Positions 1 to 64,000 of a DNA stretch of 64,000 bases are shown here, piece after piece; positions within the stretch are counted from its first letter, which is position 1; every line of letters begins with the position of its first letter. Origin of the DNA: Sarcomyxa edulis (taxonomy: Eukaryota > Basidiomycota > Agaricomycetes > Agaricales > Mycenaceae); contig QUOL01000001.1 in assembly GCA_009761415.1 (NCBI GenBank), positions 1,984,001-2,048,000 on the forward strand, given 5' to 3'. The translations under genes were made by a program, and so were the position numbers. Under the pieces are notes generated by a model. It had not been told where the DNA came from. It saw only the letters and a list, made by a program, of their open reading frames with translations, and ran no database searches.

Positions 1-802
1 GTCGCGCGTTATGCATGCTAAAACATACCCCAACGATCGATAGAAATTCAGAGCATCTACGTTAGCTGTATACAAACCGTGAGCAAGCTGGAAGTCAATT
101 CATTGGGAAAGCAAAAGTACCTCTGAAAACCGTAAGCACAACCTTTTCCATATCCCATTTTGAGCCAATGGTAGCTAGTTGCTGCATCAAGAGTTTTCCG
201 AGACCACATCGACGAACACGCTGCGATACTTGTAATTCATAACTGAAACGAATTAGCGAATAGCATACGATGGTTCGATGGACACTGACCAGTATATAAC
301 GTCCTCGTCGTCTTCATCATCGAACCGAAACATGCTGTATGCTACCAACTCGTGGGTGCTTGCAGAACGAACCAAGATGAAACGAGATTCAGGATCGAAT
401 AACTCCAGTTTCTTAGACGACGGATCCCATCCAAAGGATGAGTGAGCATATCTGTAGCGTACGAGACTGTTCATAAGTTCCGTCCGTGGACACGTAGACG
501 GAGTAAAGACACGTACAAATCGTGCATATTAGTTTCAAACAGATCCCAGACGGAAGACCGCGTATCAGGATTTAGCTGCGAAGGAAGTGCTACGGAAACA
601 ACATGCCTGTTCATTCCCCACATCAGATATCAATTTCGCAAAGATCACAGAAATAATATCGTACGGTCCATCTTCTGTTACGAGATGTTTGCCCAACTCA
701 GACGAGGAGGCCTTGACATTTGTAGAAGTAAACCGCGACAGTGATTGCAGTGGTGAAATCGCTGACCTTTCTCGCGTCCTGCATTCTCTTGGAAGCAGTC
801 AT
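1..802 (-). CDS. NAA40: N-alpha-acetyltransferase 40 (NatD) homologue, C-terminus cut by window edge
   Basis: This protein would acetylate the N-terminal residue of histones H2A and H4, the known role of NatD. The reverse strand encodes, across several exons, the hallmarks of the family: WDLFETNMHDLY, then SSFGWDP, then a FRFD block, then the acetyl-CoA loop RVRRCGLGKLLM (about 184-221) followed by MEKVVLTVF. A last visible exon gives NVDALNFYRSLGY before the sequence runs out. Introns inferred by eye include GTACGTGTC to CTACAG near 456-521 and GTACTTTTGC to TATACAG near 63-121. The first exon is the least certain; I chose the ATG at 802 because it precedes a basic stretch, as in other NAA40 proteins. 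The gene diverges from RIO2 across about 280 bp. The C-terminus lies outside the window. Confidence 0.82.
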
Positions 803-1082
803 CGAGGAAGGTCGCGAGTAATTGGCAAGATTGCAAAGGAATTTGATGATCGAGGTCCGAGTCGGTGAGGACGCGAGGACGTCCCGAAGCTTGTCTTGTC
901 GATCGAATGTCCGTGTTTGGTCAAACTGATCGGAATTTTCAGATGTGCCCGCCTCGACTCAAAAACGTTCCTTCAACACGCTCCCGTTCCAGCAAATCTG
1001 ATCAACCACCATTCAAAACAACACTCGAATATATCTGCTCAAAACACCCCTACGAATCTATCGCACCTAAACATCCTGCATC
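803..1082. promoter_or_regulatory. Divergent promoter between NAA40 and RIO2
   Basis: About 280 bp separate the two divergent start codons. No clear TATA box is visible. The arrangement suggests a shared promoter, which is inference. Confidence 0.4.
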
Positions 1083-2969
<1,887 letters not shown>

Positions 2970-3153
2970 GGACATCATCCTACCCTACGTACTTATATAT
3001 ACCAGAGTGGCATGAATGATAATTCTTGCATTTGCATCCACTTAAAAGTTCTCACGCTCGACTTATCTTCACCATCTCCAGTCGTATCCAGCTCATATTC
3101 CGATTCATCTCGTTACTGAGCACTGAACGTTCGTATTTTCTCCACAGTTCACT

Positions 3154-3950
3154 ATGGAAAGGGCAGATCTAGAAACATATCAAGTTCAGCTTTCTCAAGT
3201 TGAACTTGCGCTCTCTGCAGAACCTGACAATGCCGAACTTTCCTCCCTCCGTTCCGAGCTGAAGGAGCTCATCGGCCTCACTCAAGCTGCTCTCGCGCAA
3301 GCAGAATCTGCTTCTTCGTCAAAAGTCGAAGCATCGCGCAAAACAACCACGCACACGCCTGCACAGACTTGGGCTGCTGGAGATGAGATTTTGGCAAAGT
3401 ACTCTGGCGACGGTGCTTGGTACCCTGCTCGCATCACGTCCCTCGGAGGCTCGGCAGATAATCGTGTATACAGTATCGTATTCAAAGGTTACAATACGAC
3501 CGAACTGGTCAAAGCAGCGGAGATCAAGCATCTACCTGCAAACCACTCCGGAGCCGCGCCATCGTCTTCGACGAACAAACGCAAGCTGAGTAAAGTGGAG
3601 GAAGAGGAGAGGGAGAAGAAGAAGAAGAAGAATGAGAAGAAAGTAGAGGCCAAAGCGGCCAAGGCCAAGGAACAAACCCAAAAACAAGCGACATGGCAAA
3701 AGTTCGCCAAAAAGTCGGAGAAGAAGGGGGTTCATATTGCTGGAGTAGCTGGAACCAGTATATTCAAAACTCCCGATAACCCCCTGGGACGAGGTATGCG
3801 TCGTTCCAATCTTCTTCTCTTAATCGTCGATATTCTGACCCAGTCTTCAACCCATTTACAGTCGGAGTGACAGGTTCCGGAAAGGGTATGACAGATGTTG
3901 CAGCTCGGGGTAAGCATAAGTTCGTACCGAGGGACGACGAAATCCCGTGA
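3154..3950 (+). CDS. SPF30: SPF30/SMNDC1-like Tudor-domain splicing factor
   Basis: Homologues are spliceosome assembly factors whose Tudor domain binds dimethylarginine on Sm proteins. The N-terminus is a coiled-coil-like Leu/Glu-rich segment (LSQVELALSAEPDNAELSSL). The Tudor domain spans about residues 72-128, with the core WAAGDEILAKYSGDGAWYPA and a YNTTELV segment. A highly basic KKKKKNEKK region follows, then the conserved KKGVHIAGVAGTSIF and TPDNPLGRG. An intron with acceptor near 3861 joins this to a final exon ending KHKFVPRDDEIP with TGA at 3948-3950, matching the family's short conserved tail. The ATG at 3154 is the first in frame. The gene follows RIO2 by 184 bp on the same strand. 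Confidence 0.85.
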
Positions 3951-5239
3951 ATATATCGATCGATCGTACGTCTTCCGAGCCTTTCTCACTAGTGGCATTA
4001 CCGACCAACTTCCCAGTGTGGCGTCGTTGACCTGTCCCGTATCATATTTCGATGCAACATCTATCCTTTTGCAAGATGTTAGGCATATCGAGTTGGGCCA
4101 TTTGGTGCCTCATGATAGATGCGAACAATAATACGTGACGCCTTCCTCTTTCTATCTCATACATTTCTTGGTCTCATTATCTTGTTCTTCTCTTTAACCG
4201 CCGCCTGTCAGAATACCTGTCTGGATACTCCTCGTTGGCCTCAGCAAGGCCCACGCTGGCTGTACGTTTTTTCAATGTGTTGAGTGTACTTCTGTCTGAC
4301 CGACCACTTGAAACGGAGCATATTAGTTGTTCATTCGCCGCCGCCCCCAGTCGCTGAGTAATAGCTGTGTATTCACTCGTTCCTTCTCATTCGCTGATGA
4401 CATTCTTGGCCGACCAACTTTTGCAAGTCATAGAAATTCTCCAAGCCGTGGATATAACAATTCCACCGCCCGCAATGAGGTGAACCGGAGGTGCAATCGT
4501 TTGGCGAGGTTCTTCAGTCCTTGTGCTACCATTCAGATTTCTTGCAGTTCTATATGTGCGGGGCCGTGACAAAAGACACCGGCCCCGCTGTTTGTAAATT
4601 AAAGAAGCCACAAATTCTAGTGAGTATTCCGATAGCATGGACGACAAGTCGTTATTCCATCCGCACGCCTTGTCAGTCACCCAGTAGGCTGCACTAAGTC
4701 TCCACTAAATACGGCCTTTTCGCGCCAACAGTGACTCGTTCCGAAACCTCCGTCAACGTCTTCCTCTGTCAATTTAAGACACAAAGGTGCGCTCGCGGGA
4801 GTGCATTCTTGGTTTACAATTCCGATCAGTTGAGATTCCTTTACTCAACAATTTAGATCTTCTTTGGTAAGAAGTTTTTTGACTTTGACCTCTTACGTGC
4901 CCTTCTTAGCCAGTACACTGGGGATGTGCGAGTCCATTCCTTGGGGTAGCTGGTTCACTCCCATCAGTCGCTGATGCATATTCCACGTACACCGACGTAG
5001 GTGCGCGGGAGTGAGTGGTGCTACCATCATGAAGAGGACTTGCTCGAGATCCACAGAAGCCTTGTACGCGTGGGAGACGTTGTTATTATTATATATTATA
5101 AACTTCAGGAGTACGAAGACGTTGCATGAAACCTATTCGCGCTGAAAGTTGGACGTACATAGACAAACGCATGTATTAAGTTTATGGGACTACGGATACT
5201 TGTTGTAAAATGGTACATATAATGATGAGGAGGTCGCGC
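3951..5239. other. Intergenic stretch, no supportable gene
   Basis: No open frame here carries a recognisable motif or convincing exon chain on either strand. A GC-rich hairpin sits at 4558-4588. Around 5070-5110 there is an AT-rich run. The SPF30 and 5240-6183 genes converge on this stretch, so it probably contains both 3' UTRs. Confidence 0.5.
4558..4588. repeat. 9-bp perfect GC hairpin with 13-nt loop
   Basis: GCGGGGCCG at 4558-4566 is the exact reverse complement of CGGCCCCGC at 4580-4588. The loop is AT-leaning. Its role is unknown; it could be a structured RNA element or the remains of a transposon end. Confidence 0.6.
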
Positions 5240-6183
5240 TCAGTAGTATGTATCAGGATCAGGCAAGGAGTCTACTGAAGCACGACGAGTGACTACTGCC
5301 CCAGTCTGTACAACTTGGGGTCCTGCCAAGGCTTTCCGCAAATTATCGTTCTATACAAAGATATCAGCAACGTAGTTACTGAAGAGTCGGAGAGGAAACT
5401 CACCGCTCGCTCGAGTTCGAGAAGCTTCAGCTTGTCACGGCCCACGTCGTGCTGTAGACCAGCTACCATACTCTACAGAAGGACAACTGAGAAAATTGCC
5501 GCTGTTATCCGACGAATGATCTCACCTTGGCTGTTTTGGAGTTAAGACCCTTGAAAGGTTCCAACTCGTCAAATGCGACGGGCCAAAATCCGATGCTAAA
5601 GATTCCGAGATTAGTCATGAACGCCACAATCCTTCACGGCACGGGAAAAACATACCTGAGAAGTTGAGCATGAAGCCGATCTACGTGAGCTTCTAGGCTT
5701 GCGGTGTAAATGGTGCGTCTATGAGGGGCACCAAGTGTAGACCTATGTAGAAATCAGTGTTAACGCGTACACATAAAGAAATGTAGATCGAACCTACAAC
5801 TCGTATGGGTTAAAAAGTGACTTCTCGAGGGCATGGTTCCATATACGACGTCGTTTACCGGTGGTTTCTTTTTTTGCATAAAGACGAGAGTACGGGTGGC
5901 TGATGGTGACTCGGTTGACATTTGTCTTTACTGTAGTCTCTGGTCTGCCAAGGTTGCGTTCATATGGAGGTGGATTGTCTTCAGGGTAGAACGGCGGCGG
6001 TGTGAAAGACGAAGGAAGATCGGCGACGTAAGCACTATAGGGTGATCCATATGAAGGTAAAGACGCGGACGAGGAGATACTGTCGGTGGGCGAGGACGCC
6101 GTAGGAGATGGAGGATACTGCAGTGAGAGCGAAAGGTCAATATCGGGGAGATCAGTAGGATTGTACTGGGGACTTGTGGACAT
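5240..6183 (-). CDS. Conserved-looking unknown protein, five exons
   Basis: I do not recognise a named domain. The first exon (about 5807-6183) encodes MSTSPQYNPTDLPDIDLSLS, then a Ser/Pro/Tyr-rich region with PPPYERNLGRPE, and a basic stretch GKRRRIWNHALEKSLF. Four further exons, joined by clear GT-AG introns, encode HRRTIYTASLEAHVDRLHAQ, IGFWPVAFDELEPFKGLNSK, a Leu-rich helix KLKLLELERANDNLRKAL and the end DSLPDPDTYY with TGA at 5240-5242. The exon chain keeps one frame throughout, which supports the model. The helix HVDRLHAQL and the final Leu-rich segment suggest coiled coils. An upstream in-frame ATG at 6264 exists, but MSTSPQ at 6183 looks like a more natural start. Confidence 0.7.
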
Positions 6184-7476
6184 GGTGGGATTGAGTTTGG
6201 GGTGAGGAGGAAAGGAGAGTAGGATGGTCTTTAAATACTTCAAGATGATAGACGGCGATCTCAACGCCCCACATATTTGAAATCTGAGGTGATTTGAAGG
6301 ACGAAAGGGTCGGATGGAGAGTGAAGGATACGTGACTTCGTGCTAAATGGAGGCAATCGACAGCTAGATTGAGACAGAATGACCGTCGGCGCTGGGCCCG
6401 TTTGAGCATCTGGCGCTAGATCTGGAGCTTCTGGAGAGATCCTGCACAAAGAGGGAGCTGCCAAATCTCAGAAGCAAACCTAAAGAGTATAGGTGGGACT
6501 AATCAGAATCTGGCACGAATTGCATGTTGAACAACGACAAGTGTACCTACTTTTGTATACGTATGTTCGCGTAAGTAGTCTGATGATCAAGCTGACCTCG
6601 ATTATGTTCCGAACTGTTTCTTATCATATCCATATCAGTATGACAGGAAACATAGAGAAACTTAGAATTTGTTGAAAAAGTTTGCAGGAGACGAGCACGA
6701 TTTCCTGATTAGTGAATTCATGTTCAAACTCAGCGGCATTTGCGAAGCTCAAACTGGTGATATCCGACCAAAGGTAGATTGTCTGTCGTTCTTTGAGATG
6801 TGATACCTCGACGTTAATGCCCACCAGGAAGTCCTCTTTTTTACTCTCTCTTCCTGACTTCTACTCCAGCGCATCCTTCTCACGCTGCGATCGCACCTTT
6901 ACCCCCAAGTCCGCGCGGTCCGTTTGTCTGCCAGTCGTCTCGACGATGGACGCGTTAGATGTGTGGCCAGTGCGTATATGTGTCCCCAGATACCGTCGAA
7001 ATTGGTTTGGATCTACTATGGTGTACTTGGAGGATCGATCAGCGTCAATTCGGGGCTGTCCCCAGCGAGATAGACCATCTTGCAGATATCCTTTTAGGGA
7101 GCGGGGGTAAACTCAGTACTCCGGATTTGAGTGACGGTTTGCCTTTCGTCAGGACCACCCCGAAACGACCGAGGACGTGGAAGGCATCAAGGTTCCCTAG
7201 ATCTGCGATCGGCGTCCTGACGAGTGCCATTTTTTTCGAATCAGCCTTCGAATTCTCTATTCAAATCTCAGCTTTCTCCGAGAAAAAAAAACGACACACA
7301 ACCTCGAAATATCCAATTTGCCCGGTCACAAGGAACACAGACCCACATCTTTTACATGTAACTTCGGCACGTAAAGCCGCTTAATTATCTGCTGGTTCCA
7401 CCAAACTCTTTATAAACTTGTCTTCACTTATCGACACTTGCGACCCCAGGTTACCCTCTACCAAAGTACCACCGAG
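6184..7476. other. Intergenic stretch between divergent genes, nothing firm
   Basis: Several open frames of 60-140 codons occur on both strands (for example 6959-7384 plus and 7045-7230 minus). None has a recognisable motif or a consistent exon chain. It probably holds the upstream regions of the two flanking unknown genes. Confidence 0.45.
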
Positions 7477-8762
7477 ATGCAGTATTCAAATCCTTATCCT
7501 GCTTCTCCATCCGTTGGAGATTTTACGGTATGAGACTTGGATACAATTGAACCGAGTCGAACCCTGACATTCCTTAGTACGCTTACACAGAGACTGAGCA
7601 TCCATCTCCCCCAGAGTATTATTCGCCAACAGCATATCACAGCGAGGATACGAGCAGCTACGCTTACTCGTCCCTGGCGGACACAGAGAGGCCTGCCCCC
7701 GGCGCTGACATTTACGACCGCGAGTACTCACAGGTTGCACAAGATCAACACTTTCCTTCCCAGGGCGCGTACTACGAACAACCGGAGGTCCAATCTCCAG
7801 AGATCTCCCTTCCCGGCAATTATTACGCCTCAGACGTCCCTCTTCACGCGCCTGTTCCCCTTCCTGGTTACCCCGCAGTCCTTTGCTCCGATGCTCAATA
7901 TAATTACGAATATCCCATCGCATCGTATTCCTCCCCGACTCCATCTGCCTCTCCGGTGTCCCCCATCGAAAGTCAGGAAGTCGACCTCAATTCTATATGC
8001 CAGCCACAGTTGGACTTCGTCTATCCCAGTCCTTCAACTCTAGCGCAGCCCCTTCAGCAGAAATTCCCCACTCCGAGCGAGCTTCTCACGGAACTCGCTG
8101 CCAAAGACACGGCTGCCACTCATGTATCCACCGTGCCTATTCTCGAGAAGAAATCCGAGACCGCTCGTCGTGCTCGTCAGAAAGCCATGGCGAAGAGCGT
8201 CGGGTTCGAACCGACCGACCCGTACGTAAATTTATAGCATGGACATTTTAGCTCTCTAAATGTTAAACATCAGGGATAGCATTTCCTCACACGACAAGAA
8301 AAGGCACTACCTCGAGTGCCTCGAACACTACGTTATGTACCTACACGAACAATTGAGTCTCGTCGGTGCAGGTCCCTTGGCTTTGGAACGCGTATCGACC
8401 TACAGAGGACTGAGCAGTCGCTCCATCAGAGTGAGTCGTCTCGGACTTTACGCCTTATCTATGGTCCATGAACAGTCATTTTGGTTGTTACAGACGCTTC
8501 TAGTCCACATGCAAAACACGGCCAAGAAGCTCAACGTTAGTAGGGAGCACGAAGAACAATTGGTACATTTGGCTTTTCCCCCTTGTTTCGGCGATTTAAA
8601 ATTATCCTGACGGTTGTTTCTCCCTATTTTCAGTTTATTTCTCTTCGCGACCAGGTCCTGCAACAGGATGCAGCTGCCGTAGCTGCGGCACAAGAGTATC
8701 GCCGGAACTCAATAGTTTCGTCAGTCTCCGAAGGCGATTCTTCGGGATCGTACACGGTGTAA
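7477..8762 (+). CDS. Unknown basidiomycete-type protein with conserved C-terminal helical block
   Basis: Exon 1 starts at ATG 7477 (MQYSNPYPASPSVGDFT) and joins, after a 50-nt intron, a long Tyr/Ser/Pro-rich low-complexity region (SPPEYYSPTAYHSEDTSS). The conserved-looking core follows: TPSELLTELAAKD, then EKKSETARRARQKAMAKSVG, then SSHDKKRHYLECLEHYVMYL, then a block with RGLSSRSIR. Later exons give LLVHMQNTAKKLN and LRDQVLQQDAAAVAAAQEY, ending SSGSYTV with TAA at 8760-8762. The basic segment followed by a heptad-like helix resembles a DNA-binding or dimerisation region, but I see no canonical bZIP spacing. The disordered N-terminus and basic core suggest a nuclear regulator; that is inference. 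Confidence 0.72.
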
Positions 8763-9320
8763 AATATATTTGCTCGTTTTCCCTCAAGGACAGACATCGT
8801 TCTTACCTGCACTTGGCTTGGAGGGATCTTTATAGGACTTGCCTTTGCCACAACACCTTGCCTCTTTTAGGCCATGTTGCCACATATCAATTCTACTCGC
8901 GCCGGGTGTACGTTATATACGTTACTCTAGCACTTACCAGTATGTTTAATTTCCGCGTACATGTCATGTGAAATATTATGCCGCGAAACATGGTTCATAC
9001 ATGTCATTGTATCTTTTTGGAGATGTCAAGCCCATGTTGTGCTTATGAACGGATCTTACAGGACGCCGTGAAATAGATTCCAGAACATATGTAGAATCTG
9101 TGTCCTTCCTTTCAATGTCAACAAGCTTCAGGGTTTGTCTTCGCCAAATCTGAGGAGGATTACGGAATGTTTTGTTCCACGAAGAAAACGGATATTGATT
9201 ACAAAAGACGACAGCGATTAACTATCAAGATCCTGCATTTGTCGTACATATGAATACATGGTCATTTGGAACAAGCTTCTTTCCAACTCGTAGACCCTGG
9301 CGAGGAACTAGAATGGGCGT
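8763..9320. other. Convergent 3' intergenic stretch
   Basis: The stretch lies between the 3' ends of the 7477-8762 gene and PIL1. It is AT-rich, with no supportable frame or RNA gene. It is best read as the two 3' UTRs and terminators. Confidence 0.5.
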
Positions 9321-11214
9321 TCAGTAATCTTGATACGGGGGTAGGTCGTCATCCTTTTTCGAGGAATCGCCGGCTGCGCCACCACCCTGGTGCAAAATCC
9401 TCTCCCTGTCTTCACGCTCTAACCTCTTCTTCTCCTCGTCAGCAGTTTCATACGGCTTATCAGATGTTGCCGGGGTCGAAGGTGACGCAGTGGCTGTCGT
9501 AGCAGCGATCGATTGAGGTTGAGCCAGAACTTTCTCCCTATCTTCCCTCTGTAGCCTCTTCTTCTCCTCTTCGGCAGTCTCGTACATGGACGAGGCAGCG
9601 CCTATGGCAGCAGGACTACCGAAACTATCGCCGCCTTGCTCGTTTCCGGATAAGCCACCACTTCTGGGTCCAGCAGTGGTAGACGCAGCCTTGATGTCAC
9701 GAAGAGAGCCGCTCGCGGGCCCAGGACCACTGGGTCCTGCTGAAACGGGGACTCCAGTTTCGGCCACGGTGGGAGTGACGGCAGGAAGGTTGACAACGGG
9801 ATCCGAAGCGACGATAGGGACAGGGGCTGTTGGACTGGAGATATCGGCATTGGGAATGGGTGCAGGCGATTGATTAAGGTTGTGTGGGTTGATGGGAGGA
9901 GAACTCTTCTCAGGGAGGCTGGCAGTACTATCTCCTGCCTTGAAGGCGGAAGGGGGGTGGGTCTGGGATGCGAGGGGTCGGCTCGCGGTTGGAGGAGGGG
10001 TCAATGGAATACCTGGCTGCGTGCCAGAGGTGATATCGGAACTGATGCTCGAAAGCTCGCTGGCATGCGACTCGCCAAAGCTACGGGTATCTGACCTGCC
10101 TAAGTCAGAGCCTGCGACCTGCGAAGGAAGGTTGATATGGCCCGTCTTGTAGTTGCTGATCAAAATATAATGAATTTGAGAAGAGATGTTGAAATTGAAG
10201 AAACCACTTACTCGAGAGCACGTTGAAGAGAGGCGCGAGCAGCGCCAGTTGCTTGTCCGCCAGTATAAGGATTGGCTGGGGTAGGAGGGAGCGTCGGTAG
10301 AGCTTGGATGATAGGCGTGGAGGCTTGAGAAAGGAGAACTAATTTCTCCCCGTACTGTAGGTAGTATAAAGTCAGTCCAACGAACAACTGTCGCAACAAC
10401 CGATAGGATGCACCTCGCGTATAGCGTCCCACTTGAGCTGCTCGCTCTCTCTGATAGCTTTCCTCTTGAGTAATTCAATCTCATTTTCCTGAGCTTGATC
10501 CTCGAGTTCGGCTTTGCGTAGTTGATCTTTGAAATCTTGGAGCTTCTTTTCCATACCCTTTTGCTGGTCATGCTCTATTCTTGCGATCTGGTTCTGTAAT
10601 CCAGCACGGATGTTGCGCCTCGGGGTGATGGCTGTTTCGGCATCCCGTAGAGCCTTGAGTGGCGCCCGCGCACCGTCGAGTTTCAAAGCAAGAGAACTTG
10701 CCAAAGATCCTTGAACGAAGTTGAGGTATGCGAGGCGATCGGATACTGGGATCGCAATGAGGTGTAAGCCTTGGTATCAAGATAGACAGATCAAAACATA
10801 ATGACCGTCTTTGAGATCGGCGGGCTCAGATTGACCCCAGGTATAGAGTTCCTTGCTCTGAGACTTGGCATCGCGACTAACACTATCGAAATCGATGGCA
10901 ACTCCTTTGGATATGGTGATCATCTTCTGAACAGGAGTCGTAGAACTGAAAGTGTCTCAGCGATGGCATACCGATTAGATCAGAGATTGTACTGACGCAT
11001 ATTGTTGACCAAAGGCTCTAAGCTGATACTGAAGAGCATCCAAGGTATGGTTTCTGTGGCCTCCTTGAGCCGCAGCTTCATTAGCTGGAGGTTGTGCAGC
11101 AGCATCGGGGCTGGTAGGGCGATGACCACTTGGTAGATGTTGAGCTAAAGGAGACGCATTGAGAGCAGACTGAGCTTTATCTGCGAACGAAGATAGAAAA
11201 CTTGGAACAGGCAT
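9321..11214 (-). CDS. PIL1: Eisosome component PIL1/LSP1 family protein (BAR-domain)
   Basis: PIL1-family BAR proteins scaffold eisosomes, the furrow-like plasma-membrane domains of fungi. The start MPVPSFLSSFADKAQSALN at 11214 is followed by HTLDALQYQLRAFGQQY. Later exons encode the PIL1 core: ISKGVAIDFDSVSRDAKSQS, ELYTWGQ, then helices SLALKLDGARAPLKALRDAE, RAGLQNQIARIEHDQQKGME and ELEDQAQENEIELLKRKAI, and a GEKLVLLSQASTPIIQALP block. A long Pro/Ser/Ala-rich tail carries two near-copies of ETA(E/D)EEKKRL(Q/E)REDRE before the end DDDLPPYQDY. About six exons. The duplicated E/K/R heptad in the tail may form an extra coiled coil. The family call rests on the core helix order. The gene is convergent with the previous one. 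Confidence 0.86.
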
Positions 11215-11490
11215 GATGGTGAAAGGAGATAGTTGGCAAAGGGGATTGTCTCGGGACTGTGACTTTATAAGTTTGTGGCCAGGCTGCGGCACCCAAAGGC
11301 TATGTTCCCTATGTCGTCATCGGCCAAGATCACGCCGACGACTCAGACTCAGTCGGGTACTCTCAAGGTACTCTGGGGAGGTACTGACTTTGGGCTACTT
11401 ACATATGTATGTTATGCGTATGTAGGCCTTGGGGCTGCGGTGAGACTTATAATTGCAAACGACAGACAAAATCAACAGATACAGATCGTT

Positions 11491-12609
11491 TCAAACAATT
11501 ATCTTCTTCGCAGACTTGCCCTTCCTCTCAGAGTCTTTGTGCGAAAGGAACTCAACCTCCGTCGCTAACGGTCCACCCAACTTTTGTCCTTCTGTATATC
11601 CCAACACACTCATCTTGAAATGTTTCCCAACCCCTTCAATACGTTGTCGGAGCGCTTCGTCTTCCGGTCCTCCAGGCGCAAGTCGCGTCCAGATCGACAA
11701 CCGATAGAATTGCGGCCGCGTCGAAACGATCACACCGGTAATCAGAGACTTTGGAGGGGAACCGTCCTGGGTATCAGAGGCAGTCAAGGACGGGTCGAAT
11801 GTTTCACCAATGGCAGCAAGCATCTTCGCAATAAGATGAGTATCACATGGAGAGACATGGTGAGTAATTTTTCGCACCGTATATAGCCACATCTTGTCGA
11901 CGTTCGCCCGATTCTTGTCTTTTGGGAGCTGGATACTCCATTTACCGCCATTCTTATTGGCCTCATCTTCCCAAGCTGGGATGATCCCCTCCTAAAATAC
12001 AACATTGATCGCAAATTCTGCTAAATGAAGACGAAAAGACCAACCTTGAAAAGATAGTAGTTAGCCTTTTGGGGAAGCATAGACGGTGGTACAATGTTGT
12101 TGTAGAGCCTATAAGTCATAATTTTCAGTCATGCTCTTCTTGATGCGTAGTGAGTGGCATGACTTACCCCCAGAATTCCTCTACACTATCAAAGGTAATG
12201 ACGCGCTTGATGTCTTCCATCCATCCCTGTGCAGCAGCCACATTGGTTGTCTGTGAGACGGGCGTTTGGGGAAACGCGGAGATAGGTGTTTGAGGCATAT
12301 TACGGCCCTTTGTTGCGGGAGAGTCGAACCAGAGTGTCCACGGCGAGTAGAGTGGATGCTACAAAATCCATGAGCGCAAGTAAGTAATCAGTGAAGAAGT
12401 GAACTCACCTTGACGTTGAAGTTGGTAGGATCGTTGAACACCGTCTTGATACCCTCTGCCTGCGCCTGCATGTCGACCTCTTGTATTTCGCCAGGTTCGA
12501 GAGTGGCTTCAACCGTGGAATCAGCAGACGATTGATCGGCCAAAGCAGCGGATATAGCAGCCCTAGATGCCTGAAGAGCAGGGCCGGATAGAGTAGAAAC
12601 GGAAGTCAT
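11491..12609 (-). CDS. eIF4E: Translation initiation factor eIF4E (mRNA cap-binding)
   Basis: eIF4E binds the m7G cap and recruits eIF4G. The first exon encodes a variable N-terminus from ATG 12609 (MTSVSTLSGPALQASRAAIS) ending FNDPTNFNVK. Spliced exons then give HPLYSPWTLWFDSP, FDSVEEFWGLYNNIVPPSML, KANYYLFKEGIIPAWEDEAN and NGGKWSIQLPKD, which contain the cap-stacking tryptophans and the WEDE acidic residue. The last exon includes SLITGVIVSTRPQFYRLSIW and ends GKSAKKIIV. A Thr/Pro-rich insertion (MPQTPISAFPQTPVSQ) after the first tryptophan motif is longer than in yeast or human eIF4E. About five exons. It diverges from the MTM1 gene. Confidence 0.93.
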
Positions 12610-13036
12610 GGTAGAATCGATAGAGAAAGGAATATGTTGAGCAGGATAGATGATGGGGATCCGGTTTTGAGTGCGTGTGGTTGCAATTGACTACGGGGTG
12701 GGAATGGATGCTGTGGTTTATAATAATATATAGGCTCGAAGGCTGAAAGTTGGGATATGATATGACTTTGTAAGCTGGTGTAAGCTGAGAGTAATTTCGA
12801 CGAGTGGAAAGAGTTTGAATATTTTTGAGAGACTTGCAAAACTTTGGATCACCGTCGCCTCACATCCGAGTCCTCGGCCTGGCCCGCATCGGCCGGGACT
12901 TGGCCGCACATCTTATCAGATAAGAATTTTGTTTACGCAGACCACCGGCACACCGAACTTCAATCCCACTCTCCCACTCCCGACCTCCCCTCCCCTCCTC
13001 CTCCCCCTCCCCCCTCCCTAGACCTTCTGATTTAAA
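12610..13036. promoter_or_regulatory. Divergent eIF4E/MTM1 promoter with pyrimidine tract
   Basis: The region contains a long C/T-only-rich run at about 12961-13020, directly upstream of the MTM1 start, and an AT-rich TATA-like run (about 12718-12731) on the eIF4E side. Pyrimidine tracts before the start are common in fungal promoters. Confidence 0.5.
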
Positions 13037-14207
13037 ATGGATCCTTTCCAAGCAAAATTAGTTGCAGCTGCAACCGGGGCGACCATGACTGCCCTGACTA
13101 GTTCGTTTCTTACATAGCACCATATCATAACTACTCTGACTTTCTCTCATTTCCAGTGACTCCCTTTGACGTCGTGAAAACTCGTCTACAAACTCAACCA
13201 CCCCGCTCCCAGCACGTACCGTTTCGACCTCCAACCGGCGTATGCTGTCAGCCGTCAGGAGTCTCGTGTATACGGCAAATGTCTTCTCTGGCCCGAGCGA
13301 TGCCTCAGCAGGAGCTCGTTTGTGTTTGGGACCATGGTGTATTCAGAACAGAGAGGGTCAACGGATTTTTGGATGCCGTACGGCATGTGTGGAGAGCAGA
13401 GGGCGTCCGTGGTCTATGGAAAGGAGCCGGAACATCACTGTAAGTCTATCACTGCTCCTTGCGTACCTGTTGTACTCAAAAACAAATTCTTTAGAGTGAT
13501 CGGTGTTCCTTCTTCAACGTGTTATATGCTCACATATGATCACCTTCTTAACGTTGTCCTTCCACCGCTCATACCATCCCCAGCACTGGTTCCACTGACA
13601 GCCGGTATTCTTGCTCGTTCCACTATGACCTCAATTCTATCTCCACTGGAGCTGATACGCACAAATCTCCAATCAACGCCTCTCTCCCCCGAGAACCCTC
13701 ATACTTTGCGTTCCGTCTTGAAATCCGTTGGTGCACTCGTCGAAAAACAAGGCTTCCGATGTCTATGGAGAGGCCTTGGACCCACCCTATGGCGGGACGT
13801 ACCGTTCAGCGGAATTTATTGGGCAGGTTACGAAAATTGGAAATCATTATTCGAAAGGCATGGGCATCGAGGAGCACTCTTTGCTTTCTTTAGTGGTGCA
13901 ATCAGCGGGACGACCGCTGCGCTGATAACGTCTCCATTCGATGTCCTCAAGACCAGACGGCAGTCTCTAATAATGTCGTCTGCATCTTCGAAGGTCTCTT
14001 CGTCCGTCCCCTTCATGCTTCACATCCTCCGGACGGAAGGTCCATCTGCGCTATTCGCAGGGATTCTGCCACGGACAGCGAAGATCGCACCGGCCTGCGG
14101 CATCATGATTGCCTGCTTCGAGGTGCGTTCAATACCTCGTCTTACATCGTATATCGGCTCACCCAGTTTCACAGGGCGTCGGGAAAGTCCTTGTCAAGAA
14201 GGATTGA
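13037..14207 (+). CDS. MTM1: Mitochondrial carrier, MTM1/SLC25A39-40 type
   Basis: This is an inner-membrane carrier of the SLC25 family. The MTM1/SLC25A39 branch supports glutathione import and manganese/iron handling in mitochondria. Three carrier signatures are visible: TPFDVVKTRLQ after the first intron, SPLELIRTNLQ and SPFDVLKTRRQ. Other typical pieces are GLWKGAGTSL, GFRCLWRGLGPTLWRDVPFS, GIYWAGYE and AGILPRTAKIAPACGIMIA. The first exon (13037-13100) ends in the middle of the methionine codon of MTPFDVV. The second intron (about 13440-13495) and third (about 14124-14175) are short GT-AG introns. The end is GVGKVLVKKD with TGA at 14205-14207. The insert between the first signature and DAVRHVWRAEG fits the MTM1 branch. 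Confidence 0.88.
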
Positions 14208-14369
14208 TCTCATATTTATATTCGCATTATACCATACATACCCGGTACTCACGAGGACTGATGCTCTGTTAATATTATCACTGTTTCATTAACAGCGCAA
14301 TCTCGAGAATAATCATCCGTCCAGCTCGTACACTCTATCCACAAATGGTATATAGCCTCGCCAATCGAA

Positions 14370-15461
14370 CTATCCCAGCCTGTTCATCTGCCTATTAGCA
14401 CTTGTAAGCTTCCCTCCAACTCGGTCAACCTCATTAGACAGATCGTCTAGCATCTCTATCTGAGTGGCTATCTCGTTTCCTATTGCCTCCCCTAGGTATC
14501 TTTGTCTCTGCAATATCGTCGTAAGTTGAGAAAGCTGCTGGTTCTGCTGCTCTACCTGGACTTGTTGTAGTCCAAGTAAGCCAAAGTTATCAAGAGGCCG
14601 CGTCTCCTCCGTCTCCTTTGGTGCAGAGGGAGCACCGAATACTCGAGTGACAGGTTTCTTGGAGGTGTTCCCACCCAACAACACGTCCCTATCAGAATCG
14701 GACGCTGGATTCCTTGCGGCTGACCCTGCAGAAACACCAGAAACACCGAGTCCTCGTGAAGTCTGTCGTGCGACAGTCACCATCTTTCCCAGTTTCTCGC
14801 AATCGTCCTGCAATCGCGCGACCATATCCGTTCGCCTCTGTAACTCCCCTTCACTCATGCCACTCATCGCCAACTCCTGCAGTCCTCGACCAAGTGTTCC
14901 AATACGCGACAAAACGCCTGCCAGCTTCTTCTTCCCGCTGACATTCGCTTTATGAGACTCACCAACATCTCCTCGATCGGCGAAAGCGTCTCGTTTGTTG
15001 ATGTCCGCTCGGACATCTCGTATTCGAGTTTGCAGCTCTTGGTGCTCATCCAGCCACGAAGACGACGTGAATTGAGTGGGAGGGCCTCCCTCTACCCCTC
15101 CTTGCCTTCCGACTGGAACACCGAGGAAGTCCCGAAACGCAAACGTTTCTCGCCATTTATCATCTTTAGCACTAACGATAGCCCTTAGATAGGCTTCTAG
15201 CCCGGCCTTCCTCTCTTCCAGGAGCTTTGTGTTGTTATGTGATCGTAGAATTGAGAACTTGGTTTTGGGAGGCAGAGGATGAGGTGGTGGTGAGCCAACG
15301 GATTTGGTTAGCTCGGTGTGGAGATCGTCGAATTCAGAATAACGACGCCACATTTGCCATGAGCGAACATGGGCTTGTATTTCTATCCTATAGACAGTGT
15401 GTGGCTTTGGATTAGAGCGTTCTTCGTAGTCTCGGATGTATATCGCCTGGATAGCAGTCAT
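14370..15461 (-). CDS. VAM7: VAM7-like vacuolar SNARE with PX domain
   Basis: VAM7 is the soluble Qc-SNARE for homotypic vacuole fusion, recruited by its phosphoinositide-binding PX domain. This intronless 363-residue frame has a PX domain at about residues 1-115, with WRRYSEFDDLHTEL, PPKTKF and LEERKAGLEAYLRAI. A linker with predicted helices follows. A C-terminal SNARE motif spans about residues 305-363 (TILQRQRYLGEAIGNEIATQ continuing into IEMLDDLSNEVDRVGGKL), with the glutamine expected at the zero layer. There is no transmembrane segment, as in VAM7. The domain pairing PX plus C-terminal SNARE is diagnostic. It is convergent with MTM1. Confidence 0.92.
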   Translation of the reverse strand: MTAIQAIYIRDYEERSNPKPHTVYRIEIQAHVRSWQMWRRYSEFDDLHTELTKSVGSPPPHPLPPKTKFSILRSHNNTKLLEERKAGLEAYLRAIVSAKDDKWRETFAFRDFLGVPVGRQGGVEGGPPTQFTSSSWLDEHQELQTRIRDVRADINKRDAFADRGDVGESHKANVSGKKKLAGVLSRIGTLGRGLQELAMSGMSEGELQRRTDMVARLQDDCEKLGKMVTVARQTSRGLGVSGVSAGSAARNPASDSDRDVLLGGNTSKKPVTRVFGAPSAPKETEETRPLDNFGLLGLQQVQVEQQNQQLSQLTTILQRQRYLGEAIGNEIATQIEMLDDLSNEVDRVGGKLTSANRQMNRLG

Positions 15462-15567
15462 TGCAATTGCAGAGCAAGGAAACGATCGTAAACGTCATTT
15501 AGGCAATTCAGACTCAGTAAACAGAATGTAGTACTTCTCCAAACATGTCACTAGCTAGCTATAGATT

Positions 15568-16584
15568 CTATACACCCTTCGCCGCTGATGATAACGAAAC
15601 GAGCTCCAATACACAACCAAGTACCCAGGAACTCCAATTTCTTGTGTTCAAGAGTCCAATAAATTTAAAAAATACTTCCGGGCTGATATCTTCCATGACC
15701 ATAATGACATACCCAATCCTCTTCATGTCACGAACGTAGTCGTTTGTGAATATCAGTCTCTCCTTTGGCATCAGACAAAGGAAAGATACGCAAGCAGTTG
15801 TCCAACGACTTTGCAAAGTCGGTGCAGAGAAGCAGATGTCTTCTAGAGCAATGCGTCCACCAGGGGCCCCAAGTGTGTGAAAGATTGAGACAAGAAGGCG
15901 TATCGCGTTTTTGGAATGGTATGCACAGTCTAGTGCAAGGATTGAAGCGAAGACACATTGGGAGAGAGGATCCAACGGATGGTCAGTGGACGTTGGTCGG
16001 TAGACGGCATCTCCGCAATACAGAGTGATTAGAGTCTGCTTTTCGTGCAATTTCAGTCGAGATCGTCTATCGTGAGAGCGTTGGTGGTGAGCAGGTAGAT
16101 TCGTGATACCAGTGATGCTGGATGGACGTGAGACGTCTGGGTTGGAGAGGAGCATCATCAAGGACTCTCCATTTCCATGCCCGACATCTACTGGATAGAT
16201 TAACACGGCCGATTGCACGGAAAATTAGGTCCTTCAAACCTAGAATTCGCTCACCAGTCTTGGAATTTGCAGCTTTAACCAGCCGCAGGGCCAAGGCTGT
16301 CGATATGAGTACATCAATTATACGAGCTTTCTGCAAGGGTGACGATACGTACCTTCACAAGCTTGGGGAAATATTATCGTTTCCTACACTCAAGTTAATG
16401 AACGGCCTAGATGACTTGGAGAAACAGACCTTCCAGTAACCCATTTTTAGCGGGTTCCGGGATCCTCACCAGGCAACCCATTCAATTCCAGATGGAACGA
16501 GCCATAAGGGTCTTCAGATTTTGTGGTGATCAGTTGCACAAGCGACGAAAGAGCGATAGCAATGAAAGTCACTGCAAGCGACAT
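15568..16584 (-). pseudogene. SAM-dependent methyltransferase gene, probably frameshifted near the N-terminus
   Basis: The exon chain reads MSLAVTFIAIALSSLVQLIT (hydrophobic N-terminus), DPYGSFHLELNGLPGEDPGT, then in another frame LKMGYWK, then ETIIFPQACE, ALALRLVKAANSKTGERIL, and the SAM-binding motif VDVGHGNGES. Downstream are YCGDAVYRP, ILALDCAYHSKNA, GGRIALEDICF and MPKERLIFTNDYVRDMKRIG. These match a fungal class-I methyltransferase family. All later joins use good GT-AG introns, but PGT and LKMGYWK are adjacent in different frames with a TAA between them and no splice sites, near 16447-16455. That indicates a one-base deletion, or a sequence error. The substrate is unknown. The gene sits about 190 bp from the outer transposon. 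Confidence 0.6.
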
Positions 16585-16771
16585 GTTGCTTTTCGAGATT
16601 TCATATAAGGGTGGTTGGATAATTTCAAGATTAACGGCACAAGAAAGAGCAAGTAGTATAGACCGAGAGTCCAACGCAGATTGTTGGGGGGCATCCTGTG
16701 CGAATATCAGCTGCTTGTCGCGAGCGTTATAAAATCATTTGAACAATGGAGCACGGGAAGACAGTCAGTCA

Positions 16772-16776
16772 CCTGG
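16772..16776. repeat. Left target-site duplication CCTGG
   Basis: CCTGG directly precedes the left outer LTR and matches 43307-43311 after the right LTR. Five bases is usual for Ty3/gypsy integrases. Confidence 0.93.
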
Positions 16777-17084
16777 TGTAACGGAATGACCGCTGCGGCC
16801 GTTCAGTTACTCGCGCAGTTTCTTCACGAGGCTCCTGCGCAGGCTACGCAGTTCCTCGTCATCGTATAGCGCAGCTGGATGCCATACGATACCTTATTCA
16901 CATGTTTCTTAGTAGTTAGTATATATAGGCGTACTGTACTTGTAGTTTCTTTAGGTTTTCTTAAGCTACGAATAAGAGTCTTTTCGCCAGTTCTTTACTG
17001 CTTGAAGTCTCGTACCGACACTTAAAACGAATCTCTACGGTGTGGCCAAATCTTTCATTCCTCGCGACTGACTGATTCGTCACA
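16777..17084 (+). repeat. 5' LTR of outer element (308 bp)
   Basis: It starts TGTAACGG and ends CGTCACA, identical by eye to 42999-43306. A TATATATA run lies near 16919-16926. The RNA start would then fall near 16944-16956, at TAGTTTCTTTAGG. No TGG primer-binding triplet follows the LTR end: the next bases are TATTTTGAACTAGAAAC. Confidence 0.93.
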
Positions 17085-17110
17085 TATTTTGAACTAGAAA
17101 CTTTGACTCT
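17085..17110 (+). promoter_or_regulatory. Candidate self-priming binding site of outer element
   Basis: AGAAACT at 17096-17102, 11 nt after the LTR, is complementary to AGTTTCT at 16944-16950, close to the expected RNA 5' end. Tf1/sushi-type chromoviruses prime from their own RNA 5' end instead of a tRNA. Only seven bases match, so this is weak. Confidence 0.3.
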
Positions 17111-17168
17111 TACCATCGTCGACTTCCCCGCTCGGTTTGATCTCCCGAAACCTCTTGTCGACGATATA

Positions 17169-20100
17169 ATGGCACCAACTCGCGCTGGAACTGACTTCAG
17201 ATTGCCCAGCATTCCTGATAGTCCAGAACCCGCCGATGATGTCCTCGCCGCAGGCGAACACGCTGGAAGCGCCGCTTCCTCTTCAGAACTCACTCCACTT
17301 GCGTCGGTTGAAGACGAGCTGTCCTCGGCTCCTGTTGCAAGAAAGGATAAGGTGAGTACTCCAGATTCTGTTCCCGACTTGCTGTCTTCGCGTAGAAGTC
17401 AGACATCGGTCGATGTACAGAACAGAAGTCCACGAGCTCGCTCGTTGGACACTGCTCTCAACAACCGCTCCCGAATTCCGTCGGTGGTAGCAAGAACCCT
17501 TGAGGACTCGTCCTCGGGGTTAGAACGCTCCCATGAGGTGGTTGAAGCAAGCCCGAACAAGGATCCTCTCGAAAAAGAGGAGAATGTTCGTGGTTCTCAG
17601 ACTCTCGGTAGTCTGAACGTAGTTGGTGGAACTCATGACTCCGCACCGAAAAATGATGGTTTTGTGATACCTCGTGTACATAGTAGACCTATTTCTCCCT
17701 TGAAAGAAATGGAGACAAAGAAAGATCCCTTTTACTTCCCTGAGTGGTTCGAAGGCCACGGAATACAAAATACTGTTTCTGCTGATGATGGTAATAAGTG
17801 GTCTGAATACAAGGAAGATGACGAGATCGAAGACCTACCTGAAGAGTGGGTTTCGAGATCTCGGTCAGTCAACAAAGAGTACATGAGCCAAGGTACCCCA
17901 AAGACACCATTAAGCAATCTAATGGACCGAGTCTTGAAGGCTGCAGGTACTGAGAAAAGGAACTTGTTCAATGCAAGGATGAACAATATTGCCGGTCGTG
18001 TCATGGCAAATGATCCATCGGACTCCGAGACAAGTGAGACGAGTGATAAAACTCACAGATCACGGAGTATTCGAAAGCGCGGACGGCGAGGAAAGAAGTC
18101 GTCGAAGAATTCGACTTCTGATGACCCGATACACATTAGTGCTATGTCAGTAGGAGAGGGACCTTCGCGAACGCACCGCGATGGTAACGGCACTACTTCT
18201 GAAGTACCCGGAGGGCGCGAGACACCTCGTATTCCAATGGCGGCTAAGGGAAAGGGTGTTGACCCTAGCGAGCGTACTGGTATTCCTCCGAGAACGCCCG
18301 CAACCATAGCTACAGAACTATCGGATGATGATTTTGATCAGATTGATGAAGATTATCGGTTGGCAATGGAATTGCAGGACTTACTCGATGCGCAGGATGC
18401 AGAGACGAAACGTCTTCGTGAGGGTATTGCGACGATCAAGTCGAGACGCCGCGGGAACGAGACCGTTAACGAGGAAACTGGCCCTGGGGTTGTGGAAACA
18501 CCCAAGTTGGTGAAATCCGAACGCGTTAGTATTCCCAACGCACCTAACACCAAACGAGAGGGAGACAAATCAAAACCAAAGTCAAAAGGACTCACCACCG
18601 AGCTTAAAGGTCGTTATGACCGCGCGTCATCTCAGCTGCCCCGAGATAGTACGTTGGGGAGAGTGTTGAAGGGTCGTGGACCTCCAAGTGAGCCTAGTGA
18701 CAATAGTTCGTCGTCAGAGGATGCTTCAATTAAGGACAAGGACGTACATAAGAATAATTTCTCATCCGACGACTCGGACTCGGACATCTTTCCTGAAGAA
18801 CCTGACAGCGAGCAATCCGATGATTCGGCATCTACAAAGACGCGGAAACGTCGCGAGAAGCGTCGCTATAAGGAGAAGATGTTAAAACTCAAGTACCAGC
18901 AAGGATTCTTGAAAATTGACCCACCTTTCGTGTATAATGGCGAAGTTCAGGCCGAACTGTATAAGAAGTGGGTACGCGAGGTGCGGCTGTTCCTGAGGTA
19001 CTCTACTTTGGGCACAAAGAAGGGGCTGTCAATAATAGGCAAGTATCTGTCCGGACGCGCGTATAAGTGGTATGATCGCGAAATCTTAGCAGGAAAGAAG
19101 AAATATACCTTGAGTGAATTCTTCACCGGACTCTTTGATCATATCTTTCCGGCCGACTTCAGATCCGAGCAGCGCGATCGGTTTGATGCATGCATGCAGC
19201 GTGGACGATCCGTGAAGGATTTCTTGCAGAATTTGCATGACATTTCGAACACAGTTGGAGACTACACGGAAAAAGACATAGTTTTGGCCTTCTGGAGAAG
19301 ATGTGAGAGCTACCTCAGAATTGAACTCACTAGGGATGGATATAGCTCTGAGACCTTGACTTTGGGAACTTTGGAGACTCTAGCAATCCAGATTGAGAGA
19401 ACACATATTCTGGCTGAGAAGGAAGCGAAGAAGTCACTTCCGAAGCAGGGGAATGTAGCAAAATCAAGCCATTGGACGAGTGGTAGAATTGGCGCAATGT
19501 CTACTCCTCCAAAAGCTGATACACGGTCAGGTACGACAAGTGGGGTAGGCAATAAGAACTTGAAGGAGACACCTCGAGGCGAACGTTCTGACGGAACACA
19601 CCGAGATGGGAGGCGTGAGAATACCTTGCCAAAGAAGGAGCATGCCGACCGCGACCGAAAAAATCGTCTGCGGGCTGAGGGACGTTGTTTCGAGTGCGAG
19701 TCGAAAGACCACCTGTCAAAGGACTGTCCGAGGAAGACAACGACTAAGGCGCCTGCTTTACGTGCGGCTACTGTCGACTTTCCAGAAATCGAGAGGCTGC
19801 GCACCTTGAAAAACGCAACCTCACTGGGTCTGATGGCCATGTCGGTATCTGTCTACGAGGAGACCCCGGTCGAGCGTGTCTTGAAGGACGATATTCTGAT
19901 CTCTAGCTCATTGGAGAAGCTCTACCAGGCTGTACCATTAGCTCTGGATACTCTCGTTGACTTTGAAAGCTCACCATACTCACCAAGTCGGTTTTCGATG
20001 TACCCCAATGGTCCGGATGAGTTTCTTGTATCGGACAGCCATTCCTATGAGGAACACGCAATTCCGCGGGAATTTCTGATGGACTCCAACTTTGATCTCG

Positions 20101-20805
20101 TACATTGGCTGTTCTTGCGAAAGACGGAGCGATTCGACGAACTTGTACGGGAAAAACGCGACGTGAAGTTTCACTACTCTTCGGCCAGTCCTGACATTCT
20201 GAAACTTGATACCATTGATGGAGATGAGTTTACATTGCCTGAAAGTGACTCGCAGGTTAGTGATTGGGAGGTGATCAGTGACCGATATGGCTTTTCTGAT
20301 GAGGATTTCCCAGAACTCCAATCCGTTTCAGATTCGTCTGACGAGAATGACACGGATGGCGGAGACGACTACCCAAATGATCTGAACTACGGTGAGGATG
20401 AAGATCCTGCTAACCGAATCCCAGGATTTTCGAACGGTTCGTTCAACCCTGGGGTGTCGACGCCGACTGCATTTTTGGGTGCAGTAGGAACTAAGAAGTC
20501 GAACACGATTCCTGCGGTGGAAGGGCTGGTTCTTCAACGTTCCGCGGCACGGATCAAGGACTTCAATCGCATCCTACCCAAGCCAATTGTCATTGTGGTA
20601 TATATCAACGGTGAACCTGCTCGGGCGTTACTGGACTCAGGATCTTTAGCCGACTTCATGTCTACTACGTTAGCAGACCAGCTTAAACTTGCTCGTGAAC
20701 CTCTCGCAAAGCCTTTACCTGTCCAGTTGGCTGTCTCGGGCTCACGCACTCATGTTAACTTCTCGACGACGGTGGATTTGCGGTACCAGGAGATCAACGA
20801 GACGC
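17169..20805 (+). CDS. Outer element gag and protease part of gag-pol (5' fragment)
   Basis: This is the 5' part of a single gag-pol frame, cut by the nested element. From ATG 17169 the first 560 residues are acidic and serine-rich. A gag-type capsid region lies at about residues 586-755 (KKWVREVRLFLRYSTLGTKK, AYKWYDRE, FRSEQRDRFDACMQRG). A CCHC zinc knuckle CFECESKDHLSKDC is near residue 838. The retropepsin site ALLDSGSLADF is near residue 1155. The frame reaches a TGA inside the inserted LTR at 20808-20810, so the present protein is truncated just after the protease start. It stays in frame with 38292-42964 if the insertion and one ACGC copy are removed. A 22-codon extension upstream lacks an ATG. 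Confidence 0.92.
20802..20805. repeat. Left target-site duplication ACGC of nested element
   Basis: ACGC precedes the left long LTR and matches 38288-38291 after the right one. Only four bases agree: the fifth would be G on the left against G on the other side of the right copy. Confidence 0.85.
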
Positions 20806-22553
20806 TGTGATGAGGACTGCGACGCTAGGAGTAGATGTGCTAGACTCCTAACTATAGTTCGCCTCTAGGGGGTAAGGTGACGTTTTCTCGGAGGGGATTT
20901 TACGTAGCGAGAAATCCTAATGCCCAGTGACTTGTGTTTGGATAATGTGTTCGTGAAACGGTGGTGAGGTGGGTATGAGATGATGAGGTGTAAGGTAAGC
21001 TTCGGACTTGTAGGATCGTTCTCGGTAGGCCGTTTAGAGGCTTCGGACAGCTATAGGTTCGTTCTTGGAAAACCTACGAAGGCCTCGGACAGCTATCGGA
21101 GAGCTGATCGATGCTTCGGACGGCTTATAAAACGTCTTCGGAAAGCTATCGAGGGCTTCGGACAGCTATAAGTTCGATTTTGGAGAACCTACGAGGGCCT
21201 CGGACAGCTTTTGGTGAGCTGACCGATGCTTTGTATAGCTATAAAATGTCTCCGGAGAGCTATCGAAGGTTTCGGACAGCTCTGGACTGATTTCGGAGAG
21301 CTTCGAGGGTTTCGGACAGCTCTGGACTGATTTCGGAGAGCTTCCTTTGTTCCGGGAGTGGTACTGCCGACTGAACCAAGTCCTTTTTCTCTTGTTTTGA
21401 CCGACTCCTGTAATCGTTCCTTGTCTCGGTTTCAGAAGTATGAGAAAGAGATAGAATTCCTATAGAGAGTAACTGGGTAGTTGGTCGATTCGGGTATGTT
21501 CCTCTGGTTCTCGTCCACACTGGTTCTATCTACCGTTCTCCATGTCTTATCCTACTTTATATATGAATTCCTTCCCTGTCCTTGCCTAATTCTTCACCCC
21601 GAGTGCCATCCCAAGGTCCCCAAGATCTCCAATGATGAAACAGATCCGGTATTGGTTTTGATGTGTCCGAACCTCGCTCAGTGTGAAAGGTTAGGGCCCG
21701 AGGTGTTCTCTGAAAGCGTTGCAAGGTGAATTTGTGAAGGGATGAAACATGTCCGAGTGAGCAGGATGATGGGGAGCTTCCGATAGATTTTTCCAAGATG
21801 CGACGGCCAAAGTTGTCCGAGAAGAGTGAATTTGATGTGGGTTGCTAGGCGGAGACCTGTAGTGTCTTTGTTAGCGGGCGATACCTCGCTTACAAGTGCT
21901 GTGTCATGTGATAAACACAGAGGGAAGAATATTCCGTAGCACCACTTGGTCAGGGTGGACGGAGGTCTTAATGAGGCGTCCAGATGCATGGAAAGGTGTG
22001 AATTGAGATCGCAATGTAAGGGGAATATGTCCGATTTGATAGGAAGAACAGCTCAGGGCAGCAAGCATCACGTTGGCGGTATGTCGACTGGTGGCAATGT
22101 TTTGTCGGTGAAGTATCTCTCGATGAGGTCTTCTAGAGGTGAAAGGGAACCTGCTGAAACGATTTGGGATCTGTCCGAAGGATCTAGGGGGCTGCGGAGA
22201 GGTGATCGAGTACATTGGGCCTTCGGTCAGGTGAAACAACGATAGGGAATTGGGTTCTGGCGGTAGATTTCCTTCGGAGAAGTTGTTCGTGTGTGATTTC
22301 AAGTATTCCGAAACGTTCTGAGACGTGACCGAAGGCGGGTTAGCGTTTGGTGAGTGGATGAAGAGGCCGCTTTCGGGGAGAAACCGTCAAGTAGCGGGTA
22401 CTTGGTGTCTTTCAGTGTCCGGTCATTCGAAAAGTAAGTCGTTTGTGGTGATGCCACCAGTATCTCTGTAGTTAGCTATGTCTGAGGAGTCGCATAAGAG
22501 TAGGTTGTTGTATAGTTGTCGATTCCTTGGCTGGGGATGCTGGCATCCTCACA
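20806..22553 (-). repeat. 3' LTR of nested element (1,748 bp)
   Basis: Its coordinates match the right copy exactly at an offset of 15,734. A TATATAAA box for the element's own strand lies at 21556-21563. About a dozen degenerate copies of a (T/C)TCGGA(C/A/G)AGCT unit cluster at about 21045-21345. Small open frames inside the LTR occur in both copies and are not genes. Confidence 0.95.
21045..21345. repeat. Degenerate TCGGACAGCT array inside the LTR
   Basis: The motif TTCGGACAGCT and variants (CTCGGACAGCT, TTCGGAAAGCT, TTCGGAGAGCT) recur about every 20-40 bases, with longer units that include GAGAACCTACGAGGGCCTC. The same array is at about 36779-37079. It lies downstream of the LTR TATA box in element orientation. 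Confidence 0.8.
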
Positions 22554-22573
22554 CTTCCTCCTAACTTTTAAAT
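22554..22573 (-). promoter_or_regulatory. Polypurine tract of nested element
   Basis: On the minus strand, AAAAGTTAGGAGGAAG runs directly into the TGTGAGGATG start of the 3' LTR, as expected for the plus-strand primer. It fixes the element's orientation. Confidence 0.85.
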
Positions 22574-22660
22574 ATCGACCGTCCCCGGTCGATCATCCGG
22601 AGGGCAAACACAACAGCGTGTCCGTGACCGAAACAGGGCAAGGACGACCGGCCAAGGACC

Positions 22661-22666
22661 TATAAA
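22661..22666 (+). promoter_or_regulatory. TATA box of cargo gene 1
   Basis: TATAAA lies 52 nt before the ATG at 22713. Confidence 0.65.
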
Positions 22667-22712
22667 TTCCAAGGTCAAGACAGCCAGGGCTTTCCTGAAA
22701 GCAACAAGCCAA

Positions 22713-23651
22713 ATGGATCCCATAGCAAAAGAACTCTTCTTTACGCGCTGCCTCGATCTGGACGGGATAGATGGCGATATTACGATGGCAACTTTCCTCG
22801 GATACCTGCGTAACAATATCCGTCCCATGGTTCACCTAGTCGTCAGCTGCATTTTTCAAGATGCTGTGGCAGACGTTCTCCTTCCGGAGTTCTCGAGTCA
22901 CGGTGTATACACGTTGAGAAAGCACGTTAAAATCTTGTGCCAGCACATGGTGAGTGCGTGTGCGCCTTTCAGGGGGTCCGTGCTAATTGCGAAGGTTAAG
23001 GTATTCATGCTCAGACTTAGATGGGTACTGAAGGGGAGGTGCATGGACGATACCACGGAGCCGTTTCCCAAGGAAGCAGTGACCGCCGTTTACCAGGTGC
23101 AGCGATGTGTCCACGTCGTAGGGTTTTCCGGGGATCAGGACGAGGACGAGGCACATAAGATCGACGTTATCTTGTACTTCATAGAAGAATATGCCCGCCG
23201 ATCGACATTTGGCGTCGCTTTCGATTACATCGAGGCGGACCCGCGTGGTCGGTTCCATGCGCATGCCGTGTTGAAGAAGCATCCATACAGCGGTCCCAGG
23301 GTACATCGAGATGGTACGATTAGTACGGACAGGGGCAACAGCCTCGAAGGGGAAGAGAATCCGGCTAACAACGAAGACGAAGGCATATCCGTCATAAGTA
23401 TTGCAACGGACGACGAGGACGAAGAAATGGAGGTGGCCGAGGTAGAAAGGGCCTTGTCCGGTAAGAATTCTGACACTTTAGCGGTGCGGCAACGAGCTGA
23501 TCGGAGAGGCACAGTCCAGCCACTCGCGAGCTTGGCAACACACGGGGCATTTCGCCTGCTTTTGGAGACGTTATCCGAAGAGGAGAGGAACGGTTTGATT
23601 GGCGGGGCAGCGATTATTGAACAGGGACTAAACGGCTTGTCGGGGGCATGA
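22713..23651 (+). CDS. Cargo gene 1: unknown protein, tandem paralogue family, acidic C-terminal extension
   Basis: I do not recognise any domain. Start MDPIAKELFFTRCLDLDGID; the family motif FLGYLRNNIRPMVHLV falls near residues 28-43. Exon 1 (22713-22949, 79 codons) ends ILCQHM. A GTGAGT...GAAG intron (22950-22994, 45 nt, contains CTAAT) is in frame and stop-free, so unspliced reading is also possible (312 residues against 297). The second exon gives FPKEAVTAVYQVQRCVHVVG, aligning with IPSE/VPSE segments of the sister genes. Unlike them it has a long acidic tail (DDEDEEMEVAEVE) and a C-terminal helix. It is read opposite to gag-pol and is the nearest cargo gene to the 3' LTR. Confidence 0.72.
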   Translation: MDPIAKELFFTRCLDLDGIDGDITMATFLGYLRNNIRPMVHLVVSCIFQDAVADVLLPEFSSHGVYTLRKHVKILCQHMVSACAPFRGSVLIAKVKVFMLRLRWVLKGRCMDDTTEPFPKEAVTAVYQVQRCVHVVGFSGDQDEDEAHKIDVILYFIEEYARRSTFGVAFDYIEADPRGRFHAHAVLKKHPYSGPRVHRDGTISTDRGNSLEGEENPANNEDEGISVISIATDDEDEEMEVAEVERALSGKNSDTLAVRQRADRRGTVQPLASLATHGAFRLLLETLSEEERNGLIGGAAIIEQGLNGLSGA

Positions 23652-23711
23652 GGCGGCGAGAAGAGGGAAGGGTTCGGAGAGGTGATCGAGGGCATGCAGT
23701 CTTCATGTACA

Positions 23712-23717
23712 TATAAA
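23712..23717 (+). promoter_or_regulatory. TATA box of cargo gene 2
   Basis: TATAAA lies 35 nt before the ATG at 23747 and about 60 nt after the stop of gene 1. Confidence 0.6.
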
Positions 23718-23746
23718 CGACGAGTCCCGTCGTGTTGAAAATCGAA

Positions 23747-24334
23747 ATGCCTGCCCGCAGTATGCAAATGGCTCGCGAGAGGCTCTGCGACTACTTCATG
23801 ACGCTGAACGTCCCGTCCTTTATTCGACCCGTCTTCTATCCGCACGAGGGCTTCGATGGATTCTTCCGCAAACGCCTTCGTATGATGTTCGGTGTCATCC
23901 AGGCGACGCTTCCCCATAGGGTGACAGCATTTCCCGATGACACCGATAGCGTTATCGGGCAGTATACACTGTCGAGGCGGCTTATGCGGTTTTTCGTCGA
24001 GAACGTTGTACGGGCTTCCACCGTTTTTCAGCGGGGCAACGCAGAGATACTAAAAAAAAATCCTTCTGCGCAGGAACTCATCGTTGCATACCGTCAGCGG
24101 GCCAGGACCGATGCCAACGCCGCCGAATTTAAAATTCCTTCAGAGGTATCCCGTATGATGGAGTTCAGTCTTATCGTTTATGACAAGGTCGGATTTCATG
24201 GGGACTGGGCCCTCAGCAGCGTCGGTCAGAGGAGGGAAATGCTTCAGTCACTAAAAGATGAGGCCGACGTTAACGCTTCATTGACTGGCGGGGCAAAGGA
24301 GTATCCCGAATTTGAGGACCTGGTGTTCTGGTAA
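23747..24334 (+). CDS. Cargo gene 2: unknown protein of the tandem paralogue family
   Basis: Exon 1 (23747-24007, 87 codons) starts MPARSMQMARERLCDYFMTL and carries the family motif GFFRKRLRMMFGVIQA. It ends RLMRFFVENV. A GTACGG...GCGCAG intron (24008-24073, 66 nt) is in phase 0 at the family position; it has no in-frame stop, so a 195-residue unspliced form is possible. Exon 2 begins ELIVAYRQRARTDANA and continues IPSEVSRMMEFSLIVYDKVG, FHGDW, and EYPEFEDLVFW at the end. The predicted spliced protein has 173 residues. No signal peptide or membrane span is evident. Function unknown. Confidence 0.72.
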   Translation: MPARSMQMARERLCDYFMTLNVPSFIRPVFYPHEGFDGFFRKRLRMMFGVIQATLPHRVTAFPDDTDSVIGQYTLSRRLMRFFVENVVRASTVFQRGNAEILKKNPSAQELIVAYRQRARTDANAAEFKIPSEVSRMMEFSLIVYDKVGFHGDWALSSVGQRREMLQSLKDEADVNASLTGGAKEYPEFEDLVFW

Positions 24335-25397
24335 GCAGGCGCCGTCGGTCTCGTTCTTTGGGCCCCTCAGAGGGATACTAATAGTCGGAAATTCGCATTT
24401 CAGAACGCACGCGTAGCGGGGAAGCTTTCCTGGATGTGACCGAGGGGGTTTTTGTCGTCGTTGGTACTTTAACGGATAAACACTCCTTTCGCGTGCCGCG
24501 TTTGAATATCTTGTAGTTTATGGAATGCACTGTCGGTTCGGAGGGCAACGACGGTCTCGGGCAGCCTCCCAACCTCCTTTATAAAGGGTACCGATGTCCG
24601 ATGATTCCACCCGCTGTGCGCAGACATTTTGAATCGCGGACAGTTCGTAACTCAGTCAGCGGCTCTTGATGAGAGGAAAGTTCAGAGGGAAGGCGAGTGA
24701 GATGAGAACGGAGAGAGGTTATTAATGCTTTCAGAGCTTTTCTCCTTTACAGTTTCGCTATATCGCTCAGTGGCCTGGTCATCATTTCGTTCTTCCGTAG
24801 CCTCGCCGTTATACGATGTCAGGATGATCTTCTCGTCCCGTTCAATAACTCGGCCGGCGCAAGATGCTGTTCTCTTCTTCAAGATGATGCAGTTGCATTT
24901 CTACAGCGCTCAAAGCCGACAGCCGTCAAGCGCCAGCGGCTTCATGAAGTCATGGCCGTTTAGATCGAGGTGGCTTGCGTCCTGATCGTCGTTGTTCTTA
25001 CGGCGCAGTTGAGACTGTGCGTGTTAATACGTGTGCGGGTGATGTGACCGCGATCTTGCGAAATCTTTGCGAAGGAACGAGACACGGCGAAGTGTATCAG
25101 GTGAGGCAAGGACCTGCGACAATAGTCGAAAAGATGGTCCCAGGGTAGCGGCACGACGTGGCGGCCAGCTCGTGTTCTTTTGCATGTGGCATTTGCAACC
25201 GTTCCGTGGATATTTATACCGAAGTACAGGCATTTTTACTGCTTCTGATAAGGCATGGTCCGGAAAATCCAACGGTTAACAGTTGCCGCACAGAGTCCGT
25301 TCGGACACCTCTTATCGGTCCGAGACGTCAGTCCTAAGTCCGATGAGGTATAAAGAACGCCAGCTGGCGCAGGGTAGCCATCGATATTCCGGCCAAA
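24335..25397. other. Cargo gap with an orphan TATA box and only a weak frame
   Basis: TATAAA at 24580-24585 sits in the same context as the other cargo promoters, but no clear family member follows. A two-exon model from ATG 24668 with a GTGAGA intron into the frame ending at 24985 is conceivable, yet it lacks the family motifs. The stretch may be a decayed cargo unit, or regulatory. Confidence 0.4.
25349..25354 (+). promoter_or_regulatory. TATA box of cargo gene 3
   Basis: TATAAA lies 49 nt before the ATG at 25398. Confidence 0.65.
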
Positions 25398-25993
25398 ATG
25401 TCGCATGTCGTTAGTTCATCGTTTACTCAAGCTCTCCGAGACGAGTTTTTGTCGTATGCCCATCCTCCTGAAGTTCTTGCCGGGGATTTCGCTCCTACCG
25501 AGGGCTTTACAAACTTCCTTCGATTCCGCCTCCGCCCTATGGTGGAGATCGTCGAGCGGGGGTACGCGGCTTATCTTATAACGAGTTCCCCGAGAGACAC
25601 CGTTGAACCGATCATATGGAGCGAGACGAAAGGCTGGTTCCGCATCGTGTTGGATCATTTGGTAGGCGTCCGTGGTTCACTCGGTGAGCTTCGGAGTGTT
25701 AATCTTACGTCTTCTAGGATGCCATTCTACGGTTTAGGGATAGAGTGACGGCAATTGGCCGAGGAGACGAGGCCGTGGTTCCGTCAGAAGCGTTGCGCCT
25801 CGCAAGCATGGTGCAGCTATTCCTTATCCATCACGGAGTTGAGCTCGGGTACGATGAAGATGTACTTGTGAAGAGGAAGGATTTAACGAAGGAGTTCCTT
25901 TGGTCTATCGTCCCTGTAATGCACCGAGAGGCAGTTGCCGTAGAATTTCCGGAGTACGTGATACGGTTGGCAGGGGAGGGTACGGGCAAGTAG
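25398..25993 (+). CDS. Cargo gene 3: unknown protein of the tandem paralogue family
   Basis: Exon 1 (25398-25661, 88 codons) starts MSHVVSSSFTQALRDEFLSY and holds the clearest copy of the family motif, NFLRFRLRPMVEIVERG. It ends WFRIVLDHL. The phase-0 intron GTAGGC...TTCTAG (25662-25717, 56 nt) carries stops, so splicing is required to join exon 2. Exon 2 begins DAILRFRDRVTAIGRGDEAV and continues VPSEALRLASMVQLFLIHHG, then KEFLWSIVPVMHREAVAVEF and PEYVIRLAGEGTGK. The spliced protein would have 179 residues. This required intron is strong evidence that the family position is a real intron. Function unknown. Confidence 0.75.
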
Positions 25994-26031
25994 AAGGGGT
26001 GTCCGATAGCTGAATAGCGCGATATTTTTAG

Positions 26032-26037
26032 TATAAA
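26032..26037 (+). promoter_or_regulatory. TATA box of cargo gene 4
   Basis: TATAAA lies 47 nt before the ATG at 26079 and 39 nt after the stop of gene 3. Confidence 0.65.
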
Positions 26038-26078
26038 GAGGGTGAATCAATTCCTCCGTACAGGTCACCGCAGAGCCC

Positions 26079-26797
26079 ATGAAAATTATGGAACCCCTAC
26101 ACCAAGTCCTTTTGAACACTCTTGCCCAAGAGGCAGCAACGTTCGATATCCTTGATCGTGACGGAATGATTCACTATCTCAGATGCCTCCTGCGCCCCGC
26201 TGTCGGCCTCGTTGCCGATTTTATATTCCGTGAACTCGGGCCCGATGGCTACTTCGTAGCTTTAACTGGTCGCGAGAGGGTTCCCTACTACTGCAATGCG
26301 CAAATCGTGTTGCTCCTCGCGGTACGTTGGTCTAAACTCGACCCTTATCGATCTTATCGTTTAACGGGTTTTCACTTGATCGGTAACAGGTCCACTTCCA
26401 CAGCCAGTGGCAGGACCTGAACAAGCAGGACAGACGATTATACACGATTCCGTCCGAGATGAATAGAACGATCAGCCATTTGCGCTTGATTTGTCGGGCT
26501 GTCCGAATTCAGCCAGCAAGCCCCATTCATTGGGAGGTCGAAGCCGTCCGAGCTCTTACCGAGCTTAGCATACGCGCCCTGGCAGCTTACGCGTCGGCTG
26601 AAGATGCCTTCGATTGGCCGGAGTACGAGAAGCCCGGGGTTGCCGCGTTGGAAAGCGCGATGACCAGATCGATCCGTCTCGATCTCCTCGAAAGGGTCGT
26701 ACCTAAGCGCGTTGTCGTAGTCGAGGGGGAGTCCGAAGGTGCAGGATATAGCGACGCAGAGGACTGGCCAGGGTCGGAGGAGGAAACGACGGAGTAA
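26079..26797 (+). CDS. Cargo gene 4: unknown protein of the tandem paralogue family
   Basis: Exon 1 (26079-26321, 81 codons) starts MKIMEPLHQVLLNTLAQEAA and carries the family motif HYLRCLLRPAVGLVADFI. It ends AQIVLLLA. The phase-0 intron GTACGT...GTAACAG (26322-26389, 68 nt) contains stops. Exon 2 begins VHFHSQWQDLNKQDRRLYTI, continues PSEMNRTISHLRLICRAVRI, and then LTELSIRALAAYASAEDAFD with WPEYEK. The C-terminus is acidic (DAEDWPGSEEETTE). The spliced protein would have 216 residues. It shares the order motif, intron, IPSE helix and aromatic/acidic end with genes 2, 3 and 5. Function unknown. Confidence 0.74.
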
Positions 26798-26841
26798 AAT
26801 AACGCTCCCAGAATCATATGCCACTTATTGTAGTCTGCATA

Positions 26842-26847
26842 TATAAA
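26842..26847 (+). promoter_or_regulatory. TATA box of cargo gene 5
   Basis: TATAAA lies 57 nt before the ATG at 26899 and 45 nt after the stop of gene 4. Confidence 0.65.
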
Positions 26848-26898
26848 CCTCCCCGAATCGTTTGCTCCGTTCCTTAAGTCAGTAAAGTCCCATCAACG

Positions 26899-27834
26899 AT
26901 GTCCTTTATTCTCCGTTTGTCTGCAAATCGCTTTCCCGAGAATCCCCAGGATCCCGACCTCGAAAATGAGAGGTCTCCGACCACCATCTGGTCTCGGTCA
27001 ATTCGTAGCCTCCTAGGCATCGTTCATCTCTCCGTAAATGGGAGGTGTCCGACGGACGTTCCTCTCGAGGAAAGGCTCTGGGTCAGGACCCTCCTCACCC
27101 GGATCGTCAATTACGTAGTAAGCGGCTCGCTTGTTTTTCCTTCATCGTTCCCCTTTCAACATCGTCCGTCCAGCATCAAGCTATGAAACTCCGTGCCTCC
27201 GAGGCCATTAAATCAGGCTCTTGGGATACCATTCCAATTCCCGCTCAAGCCACCACTACCGTCGCCATGCTCGAGTTCTTTCTGAAGAACTTTGGTTTCG
27301 AGGGGGACTACGTTGCGGTCAACGTCAGGAACGTTGGGTATCTTTTATCGTCGGTGAAGAGCGAGATGGTTGCCCAGGCGCGTTTTACATATTTCTTGGT
27401 TCTCATTCTTCGTTGATTTATTTCTTTTCGTCCTTTTCTAGGCCGGATACGTCGGAACCGCCCTGGATTTCGATGGTTTTGAGTCGTCCGATGCGTACAA
27501 CGTGTACGGCGTGCTTCCCGAAATGAAGCAGCAGCAAGTCAACGACCTACTCAGATCGCGGGCGGCTTTCGTTCCCAATCCTATTCTTCCTGCTCCTCAA
27601 TATCCTCTTGTCCCCTTCGTCGCGAGGTTTCCCGTAAAAGAGGGCTTTGAAGAGGTCCGTCTTCACGGAGACGTTCCCGATCCTCGTCTCGGAGGTCTCC
27701 ACCAAGTTCATTTCGGCCCTGGAGCTTTCGGACAGGTAGATCCTCGGAACGCTGCGACGCGTGGGAGAGGTCGCGGAGGGGCAAGGGCTAATCGTCGAGG
27801 AGCTGGAGCGGTACCTGATACTACCATTCTGTAG
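26899..27834 (+). CDS. Cargo gene 5: unknown protein of the tandem paralogue family with RGG-like tail
   Basis: Exon 1 (26899-27117, 73 codons) starts MSFILRLSANRFPENPQDPD and has a weaker motif, SRSIRSLLGIVHLSVNG; it ends LLTRIVNYV. The phase-0 intron GTAAGC...TCCAG (27118-27173) sits at the family position. Exon 2 begins HQAMKLRASEAIKSGSWDTI, then PIPAQATTTVAMLEFFLKNF with GFEGDYVAV. A second intron (about 27369-27441) leads to AGYVGTALDFDGFESSDAYN. A proline-rich stretch and a basic glycine-rich tail (TRGRGRGGARANRRGAGA) follow, suggesting nucleic-acid binding. Spliced length is about 268 residues. The donor of the second intron (GTTGCC) is non-ideal, so that join is tentative. Function unknown. 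Confidence 0.7.
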
Positions 27835-28508
27835 ACCGTCCGATGAGTTTCCGATTCCTTGCCTCTGTAAAATAAATGCCTGATAACAGGCGCATAATTC
27901 GTTCATAATTTTGCATAGTGTGAGACCCAGCGTCTCGGTCTCCTCGTAAATCTGTAAAACGTTGTGAGTTGCATACTTTTAATCATATCAGCGCATAATT
28001 GGGTTCGGTCTGCGTCAGTAGATCCGCTGGCCAGCCAGATCTACCGTCTCCGAACCCCGCATAGTCGTTTTCTTCCAATTTCTTTCGATCGTTTGTCGTC
28101 CGTGGTCTTTTTCGCAGTATTTCGTCACTGTGTACAGGAGAGCCGTCGCTCTCTATCCGTTCCGTATTTGAGGTTATAAGCCCCATGCGCCAACCATACT
28201 ATTCTTTCTTGCTTGTCTCGTATTTCGGTTCTTCGTATTTCTTCCTTTCGTGTTCTTCCAATTTGACGTTCGTATTTTGACTTCCAGGTTTAATTCATTC
28301 CCCCTCCCCTTTTTCTTCCACCTTATAGACCATCGTTCTTCTTTCTTGTGAGCGGTTGTTTACCAAAGGCTTTATCGTTTCGGCAATCGATTCGGCTTCT
28401 TTCCACGTGGCTGGAGATATCCGGGCTGAGATTTATCTGGGAGAGTTCTTTTGTTCTCGAAACCTCTTTTCGTTACAGTATCCTTTTTCACTTCGTCAGG
28501 AATCAGAT
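27835..28508. other. Spacer between cargo genes 5 and 6
   Basis: The stretch is rich in T/C runs, especially 28080-28340, and holds no family motif. It may contain the promoter and an untranslated first exon of gene 6. A TTATAAG sequence near 28174 and TTATAG near 28323 are weak TATA candidates. Confidence 0.4.
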
Positions 28509-29976
28509 ATGTCGTCCACTACCCGTACGTCGACTGGAAGGTTCAACCGGTCAATTTATGGTTTGTGAACTCCTTCATCGTCTATGTCGGTGTGCTAACG
28601 AATCTTATTCAGATATTCTGGATGGCACCGTTGCGCAACCTCTCTTGTCCGCCCTCTCTGGCGATGTCGATTTACGAAACCTCTCGGCTAGTCAGCGGAG
28701 CGCCCTTGTATCCACTAGACGAATTCCCGGGTCACTTTTTGGCGTGTACAGGCAGCTAATGCCTGATCGTATCACGAAATCATCGAAGGAATTGAGATCC
28801 ATGATGTTTAACCTTTTATCGATCGGTTATCCCAGCACGCCACCAGCTTGCTTCCACAATTTCCCGGAGCTGAATTCTTCTGTCATAAAGTTCATCAACA
28901 ATTTTCCCTACGTTCCCGACTTTATTCTTGAAGCTATTTCGTATAATCTTCCGCGCACCATGGTTATTGCTAGCTGCGATCCTGAGCTTTCGAGCGACGA
29001 ACCAGCCGATTCTTGTAAGTACTCCTCCCGGGCTCGTAGGTTAATTATTAAAACTGCTCGCGCCCGAATGGTTTAGCCACTAGTGATGTCGAACCCGAAA
29101 GTGACTCCCCAAGGAAGAAGCAGGCCAGGCGGTCTACCCGTCGGTCGAAAAAAATCACAGGCTCCCCTGTACCCAGAATCACCGTGCTTCCAGCAGCTGA
29201 GGCTCATCGAGCACTTTCCTCGGCACGGCAGAATCAGAGAGGCAGGAAGAACCGTCTCTACTTTATTCGAGCCAGAGTCGGTCCTTCCTTTGCTTCATTT
29301 CATATTTTTAGCCGGCTGACTCCCTTCTTTCAAGGACTACCGATGCTCCGAATGTATTCGCGATGATGTTCCTTGCCTCGGTTTCAGATCTCGGCCATGC
29401 GACTTCTGCGAAGGAAAGCAATCCGTTTGCAGTCTCGCAGATGGAGAAGATAATCTCAGTAAGCCTTTTCTTCAGGGCGACGGGTATAATTGAAACCGTA
29501 GAAATTTCCCTTTTTTAGGCGAATCAATGGCTCGCGCTACCGGTTGCATCAAGGTCCTGAAGAAGCCCGAGATGGTTTCAAGTGACGTATCTGGTGAAGC
29601 TAGAATCCTAGCAAGCCCAATCGCCAGTTCGTCAGCCCGTCCCGATTTTCATAACGCCGCCCCTGGCCCGTTTCCGCGCATCGACCCAGGGCGTCCAATT
29701 ATTCGCCTGTCTCCGGAACATCATCCTCAACCGCAGTCTGAATCCAGTATCGCACGCAGCGAGAAGATGGATGCCGTCGTTCGCGATTCCAGGTCCCGCC
29801 TTCTTGATGGTGCCAGGGATTCGTCTGCTTTCGGCGTGCTAAGCCCCGTTGTCGTCGATCATATGACCCCGATTATTGATCAGGTGATGAAGGACATTAG
29901 TTTGGCATATCGCGTGTTAATCGAGGATGCTATCGACGAGGCCGATGAAGAGGAGATCGCAATGGCGTTTTTGTAA
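28509..29976 (+). CDS. Cargo gene 6: multi-exon unknown protein with Cys-rich segment
   Basis: This gene differs from the five paralogues. Exon 1 (28509-28560, MSSTTRTSTGRFNRSIY) joins through a 52-nt intron to 28613-29014, which encodes DILDGTVAQPLLSALSGDVD and NNFPYVPDFILEAISYNLPR. A GTAAGT intron (29015-29076) leads to an acidic/basic segment DVEPESDSPRKKQARRSTRR resembling a nuclear-localisation region. A later exon gives RPCDFCEGKQSVCSLADGED, with the cysteine pattern C-x2-C-x6-C. The last exon (29520-29976) ends in an acidic helix EDAIDEADEEEIAMAFL with TAA at 29974-29976. The join between about 29253 and 29387 is uncertain. It converges on pol with about 150 bp between stops. Function unknown. 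Confidence 0.62.
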
Positions 29977-30126
29977 CATAAGTCCATTTTCTTGCATTTC
30001 TTGCTTGTTTCATTAGTTTGTCACGGATCCCAGCCTTGTATACCTTTCCCTTGCCGAACGGCACTTTCCTAATGTATAATATGAATCGATATTTGTTAAA
30101 TAAGCCGGATGAGCGTGAATTGAAAA

Positions 30127-33100
30127 TCAAAAAGTCTTTTTCGTTGCCTCGCTGGTCCTACGTTCGCCCCGCCCCATCTGCTCCGGTATTAGTGTCGTGC
30201 CCTCGTGCTCCGGTCTTCTAGGAAACTGCCAAAGTCTCGTCCTATATGTCCCTGGTAGAGAGTCGTCCCCTGGCTCCACCAAGCTGTACTCGTCCGGTGT
30301 ATCATCATCCGCCATGTCATCCAGCTGTTTCGTAGTTTTACCCACTAAAGTCGTGACTTGAATAGTGATTTCGTTCCTCCTGAAGTAGGGTACCAATCGG
30401 TGCGCCGCAAAGCGATGTTCCGCGATCGCACCATTGACTTCGGAGAGTATATAACTCCCCGACTTCGTTTGTCGGACAACAACCATCGGACCTATATATC
30501 GGGGCTTCATCTTGTTATTCAGCTCCTTCTCGATCCTTGTGTTTCTGATGAGTACAAGCCTGCCCGGGGCAAACTTGAAGTCGTAAATCTGTCCTTCATA
30601 TTTTTTCAAGAACTGCTCCGCCGACTCGAGCCTAGCCTTATACTTGTCTCTCTGTATTTTGGATAGCTCCTTTTCCCGTCTTTGAAGCTTCATCGCTCTT
30701 CGCGTTATGAGTTCTCCGAAGTCCATTTCTTCGTCGATGAACGGGTGCATGTACGTTGACTGTTCCAAATCAAACGGATGTATCGCCTGGACACCGTGCG
30801 CTATGTAATATGGCGAATACCCCGTGGATTTCTGAATTGTAATCCGCTCGGCCCAGAATATAGCGTGCGCTGCTTTCGGCCAAATCGACTGGTTCCCATC
30901 GCACGACTTAATGAGCGATTCTCGGACATCGTAATGCTTTCGCTCGATGACCCCTTGCGCTTGTGAATTATAACCCGAAATTCGTATATGATTGATTCCG
31001 TACTGCTTTTTGAGGTGATCGACCGCTTTGACCCAAGGTTTCCCATTGTCCGTGACGATCTCCATTATACTTCCCCATCTGCATAGGACATCTTCGAAGA
31101 TGAAGCTGGCCAGATTAATAGCACTCTCATTTTTCAGCATTCTCCATTCCGGATATGAGCTGAGCGAGCATCGTCCATGAGCAATCACATGAAAGCCATC
31201 AACTGTAGGAAGGTGCATTGTGTCCATATAGATTTTCCCGAATAGCGGAAACGGAACCGCCACGGTTGGAGGAATGTGGATCTTCGAACTGTTTCGGAGT
31301 TGGCATTGGTGACATGTCCTGACGAACCAGGACACATCTCTGCTCATACTTGGCCACCAAAACCTATCCATCAGGCTGACCTTCGTTGTCCAAGTTGCTT
31401 TATGGCCGAATTTATCGTGGAGCTCGGACATTATTTGAATCCTCTTCTCCGGTGGGAGTACGATTTTGTGTTTTAGCTGTCTGTCCTTTCTCCATAATTG
31501 CCCATTCAGGACAAAGAAGTGAGCCGCTTTCTTCATAAATGCTTTGAATTGTTTATCGGACAATCCTTCGGGCCTGCTCGCTGTTTCAAGGTACTCAGTT
31601 ATTCGTACAAGTTCCTCGTCTTGTTTGATAGCAAGAGTTGATTGGGGAATAACCACGTTCGGGACAACTTCGCCAATAAGGACTGCCGATACTTCTCTTC
31701 TTCGGCCAGGTAGCGAGGCGAAATATGCCTTTGCTATTGCTTCAGGAAAATCGCGCTCATCTATCATTAATCGATGAGGCGGCACCGTATCCAGTATTGA
31801 CCGAGCTCTGTTTTCGTTCCAGTTTAGCATTTCGACCGAGAATCCGCACGCCCTATCGATCCATTCTTCGACGTCGTCTTCCTCTTCCGAGTCTTCCGGG
31901 GCCTTTCGTCGTCTAGATAGACCGTCCGCCGGCCCCATTGCCGTTCCTGGAATGTGCTCTAGTTTGAACGTGAACAGCTGGATAGCTGCTATCCATCTAT
32001 TGATAGCCGCATTAGGTTGTATATCCGGATTATTTAGCATTCCTTTGATATATTTCGCATCTGTTCGGACCGTCAGGTTTTTAACCCCGACTATGTATAG
32101 CCTATAAGCCCTGAGGGCCCTGAATAAGCCATAGAGTTCGATTTTTGCCTGGGAGTATCCTTGCTCGCGTTCATTCCACGTAATAGAGCCAAATCTAGAC
32201 GGATATTCGATCCCGTCTTGTCCGAGCTGTAGCAGGACACAGCCCATCGCCCTCCAAGATGAATCAACAACTAGATATACCATCCTTTCCGAGTGGTAAT
32301 CTATTGCTCGGAGTGCCGGAGAGGTTATTAAGAGATGTTTGAGCGTTTCCATGGCTTTTATCTGTGACAATCCGAAGACGAAATCGACGTCCTTTCGTGT
32401 AAGCATGACCAGCGGCCGCGCATGTAGCGAGAAGTTCTTTATGAAGATCCTCATTAGTCCGAGCGTTCCTAGGAAGGCTCGGACATCTGTTAAATCTTCG
32501 CAGGGTGGCCAATCTTTGATTTTCTGGACCTTTGTTTCATCCGGGACTCTGCCATGCACGTTACAGCGGTGGCCAACGATGACGACCGATGGTACTGCCA
32601 AAAATGATTTCTTGGCGTTGAACGTTCCTCCTGCGTGCCTTATTCGGTGAACAATTCGATTGACATTCACCAGGTGTTCCCACACGAATCTCCTTATCCC
32701 TGGGTTGTCCGGTATTGTCTCGTATTCCCCGGTTTCCGATTGGTAGTACGTTGCTGGTCCCTTCACCGGACAATCGTCCACGAACGGTTGTGTGATGTTC
32801 GGAATCTCGTCTTGCAGAATGAACGAAACATCTCCCTGTTGTATCTGGACCGAGTTAGTGTATCCTTGTGGAAGCCTTGTTAGCCTAAAAGTGCCCATCG
32901 GCGTTTGGAACGTCGTAAGATCCCTTGAAGGTATAGCGAGGATTCTGTGGTCGAATCCCACAAACAGATCGAACATTCCATATATCGTAGCCCCACCGAA
33001 GGACTCCGCATAGACTTCGACGATCGGCGGGCAGCCCGCGTCCTTTATCGTTACAGCATTAAGAGGCTGTAAGTCGTGCACAATCCTTAACGATACCCCA

Positions 33101-33905
33101 TCCTTCTTTGGCACGCAGAACCACCTCGACCTGTACGATGAATTCGATGGTTCATATACTCCTGCCGCTATCTTGTCTTTGACTGCCTGTACCACCTTAT
33201 CTCGTATCCCCGGTGGTATCGGAATGTTTTTATAGCTCCAAGGGGTGTGTTCGAGAACTGGGAGCTTAATCGGTTCGAAGTAGTCCGATCTGAAGTGGCC
33301 TTTTTCCATCTCGTTCCAGGCGAACGCCGTTTCGTGCGTTTTGATTATATGATGGACTAGTTTTTCTTCCTCAGGCCATAAAAAACCGTCCGGGTTGATA
33401 TTTTGTTCCATCATCCTTTCCATCGTATATCTCGTGCCTGGTTCGAATCGCGGCGGATGTGTTGGTAGCTCAGGCAGCGTTTCCAGCGGGTCCGACGGGA
33501 ACTTTCGTACTATCCTGTATTCCTCTGGTAGCGTAGCAGCGACCGGTTGGGTCCTTTTATCCACCGGTTTGTACTTCTTCCCCTTCTTTCTCTTCTGCGG
33601 TATTTTGTTGTCCGAAAGCGTCAGGCATTGCGTATTTTCATTTAGTATACAATTTTCACATGAGGGCTGATTGAGGGTTTGCTCCGCTCCCTCCGTTTCC
33701 GTGTTTTCGTAGTGCGTTCCGGTAAATATGTTACTCGCTGGGTGGCCCAGTCTGGAAGGGGAAAATCGTGTCGTCGAGTTCGTTGTTACATTATGATCGT
33801 TAATTTCAGTAGTCTGGGTATCGTCGGTCACCGTAAAATACTTGACCGATATGCTTTTTCGAAGGTCCGTCTCGACTACTGACGGCCTCCGACCGGGCGA
33901 AAACC
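30127..33905 (-). CDS. Nested element pol (reverse transcriptase, RNase H, integrase), -1 frame to gag
   Basis: Pol makes the cDNA and integrates it. The frame has no ATG at its start; it overlaps the end of gag in the -1 frame and is open back beyond the GGGTTTT site at 33900-33906. Reverse transcriptase motifs: VHDLQPLNAVTIKDAG, FRLTRLPQGYTNS and catalytic FVDD (about 32768-32790). RNase H shows VVDSSWRAMGCVL and an ELYGLFRAL helix. The integrase has HHCC zinc binding (GHKATW, CHQCQ) and a D,D,E triad in MDTMHLP, TDNGKPWV and VIERKHY. A GPY/F-like module (KPRYIGPMVVVRQ) follows. There is no chromodomain. FVDD replaces the commoner YxDD but keeps both aspartates. The frame is uninterrupted, so pol looks potentially active. 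Confidence 0.92.
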
Positions 33906-36509
33906 CACCGATGTCGGTGAAGATCGTTTTGGTTTGACGAACGTTGGAACTGTGACAACCTTCCCTGTATTAGGGCAGGTCAAGGTCAGGTCCTGGTTTC
34001 CGGTCGTGTAGTCCTTGGTAACGCATCCCGTTAGTTTAAAGAATGGTCGTCCCATTAGTATTTCGAACGGAGCGTTTTCCACCACATGGACCTTCAGATA
34101 GATTTCGAGTCCTCCAATATTAAATTTAAGGTCCTCGATAAGCCCCGTAGTCGTGTCATGCTGGCTATTGGCCGATTCCATAGTGATTTTATGGTCCGGC
34201 CTCAAGTGTATTCCGAGTTTCTGCCAAAGTCCCTTGTTCATGGCAATTATTTCCGACCCTCCGTCCAACACACATTCGACCTTTTCATCCTCGATAGTCG
34301 GGTAGATTACTCTGAGTTTTTCAATGGATGAGCCCGTGAGGAGAATTTCTTCATCCGGTCCGTTCGGATTTTCGTACCGAAGGATATAACTGGAGTCCGG
34401 TTCATCGATGTTGTCCGGATTAATCGACTCGAGTCGTCCAACCGTCGGAATCCTTTTAGTAGACACCAGTTCCTTGTACTGTTTTCTGACATCTAGGCTA
34501 AGCGAAAGTAATTCTCTTTGTGAGATGGATATTTGAGTATCAAGTGATCGGTTCAAGACCCTTTTTGCCAACTCCGGATCTTCTATCGGCGTTGAGAATT
34601 TATACTGCGGACCAGTTTGTACCTGCTTCCTTCCTTCGGTCGCATCCTTTTCGAATTCTACCGTTTTCTTTTTTGGAGGAACTTGGCTGACCGGATCGTC
34701 AGGAAGCGGCTGAGGTCGTCCGGGGGGTCCTTTCCTTCGCATAGCAGGTACAGGTTTCTCCGTAGGTTCCAGCGGTTTGCCATTACGGGTTTTTCTTGCT
34801 TGTTCGTTTGCTAGGACTTCTCCGATGTCTTCTTCTTCTTCCTCGATCTCCTCGATCCTTGATTCTTTGTAGTACGAACTAGAAGTTTCTCCGGACGATG
34901 CGAACCACATGGTAGAGGCATGGGGAGGTGCATCGCGTACAAAGTTGACGCCATTTATAATTGACCCCGGATACATTTCATGGTACCTGTTGATTCTGGC
35001 AGCCAAGTTGATTCCTTCTATATTTGAAGGAACCCATGCTCCGTTCGGAAGTACGACTTTTCCGTTCATGTTTCGCATGCATTTCCCATCTCTGATAAAT
35101 TCGGCGACCTTCGGGCAATCTCGAATGAAGTGAGACGTGTCCGAACAGAACGCACAAACCGAGCCGTTTCCTGGACCGTTTTGAGTTCTTCGGACAGGGG
35201 ATCGATCGAGGAATGGGTTAGGTGCCCTTCCCTGCGCCGGGACATAGCCTTGGTAACGGTTATTGTACGACATGGCCTGGTTTGCCCCCATGTTTGATAA
35301 CGTGGCTGCCAACGTACTCATGCTTGCTGCCAACTCCCTATTAAGCGCCTTTATTTCCCTCGACATTTCGTCTATTTCTTGTTTAACTACCGGATCCATT
35401 CCAGTCGTCTGTGTTCCGCTGTAAAGAACCTGTCCTCCTAGGATATGTTGGCCTTCCTTGTAGAGGTCATCGATCATATATGGTTCGTCGAGTTCCTGGT
35501 CGGGCTTCTTGATTTTTAGTCGGGCCATTAGCTGGACCAGGAACTGCGGGTGGAGTCCTTTTACGTAGAGGCGATTCTCTTCTTTCGCAGAGATCTTGTT
35601 TTGGTCTTTGAGATGATGCGATATCCTGGTGAAAGATCGATGGTATTTTCCAAAGTCCGATTTGGTGTTAATCGGTATTGCTGCTTCTTTTGCAAGCAAG
35701 ACCTCTAGATCATTGAGCGTATATTTCTTTTTCTCGTCTGATCCGGGATAAAGCTTCCGGACTTCGGATTTGAAGGCGTCCCAGTCTTTTGCGGTAACCA
35801 CCTTCCAAAGCGATTCGTCTTCCGCCCCAAGGTAGTACCTAGCCATGTCGATTTTCTCTTTATCCGACGCTTTCCCAGCCGCCGTGCATACTTGGTCTAT
35901 GTCTTCGAAATACCTTGTAACAGATTCGTCGAGACCATCAAATTTTGGAGCGTCCCTGCTGGTCCGGGTGGGCGGTGGTCTTGACGTCATTGTTGGAAGG
36001 TTTTTCTGTATTCGGGGTTGGGATATTCGAGGGGTTATGCGATTCGATGGTAACGGTATCTGAGACGGAGGAGGCGGCTGAGTCTGCGTTTGGTCTTGTG
36101 TTGAAGTTTGGCGGGAAGGGATGGATAGGATTCGAGACTCCAATTGGAGGTGAGATAAGGGTTCAGCTGGTAAACTGTTTGACGGTTCGTTTCCCTGGGC
36201 TAGGCTAACCGAGTCTTCCGAGGGCGTAAGGGAGGCCTCTGTTGAAATAGTGTCTGATTCAACGGAACGCGGGAGCAATTCTTCGTCTGAGGTATCTATG
36301 TTGGAAGGAGGTGTTTGGGATGGCAACCAATCAAGATTTATTGATGGTACGTCCGATAACGGTGACGATTCGGGCGGAGTCGTTTCTTCGGAAAGGTCGC
36401 TTTGTGGATATTTGACGGATAAATGTGGTATACGGGAAGTTTGAGAGAAAGCTTGAAGCTCTGCTTCAGCTAAACGAGTTTGGGCTCGGGTAACTCGTCT
36501 AGTAGACAC
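33876..36509 (-). CDS. Nested element gag-protease polyprotein
   Basis: The 877-residue frame starts at ATG 36509, just inside the 5' LTR (MSTRRVTRAQTRLAEAELQA). A Ser/Thr/Pro-rich N-terminus precedes a gag capsid-like region (SRDAPKFDGLDESVTRYFED, ARYYLGAEDESLWKVV, about residues 185-330). A coiled stretch EIDEMSREIKALNRELAASM follows. A CCHC zinc knuckle CAFCSDTSHFIRDC is near residue 455. A C-terminal retropepsin-like fold has CVLDGGSEIIAM with DGG at the active-site position instead of DSG or DTG, and an NAPFEILMGRPFF flap-like end. It stops at 33876-33878 and would be linked to pol by -1 frameshifting. The frame is intact. Confidence 0.9.
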   Translation of the reverse strand: MSTRRVTRAQTRLAEAELQAFSQTSRIPHLSVKYPQSDLSEETTPPESSPLSDVPSINLDWLPSQTPPSNIDTSDEELLPRSVESDTISTEASLTPSEDSVSLAQGNEPSNSLPAEPLSHLQLESRILSIPSRQTSTQDQTQTQPPPPSQIPLPSNRITPRISQPRIQKNLPTMTSRPPPTRTSRDAPKFDGLDESVTRYFEDIDQVCTAAGKASDKEKIDMARYYLGAEDESLWKVVTAKDWDAFKSEVRKLYPGSDEKKKYTLNDLEVLLAKEAAIPINTKSDFGKYHRSFTRISHHLKDQNKISAKEENRLYVKGLHPQFLVQLMARLKIKKPDQELDEPYMIDDLYKEGQHILGGQVLYSGTQTTGMDPVVKQEIDEMSREIKALNRELAASMSTLAATLSNMGANQAMSYNNRYQGYVPAQGRAPNPFLDRSPVRRTQNGPGNGSVCAFCSDTSHFIRDCPKVAEFIRDGKCMRNMNGKVVLPNGAWVPSNIEGINLAARINRYHEMYPGSIINGVNFVRDAPPHASTMWFASSGETSSSYYKESRIEEIEEEEEDIGEVLANEQARKTRNGKPLEPTEKPVPAMRRKGPPGRPQPLPDDPVSQVPPKKKTVEFEKDATEGRKQVQTGPQYKFSTPIEDPELAKRVLNRSLDTQISISQRELLSLSLDVRKQYKELVSTKRIPTVGRLESINPDNIDEPDSSYILRYENPNGPDEEILLTGSSIEKLRVIYPTIEDEKVECVLDGGSEIIAMNKGLWQKLGIHLRPDHKITMESANSQHDTTTGLIEDLKFNIGGLEIYLKVHVVENAPFEILMGRPFFKLTGCVTKDYTTGNQDLTLTCPNTGKVVTVPTFVKPKRSSPTSVGFRPVGGRQ
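33900..33906 (-). promoter_or_regulatory. Candidate -1 ribosomal frameshift site GGGTTTT
   Basis: In the gag frame it reads G GGT TTT, the X-XXY-YYZ pattern of -1 slippery sites, 21 nt before the gag stop. Pol is in the -1 frame here. The downstream CGCCCGGTCGGAGGCCG is GC-rich and could fold. Confidence 0.65.
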
Positions 36510-36518
36510 CTTTTAAAT

Positions 36519-36537
36519 CCCCTCGCGGTGGGCTCCA
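36519..36537 (-). promoter_or_regulatory. tRNA primer-binding site of nested element
   Basis: TGGAGCCCACCGCGAGGGG on the minus strand begins two bases inside the 5' LTR. TGG pairs with the CCA end of a tRNA. I cannot name the tRNA without a search. Confidence 0.75.
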
Positions 36538-36539
36538 GT

Positions 36540-38287
36540 TGTGATGAGGACTGCGACGCTAGGAGTAGATGTGCTAGACTCCTAACTATAGTTCGCCTCT
36601 AGGGGGTAAGGTGACGTTTTCTCGGAGGGGATTTTACGTAGCGAGAAATCCTAATGCCCAGTGACTTGTGTTTGGATAATGTGTTCGTGAAACGGTGGTG
36701 AGGTGGGTATGAGATGATGAGGTGTAAGGTAAGCTTCGGACTTGTAGGATCGTTCTCGGTAGGCCGTTTAGAGGCTTCGGACAGCTATAGGTTCGTTCTT
36801 GGAAAACCTACGAAGGCCTCGGACAGCTATCGGAGAGCTGATCGATGCTTCGGACGGCTTATAAAACGTCTTCGGAAAGCTATCGAGGGCTTCGGACAGC
36901 TATAAGTTCGATTTTGGAGAACCTACGAGGGCCTCGGACAGCTTTTGGTGAGCTGACCGATGCTTTGTATAGCTATAAAATGTCTCCGGAGAGCTATCGA
37001 AGGTTTCGGACAGCTCTGGACTGATTTCGGAGAGCTTCGAGGGTTTCGGACAGCTCTGGACTGATTTCGGAGAGCTTCCTTTGTTCCGGGAGTGGTACTG
37101 CCGACTGAACCAAGTCCTTTTTCTCTTGTTTTGACCGACTCCTGTAATCGTTCCTTGTCTCGGTTTCAGAAGTATGAGAAAGAGATAGAATTCCTATAGA
37201 GAGTAACTGGGTAGTTGGTCGATTCGGGTATGTTCCTCTGGTTCTCGTCCACACTGGTTCTATCTACCGTTCTCCATGTCTTATCCTACTTTATATATGA
37301 ATTCCTTCCCTGTCCTTGCCTAATTCTTCACCCCGAGTGCCATCCCAAGGTCCCCAAGATCTCCAATGATGAAACAGATCCGGTATTGGTTTTGATGTGT
37401 CCGAACCTCGCTCAGTGTGAAAGGTTAGGGCCCGAGGTGTTCTCTGAAAGCGTTGCAAGGTGAATTTGTGAAGGGATGAAACATGTCCGAGTGAGCAGGA
37501 TGATGGGGAGCTTCCGATAGATTTTTCCAAGATGCGACGGCCAAAGTTGTCCGAGAAGAGTGAATTTGATGTGGGTTGCTAGGCGGAGACCTGTAGTGTC
37601 TTTGTTAGCGGGCGATACCTCGCTTACAAGTGCTGTGTCATGTGATAAACACAGAGGGAAGAATATTCCGTAGCACCACTTGGTCAGGGTGGACGGAGGT
37701 CTTAATGAGGCGTCCAGATGCATGGAAAGGTGTGAATTGAGATCGCAATGTAAGGGGAATATGTCCGATTTGATAGGAAGAACAGCTCAGGGCAGCAAGC
37801 ATCACGTTGGCGGTATGTCGACTGGTGGCAATGTTTTGTCGGTGAAGTATCTCTCGATGAGGTCTTCTAGAGGTGAAAGGGAACCTGCTGAAACGATTTG
37901 GGATCTGTCCGAAGGATCTAGGGGGCTGCGGAGAGGTGATCGAGTACATTGGGCCTTCGGTCAGGTGAAACAACGATAGGGAATTGGGTTCTGGCGGTAG
38001 ATTTCCTTCGGAGAAGTTGTTCGTGTGTGATTTCAAGTATTCCGAAACGTTCTGAGACGTGACCGAAGGCGGGTTAGCGTTTGGTGAGTGGATGAAGAGG
38101 CCGCTTTCGGGGAGAAACCGTCAAGTAGCGGGTACTTGGTGTCTTTCAGTGTCCGGTCATTCGAAAAGTAAGTCGTTTGTGGTGATGCCACCAGTATCTC
38201 TGTAGTTAGCTATGTCTGAGGAGTCGCATAAGAGTAGGTTGTTGTATAGTTGTCGATTCCTTGGCTGGGGATGCTGGCATCCTCACA
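36540..38287 (-). repeat. 5' LTR of nested element (1,748 bp)
   Basis: Identical by eye to 20806-22553, including the TATATAAA box (37290-37297, minus strand) and the TCGGACAGCT array (about 36779-37079). The element's transcript would start downstream of that box and run through the array into gag. Confidence 0.95.
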
Positions 38288-38291
38288 ACGC
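38288..38291. repeat. Right target-site duplication ACGC of nested element
   Basis: ACGC follows the right long LTR and equals 20802-20805. Taking out the element and one ACGC leaves the outer gag-pol frame open. Confidence 0.85.
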
Positions 38292-41200
38292 GACGCTTCG
38301 ATATTGTTAATCTAGATAGCTACGACATCATTCTGGAAACCCCGTTTATGTTCCAACACAAGGTCTTGATGGGTTTGAACCCGTCTCAGGTTGCGATTGG
38401 CAGTTCCGTATCTTTGCCAATTCAGGGAGATCAGGCGGTCGTACTGGAATCTCGGGCGGCTGAATTATTGGACGAGCAATTGGATAAACTGCGGGAGGAA
38501 CTACATGTCTACGCGTTGCCAATATGTAAAAATGCAATCGATACACCACTTCCTCCATTTCGCGCGATTAACCACGAGATTCCGCTGATTGATGAGAACA
38601 AGGTTTACGGTTGGCGGCCGTCCAAGTGTCCTGACCCTCTGAAACCACTATGGCGCGAGAAACGCGAAGCTTATCGTAAGACGGGCCGCTGGGTATTTCA
38701 AAGTGGCACAAATGCGATGCCAATGCTTATGCTCAAGAAACCTGATACCGGAGATGGGGTCCTGCGACTGCGTACAGTCATTGACTGTCGTGAACGGAAT
38801 GCAAATACAAGGAAGATGGCTTCGCCGCTACCCGATATTGATGCAATTCTCCGCAATGTTGCAGCGCATGTATACCGGTCCATTCTGGATGGCAAAGATG
38901 CTTACGAGCAGATTCGTACTATCACCGAACATGTTCCAAGGTCCTTGTTCAATACACCAGATGGTACAATGGCTAGTCTTGTTATGCAGCTCGGTGATTG
39001 TAATGGAGGTGCAACATATCAGGCTCTTATGAACCATATCTTCGCATCGTATATTGGAGTCTTCATGGATGTCTATCTAGACGACATTGTCATCTATTCG
39101 GACACCGCGGAGGATCACGTACGCCATGTGAAAATGGTGATTGACACGCTGCGCGAGCAGAAATTCTTTCTCAGTGAACATAAAATTCATTTCTTTGTCC
39201 GAGATCTAAAACTACTGGGACATATCATTGATGATCAGGGCATTAGAATGGATCCGGATAAGGTAGATAAGGTTGCGAATTGGAAAACGCCCACGAACAA
39301 AGCTCTTGTGTTGGCATTCAATGGTGCGGTGGGGTTTCTTGCCCCTGATTGCAAGGGTATACGGCTTCCCATGGGGGTCTTGGCCAAGGTATCCGGACCG
39401 GCATCTCCGTGGCGATGGGGTCCCACTGAGCAACGTGCGTTCGAAGAGATCAAGTTGCTGGTACAGGAATGGCGGGATCATCATCGAGGATCCTTGGATT
39501 ATGCTATCGGGGCACCACCAATTAACCTCAATTGTGATGCATGCATGACAGGTGCTAGTGGTGTTGTCAGCCAGGGGCAGGATCTTCATACTGCGAAGGT
39601 GGTTTCATTTTGGTCTGGTAAATTCAATGCGGCTCAACAAAATTATCCTGTACATGAACAGGAATTGCTAGCCATTGTGGAGTCATTGAAGAGGTTTCGC
39701 AATCTGCTACATGGGGCGAGATTTCGGGTCTTTACGGATCATAAGGCTCTTGAGTTTATTCAGACACAGAAGAATCTGTCGCCGCGACAGGCACGATGGC
39801 TGGAGTTCTTAAGTGAATTTGACTTCGAAGTAATCTATATTCCAGGAGAGACAAATGTGCTTGCGGATGCGCTGTCACGTGTCTATAGCTCAGAGCCTGT
39901 TGGGACGGTGCGCAGCCACTCCGAATACGTGGCAGCTGAGAATGATGAGACTCGTACTAGAATAGCATTTGCAGGACTGAATGCAGTGTCTTCCCCACTC
40001 CTAACTGGGATACCCGTACATGCTAATGCGGCTAGTATGGGGGTCAAGTTAGTGGATGATAGAGTTCAGGTCCTAGAACCGGTGTCAGATCTTGTAGATG
40101 GATCCCCAGTTCAGAAGAAGACGAGGATACGGCGTGTGATCTTGCACGTGCGGGATCCCAATGAGGCAGTTCAACAATCAGAGAAAGTGACGGCTGTCAC
40201 ACAGAATCTGGAATCACCACAATTGAGAGATAGTTCGACGAACCATCCCGAGGAGACCGACTCGGACATTACCCAGGTACAGAGCCCTGAGGAAGAACTC
40301 TTGTCAGAGTCATCTCCTAGATTAACGGAGATAATTTCGGAGGGACAGCCTGGAATTGAATTACCTGTGTGTCTTAAGGACAGATACTCGGAGGATAAAT
40401 TCTTTAAAGAGGTCCTAGCAAAACCGCGAGACTTCAAGAATTTTGAAATCACCGAGGGTTTGATATACCTTAAGGACAGCGAGCGCCGGATACTGTGTAT
40501 CCCTGAAATGAAGATTGGTGACAGATCAGTTCGGGAGATCATAATATCTCATGCGCACTCAATTCTTGCTCACCTTGGACCTAGAAAGACAATTTATTAT
40601 CTCAAGGACAATGTGTGGTGGAAGGATATGGTGGCGGATGTAAAGGAGTTCTGCCAGTCATGCTCTGTGTGTCGTACTGGCAAATCTGGGACACAGAAGC
40701 CTTACGGTTTGCTGAACTCACTTGCAGTACCTTCGAGGCCATGGGAATCTATTGGGATTGATTTTGTGGGACCTCTTCCTGAGTCACGGAATCTGAATGG
40801 AGTCTTTGACATGCTTTTGGTGGCTATAGATCACCTAACTGGGATGGTGCATCTGGCTCCTACTAAGCAGACTTATCGGGCTAGAGACATCGCGGAGGTA
40901 ATCTTCGATCGGGTGTATAAACATCATGGCCTACCTGTGATGATAGTCAGTGACCGGGATTCTCTGTTCACCAGCATATTTTGGGATCGACTGCATGCAT
41001 TGATCGGGACTGAACTACGGATGTCTTCATCTTTTCATCCTCAGACTGACGGGTCTACGGAACGGGCTAATAGAACAGTGACACAGATGCTGAGGCAGTG
41101 TATTTCACCGAACCAGAGAGATTGGGTGTCAAAACTGCCAGCAATAGAGTTTGCTATAAACTCCGCTAGTTCGGAGACAACAGGATTTTCACCGTTCTTT

Positions 41201-42964
41201 CTGAACTCTGGTCAGATGCCGCGCTCGTTTATTTGGAACACCGAGTCGGAGTATCCCGGAGTTCGAACATTTGCACAGAGAATGAAAGATGCCGTGATGG
41301 CGGCACACGATGCCATTCTTGCCGCGCGGGTCAAGCAAACGAAGATGGCAAATAAGCGTCGTCGACCTGCACCTTTCTCCAAGGGTGACTTGGTCTACTT
41401 GTCCACTCATAATCTGTCAATTCCAAAGGGTCGGGCACGAAAACTGGTTCCCAAGTTTATAGGGCCTTACCGCATTCTTGAGGATTTCGGAAACAACTCA
41501 TTTCGGTTGGACCTGCCTTCTGACCTGAAGCAGCGCGGGATTTTTCCCTCCTTTCACGCATCCTTGCTTCGCATTCATGTCCCTAATGATGACCGGAGAT
41601 TTCCTGGTCGAGAACTGCCACAGGTTACGGGATTGGGCAAAACCTCAGAGTGGGCTGTGGATAAAATCACAAAACACCAAGGTTCTGGAAAGAATTCCAT
41701 GTTCTTTGTGGTCTGGAAATCTGGAGATGGTACGTGGATGCCTTACCATGAGGTCTCACATTTGGAGGCACTAACCGGGTATTTCGAGGCAATTGGAGTT
41801 CGCTCAATTTCACAGCTTCCAAAGAAGTTGGTCTCAGATCCTGACCTGGGTAATTCACATCTGGGATCGGGCGATGGTCATGCAGTAGCAGAGAGTCTTG
41901 GGACCGGGGTGTATGCCGGTGCTATTGGATTTGCACAGACAGCGAATGTATTTGAGTTTCTACCTGCAACGCGACTATTAGAGGAGTTGCGAGGTATGGT
42001 GATCCTTAGTCCACTTTCTCCATCTTGCGACCCAATTTTCACGAACTCACTCATGTCCACTTTCTCCGCCGAAGACCTCGACAGGTACAAGGCCTTCGCT
42101 GCTCGTATAGGCTCGCAGGGATTCAATCCCTTGCTCGAGACTGCACCCGTAGGCTATGACGACTTCTGCGTCGCACACCAGCACGACAATCTCCGTCTCC
42201 CATTCACTCCTGGGCTGAGCCTCACAACCGTGTACATCGCGGGCTTACCCACTAGTGTTCTCGCACCTGGTGGCGTGACGGCGTACAATGCCTCTCGTAA
42301 CACTCAACCTCGTTTCGGCAACCGTTCGACGAACTTCGCCGCTCCGAATCCACAGGCTGCTCCTGTGGATAATACGAAGGAACGCATTCTTGCTATTTTT
42401 TTGAAGCGGGAGGAGGCTGAAACAGCTCAAAGTGCGTCACAAGTGTCTATTGATGAGGGTTTCGACTTTACTGATACACTACTGGATGATTCAGTGGTCG
42501 CTCGAACTAGACGCGAGGACGCCGAAGCAACTTTGCTGGCGCGTCAAGCCTCAGCATCGAGCGCGCGGCTTCAACCTCCTTTCCGGGGTGCCCGTGGCGG
42601 TTACAGGGGACGTGGAGCTCGTGCCAGGCACGTTGCTGTGCGAGCTGATCTTCCGCCTCCATACCTTCCTCGTCGCACACGAAACCGTACTACTACGTCA
42701 GTTGCGGGTGGTACTTCCAATGGTACAACAACACCTACCACAGTTAACACCGTAATCGACCTCACCTCGGGCATTTTCGCGACACCGGCTCCTTTGACTC
42801 CACCTCCCACTCCTCCTCCCATGCACAATCCTTCGATTCGCATCGAGACCGCTGCCGCAACTTCGTCGTCTGCCGTTCCATTGACACAGAACAGTGATCA
42901 GGATGCAGACATGCCTGACGCGAACGCTTCCCCTGCCGTCGAAGTTCCAATTGTAGTTGGCTGA
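38292..42964 (+). CDS. Outer element pol part of gag-pol (3' fragment): RT, RNase H, integrase, chromodomain, extra tail
   Basis: This is the continuation of 17169-20805; the joint frame would encode about 2,769 residues. It begins with the end of the protease (NLDSYDIILETPFMF). Reverse transcriptase: TVIDCRERNANT, LDGKDAYEQIR and catalytic VYLDDIVIYSD (about 39070-39100). RNase H: NCDACMTGASGVV, HEQELLAIVESL and FTDHKALEF. Integrase: HHCC zinc binding (HAHSILAHLG, CQSCSVCR) and the D,D,E triad in IGIDFVGPLP, VSDRDSLFTS and TDGSTERANR. A chromodomain-like block EWAVDKITKHQGSGKNSMFF lies at about 41650-41800. An unusual tail of about 370 residues follows, with a PPFRGARGGYRGRGARARH motif near 42580. 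Translation would now lack its natural start. Confidence 0.92.
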
Positions 42965-42980
42965 AGGGTGGTCTTGTTCG

Positions 42981-42998
42981 AAAGACCAGGAGGGCGTA
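42981..42998 (+). promoter_or_regulatory. Polypurine tract of outer element
   Basis: AAAGACCAGGAGGGCGTA directly precedes the 3' LTR (TGTAACGG). It is purine-rich with interruptions, as usual for this primer. Confidence 0.65.
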
Positions 42999-43306
42999 TG
43001 TAACGGAATGACCGCTGCGGCCGTTCAGTTACTCGCGCAGTTTCTTCACGAGGCTCCTGCGCAGGCTACGCAGTTCCTCGTCATCGTATAGCGCAGCTGG
43101 ATGCCATACGATACCTTATTCACATGTTTCTTAGTAGTTAGTATATATAGGCGTACTGTACTTGTAGTTTCTTTAGGTTTTCTTAAGCTACGAATAAGAG
43201 TCTTTTCGCCAGTTCTTTACTGCTTGAAGTCTCGTACCGACACTTAAAACGAATCTCTACGGTGTGGCCAAATCTTTCATTCCTCGCGACTGACTGATTC
43301 GTCACA
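42999..43306 (+). repeat. 3' LTR of outer element (308 bp)
   Basis: Identical by eye to 16777-17084. Its end supplies new codons and a stop to the host gene at 43277-43814 on the opposite strand. Confidence 0.94.
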
Positions 43307-43814
43307 CCTGGCAGGGCACCCCATTTTAACTTGTAAATTATCAAATAAAACACTGTGAGCACTTGTAAACGTTCCAAGAATGAACGGCATGAGGACAAAG
43401 AATCCCTGGTCAAAGTCGCGTCGAATGATGTTTTTGACGATGAACATGAGGTAGGATACATACTTCTATTGAGGCGTCCTCCGTGATTTCAAGTCCCTCT
43501 TCGACTTCTTGAGCCTTCCACGTAGTCTTCAACGTGGTCCCTGCTCCTGCTGAGACTTCGACGTCGGCACCATGGTCCCCAAAGTAAAATTTGGCTTTGT
43601 ATGATATGTGAGTGTCGAAACAACCCAGGATGGCAAGTTTGTCTGTAATGATGTATGTCGCGGGATCGGAGGGGTCGACGGTTGCAGAAACGACGATGGG
43701 ACTTAGAGTCGCCAAAGTATGAGGGTCATGCAGTACTTTGAGCGCAGTTTCGCGGGAGCATTGAACGATCCTACTTGTTTTAAGGGAACGACGAACAGTC
43801 AGAAAGGAAGGCAT
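43277..43814 (-). CDS. DUF7053-like protein with transposon-derived C-terminus
   Basis: Exon 1 (43464-43814) starts MPSFLTVRRSLKTSRIVQCS and encodes a START/polyketide-cyclase-like lipid-binding pattern (ALKVLHDPHTLATLSPIV, GCFDTHISYKAKFYFGD). A GTATGT...GACCAG intron (43406-43463) leads to GFFVLMPFILGTFTSAHSVL ending MGCPAR. The original stop was the TGA now at 16777 relative to the other flank: before insertion AGG was followed by TGA from the left flank. With the element in place, AGG runs into the LTR and adds CDESVSREE before a TGA at 43277-43279. The assignment to DUF7053 is from memory of the family's shape and is moderate. The protein's role is unknown. Confidence 0.68.
43307..43311. 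repeat. Right target-site duplication CCTGG
   Basis: Matches 16772-16776. Confidence 0.93.
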
Positions 43815-44092
43815 CCTGCCGTGACTGAGTCTGGGGTGGAGGCGAGCTACACCCTGAGGCTGAAGCCTGAGACGACAGTGGAACGTAACGTGCTTCGGGA
43901 CATGTATTTCAGTTTTACAAAGGGCGTCGTTCTGTCAGTATTTCCAACTTTGGTCTCCGTAGTATACATTGGTACAAGTCAAAAGACGTGAAAAGCGAAA
44001 AGCGAATTGTCTAAAATGAACAGACAGGTATAAGTAGATCAGGCCACATTGCCAACGGGTACACTCCAGTTCACGACGTGATGGATCCTGTC

Positions 44093-45533
44093 TCAGGACA
44101 CAGTCTCGGTTGCCTCGCCGATTCCTATCTCGCCGATAACATATTGGAGAACGTCACTAAGAGTGATGATTCCGAGTAAGCGGCCCTTCTTGCCTCCGTT
44201 CCTCTCTTCTTCCTGGAATCATTGTTAGTAATCTTTTAGATGGATATCATGGCTGAACTTACCTCTCCTTCTACAACGACCAATCTATGGACTCGACGCT
44301 TCTTGATGAGTTGAAGCAGAGTCCCAAGAGAGTCTGAAGCTGTGCAGATGACAACTCCTGGGAAGTCAGGAGAGCGTTGGTTGAGGGCCTCAGAGATAGT
44401 CAGATCCAGAGATTGATAAGCTCCCAGCCGAACTAGAGTCTGCAAGATCGACGTGCCAAGTCAAGATTGAGGCGAGGAGAGATTGGGGACTAGACGCACT
44501 ATGACATCTACTGTCTCGTATAGATTGACAACGACACCCTCACTGTCAATGATTGGCACGGCAGATATAGACCTCTCGGAAAACATGTGCACAACGTCAA
44601 AGACTGGCGTATCTAGCCTTGCAGTAGCGATAGGGTAGAACGGATTCCGACCTTCCGGTGTGTCGGAAGCTGGCGGCGTAGACACGTATGTGCCGATCTT
44701 GAGTTTACGAAGAGAACAGTGCAATTGCTGGATTTCTTTGTTGCACTGTGAGTGGAAGTAGCGTCAACATCACCAGACGCAGGTGCCATACTGGAGAATA
44801 AACTTGCGTTAATGGAGATGAACTTGAGAAGCCGGTATTGAGTTAAAACTGAGACGATAACCTCGTGGCCTGTCTCTGAATCATTATCGAGTAGAGGAAG
44901 TCGACGCGCGTGCGTCTGTATTAATAATTTGGCAGCCTCGTAGAGAGTGCTTGAGGGATGCTCCCGCAGGAGAGGTGGCGTAGCTACTCCAAGTTCCTTC
45001 TCAATGTCTATTGTGGGCGCATGAGGAATCTGATACTTACACAAGATGTCGCAGACGTACCTCTCAAAGATTCTAGCTTGAAAGTCTCGACATCTGCAGC
45101 AGCAGTATCATAGGAAGCGGTATGGTAATAGAATTGAATGAGGTGAATGATATCCAGGACTGTGAGCATGCCAGCGAAGCGAGACTTTTCGCTATTCCAA
45201 AGAGGAGCAGAGACCACGCCTGCAAGGGTTGTCAGGGCTAATGCGAGAAAGGAGTATGTGAGTTATTGTACCATTGAGCAGGAGACACTGCAATGCTTTC
45301 TTGACGTTCAGCTTGGTGTCGAGGACTATGAGCCTGAAGCTGACAGGAAACGCATCGTAAGATGTTGTTCCCTTGAGGAAGGATCTGATAGATTGCAAGG
45401 CAAGATCGTGGGAGTCCTGTGCTGAGTATGGGGGTAGATGCGATCCTGCTCGGGCTCTACGAGTTGAGCCTTTCCTTCTGACTTTTTGAGATTGAGATGG
45501 GGAGAGGGAGGGATAAGGAGAGAGGGTGTTCAT
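44093..45533 (-). CDS. SNF4: AMPK/SNF1 gamma regulatory subunit (SNF4), four CBS repeats
   Basis: SNF4 is the nucleotide-sensing gamma subunit of the SNF1/AMPK kinase, which controls the response to low glucose. Exons encode SIRSFLKGTTSYDAFPVSFR, VSAPLWNSEKSRFAGMLTVL with DIIHLIQFYYHTASYD (first CBS), then LYEAAKLLIQTHARRLPLLD, KIGTYV, VFDVVHMFSERSISAVPIID, SDSLGTLLQLIKKRRVHRLV and the end LSDVLQYVIGEIGIGEATET. The order of CBS motifs is that of fungal SNF4 proteins. The ATG at 45533 gives MNTLSPYPSLSPSQSQK; a basic serine-rich N-terminus follows. At least six short introns. It diverges from SSH4 across only about 148 bp, suggesting shared control. Confidence 0.92.
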
Positions 45534-45681
45534 GAGTGGACGGAGGAGAGAGTGGGAGTGGGGGTCACGTGTCACAGGCTGTGACCTGAGCCGGGGTCTG
45601 CCGAGAAGCCATGGGCCTCACACAGGCTCACAACGACGACCACCTCTTCAAGTTTTGTTTTCTCCCCAACGGCTAATCGAT

Positions 45682-47661
45682 ATGTCTCTCTTGGACGACA
45701 AACTCGATTCTAGTTCTATTCTTGATCCTGACATTATTCGTTCAGGTTTTCAATCTCTCAAGGACATCCTGGAAGACGTCACTCTCCCACTCGACTCGCC
45801 TGATAGCTCCCCTAGAACTCCATCTCAGGACCCCCTACTCGTCCTTTTACCCCTTCTCATCGTTCTTTCTACTTTCCTATTTCTCCTTCTACTTTTTCTC
45901 GTATGCGTGTTGCTCATTCGTAGGCGGCGAGGTATCAGCTTACGCGATAACGATGGTCCCGTTGACATGAGTCGAGAGGAACTTATAGATGGCGAGGGAG
46001 GCTTCGAAGGCGTCGAATCTCGCTGGCTCGAGAGTGTCGAAGAACACACTAGGCGGGAATACCTTCGCGCGAAAGGTAGTTCACGAAGATTACCATCACA
46101 AGTGTGTATACTGATGACCCGTCCTCCAGAGTATCAACTGCAATACCCTCCAAACTCATTGCCGACGGATATCACACTTTCCCAGTTTCTTTCTATCCAG
46201 GAAAAGGGTGTGTCCGCCTGGTGCTTTGAGCCGGATTACGAGACTGTCAACTCTCTGCTCGTGCACGCGCGCACAGAGATCACTTTCCTCCCCGATCCCG
46301 CTTCGTCTTCGTGTGTTCAGTCGAACCTGCCTCTCCCAAAGCTCAACGAAGTCTATTATTGGGAAGTGAAAATGTTTGACTTGCCAGAGTCTACTACGGT
46401 TGCAGTGGGATTGGCGACCAAGCCCTATCCAGCTTTCCGCCTTCCTGGTCTGAATCGATACTCTGTCGCATACCATTCCAGTGGTGATAAATCCCACAAT
46501 TATCCCTTCACTGCGCAACCCTTTGGCCCTAGGTTGAAGGAGGGAGATGTACTGGGCGTGGGATATCGTCCTCGAACCGGGACAGTATTTTACACTCGCA
46601 ATGGACGGAAGATGGAAGACGCATTTGTCGGCCTCAGTCGTTGGAATCTTTTCCCCACAATTGGCGCAGATGGCCCATGTAGTGTCCATGTAAATCTCGG
46701 ACAAGCTGGTTTCGTATTCATTGAAGCAAATGTCAAGAAATGGGGTTTGGCTCCCAGCGTCGGAACGCTTGCCCCACCCCCAGCCTATGGAAGCGAGCGA
46801 GGGAGCATACTACTTGATGTCGGTGGTGGCGTCCGTTCACACGGTGAAGGCACCCCTCAGAGCACTCCGGGAGCTTCTTCTCCTCCGTCCCGACGCTCTC
46901 ATCGTTCTCGACGACCAAAAAATCTGTCCGCCGCTGCGACCGGCGCATCATCTCCCTTGCGAACTTCCGTTCTAGCAGGCCCTCCTCCCATAACACCGCC
47001 TCCTCCAATCACGCCCATTAACGAAGAACCTGACGAAAGCGCTGAGGCTGGACCTTCCTCATCGCCACGATATATGTCTCCCACAGATCTCCCATTCCAC
47101 GCCCCACCAAATACTAATCTGCCACCTTCTCCCGGAATACCCACTTATCAAGATACAGAGGAAGGAGAGTCTGGCTCAGGGCCATCCTCTCCTTCAGATT
47201 CCTCTAGATCCCTTTCTCCTGAGGGTGCCTCAGGTGCGAATAACCCGTTTACAACGCCTCGGCGTCACCGTCAATCCGTCACTCATTTTGTGGCGTCTCT
47301 GTCCGACTCAGGCTCAGAGTTGGCCATTCAGGTACACCCACCTCCTGATTCGCCTATGACACCAAATCCGCCAACGCCTAATCATCGTGATATACATTTG
47401 CAGGCGCTTTCGCGTTCAGCCAACAATGATCATCGTCGGACCGGTAGTAACGGAAGTGATCGCAATGTGTTAACGGCGGAGGGTCTTACGAGACGCGACC
47501 CCCCGGCATATTCGCCTCTAGACGCGTACACTTACGCTGACGGTGTTCATATCGATCTCCCGGCTGACGTTATTGCAGCTGCGCTAGAAGGAAATTCAGT
47601 CCCTGCAGCATCAATGGGTCAGGCTTCTCGTTCGGACAGACGCAGAACTCGGAGACGGTAA
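45682..47661 (+). CDS. SSH4: SSH4/EAR1-like SPRY-domain adaptor for Rsp5 ubiquitin ligase
   Basis: SSH4-type proteins are single-pass endosomal or vacuolar membrane adaptors that bring the Rsp5 ubiquitin ligase to cargo. From ATG 45682 the order fits: a short lumenal N-terminus, a membrane span at about residues 52-76 (LLVLLPLLIVLSTFLFLLLL), RRRR stop-transfer, then the conserved LPTDITLSQFLSIQEKGVSA and a SPRY domain (YYWEVKMFDLPESTTVAVGL, GDVLGVGYRPRTGTVFYTRN). Two PPxY motifs suited to Rsp5 WW domains occur: PPAY after the SPRY domain and PPAY near the C-terminus. The long tail is Pro/Ser-rich. A likely 54-nt intron (46076-46129) is in frame without a stop; removing it gives RAKEYQLQYPPNS, closer to the family. 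Confidence 0.87.
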   Translation: MSLLDDKLDSSSILDPDIIRSGFQSLKDILEDVTLPLDSPDSSPRTPSQDPLLVLLPLLIVLSTFLFLLLLFLVCVLLIRRRRGISLRDNDGPVDMSREELIDGEGGFEGVESRWLESVEEHTRREYLRAKGSSRRLPSQVCILMTRPPEYQLQYPPNSLPTDITLSQFLSIQEKGVSAWCFEPDYETVNSLLVHARTEITFLPDPASSSCVQSNLPLPKLNEVYYWEVKMFDLPESTTVAVGLATKPYPAFRLPGLNRYSVAYHSSGDKSHNYPFTAQPFGPRLKEGDVLGVGYRPRTGTVFYTRNGRKMEDAFVGLSRWNLFPTIGADGPCSVHVNLGQAGFVFIEANVKKWGLAPSVGTLAPPPAYGSERGSILLDVGGGVRSHGEGTPQSTPGASSPPSRRSHRSRRPKNLSAAATGASSPLRTSVLAGPPPITPPPPITPINEEPDESAEAGPSSSPRYMSPTDLPFHAPPNTNLPPSPGIPTYQDTEEGESGSGPSSPSDSSRSLSPEGASGANNPFTTPRRHRQSVTHFVASLSDSGSELAIQVHPPPDSPMTPNPPTPNHRDIHLQALSRSANNDHRRTGSNGSDRNVLTAEGLTRRDPPAYSPLDAYTYADGVHIDLPADVIAAALEGNSVPAASMGQASRSDRRRTRRR

Positions 47662-48330
47662 TGGGAAAGTATCTCTATATGGTCAGTTTTTACGCACCTT
47701 CCTACTTTCAAGACACCCTCGCTCATCAATCGACAATTGCAGTAACAATGAACGAAATATCTCAATCGATGTGTTTGTAATAAATCTATCCTCCCTCTCT
47801 TTTACGGACCCTCCATATGTTTTTATCCAGGACGCACGCAATGTCATTTATATTTATCTAGATCAGATACAACCTCGAGTTGTCCCCATCTTGGGGCGCT
47901 GGGAACGCGCGGATATCTCAAAACATTCGTTTGTTAGCACCGAAACTTTTCCATCTTCGAGGTATGCACTGATATTCATATGTGGATATGCGGCCACTTC
48001 TTTCGGATTACTCCTCCCCAACATGGGCCGCTGGCAAGTTTTCTCGATTTGGGAGGCTACATCAATGTCGCCAATGAGGTATCGTCGCTCCCATGCTTCC
48101 CACCGAGTCACTAAGAGGCTGTCATAGTGCGGAGTATTCAAAATACACCCTCTTTTCTCACCGCCCCAAAGCTCTACCAAATTTAGCATGAACATTAAAT
48201 CTGGGCGGCGGTTCAAGTCAATCCTCCAGATGACTATCGTGACCTGTCGGTTCTACAGGTCAGCCTACGATGGTCTTCTCAATGAGAAGTATTCAGGTAA
48301 CTCACCTTACCGCAACAACCACCACCGTGT
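47662..48330. other. Convergent 3' intergenic stretch
   Basis: Frames at 47771-48127 and 47863-48216 overlap on opposite strands and show no motif. It is best read as 3' UTRs of SSH4 and the small membrane protein gene. Confidence 0.45.
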
Positions 48331-48798
48331 CTAATTTGGCTTACGTGTGCTCGCGGTATACCCAAGCTCCACATCGAAATCGACTCCTGCTTGAGGCTGC
48401 AACTGCGGTGATTTCTGGTCATCAAGCAGTTCGTTTTCCTTCCCTTCCTCGTGCTTCATGTGGAATGTTGCCTTTGCCTGTGTCGGTTTGCTTCTATACG
48501 CGTCCTCCAAATTGATCGCGACCGCACTTCCTTCAGCATGTCCTTCGCCTCCTCGTCCTGCCAATGTGTAGAACAGTCTCCTGATCTGTGTCCTTGGCCA
48601 TTTCCCGAACATCACCCACACCATGAATATCATAATCATCACGCCGAAAACGATAGCCACGCCTATAAATTTGTGCAATCCGATGTCATATCCTGCCGGG
48701 TCATTGTTGTGGGTGACATCTTGGGCTGACGAACCGTCGGTGCACATAGGATGGTTGGGCGGGCAGACATTTGTGTCGTCGTCGCGATGGTGGACCAT
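48331..48798 (-). CDS. Small single-pass membrane protein, unknown function
   Basis: The 155-residue frame has an N-terminus MVHHRDDDTNVCPPNHPMCT, a single strong hydrophobic span at about residues 43-66 (FIGVAIVFGVMIMIFMVWVM), then GKWPRTQIRRLFYTL with basic residues that would face the cytosol. The rest is hydrophilic (HEEGKENELLDDQKSPQLQP). The Cys/Pro-rich N-terminus has no cleavable signal, so it may be lumenal or extracellular by the positive-inside rule. I do not recognise the family. The frame lacks introns. The reading from the first ATG fits the topology, but the gene could be longer upstream. Confidence 0.6.
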   Translation of the reverse strand: MVHHRDDDTNVCPPNHPMCTDGSSAQDVTHNNDPAGYDIGLHKFIGVAIVFGVMIMIFMVWVMFGKWPRTQIRRLFYTLAGRGGEGHAEGSAVAINLEDAYRSKPTQAKATFHMKHEEGKENELLDDQKSPQLQPQAGVDFDVELGYTASTRKPN

Positions 48799-49251
48799 TG
48801 GTGTGAGTTACAGAGTGAGACGTTGGATTCGCTGGTACACCTTGCTTGTTCGGTTCTATGTTCGTAATTCGGGACGTTCTTTTGGTGACAAGAGCTATGC
48901 ATCTGTATTTAGTAAAAGGCGGCGGCTGACATTGGGAAGTGAACCAAGACAACATACCACATACAGTCTAAGGCGCACTGGAGATCAACAAACACATTCG
49001 GCGTAGCAGGTAGAACAATTCAGCATGCTTTTGCCTCGACGTCAGGAGGAGACCTATCATTTATGTAACTGGGCCTCTACTTCTAAGTGAAGGGTTGAAC
49101 GGTGAGGATCATGATAGATGTCGAAAGTCTTATTGATTTCACCATTAGCCCGGAAACGCGGAATTGTGTCATTTCCGACCGCCATGTATACATGTAGAGA
49201 GATACATTCTAGTTATCGATTTGACTTCAGTCGCAACCTTCTGCGAAGCAA
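48799..49251. other. Intergenic stretch upstream of 48331-48798 and downstream of AspRS
   Basis: No frame with a motif was seen on either strand. It should hold the promoter of the small membrane protein gene and the AspRS 3' UTR. Confidence 0.45.
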
Positions 49252-51248
49252 CTACGGCTCAAGCCTCTTGGGGTCCCTAGGGAACAAGGAGGCTCGCCGA
49301 ATGTTACCCAATTTCAAGAACAACATGAGCACTCGCTCCAGTCCGATTCCGCCTCCACCGTGGGGAACACAACCCATTCGGAACGCGTCGACATAGCCTT
49401 TCATAGACTCTGGGTCCACGCCCTTGTTGCGCATCTTTTCCATGAGGAAAACTGGGTCGTGAATTCGTTGAGCACCGGATAGAATTTCTTCTCCACGCAT
49501 GAAGAAATCGTAGGAATTGGAAAGGGTCTGATGAATGTACGCGTCAGCATTAGTATACAAAGGGAAGATGATACGTACTGGGTCTTGTGGGTCAGGCATA
49601 GTATAGAATGGGCGTAATTCCATAGGGAATTTATCGATAATGAAGTAATCAGTGTCGTATTTCACTTTGACGATCCGTCCAAGCCTCTTCTCGTTTTTCG
49701 TGCTGTGAGCAGCATGTCAGTACTTTGTAAACAGATATAACGACAAAGCAACTGACTCAATGTCATCCAGCTCTTCTCTTGGCACACCGTCCTCCGCAAG
49801 GAGATCAGTAGCCTCCTTGAAAGTCAACTTGAGCGTCCCTTCGGGTCCTTCTCTCCATTTGAACTCTTCGGCTGGGAATTGCGTTCCGACGACATCGATC
49901 TCCTTCTTGTACTGTTCCCTTAGACCTCTGAAGATGCTCAACAACATCCCATCTAGCATTTCCATGACTTCATGATAATGTTCTTCGATTGCCATCTCCA
50001 AATCCAGACCCATGAATTCAGTCAGATGGCGATGAGTGTTAGAGTCTTCGGCACGGAATACGGGGCCGATCTCGTATACCCGTTCGAAGTCAGCAGCGAT
50101 GGCCATTTGCTTCGCAAGCTGAGGTGACTGTGCAAGGAAGGCGCTCCCTGTGATTGCGCGCGTTAGGAAACTCACGCCAGACGAAACATGGCAAGATGTA
50201 CCTTTAAAATAGCTGACTTTGAATACAGAAGCTCCAGACTCCGTAGCTGCGCCCTGCAGCTTTGGGCTATGTATTTCTATGAAACCGTGACCGCTGAGAT
50301 ATTCGCGAAAGAAATGCCCGATGGCGGCTTGCATCCTGAATATAGCTTGATTTGTGGTTGTCTGGAAGTCTGGAAGTCAGAGACGCTACCAGTGATTTAT
50401 GGTCTACGCACTCGAAGATCGATGACACGGTTATTTAAACGAGTATCGAGGAGCACCCTGTTGCCTTGCTGTTCCTCGGTATCCTTTTCGAGTTCAGGTC
50501 GTGTGGCGTCCTCCAAGGAGAAGGGCAATCGACCATCGATCCCAGAGACTAAATGAAGCTACAAAGAAGGACAGTTGGGACCTCGATTACTCAGAGATCT
50601 AGTGGCTCGACGAACCTGAGCAATGTGAAGTTCAACATCTCCGATGGTAGCACTCTTGATAGGTTCCGGGGTTTTCGCCACAATTGCCTCGACGAGAACA
50701 ATGCTCTCATCTGCCAAGCTACCAGCCCATTTGACCATTTGTTTTGAGATCTTGCCGGGGGTAACTGCCAAAAGTGCCTGGACTGTGTCTGTGCGTTGAC
50801 GGAGGTTCAAGAAGACCATCTTGGCCTGGGCACGAGATGTCTGAACACGAGCACGAATAAGCACAGTCTGACCGGCCATAGACGACAGATCAGCAATCAA
50901 GGTATGGGCCCGACGAGGACGAGTCTGAGATTGATTGAGAGGGAGTTTGCCATAGAACTCGGTGGAGAAATCCTGCAGAATTATAAATTTCGATGGACAT
51001 GATCGATGAATGGATACTACTGACGACATCTGCTGCCTGTTGCTGGAGAGCTAATTCTTGTTGTTTCGCAGCCTTCTCGGCAGCCTTTTTATCCTTCTCT
51101 GCTTGCTTTGCGCGTTTTTTGAGTTCACTTTTGGATGGTCCTGCGGGAGCATCTCCTGATCTGTCCATGAATAGTGAGTAAGTTGGGATGGATACTGACA
51201 GAATGCATACAGCTCCACAGGACTTGTGTTTTGCTCAGATTCTGCCAT
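49252..51248 (-). CDS. DPS1: Cytosolic aspartyl-tRNA synthetase
   Basis: A class IIb synthetase charging tRNA-Asp in the cytosol. The N-terminal extension is Lys/Ala-rich and helical ([20 protein letters not shown]), typical of eukaryotic AspRS and thought to aid tRNA binding. The OB-fold anticodon domain includes [20 protein letters not shown] and [15 protein letters not shown]. The catalytic core shows motif 1 ([11 protein letters not shown]), motif 2 with [15 protein letters not shown] and motif 3 with [15 protein letters not shown], plus [13 protein letters not shown]. It ends [11 protein letters not shown]. About seven exons. ATG 51248 gives [13 protein letters not shown]; the join to the Lys-rich exon is uncertain and an inner ATG at 51168 is possible. 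It diverges from the aspartate aminotransferase gene. Confidence 0.93.
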
Positions 51249-51521
51249 GATCACGGTAAGAGTGCAATCGATTTCGAGTCAGATAACTTGAATATATTAA
51301 TAAATTAGACCGTAAATTCTACGATAAATAAATAGATTTTAATATTCCTCCGGTCGCCGGCCTTCTGGCCTCGGCGTGGGCCTGGTCTCGGCCTTCCCCG
51401 CATAAAGCCGATCATTCTCCCACGACGGAATGGACTGCCGCCCACGATCCACGTGAACTAGACGACCACCTGTCCTGCATAAAGTCCCTTTCGTCGTAAC
51501 TCCCTTCCTCATCCCTCCATT
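51249..51521. promoter_or_regulatory. Divergent promoter of AspRS and aspartate aminotransferase
   Basis: 273 bp separate the two starts. An AT-rich run (about 51285-51345) lies next to a GC-rich block (51350-51440). Both genes use aspartate. Confidence 0.45.
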
Positions 51522-53063
51522 ATGTTGGCGACTGCTCTCGCTCGTCGGTCTGCTGCGGTAACTGCTCGTCGGTCTCTTTCCACTTGGTCTGCCGTTCCCG
51601 CTGGTCCTCCCGATCCTATTCTTGGTGAGTCAGTACTGCGCTATAACAAATTCATAACTGACCTAAGTAAACCAGGCGTCACCGAAGCCTTCAAGGCAGA
51701 CAAAGACCCACGCAAGATTAATCTGGGGGTTGGCGCGTACAGGGACGAGAATGGGAAACCATACATTCTTGGAAGCGTGAAGAAGGTAAACATAATGCTG
51801 GAGCCATTTCTCGATATACTCACCACATTGCAGGCGGAAGAGCTTTTGACAGCGTCTATGCCCGACAAAGAATACCTTCCCATCACAGGTCTTCCGGAGT
51901 TCACCAAGAACGCTGCTAAACTTGCGTACGGAGAGGACAGCTTGCCTCTTTCCGAGGGTTCCGTACGTCCATGTCTTCACGCGTAAGACCTGAGCGTGCT
52001 CAATATTTCCAAAATCTCCAGATTGCAGTGACTCAGTCTATTTCCGGGACTGGAGCTCTCCGCATCGGAGGTGCTTTTTTGGCTCGTCATTATCCGCATT
52101 CCAAGATCATATACCTTCCGGTGCCGTCTTGGGGCAATCATACTCCCATATTCCGTGACTCCGGACTTGAAGTCCGCGGATACAGATACTTTGACAAGAA
52201 AACCGTCGGGCTTGACTTTGCAGGCCTGAAAGAAGATCTGCAGGTGTGCTAATGAAACAGTTCAAAAGCAACTCACAGAATTGACTCACCAGTGACACAG
52301 GCCGCTCCCGAAAAATCTATTGTCCTTTTGCATGCCTGTGCGCACAATCCCACTGGGGTTGACCCAACACCAGAGCAATGGGCCGAAATCTCCAATATCA
52401 TCAAGGAGAAGTCTCTCTTCCCATTCTTTGATATGGCATACCAAGGTTTCGCTTCAGGATCAACCTCTCGTGATGCCTTTGCTGTGCGCCACTTTGTTTC
52501 GGAAGGCCACCAAGTCGCGCTTGCTCAGTCCTTTGCCAAGAATATGGGATTGTACGGTGAGCGCGTCGGTGCGTTTTCCTTGACGACAGCCAGTCCGGAA
52601 GAGAAAGTCAGGGTGGACAGTCAATTGAAGATTGTCATCAGACCCATGTACTCGAACCCACCGTCACATGGAGCTCGACTTGCCAATACCATTCTTTCCG
52701 ACCCCGCTTTGTACTCCCAATGGGAGGGCGAAGTCAAGGGCATGGCAGAGAGGATTATCAGCATGAGAGAAAAATTGTACAACGCTCTGACTCACGATCT
52801 CAAAACCCCTGGTGAATGGGGTCATATCAAGAGCCAGATCGGCATGTTCAGGTATGACGATTGAGTCGTTCCTCAGGAAGGCATTACTAATGGACGTCTT
52901 GGTCAGCTTCACTGGACTTACACCTCCTCAAACGAAACTACTCGCTGAAAAGGCGCACGTCTACATGACGAGCGATGGTCGAATCTCTATGGCAGGTTTG
53001 AACGGAGGCAATATCGAATACTTTGCAGAAAGTGTCGATGCCGCCGTTAAAGGAACCTTATAG
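51522..53063 (+). CDS. AAT1: Mitochondrial aspartate aminotransferase
   Basis: A PLP enzyme interconverting aspartate and oxaloacetate with glutamate/2-oxoglutarate; the mitochondrial form serves the malate-aspartate shuttle. The N-terminus [20 protein letters not shown] is Arg/Ser/Ala-rich and lacks acids, a good targeting peptide. Spliced exons give [46 protein letters not shown], the substrate/PLP block [27 protein letters not shown], and the Schiff-base lysine in [18 protein letters not shown]. It ends [20 protein letters not shown]. Six exons, all joined in frame. Class I aminotransferase motifs are complete, so it should be active. Confidence 0.94.
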
Positions 53064-53363
53064 ACTGCTGGTTAGAATGTAAAGGTGTTCGAGCTAGATG
53101 GCTGGTGCCAGGGAATAGAACAATGTTTGTTTTATTTTTTTGAGAATGTTTCCATTCGGAGGGCGGCGAAGAGTATTCTAGAAAAGAAGTCGAAGGTAAT
53201 GTTAGAGCGCAAGAAAGTTAATTTTGAGCAGGCATATGTACGTTTGGACCGACCTTCTAATCTGGGTATTACAATTCCCTATTTCTGCTCCGAGCGTCCT
53301 GCCCGTCCCATGGACATCCTCTGAAGACTATTTCTCCCTCAAATTTTTCTTTCAACTCTGCTG
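53064..53363. other. Short intergenic stretch
   Basis: About 300 bp between AAT1 and the Ser/Pro-rich gene, with no motif-bearing frame. Confidence 0.45.
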
Positions 53364-56152
53364 ATGTTGCCGTTGCAGGTCCCATCGTTGCCCGCGCCAA
53401 TTCGCAGAACTCCATCTCCTGTCATTCCCGGTGCTTGGCCGTCGGACTCCCCGACAAACGCGTCCGGCAAGACCTCGACGTCTTCTTTACCAGCTGGATT
53501 CGAGGAGCAGGCTATGTCTACTTCATCCAGTTCCCAGAACCCTTTGCATTTAGATCATGTCCTCAACTTTCAGCAGAAGCTTTCTCTATCCCTGTCGAAG
53601 CCTGCGCGTATTCCCAACGATGCTAGATCCGTGTCATTATCTCCTCGAAGCAATGGACTTGTTACGACTGGGTCGATACCGTCGGATGATTCAGATTTGA
53701 CGCGCTTCACAAGGGTAGGTTTCATGTTTACCCCGACGTACGGTGACTGAACTACTCTACCCTGTAGAATGATACCAGCACGTCTCTTTCTGGACTAGGG
53801 GTAGGTCCTACGTTCTTGTATCCTCGCGATTTGATTCTGAAGGAGCTCTGCATCCAGGACACGTCCGTCAGTACCGCATATACATATACCTATAATTCCA
53901 CCCCGGAGCGCCTCATAACGTCCAAGCTACCCATGTATGCGCATGACTCCAGCCAGCTTTCTATCGTCAGCGAGAACACTGATGACGCGGAACCTGCGGT
54001 CGAAAATAGCATATATACACCGACTACGGAATTGGACATGCCGCCACACATATCTACCGTCCAACGCCCTCGTAGTATTGTCCCGAATTCTCGTCTATCA
54101 TCGTCGTCACCTCCACAATCTCCTGCCTCGTTATCGCTCTCAGCTACCGGCTCTCCTGCCCCTTCGTCTCTATGTCCCACGTTCCCGCCGTCAATCAATT
54201 CTGCAACAGGCTCTATCGCACCTTCTTCTCCCATCATGTTTGCATCCCCTACATCATCACAACGTCCTTTCACGACTTCTGAACCTGGGAATTCCTCATA
54301 TCAGGATTCTGGCTCTCCATCTTGGGAAACCTCTTACGGCAGCGAATTTAATACACAGGACATAACACGCATGAATCTGCGTGTATCTCCTCATGAAAGT
54401 CCCTCGCCTCGTAGACCAATGCCGATAGGTCGCCTACACGAAATTGTACTAGGTCCTGAAATCTCAGTTCCCGGTCTACTGTTACATCAAGAAGAACCCT
54501 CCGAACCCGGAACACGCTCTCCATCCATGGATCTCGACGCCATTCCAATGCTGACTGCTCTCTCTTTACCTGGAACACCGGGAACTGGTCTTAGTATGAA
54601 TGTTGCTAGTCCTCGTCTCAGCCCGATCCTGGCTCCTGCGGCCGACGACGGCGGGACGCCATGGACATTATCGCTTTCACCAGTCTCGTTTACTGCGTCC
54701 GTTTCCACCTCCCCATCTCTCGACCCTACACCTGTGTCGGTGGCTCTCTCTCCTACGTCTTCTTTTGCGCGCGACCTCGGGCTTGGAGCAGAAGGACACG
54801 TCGTGACATTTCCTTCCGTTGTTCCCTCAGGTCTGCCTTCTCCGATGATCAGACCAGAACACCCGATAGAGGCACAACACCAGGAGAGCGCGGCGGAGTA
54901 TGCTGCCGCTATTATGTCTTCTGCTTGGGGCTCTGAGGAAGACAGACCTGCGGCCGCCGGTGTTTCGGTCACCATGCCTGGCGAACGACATGTTCAAGCA
55001 TCCTCAGATATGCGAAGACCTGTAGATACAACGGTGGAAAATACCAACCACCTTGGACATCAAGCTAATCGAGCCCGACCGTCGCGTGCCGTGATTGGCG
55101 TTCGCGTTCTTGGAAAATTTAAACGGCTCGGTGGCCAATTGCATAAACTTCTGAGTCGAAAATTGAAGGGAGGTAATAGTGGACGAAGGGTTGGCTTGAA
55201 CGTCGACATTGATGTCGATGTCCAGCGTGGCGGACATAGTGTGGAATTGCCTCCTCTCAATAGTGCAGCTATACGTCTCACAAATGAACCTGTCGAGGCA
55301 ACTAGCGTTTCCGTAGTTGCTCTCGACGGCATCAGCGGAGACAGACATACACCCCCGCTTCTTGTCGCTCCTGGTCTAGGCGTATGTGGTCTCTGTCGGA
55401 CTACGCCGCTTGCTCTAACATTCTACTTCATATAGGCCCGCGCCCGGAAACCTCGACCAAGTCTCACACCCCAAACATATGCCTCCACTCGTATCGACTC
55501 TGGTCTCAGTGACGCCCAGGCCTCCAGTGCAGCGCCACCTATCATTCGCGTATTCTCTCCAAGCGCATCGTCACCCTCACGTTTCCAAACTCCTCCTGAA
55601 ATCAGTGCAATGACAGCTGCTCGTGAAAAACCCCTACCTCCGCGTCCTGAACAAGTCGTGCCTAAATCCAAACGGCGTCTCTCGCTCTCTGCATTATCCG
55701 GATTTGCTCGCTCTTCTTCGGTCTCTCCGCCCATTGTGACTCGCCCTAGACCTCGTTCAACTATATCTTTTACGCCTCTCAATAGAACTCAGAGCAGCTC
55801 CGCAGAGTATAGATTCAGACAACTAGAAGACTTGGAGCTATATCACCCACACGTATCAATGACCGGGATCGCGAGCGATAACACTTCACCCGCTAGCCCA
55901 CCGGGTTTAACGTTCCCTTCCCGGTGTAGTATCTCCAGGCCGAGGGCTAACGAGAATATTGTACCAGCTGCACCCCCTAGCTTCGTTCCGTCCGAGCCGG
56001 TTCCGAAACTAGGAGAAACTAAGAAGTCTCACAGATTCTCTCTATCGGCTATATCAAATTTTGCTACAAATCGCGCTAGTGCTTCTTCTGGGGCTAACAG
56101 AGGGTCCTGGGCAGGAAGGCCGCAGAGTTTGAGGATACCTAATGACGTTTGA
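53364..56152 (+). CDS. Large Ser/Pro-rich unknown protein
   Basis: I do not recognise a folded domain. From ATG 53364 (MLPLQVPSLPAPIRRTPSPV) several exons follow: the first to about 53715, two short ones near 53767-53870, a long one to about 55382, and the last to TGA... at 56152 after an intron ending CATATAG (about 55435). The protein is rich in Ser, Pro and Thr, with repeats of the type SPxxS and RPRS. Ordered-looking pieces are IGVRVLGKFKRLGGQLHKLL (basic helix), AREKPLPPRPEQVVPKSKRR followed by LSLSALSGFA, and the related KKSHRFSLSAISNFA near the end. The PLPPRP piece could bind SH3 domains. It may be a signalling or cytoskeletal scaffold; that is a guess. Confidence 0.65.
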
Positions 56153-56358
56153 CCCTGGAACTTCGACCTGCAGATACCAATTCCAATTATACCGAACGAA
56201 CTCGTCATCACATTCGGACGTACTTTCTTGACCCCATGACCTGTGATACTGGAAACCAATAGAGCGAATACATGTAGTATAATAATCGAACAGCATGACA
56301 ATCTTGCACTGCGGTGGAAGCTGAACTGTGCCGATGAGTCTGAGTGTCGTTGTAAAGG

Positions 56359-57623
56359 TCAAATGTCCAAGTCCTCGTCCGGGTCGTCATCGTCAATATC
56401 ATCAGCTGAGTCTGGGTCGTAGAAAATAGCAGCTTGAGGGGCCTTAGATGCCTGTTTATCTGAAGGTTGTCCTTCAAAATGGTGGATAGCATAGGCAATG
56501 ATGGTGAATATCACATTCGGGGGTAAGAAAGTGGACCTCACCTTCATGAGCGTAAGGAAGAGGAACTTGGGCTCGCGACTGTTGCTGGGATGGTGTGAGA
56601 TTGAGGTTGAACGATACATTCTGCGTTGGGTCCGGCGTCTCCTACAAATGCGAACAATGAGAATCAAGATATTGAGAGAGAAAGTAAACGAGCTGCAGAC
56701 TTGATCAACTTGTTTGTTGGTCCATATGCTTCTGAGGCTTTCCAGTCCCACCAGATCACAGAAACCGTCTCGAGCTGTTGACCAACCCTCCAAAGAGCGT
56801 TCTACGGTCCTACGTCGACCGGAGCCATCTCCTCCACCCCTGATCAGCACTTCTACAACTATTTCATCTCTCCCGCCACTACCTTCTCCGCCTGATCCAA
56901 ATACCAAGCGATCAGTTTCGTATCCCCTCTCACTAAGAGGTAAGAACACGCCCCAAAATTTTGCAGGAGTGGACGCAGGGGGAGGTGGCGTAAGATAGGC
57001 TGTTGCGAGATGTGAGAGCAGGACTGGTGGATGTACAATCAGGTGAGTGAGCGACGGCGAAAATGCGGGTTGAGACAAGAGAGGTATGAGCTTTGAGGGA
57101 GACACGGTGTGAAGTATCAAACGTGAAAAATCTTGGTATATGTGTTAGAATGAGGCAAAGGCGCAAAGCAATTAGGAAATCACTTGGACGGGCACGAATC
57201 AACGTGATTAGTTGATGCAATAGTTTGTATGTTGTGGCTGTAGACCCTGAATCCAATAACAGAGCATCGACTGAGTCGATTACAACGGTCAATGGCCCCG
57301 CTGGAGCTGGACACAATGTCAACACAAGTTCCTCTGATTATGATGCGAGACCCACCAGTTTGGACAGTGGATATTAGATCATTGCTACAATCGTGCATGT
57401 TAGAATTGTACCCTGGCACATGTGCCGAATGATCGAAGCAGGCGACATTGTCTACGGTGGTATCTAGAAGATAGGATGGTGGATGTATAAAGCAAAACAG
57501 CAGAGTTTTATCATCTTTCTGGAGTCTTTGTGTGATTATTTGACGCAGTACAGGCAGCCCAGATTGAGCCGAGGACGACTGCAGAAGGAGAAGAGGCTGA
57601 TGAGGTTTGATGATGAAAGTCAT
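56359..57623 (-). CDS. ELP5: Elongator complex subunit 5 (ELP5)
   Basis: Elongator modifies wobble uridines of tRNAs; ELP5 belongs to its accessory RecA-like subcomplex ELP4-5-6. Start ATG 57623 gives MTFIIKPHQPLLLLQSSSAQ, then SGLPVLRQIITQRLQKDDKT and LLFCFIHPPSYLLD. Next exons give PLTVVIDSVDALLLDSGSTA (Walker-B-like strand), TYKLLHQLITLIRARP, LILHTVSPSKLIPLLSQPAF and the hydrophobic SLTHLIVHPPVLLSHLATAY. The C-terminus has IFYDPDSADDIDDDDPDEDL before the end DI, the acidic tail seen in ELP5 proteins. About five exons. The central region is variable. The RecA-like core and the acidic end support the call, but sequence identity in this family is low. Confidence 0.78.
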
Positions 57624-58580
57624 CGTCGATCGAGGAGAAGAGCAGCAAAAAATGCAAGCACGTGATCCGACGCGACACGTCAATTATTGGCATTGTATTG
57701 ACGCGACTTAGCTCAAACATCGAATAGCAGAGTACTAGGTAGCATGGTCACAGAAACCTGCTTAGGTCATCTAAATCTAACACCTCTGGACGACACATGC
57801 ACTATACGGATGGAAATATCAGCCGGTATAACATTAGTGCCATGAGTACATCGAATACGAGCTTTGGAATCAACTTACAGCATTTCCGCACAGGTTTGGA
57901 GTAACACATCTACAAGACAAAGCAATGGAGCCAGAGCCCTGGGATATTGGCCCCAAGAAGCGCGATAGCCTGCTGCCTCGCTGACGGTCCTGATTACCGG
58001 AGATAGCTATACCGGACCGCGACTATGCAAAAAATCTGCCCTTGAAAAGGGGTGTGTAAAGGCTCACCTATTCGAGAGAAATCACGACATAGACGGAGTC
58101 GATGAGCGTGATAAGAACTTGTCCAGGAGTTTGGCAGCAGAGCACAGGCATCACGCTGAGCCCATTTGTGTTGCGGTGCATGATGCTCCGGCCACTGATA
58201 TTCTCATAACATGGAGAGATATCTGCGATAACGAGAGCTCGGCCGCTACATTGGATAAGGCCGAGGGTCTTTGAATTGCTTTGTAAACGTGAGTGCTATT
58301 TGAGCCGTTCTTGCGTTGAATCGCGTTTCCGTCCGAAAATGAACGATTGAAGAATGCGGTCGTTGCAAGCCAATCGCGCATAGAGATCCAGATAGAACGC
58401 ACTCGAGAGTCCAGGTCGATAAAGTATCAGACCAAAGCAAAGGTTCAGTTCAAGTTCAAGAGGCTCCGGCCACGGGGCCATCGGCATCGGTCCTTGCCGA
58501 CGGAGCTTGAAATGGAAGCGAGCGCGGCCACAACGCCGACGTATTTTCTAACCTCATACCGAGATTCCTGTAAGACAACG
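57624..58580. other. Intergenic stretch between ELP5 and ACP1
   Basis: Frames such as 58151-58402 (minus) lack motifs. The region contains the divergent promoters of ELP5 and ACP1. No RNA gene could be supported. Confidence 0.45.
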
Positions 58581-59159
58581 ATGTCTTTCATTCGACAGGC
58601 TGTTCGAGCACTCCCTCGCCGTGCGTTGGTGATTCCTCGCCCAAACCAGTTCATCTTCCGCGGTTATTCAGCGGCAGGCGGCCTCTCGAAAGAAGCTATT
58701 CAGACCCGTGTTCTTGACGTGTTGAAAGGTTTCGAGAAAGTGGACCAATCGAAAGTATGTCTGACCAATTGTCTTGAGCTTTTGAATACTCACTCACTTA
58801 TGTTGTCCATCAGTTAACCCCCAATGCCTCTTTCACAAATGACTTGGGCCTTGATAGTTTGGATGCAGTAGAGGTAGTGATGGCAGTAGAAGAGGCAAGT
58901 TTTTTCGCGTTCTTCGTGATGAATGATCATGTCTTTGACCTTACTCATGCGTAGGAGTTCGCAATTGAAATCCCAGATGCAGAGGCTGATGAAATTCAGA
59001 CCGTGCAGCAAGGTAACACACTCACGCCTCTATATTCCCTAGTTTTTGACGTTCCCGTGGTTTTTAGCTATTGACTACATTGCCAAAACTCCGGAAGGTT
59101 CGTTTGGTCTCACCACGTATTCAAATGACCGTATTCTTACCGCTTGTATAGCTCATTGA
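58581..59159 (+). CDS. ACP1: Mitochondrial acyl carrier protein
   Basis: The mitochondrial ACP carries growing acyl chains for type II fatty-acid and lipoate synthesis, and sits in complex I and the Fe-S assembly machinery. Exon 1 from ATG 58581 encodes an Arg-rich targeting peptide ([20 protein letters not shown]) and [16 protein letters not shown]. Later exons give [20 protein letters not shown] with the phosphopantetheine serine in [24 protein letters not shown], and [17 protein letters not shown]. The last exon is only eight bases (CTCATTGA, 59152-59159), adding the final residues before TGA. Length and motifs are typical of ACP. Confidence 0.93.
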
Positions 59160-59514
59160 GGGATTGTACCTGACGGGAAATGCCGCCGTGCTGTATTTGT
59201 TTCACCAATCCTGATACTTCTTCCATGGTTCTCGAATCCAATGATTGAGAAGATTGTCTGACCCAGCAAGATCGGCGAGATAGACCCTTTTGTTCAAGAT
59301 TCAGGCTGAATCGACGCTGAAGCTTTAGACTGGCGCCCTGGTGCTTTGTTCGCGGACTGATCAAAACCCATGGCACTATCTGCAGACGCGCCGATTATGG
59401 AATAATTACGTCGGAATCGCATTATCCAACTGGCTTCGCTTCAGTATCCTTATTTTGCTAGGTATAAAGTGCGATGTTTGCGGTCCGTGAATTTGTTCGC
59501 TCTTTCCCCCCAAG
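59160..59514. other. Intergenic stretch with TATA for the regucalcin-like gene
   Basis: GGTATAAAG at about 59461-59469 lies 50 nt before the ATG at 59515. A minus-strand frame (59137-59376) overlaps ACP1's last exon and has no motif. Confidence 0.45.
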
Positions 59515-60894
59515 ATGTCAGGAAGCATCAAAAGAATAGTCATCGAAAGTCCTTTTCTTGAGGTGGGCTGCGTCTTAGGCGAAGGTTAGTTGATTGTCTT
59601 GCCCCGCGCCAATGCCTGATTTCCTAATTTTTATTGTATGAATTTGCAGGTCCCGTCTACGATCCTCAGACCTCTATGCTGCATTTTGTTGACATAGCAG
59701 AGAGAAAGGTGTGGTGTCTAAAGGCCGGAATTATGCTAATCGAATCTTTGATCAATATCTCCACTAGGTCTTCCATCTAGATACCAGAAACAAGGAAATC
59801 TCTATCGAACAGTTCGATGAACCTGTGACCTGCCTTGCATTGCGGCGGAGCGGCCGTGGGGTGTGCAGACCTTCGATTCCTCCAACAATTGGTCCGATCT
59901 AACTCAAGAATCTCCAGCTGGCTTGTGCTGCCGCTCAAGGCTTTGGTCTACTCGAGGAAAACTCGAAGTTAAATTATCTTAGCAAGCCTTTGTTACCTGA
60001 CGAGATCCTGCACACTCGATTCAACGATGGCGCATGCGACAGCAAAGGCCGCTTCTTTGCGGGGACTGTTTATTGCAAGGAACGAGGCATACCCGGAAAA
60101 CTTTGGAGATATAATCCAGAGGATAATTCTTCCGTCGTAGTCGACCACGGGCCATTCACTGTACGTGGTTTCTTGAGCTTCACACTCGTGTCTAAGGTTG
60201 TCTCCAGGATTCTAACGGCTTAGGCTGGAGCCCTGACGAAAAGATTCTGTGAGTTTCAATCTCTAAACTTGTTCCCCTGCTTACATCTCTCAAGGTATTT
60301 CACAGACTCATTCGCTAATCTAATATATGCATATGATTACCATGACGGCGAGTTGTCGAACCGCCGTGTATTTGTCGACGCCATTGCTCAAGGATTGAAA
60401 GAACATTCTTATTGCGATGGCCTGTGTGTTGATGATGCGGGCGGCGTGTGGAGCTCGCGGTCCGTCATTCTAGAGGTTTCCAGCTATCAGGCATACTGAC
60501 CTTCTCCCATGTGCAGGTGGGGAGGTTCCCAGATCATCAGATTCTCCGCTGAGGGCCGGATTGACGTGGAAATCTTCTTCCCGTCTGCATTGAACATAAC
60601 GGCGTGTTGTTTCGGAGGTAAGTGAATGTCGAATTTGAATTGAATCATTTTAGACTCTTCTTTCTCTGCAGGCCCTAACGAGGACCAGCTGTATGTAACA
60701 ACGGCACATTGTGGAGCAATTGGCGGGGACGCAAAGAGACAAACAGATGTAAGTTCCACCTCTATATTGTCGCGCCAAGTCTCATCTCGTATACATAACT
60801 CAACGAAATCAAGTACCCCGATTCAGGCCATCTGTTTCTAGTTGATCTATCGGGGCGATACCGAGGACGCGAACGATACACATTCGCCGGCTGA
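59515..60894 (+). CDS. SMP-30/gluconolactonase/regucalcin-like protein
   Basis: Members are metal-dependent six-bladed beta-propeller lactonases. Start MSGSIKRIVIESPFLEVGCV leads to LGEGPVYDPQTSMLHFVDIA, whose glutamate is the first metal ligand. Later exons give VTCLALRRSGRG, AAAQGFGLLEENSKLNY, FNDGACDSKGRFFAGTVYCK, DSNGLGWSPDEKILYFTDSF (asparagine ligand) and YCDGLCVDDAGGVW (aspartate ligand), then WGGSQIIRFSAEGRIDVEIF, PNEDQLYVTTAHCG and the end SGRYRGRERYTFAG. All expected metal ligands appear present. About eight exons. The natural sugar-acid lactone cannot be told from sequence. There is no signal peptide, so it is probably cytosolic. Confidence 0.86.
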
Positions 60895-61743
60895 CGACTC
60901 GAGACGTCTACGAATATACAACATGTCCTCCAAGCCGTTCTTGTGTCTTTTTAGTTGCCTATCCTTGTAATCGACGTTGCCCAGATCATCACACTTCTTT
61001 AAGGACCTTTGTCCATGCTGTTCCGCTTATCCACAGCGTTGGGCCATACATATCAGGACTTTTTCTAGGACATTCAAGATAACACGTTCACATGCTGACT
61101 GAACCGTAATTTTCGGAACACCTCTGACAGGATGGTCCTCGTGGTAAGCACTATTCTTTTTCCTTATGTCGTTCAGACCTTTCCATCATTCGAGCCGGAT
61201 AGGCTTGAAGAGCTGCCGCGAGGACTCGCACTGAAACGAATCTAACGACTTGATATTCCTGAGGCATACTCCTCAAACAATGCGGAGAAATACATCGTCT
61301 ATGAATTTCGCAGGTTGCCACAACTCGTTGGTAGGCCCGGGTTGCAACGAACATTGCGCGCGTAATCTTAGAGAACGGAAGGGAAGCATTGTTTGTGCAG
61401 ACTTGAATCTGAGCAGCGCGTGAAGCCGCTCGGAACTTTTAGTGAACGTTTCTGCTGAGAACTGTGGCACACGTGGCACACAACTTTGAACGAATCCTGA
61501 TTTGGAAATACTGTACAGTACCACGCGACGTGACTTGTGACTGTCACGAGGCTTCCCCGACATCTGGTTTCGTCCCAGTAGACCGCATCCATTCAAGACT
61601 CAAGGTGAGATTATTGTCGTCGTCGTAAATTGGCGGCCAGCTGAGGACATCACTGTTGCTCCCTCCCCTATAGGTTTGTCAAAATTTACAAAACAGGATC
61701 CAATCTCGAGGTGCTAATATTTATTTAATACTCAGACTTCGCC
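60895..61743. other. Intergenic stretch upstream of RPL16
   Basis: Minus-strand frames (61151-61596) show no motif. It carries the regucalcin-like 3' UTR and the ribosomal-protein promoter. No RNA gene was supported. Confidence 0.45.
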
Positions 61744-62510
61744 ATGGCCACATTCTCTTCGACACCCATCGTGATTGATGGCAAGGGTCATCTCCTTGGT
61801 CGGCTGGCATCCATAATCACCAAGCAGCTTCTTTCGGGCCAGAAAATCGTTGTTGTTAGATGCGAAGAGATTAACATCTCCGGTAGCTTCTTCCGCAACA
61901 AAGTGCGTCTTTCATTTTCACAGAAAAGCGTTGTCATTAACGCCCTGTGTTCTACAGCTCCGATACCACAATTTCTTACACAAACGCCACATTGTCAACC
62001 CCAAAAAGTCTGGCCCTTTCCATCACCGCGCACCATCGAAGATCCTCTACAGGGCTATCCGTGGAATGACGCCTCACAAGAGTGCTCGAGGTGCTGCTGC
62101 CCTTGAGCGTCTCAAGCTCTTTGAGGGTGTTCCCCCACCATACGACAGGAAGAAGCGGATGGTTGTGCCAGAGGCATTGAGAGTCCTGAGGTTGAAGCCT
62201 GGCAGGAAGTACTGCACCGTAAAAGTCAGTATCTGTTCCATTCCGTTTCTACTGAATTCGCTTCTGACATTAGATATCCAGCGCCTATCGCATGAGGTTG
62301 GCTGGGGTTACAAGGATGTTGTTGATCGTCTCGAGGAGAAGAGAAAGATCAAGGCACAGGCCTTCCATGAACGCAAGGTATGTTTGGATTTGCAGTTACC
62401 CGTGAAACCAAACTAAACGATATGTACAGCTTACCGCCGTCAAGTTGCGCCAGAAGGCTATCTCCGATACCGCGTCGTCTTTCGAGAAGCTCACCCAGCT
62501 CGGGTACTAG
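61744..62510 (+). CDS. RPL16: 60S ribosomal protein L16 (uL13, RPL13A)
   Basis: A structural protein of the large cytosolic ribosomal subunit. Start ATG 61744 gives [20 protein letters not shown], then [20 protein letters not shown] and [13 protein letters not shown]. After intron 1 come [40 protein letters not shown] and [20 protein letters not shown] with [20 protein letters not shown]. After further introns come [20 protein letters not shown] and [20 protein letters not shown], ending Y with TAG at 62508-62510. All hallmark segments of uL13 are in order, in four exons. No oddities. Confidence 0.96.
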
Positions 62511-62833
62511 ATGGATGTTGTGGTATCTTCTGTTTGCTTTTTGCAGTATGACCAGTTACCGTCATGTAGCCAGTCCTCCTCCTCCATCTTATGCACCTTT
62601 TACTAGGCTAGTATTCGAATATGATATGTTGTTTCGGCAAGATAATGTAAAAATGATAACTAAGAACTTGAGTACTTGTAAACTTTTAGGTGTACATCCG
62701 GGCAATGCCGATCGTAAGAGACCCAGCATAATTTTTCGCACTCAAACCAAACTCTCATCCCATCCCTCGTTCCTCCTCCCTTAATCCCTTCCCTCCCTCC
62801 TCCCTCCTCCCCCTTCTTCCTCAAATCCTCATC
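62511..62833. promoter_or_regulatory. RPL16 3' region and pyrimidine-rich promoter of the KH gene
   Basis: A C/T run spans about 62758-62824, directly before the ATG at 62834, like the tract before MTM1. No TATA box is evident in it. Confidence 0.5.
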
Positions 62834-63995
62834 ATGTCCCCCTCCGAATCTTCCGACAGGCGTGATTCAGGTCCCCTTTTTTCTCTACAAATTCAACCAC
62901 GAACTTAAGCTGACATCATTATTTTTTTCACTCTCGAAAATACCAGTTTCACCGCCGCAATCTCGCTCCCCCTCGCCATCCGTTCATGACACGCCGCATG
63001 ACACACTGACGCTCCGTGCACTCGTCAGCACGAAAGATGCTGGTGTCATCATCGGAAAGGCTGGAAAAAATGTCGCTGACTTACGAGACCAAACTGGCGT
63101 CAAGGCTGGCGTCAGTAAAGTCATTCCGGGCGTTCATGAGCGTGTCTTGACTGTTAGTGGCCCCGTAGAAGGTGTCGCAAAGGTTGGACCTTTTCCCTCT
63201 TTGTTTTACACTCTTCCAACGATCATTTTATAGGCATATACTCTCATTATCTCTCAACTCGTGACGTCGAGTCCTTCATCTCCCATCACATCCACTCCAT
63301 TGACCCCCCACACCTCCATTCGTCTCCTCATCTCTCACAACCTCATGGGTACTATCATCGGTCGCAGCGGACTCAAAATCAAGGCAATTCAAGACACTTC
63401 CGGTGCACGTATGGTCGCTTCCAAAGATATGTTACCACAATCTACCGAACGAATTGTCGAAGTCCAGGGCGCCCCCGAAGCGATCGGACGCGCTATCGAA
63501 GAGATTGGAAAATGTCTACTCGAAGATTGGGAGCGTGGGTTGGGAACTGTTCTATTCCACCCTGGCACTGGCGATGATAGATCCGGAGGCAACAGGCGCT
63601 CAAACAATGGCTATTCCAGTAGCTACAGCGGATCGCGTCGTCCAAACAGCGAGGGACCTCGTGGACGCGCTTCCCCTCCTGCTTCCCCTACTTCAGCACA
63701 AACTCCCATATCGCCCCAGCAAGCTACGAACCTTCGCACACAAAACATCTCCATTCCCTCTGACATGGTTGGCTGCATAATCGGCCGCAGCGGCACAAAA
63801 ATCACCGAGATCCGTCGCCTCTCTGGTTCCAAGATATCTATCGCCAAAGCTCCTCATGATGAGACTGGCGAGAGGATGTTCACTATCGTCGGCACTCCGG
63901 AAGCCAACGAGAAAGCGCTGTTCTTGCTGTACAATCAGCTAGAAAGCGAGAAAGAGAGGAGAGTCGGTAGGGAGGCGCAGCAAGACCAAGACTGA
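62834..63995 (+). CDS. Triple-KH RNA-binding protein (PCBP/Pbp2/Rnc1 type)
   Basis: Such proteins bind C-rich or pyrimidine-rich RNA to control stability or translation. Exon 1 from ATG 62834 (MSPSESSDRRDS) joins exon 2 after a 70-nt-class intron. KH1 has VIIGKAGKNVADLRDQ, KH2 has GTIIGRSGLKIKAIQD and KH3 has CIIGRSGTKITEIRRL, each with the GxxG loop. The linker between KH2 and KH3 is Ser/Gly/Arg-rich (SGGNRRSNNGYSSSYSGSRR). The end is LLYNQLESEKERRVGREAQQ with DQD, TGA at 63993-63995. A second intron lies at about 63183-63234. The KH spacing matches fungal homologues of poly(rC)-binding proteins. Confidence 0.92.
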
Positions 63996-64000
63996 GACAG

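What the first reader, a model, noticed from the sequence alone, without database searches (positions are those of the whole stretch)
22554..27834. A tandem array of five diverged paralogous genes carried inside an LTR retrotransposon, antisense to gag-pol
Between pol and the 3' LTR of the nested element lie five plus-strand genes (22713, 23747, 25398, 26079, 26899). Each has a TATAAA 35-57 nt before its ATG, a 73-88 codon first exon with a shared motif of the form (F/Y)LRxxLRPxVxxV (FLRFRLRPMVEIV, YLRCLLRPAVGLV, FFRKRLRMMFGVI, FLGYLRNNIRPMVHLV, and a weaker IRSLLGIVHL), and a second exon with a (I/V/F)P(S/K)E-type or IPAQ helix and an acidic/aromatic end. I recognise no known domain. Extra antisense ORFs are known in some plant Ty3/gypsy lineages, but I know of no element with a five-member intron-containing gene array. 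I infer that this may be an accessory system of the element.
Basis: partly seen in the sequence, partly recalled or inferred. Interest (0 to 1): 0.93.

Follow-up and report, generated by a model that had tools for sequence, protein, structure and literature searches.

The report
Gene array inside a fungal retrotransposon
A jumping gene in what looks like a fungus carries its own row of five related, intron-containing genes on the opposite strand; evolution is preserving them, some copies carry this row but no copying machinery of their own, and the row may help the element recognise its own DNA.

Summary
Observation confirmed. Between pol and the 3' LTR of a young nested Ty3/gypsy-type element (identical 1,748-bp LTRs) lie five antisense genes, each with a TATA box and a phase-0 intron at the same aligned place; profiles show that they are paralogues. 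The array recurs in this genome (25 complete and 5 partial matches), all five genes under strong purifying selection (pN/pS 0.02-0.17). A sister element (pol 84% identical) has the same gene order plus one more paralogue, but array proteins only about 27-50% identical. Thirteen of 30 matches belong to a class read as LTR-array-g6-LTR without gag-pol; its arrays are equally constrained. Each family is enriched for its own short motif (TCGGACA; GCCGATCG in the sister), with exceptions reported. Best reading: an accessory module acting on the element's own DNA, working like the VANC anti-silencing system of plant VANDAL transposons. The module is shown; the mechanism is inferred (odds below one half). 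Antisense extra ORFs are a known kind; I found no record of this multi-gene form, or of gag-pol-less carriers, in nine searches of one open-access library. New variant of a known kind.

The parts
36540..38287 (-). 5' LTR of the inner element
   Evidence: identical to 20806-22553 over 1,748 bp; TSD ACGC on both sides
36520..36539 (-). presumed primer binding site TGGAGCCCACCGCGAGG, also present in the gag-pol-less copy read in full
   Evidence: tRNA match not tested
33876..36509 (-). gag (with aspartic protease), 877 aa
   Evidence: Pfam gag-asp_proteas 5.3e-08
30127..33831 (-). pol (RNase H, integrase zinc-binding), 1,234 aa
   Evidence: Pfam Integrase_H2C2 3.2e-17, RT_RNaseH 1.1e-14
20806..22553 (-). 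3' LTR; TCGGACA 11 times, partly in a degenerate tandem repeat at 21085-21344
22713..23651 (+). g1: exons 22713-22949 and 23001-23651; acidic tail
   Evidence: intron in the same place as in the sister; pN/pS 0.09
23747..24334 (+). g2: exons 23747-24007 and 24074-24334
   Evidence: pN/pS 0.02
25398..25993 (+). g3: exons 25398-25661 and 25718-25993
   Evidence: pN/pS 0.08
26079..26797 (+). g4: exons 26079-26321 and 26390-26797; acidic tail
   Evidence: pN/pS 0.17
26899..27834 (+). g5: exons 26899-27117, 27174-27377, 27442-27834; second intron GC-AG; Arg/Gly-rich tail
   Evidence: pN/pS 0.11
28161..28161 (.). point where type C copies stop matching the window at DNA level
   Evidence: both type C copies examined end their match here
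28509..29976 (+). g6: about five exons (boundaries approximate), Cys motif C-x2-C-x6-C-x7-C-x2-C-x6-C at 29344-29430; three deeply diverged classes among copies
24335..25397 (+). gap in the place where the sister element has its extra paralogue; keeps a TATAAAG at 24580 but no gene was recognised
   Evidence: tblastn of the sister gene against the gap: E 5.6 only

Best explanation
SHOWN: the inner element carries an antisense accessory module of five paralogous, intron-containing protein genes (plus g6), kept by purifying selection both in copies with gag-pol and in copies without, and evolving faster than pol between element families. SHOWN WITH EXCEPTIONS: each of the two array-bearing families is enriched for its own short motif. 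INFERRED: the proteins are made from their own antisense promoters, return to the nucleus and recognise the element's own DNA through these motifs (most densely in the LTR), keeping the element expressed or free of host silencing, i.e. a fungal LTR-retrotransposon counterpart of the VANC anti-silencing proteins of plant VANDAL transposons. Which protein reads the motif is open: g6 has zinc-cluster-like spacing and both motifs contain TCGG, but the array proteins are what stays constant together with the LTR among A, B and C copies. Because the introns are antisense to the genomic RNA, they would survive retrotransposition.
For: Genes: 25 complete array copies. pN/pS is 0.09, 0.02, 0.08, 0.17, 0.11 for g1-g5. 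In 25 copies frameshifting gaps occur in one copy only (L025, in g2 and g5) and a late g1 stop is shared by two (L009, L020). Selection without gag-pol: type C copies alone give 0.08, 0.01, 0.09, 0.16, 0.11, and among alleles seen only in type C 21 of 60 are nonsynonymous where 68% is expected, P 1.1e-7. Fast turnover: sister pol 84% identical, array proteins 27-50% in the same order. Motif: TCGGACA 11 vs 0.3 expected in the LTR, 7 vs 0.7 in pol, 6 vs 1.0 in the array; sister GCCGATCG 14 vs 0.5 and 9 vs 0.4. In a blind scan of all 7-mers TCGGACA ranks first in LTR, internal region and pol, and GATCGGC in the sister at -log10P 22.7 against a shuffled maximum of 6.4. In a sister pol piece not used to find the motif, CGATCGG 4 vs 0.5 (1 of 500), while the homologous window piece has TCGGAC 5 vs 1.3 (9 of 500). 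Precedent: VANC21 binds YAGTATTAY, enriched in its own family, and related families have other motifs (PMC5735166, passages).
Against: No binding, expression or chromatin data. The motifs were found and mostly tested on the same sequences. In the blind scan the array alone shows no significant motif and pol is marginal (5.3 against a shuffled maximum of 5.1); one control locus (L032, with inverted repeats) also exceeds its null. g6 has no TCGGAC, gag only 4 vs 2.2, and the outer, array-less element has TCGGACA 6 vs 1.6 (0 of 300 shuffles). The held-out sister pol piece is not enriched for GCCGATC itself (1 vs 0.38), and has TCGGACA 2 vs 0.38. Here the motif also sits in coding DNA, unlike VANC21's, which is mainly non-coding. 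Pfam Zn_clus is below its cut-off for type C g6, absent for the window's g6 and for the sister's, whose Cys spacing differs. Retention in type C fits a cis-acting role, but a diffusible DNA-binding protein would act on all copies.
Confidence: 0.4

Rival explanations
1. The array proteins act on element RNA or particles (nuclear export, packaging, cis-preferential Gag partners), like retroviral accessory proteins, rather than on DNA.
For: g5 ends in an Arg/Gly-rich tail; g1 and g4 have acidic tails (sequence). The poor g2 model is all-helical. Type C copies keep LTR, presumed PBS and array, so selection could act on RNAs that carry the module. Vicient and Casacuberta propose retrovirus-accessory-like roles for plant antisense ORFs (PMC7264820, parts 1-2 of 3 read).
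Against: No Pfam match for g1-g5 (g2 only RavJ_Peptidase at 0.051, below cut-off) and no solved-structure match to the family profile. Family-specific DNA motifs are unexplained by it.
Confidence: 0.27
2. The module works at cell level as cargo: a killer/antidote or host-benefit system that favours any nucleus carrying it, with gag-pol only as transport.
For: Gag-pol-less LTR copies keep only the array and g6; paralogous array; rapid divergence between families.
Against: 25 near-identical complete copies in one genome is more than a cell-level benefit needs; no toxin-like or secreted feature was recognised; no paralogue outside the two element families in the listed hits of three own-genome searches.
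Confidence: 0.12
3. Antisense transcription itself, not the proteins, is what matters (for example dsRNA regulation).
For: Antisense transcripts of LTR elements can feed silencing (PMC7264820).
Against: Selection is on amino acids: pN/pS 0.01-0.20 in every class and gene tested; splice sites and start codons are kept.
Confidence: 0.03
4. Chance ORFs or decaying captured host genes without function.
For: No recognised domain.
Against: Codon constraint in 25 copies, same order in a sister element, no host source gene seen.
Confidence: 0.01

Closest known systems
Antisense additional ORFs (aORF-3R) of plant and fungal Ty3/gypsy elements: Grande gene23, RIRE2, Retand TRP28, Boty brtn
   Same: [quoted passage not shown] Retand ORFs are predicted to bind DNA, Retand has family-specific tandem repeats, and recently active non-autonomous Retand elements exist (PMC7264820 parts 1-2; PMC11963269 passages; PMC8365987 passages).
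   Different: Five paralogous genes (six in the sister) with a shared intron, plus g6; no TRP28 or other Pfam domain; a class of LTR copies that has lost gag-pol but keeps the whole array under selection.
VANDAL/VANC sequence-specific anti-silencing system (Arabidopsis DNA transposons)
   Same: Fast-evolving element-encoded proteins, and a short motif enriched within its own family and different in a related family, partly in tandem repeats (PMC5735166 abstract and passages; PMC10398659 abstract).
   Different: LTR retrotransposon, not a MULE-type DNA transposon (recalled class); all-helical paralogue array with no Pfam match; motif also in coding DNA; binding and demethylation not shown.
Non-autonomous LTR elements (LARD/TRIM kinds, recalled)
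   Same: LTR-flanked, no gag-pol, presumably mobilised in trans.
   Different: They keep at least six intact, constrained protein genes instead of non-coding or degraded insides.
Giant or accessory-ORF retroelements (bdelloid rotifer LTR elements with ORF3, Terminons, planarian Burro)
   Same: Extra ORFs beyond gag-pol (PMC5408684, PMC6431247: passages only).
   Different: In the passages seen there is no antisense paralogue array; element types differ.

Membership tests
aORF-3R-bearing LTR retrotransposon | protein ORFs between pol and 3' LTR, antisense to gag-pol | tested here: met
aORF-3R-bearing LTR retrotransposon | present and conserved in most copies | tested here: met
   25 complete copies, pN/pS 0.02-0.17
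aORF-3R-bearing LTR retrotransposon | transcribed from an own antisense promoter | not testable with these tools
   TATA boxes conserved, no RNA data
Retand lineage | antisense TRP28 domain (PF04195) | tested here: not met
   no such Pfam match for g1-g6
VANC anti-silencing family | homology to VANC (the paper names DUF1985 once) | tested here: not met
   no Pfam family for g2-g5 at E<=1 or for g1 (unspliced ORF) at E<=0.1
VANC-like mechanism | short motif enriched in its own family and different in a related family | tested here: met
   exceptions: outer element also TCGGACA 6 vs 1.6; array alone not significant in the blind scan
VANC-like mechanism | motif mainly in non-coding DNA | tested here: not met
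   densest in the LTR but also in pol coding DNA
VANC-like mechanism | protein binds the motif and removes silencing marks | not testable with these tools
   needs ChIP/EMSA and methylation data
Zn(II)2Cys6 zinc-cluster proteins (g6) | C-x2-C-x6-C-x5-12-C-x2-C-x6-8-C (recalled pattern) | tested here: met
   the only hit in 70,569 aa of six window frames; type C piece has the same spacing; the sister's has x8 in the first loop
Zn(II)2Cys6 zinc-cluster proteins (g6) | Pfam Zn_clus above its cut-off | tested here: not met
   19.3 bits vs cut-off 21 for a 56-aa type C piece, best stretch 12 residues; none for window or sister
Non-autonomous LTR element (type C copies) | LTR pair without gag-pol | tested here: met
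   one copy read LTR to LTR and parts of two more: no gag/pol by tblastn; five LTR pairs 9,933-10,019 apart; no family pol listed within any of 13 type C loci; a 146-nt gag start remnant in one (C8)

The most novel reading that the evidence does not exclude
The module is a self-recognition system of LTR retrotransposons: a co-evolving set of motif-reading proteins and motifs scattered through the element, so valuable that LTR copies without gag-pol persist and spread by carrying the module alone, with exchangeable g6 types as specificity variants. It would be the first such sequence-specific anti-silencing system in a retrotransposon and in fungi.
Probability: 0.28. Interest if true: 0.92.

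Novelty: new variant of a known kind. Interest (0 to 1): 0.78.

Why it matters
Antisense extra ORFs in LTR elements have been known for decades without a function. Here they are numerous, intron-bearing, measurably under selection and separable from gag-pol by nature itself, and each family carries a candidate DNA target. This makes the open question 'what do antisense accessory genes do?' directly testable with binding and chromatin assays. If the DNA-recognition reading holds, sequence-specific anti-silencing would have arisen in a fungal retrotransposon independently of plant VANDALs. If not, gag-pol-less LTR copies that keep at least six genes still need an explanation.

Tried and rejected
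Structure: the AlphaFold model of unspliced g2 (12 rows) had mean pLDDT 43.4, pTM 0.28, all-helical; not used for fold searches. The second structure job was not used.

Array in other gag-pol families of this genome (pol 50-53%): stretches downstream of pol from three loci (L032, L033, L034) gave no credible array hit (best E 0.07).

Host source genes: g4, g2 and a sister g5 searched in the whole genome found only the two element families in the listed hits; candidate lists are capped, so this is not proof of absence.

A sister-type extra gene in the window gap 24335-25397: only E 5.6.

'The array spread over long-diverged backbones': considered after g6 showed A-B dS 0.68 and type C pS 0.45 against about 0.05 for the array, then dropped, because gag is 98-99% identical between A and B copies and pol 95% or more in 13 of 13 other full-length hits. 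The diverged block is local to g6 and the adjoining end of pol.

The palindrome GCCGATCGGC as sister motif: 20 sites genome-wide against 15 for its reversed control; the motif is GCCGATCG-like, not this palindrome.

A first blind motif scan stopped with an error after one segment and was rerun.

Literature: nine searches ran; in their listings none described a multi-gene antisense array or array-only LTR element. The library lacks most subscription papers and bioRxiv.
Full report
WHAT IS THERE. The window lies in an unnamed 35.6-Mb genome. That it is a fungus, and probably an agaricomycete, is inferred (short GT-AG introns, a transposase-like ORF recognised from memory in L035) and was not tested. 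A Ty3/gypsy-type element with identical 308-bp LTRs (16777-17084, 42999-43306) is interrupted by a second element with identical 1,748-bp LTRs (20806-22553, 36540-38287) and the target duplication ACGC. The inner element has gag and pol on the minus strand.

GENE MODELS. Splicing joins a first exon of 73-88 codons to a second exon in phase 0 in all five genes, at the same aligned position, and the same holds for the six genes of the sister element. Donor and acceptor dinucleotides are kept in 25 of 25 complete copies; the second intron of g5 has a GC donor in 25 of 25. TATA boxes are intact in 25 of 25 copies for g1-g4 and 24 of 25 for g5. A sixth antisense gene, g6, follows at about 28509-29976; its exon limits are approximate.

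PARALOGY. With two-sequence profiles, 7 of 15 pairs exceed the highest of 75 shuffled controls (5.0%): g2-g3 97.8%, g1-g3 85.7%, g2-g5 63.5%, g1-g5 30.9%, g1-g2 29.2%, g1-g4 23.4%, g2-X 9.4%; the other 8, including g4-g5 (0.2%), do not. Pooling g1, g2 and g3 brings in g4 (90.0%, 134 columns), g5 (90.6%, 146 columns) and the sister's extra gene (27.2%), each with 0 of 40 shuffles as high. A plain search with g2 also reaches the sister's g3 region at E 0.003-0.005. With the shared intron position I regard common descent as shown. No Pfam family matches g1-g5 (g2 reached RavJ_Peptidase only at 0.051, far below cut-off), and no solved structure matches the family profile.

COPIES AND SELECTION. 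The array DNA has 30 matches in this genome: 25 complete at 97-100% identity (window included) and 5 partial, two of them halves of one broken copy; further fragments exist. Over the 25 complete copies pN/pS is 0.09, 0.02, 0.08, 0.17 and 0.11 for g1-g5. Placing the same changes at random gives 42.1, 22.9, 23.0, 27.1 and 50.4 nonsynonymous alleles; observed (with stops) are 23, 4, 9, 16 and 25, never reached in 1,000 simulations. Defects are few: frameshifting gaps in one copy (L025, in g2 and g5), a stop at codon 244 of g1 in two (L009, L020), 3-nt gaps in g1 in two.

THREE CLASSES. Beyond g5 the copies part company. By the g6 region 5 are type A (window, L002, L004, L019, L023), 10 type B (g6 about 78% identical at DNA level) and 13 type C (g6 unalignable as DNA, about 36% as protein); two fragments (L029, L030) are unassigned. 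Both type C copies examined lose similarity to the window at position 28161. g6 stays under constraint: pN/pS 0.12 among 13 type C copies (pS 0.45), 0.03 within A, 0.08 within B; A against B dS 0.68, dN 0.065. Gag is 98-99% identical between A and B copies and pol at least 95% in 13 of 13 other full-length hits, dropping to 92-94% next to g6. So g6 is a local, old polymorphism in an otherwise young family.

COPIES WITHOUT GAG-POL. In one type C copy read from LTR to LTR (C34, L009+L036) the inside is array, g6, a short spacer and the same presumed PBS, with no gag or pol by tblastn; the same holds for the parts read of two more (C40, C5). Five type C loci have both LTRs in the listed hits, 9,933-10,019 bases apart, against 15,734 in the window, and no family pol hit lies within any of the 13. 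One (C8) keeps a 146-nt remnant of the start of gag. LTR pairs with equal scores suggest recent insertion. In the 11 complete type C arrays pN/pS is 0.08, 0.01, 0.09, 0.16 and 0.11. Many variants are shared with A and B (90 of 165 synonymous and 24 of 77 nonsynonymous alleles), so arrays are exchanged or of recent common stock; but alleles seen only in type C are also constrained (21 of 60 nonsynonymous, 68% expected, P 1.1e-7). Gag-pol can be supplied from elsewhere; the array apparently cannot.

A SISTER ELEMENT. A family with pol 84% identical (82% over 600 residues, third-position identity 0.38, i.e. saturated) has the same genes in the same order and orientation, plus one more paralogue between g2 and g3, but array proteins only 27-50% identical. 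Its gene in the g6 position has a different Cys spacing. Eight loci of its g2 and g3 counterparts appear. Relatives in other sequence sources are 70% (g2), 79% (g1), 61% (g4), 53% to g5 and 71% to the sister's g5, so both families occur elsewhere.

MOTIFS. TCGGACA occurs 11 times in the LTR where dinucleotide shuffles give 0.3, 7 against 0.7 in pol, 6 against 1.0 in the array; host stretches are at or below expectation (1 vs 2.5, 3 vs 3.4). The sister has GCCGATCG 14 against 0.5 and 9 against 0.4 in its two halves, and no TCGGACA excess (0 vs 0.8, 2 vs 0.9). In a blind scan of all 7-mers with look-alike contexts removed, TCGGACA ranks first in LTR, internal region and pol (-log10P 9.2, 7.5, 5.3; shuffled maxima 6.2, 5.6, 5.1), and GATCGGC scores 22.7 in the sister (maximum 6.4). 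Part of the LTR sites lie in a degenerate tandem repeat. A sister pol piece not used for discovery has CGATCGG 4 against 0.5 (1 of 500), while the homologous window piece has TCGGAC 5 against 1.3 (9 of 500). Against this: the outer, array-less element has TCGGACA 6 against 1.6 (0 of 300), although the motif does not stand out in its blind scan; the array alone is not significant there; control locus L032 exceeds its null with another word; g6 has none and gag few; GCCGATC itself is not enriched in the held-out piece. Discovery and most tests used the same sequences.

G6 AND THE ZINC CLUSTER. The Cys spacing of g6 fits the recalled Zn(II)2Cys6 pattern and is its only match in 70,569 residues of the six window frames. 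A type C piece reaches Pfam Zn_clus at E 0.0013, below the curated cut-off and over 12 residues in its best stretch; the window and sister pieces do not. Zinc-cluster proteins are recalled to bind CGG triplets, which both motifs contain. In the solved-structure search the best of 7 weak hits is not a zinc-cluster protein (E 0.31); Pho7 and LEU3 follow at E 1.2 and 2.9. This is a lead, not membership.

MECHANISM. The module is element-borne, translated as far as selection can tell, needed even by copies without gag-pol, and turns over between families together with a short motif. Sequence-specific self-recognition explains these together and has a precedent in VANC (PMC5735166, outline with abstract and passages read; PMC10398659, outline and abstract). 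Element-borne anti-silencing in fungi is also suggested for DNA transposons with TET/JBP genes (PMC12730594, search listing only). Binding, silencing and expression are not shown, so I give the mechanism 0.4 and an RNA- or particle-level role 0.27.

NOVELTY. [quoted passage not shown] PMC11963269, PMC8365987, passages). Retand is closest: antisense ORFs predicted to bind DNA, family-specific tandem repeats and non-autonomous members. What I found in none of nine searches is a paralogue array with a shared intron, or LTR copies that dropped gag-pol and kept the array. I call it a new variant of a known kind.

Noticed in passing
window 16777-17084, 42999-43306 (gag 17103-20810, pol 38261-42964): The outer Ty3/gypsy-type element also has identical LTRs, so both insertions look recent; it has gag-pol only and no array.
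   Followed up: partly
window 28509-29976 and type B/C loci: g6 exists in three deeply diverged classes (A-B dS 0.68; C about 36% as protein) inside otherwise 97-99% identical elements; an old polymorphism or imported block of unknown meaning.
   Followed up: partly
window 27378-27441: A GC-AG intron (second intron of g5) keeps its GC donor in 25 of 25 copies.
   Followed up: yes
window 22554-27834 and copies: Synonymous diversity (0.037-0.064) exceeds intron and intergenic diversity (about 0.02-0.04) among copies; the non-coding parts may be constrained or mutate differently.
   Followed up: partly
G000 C13:460864-464049: A pol about 50% identical to the window's lies between pol and array of a type A copy; from spacing, an element nested there.
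   Followed up: no
L035 about 10634-11050: An ORF resembling KDZ-type transposases (recalled, not tested) lies downstream of a type C copy.
   Followed up: no
window 24335-25397: The gap between g2 and g3 keeps a TATAAAG at 24580 without a recognisable gene, in the place of the sister's extra paralogue.
   Followed up: partly
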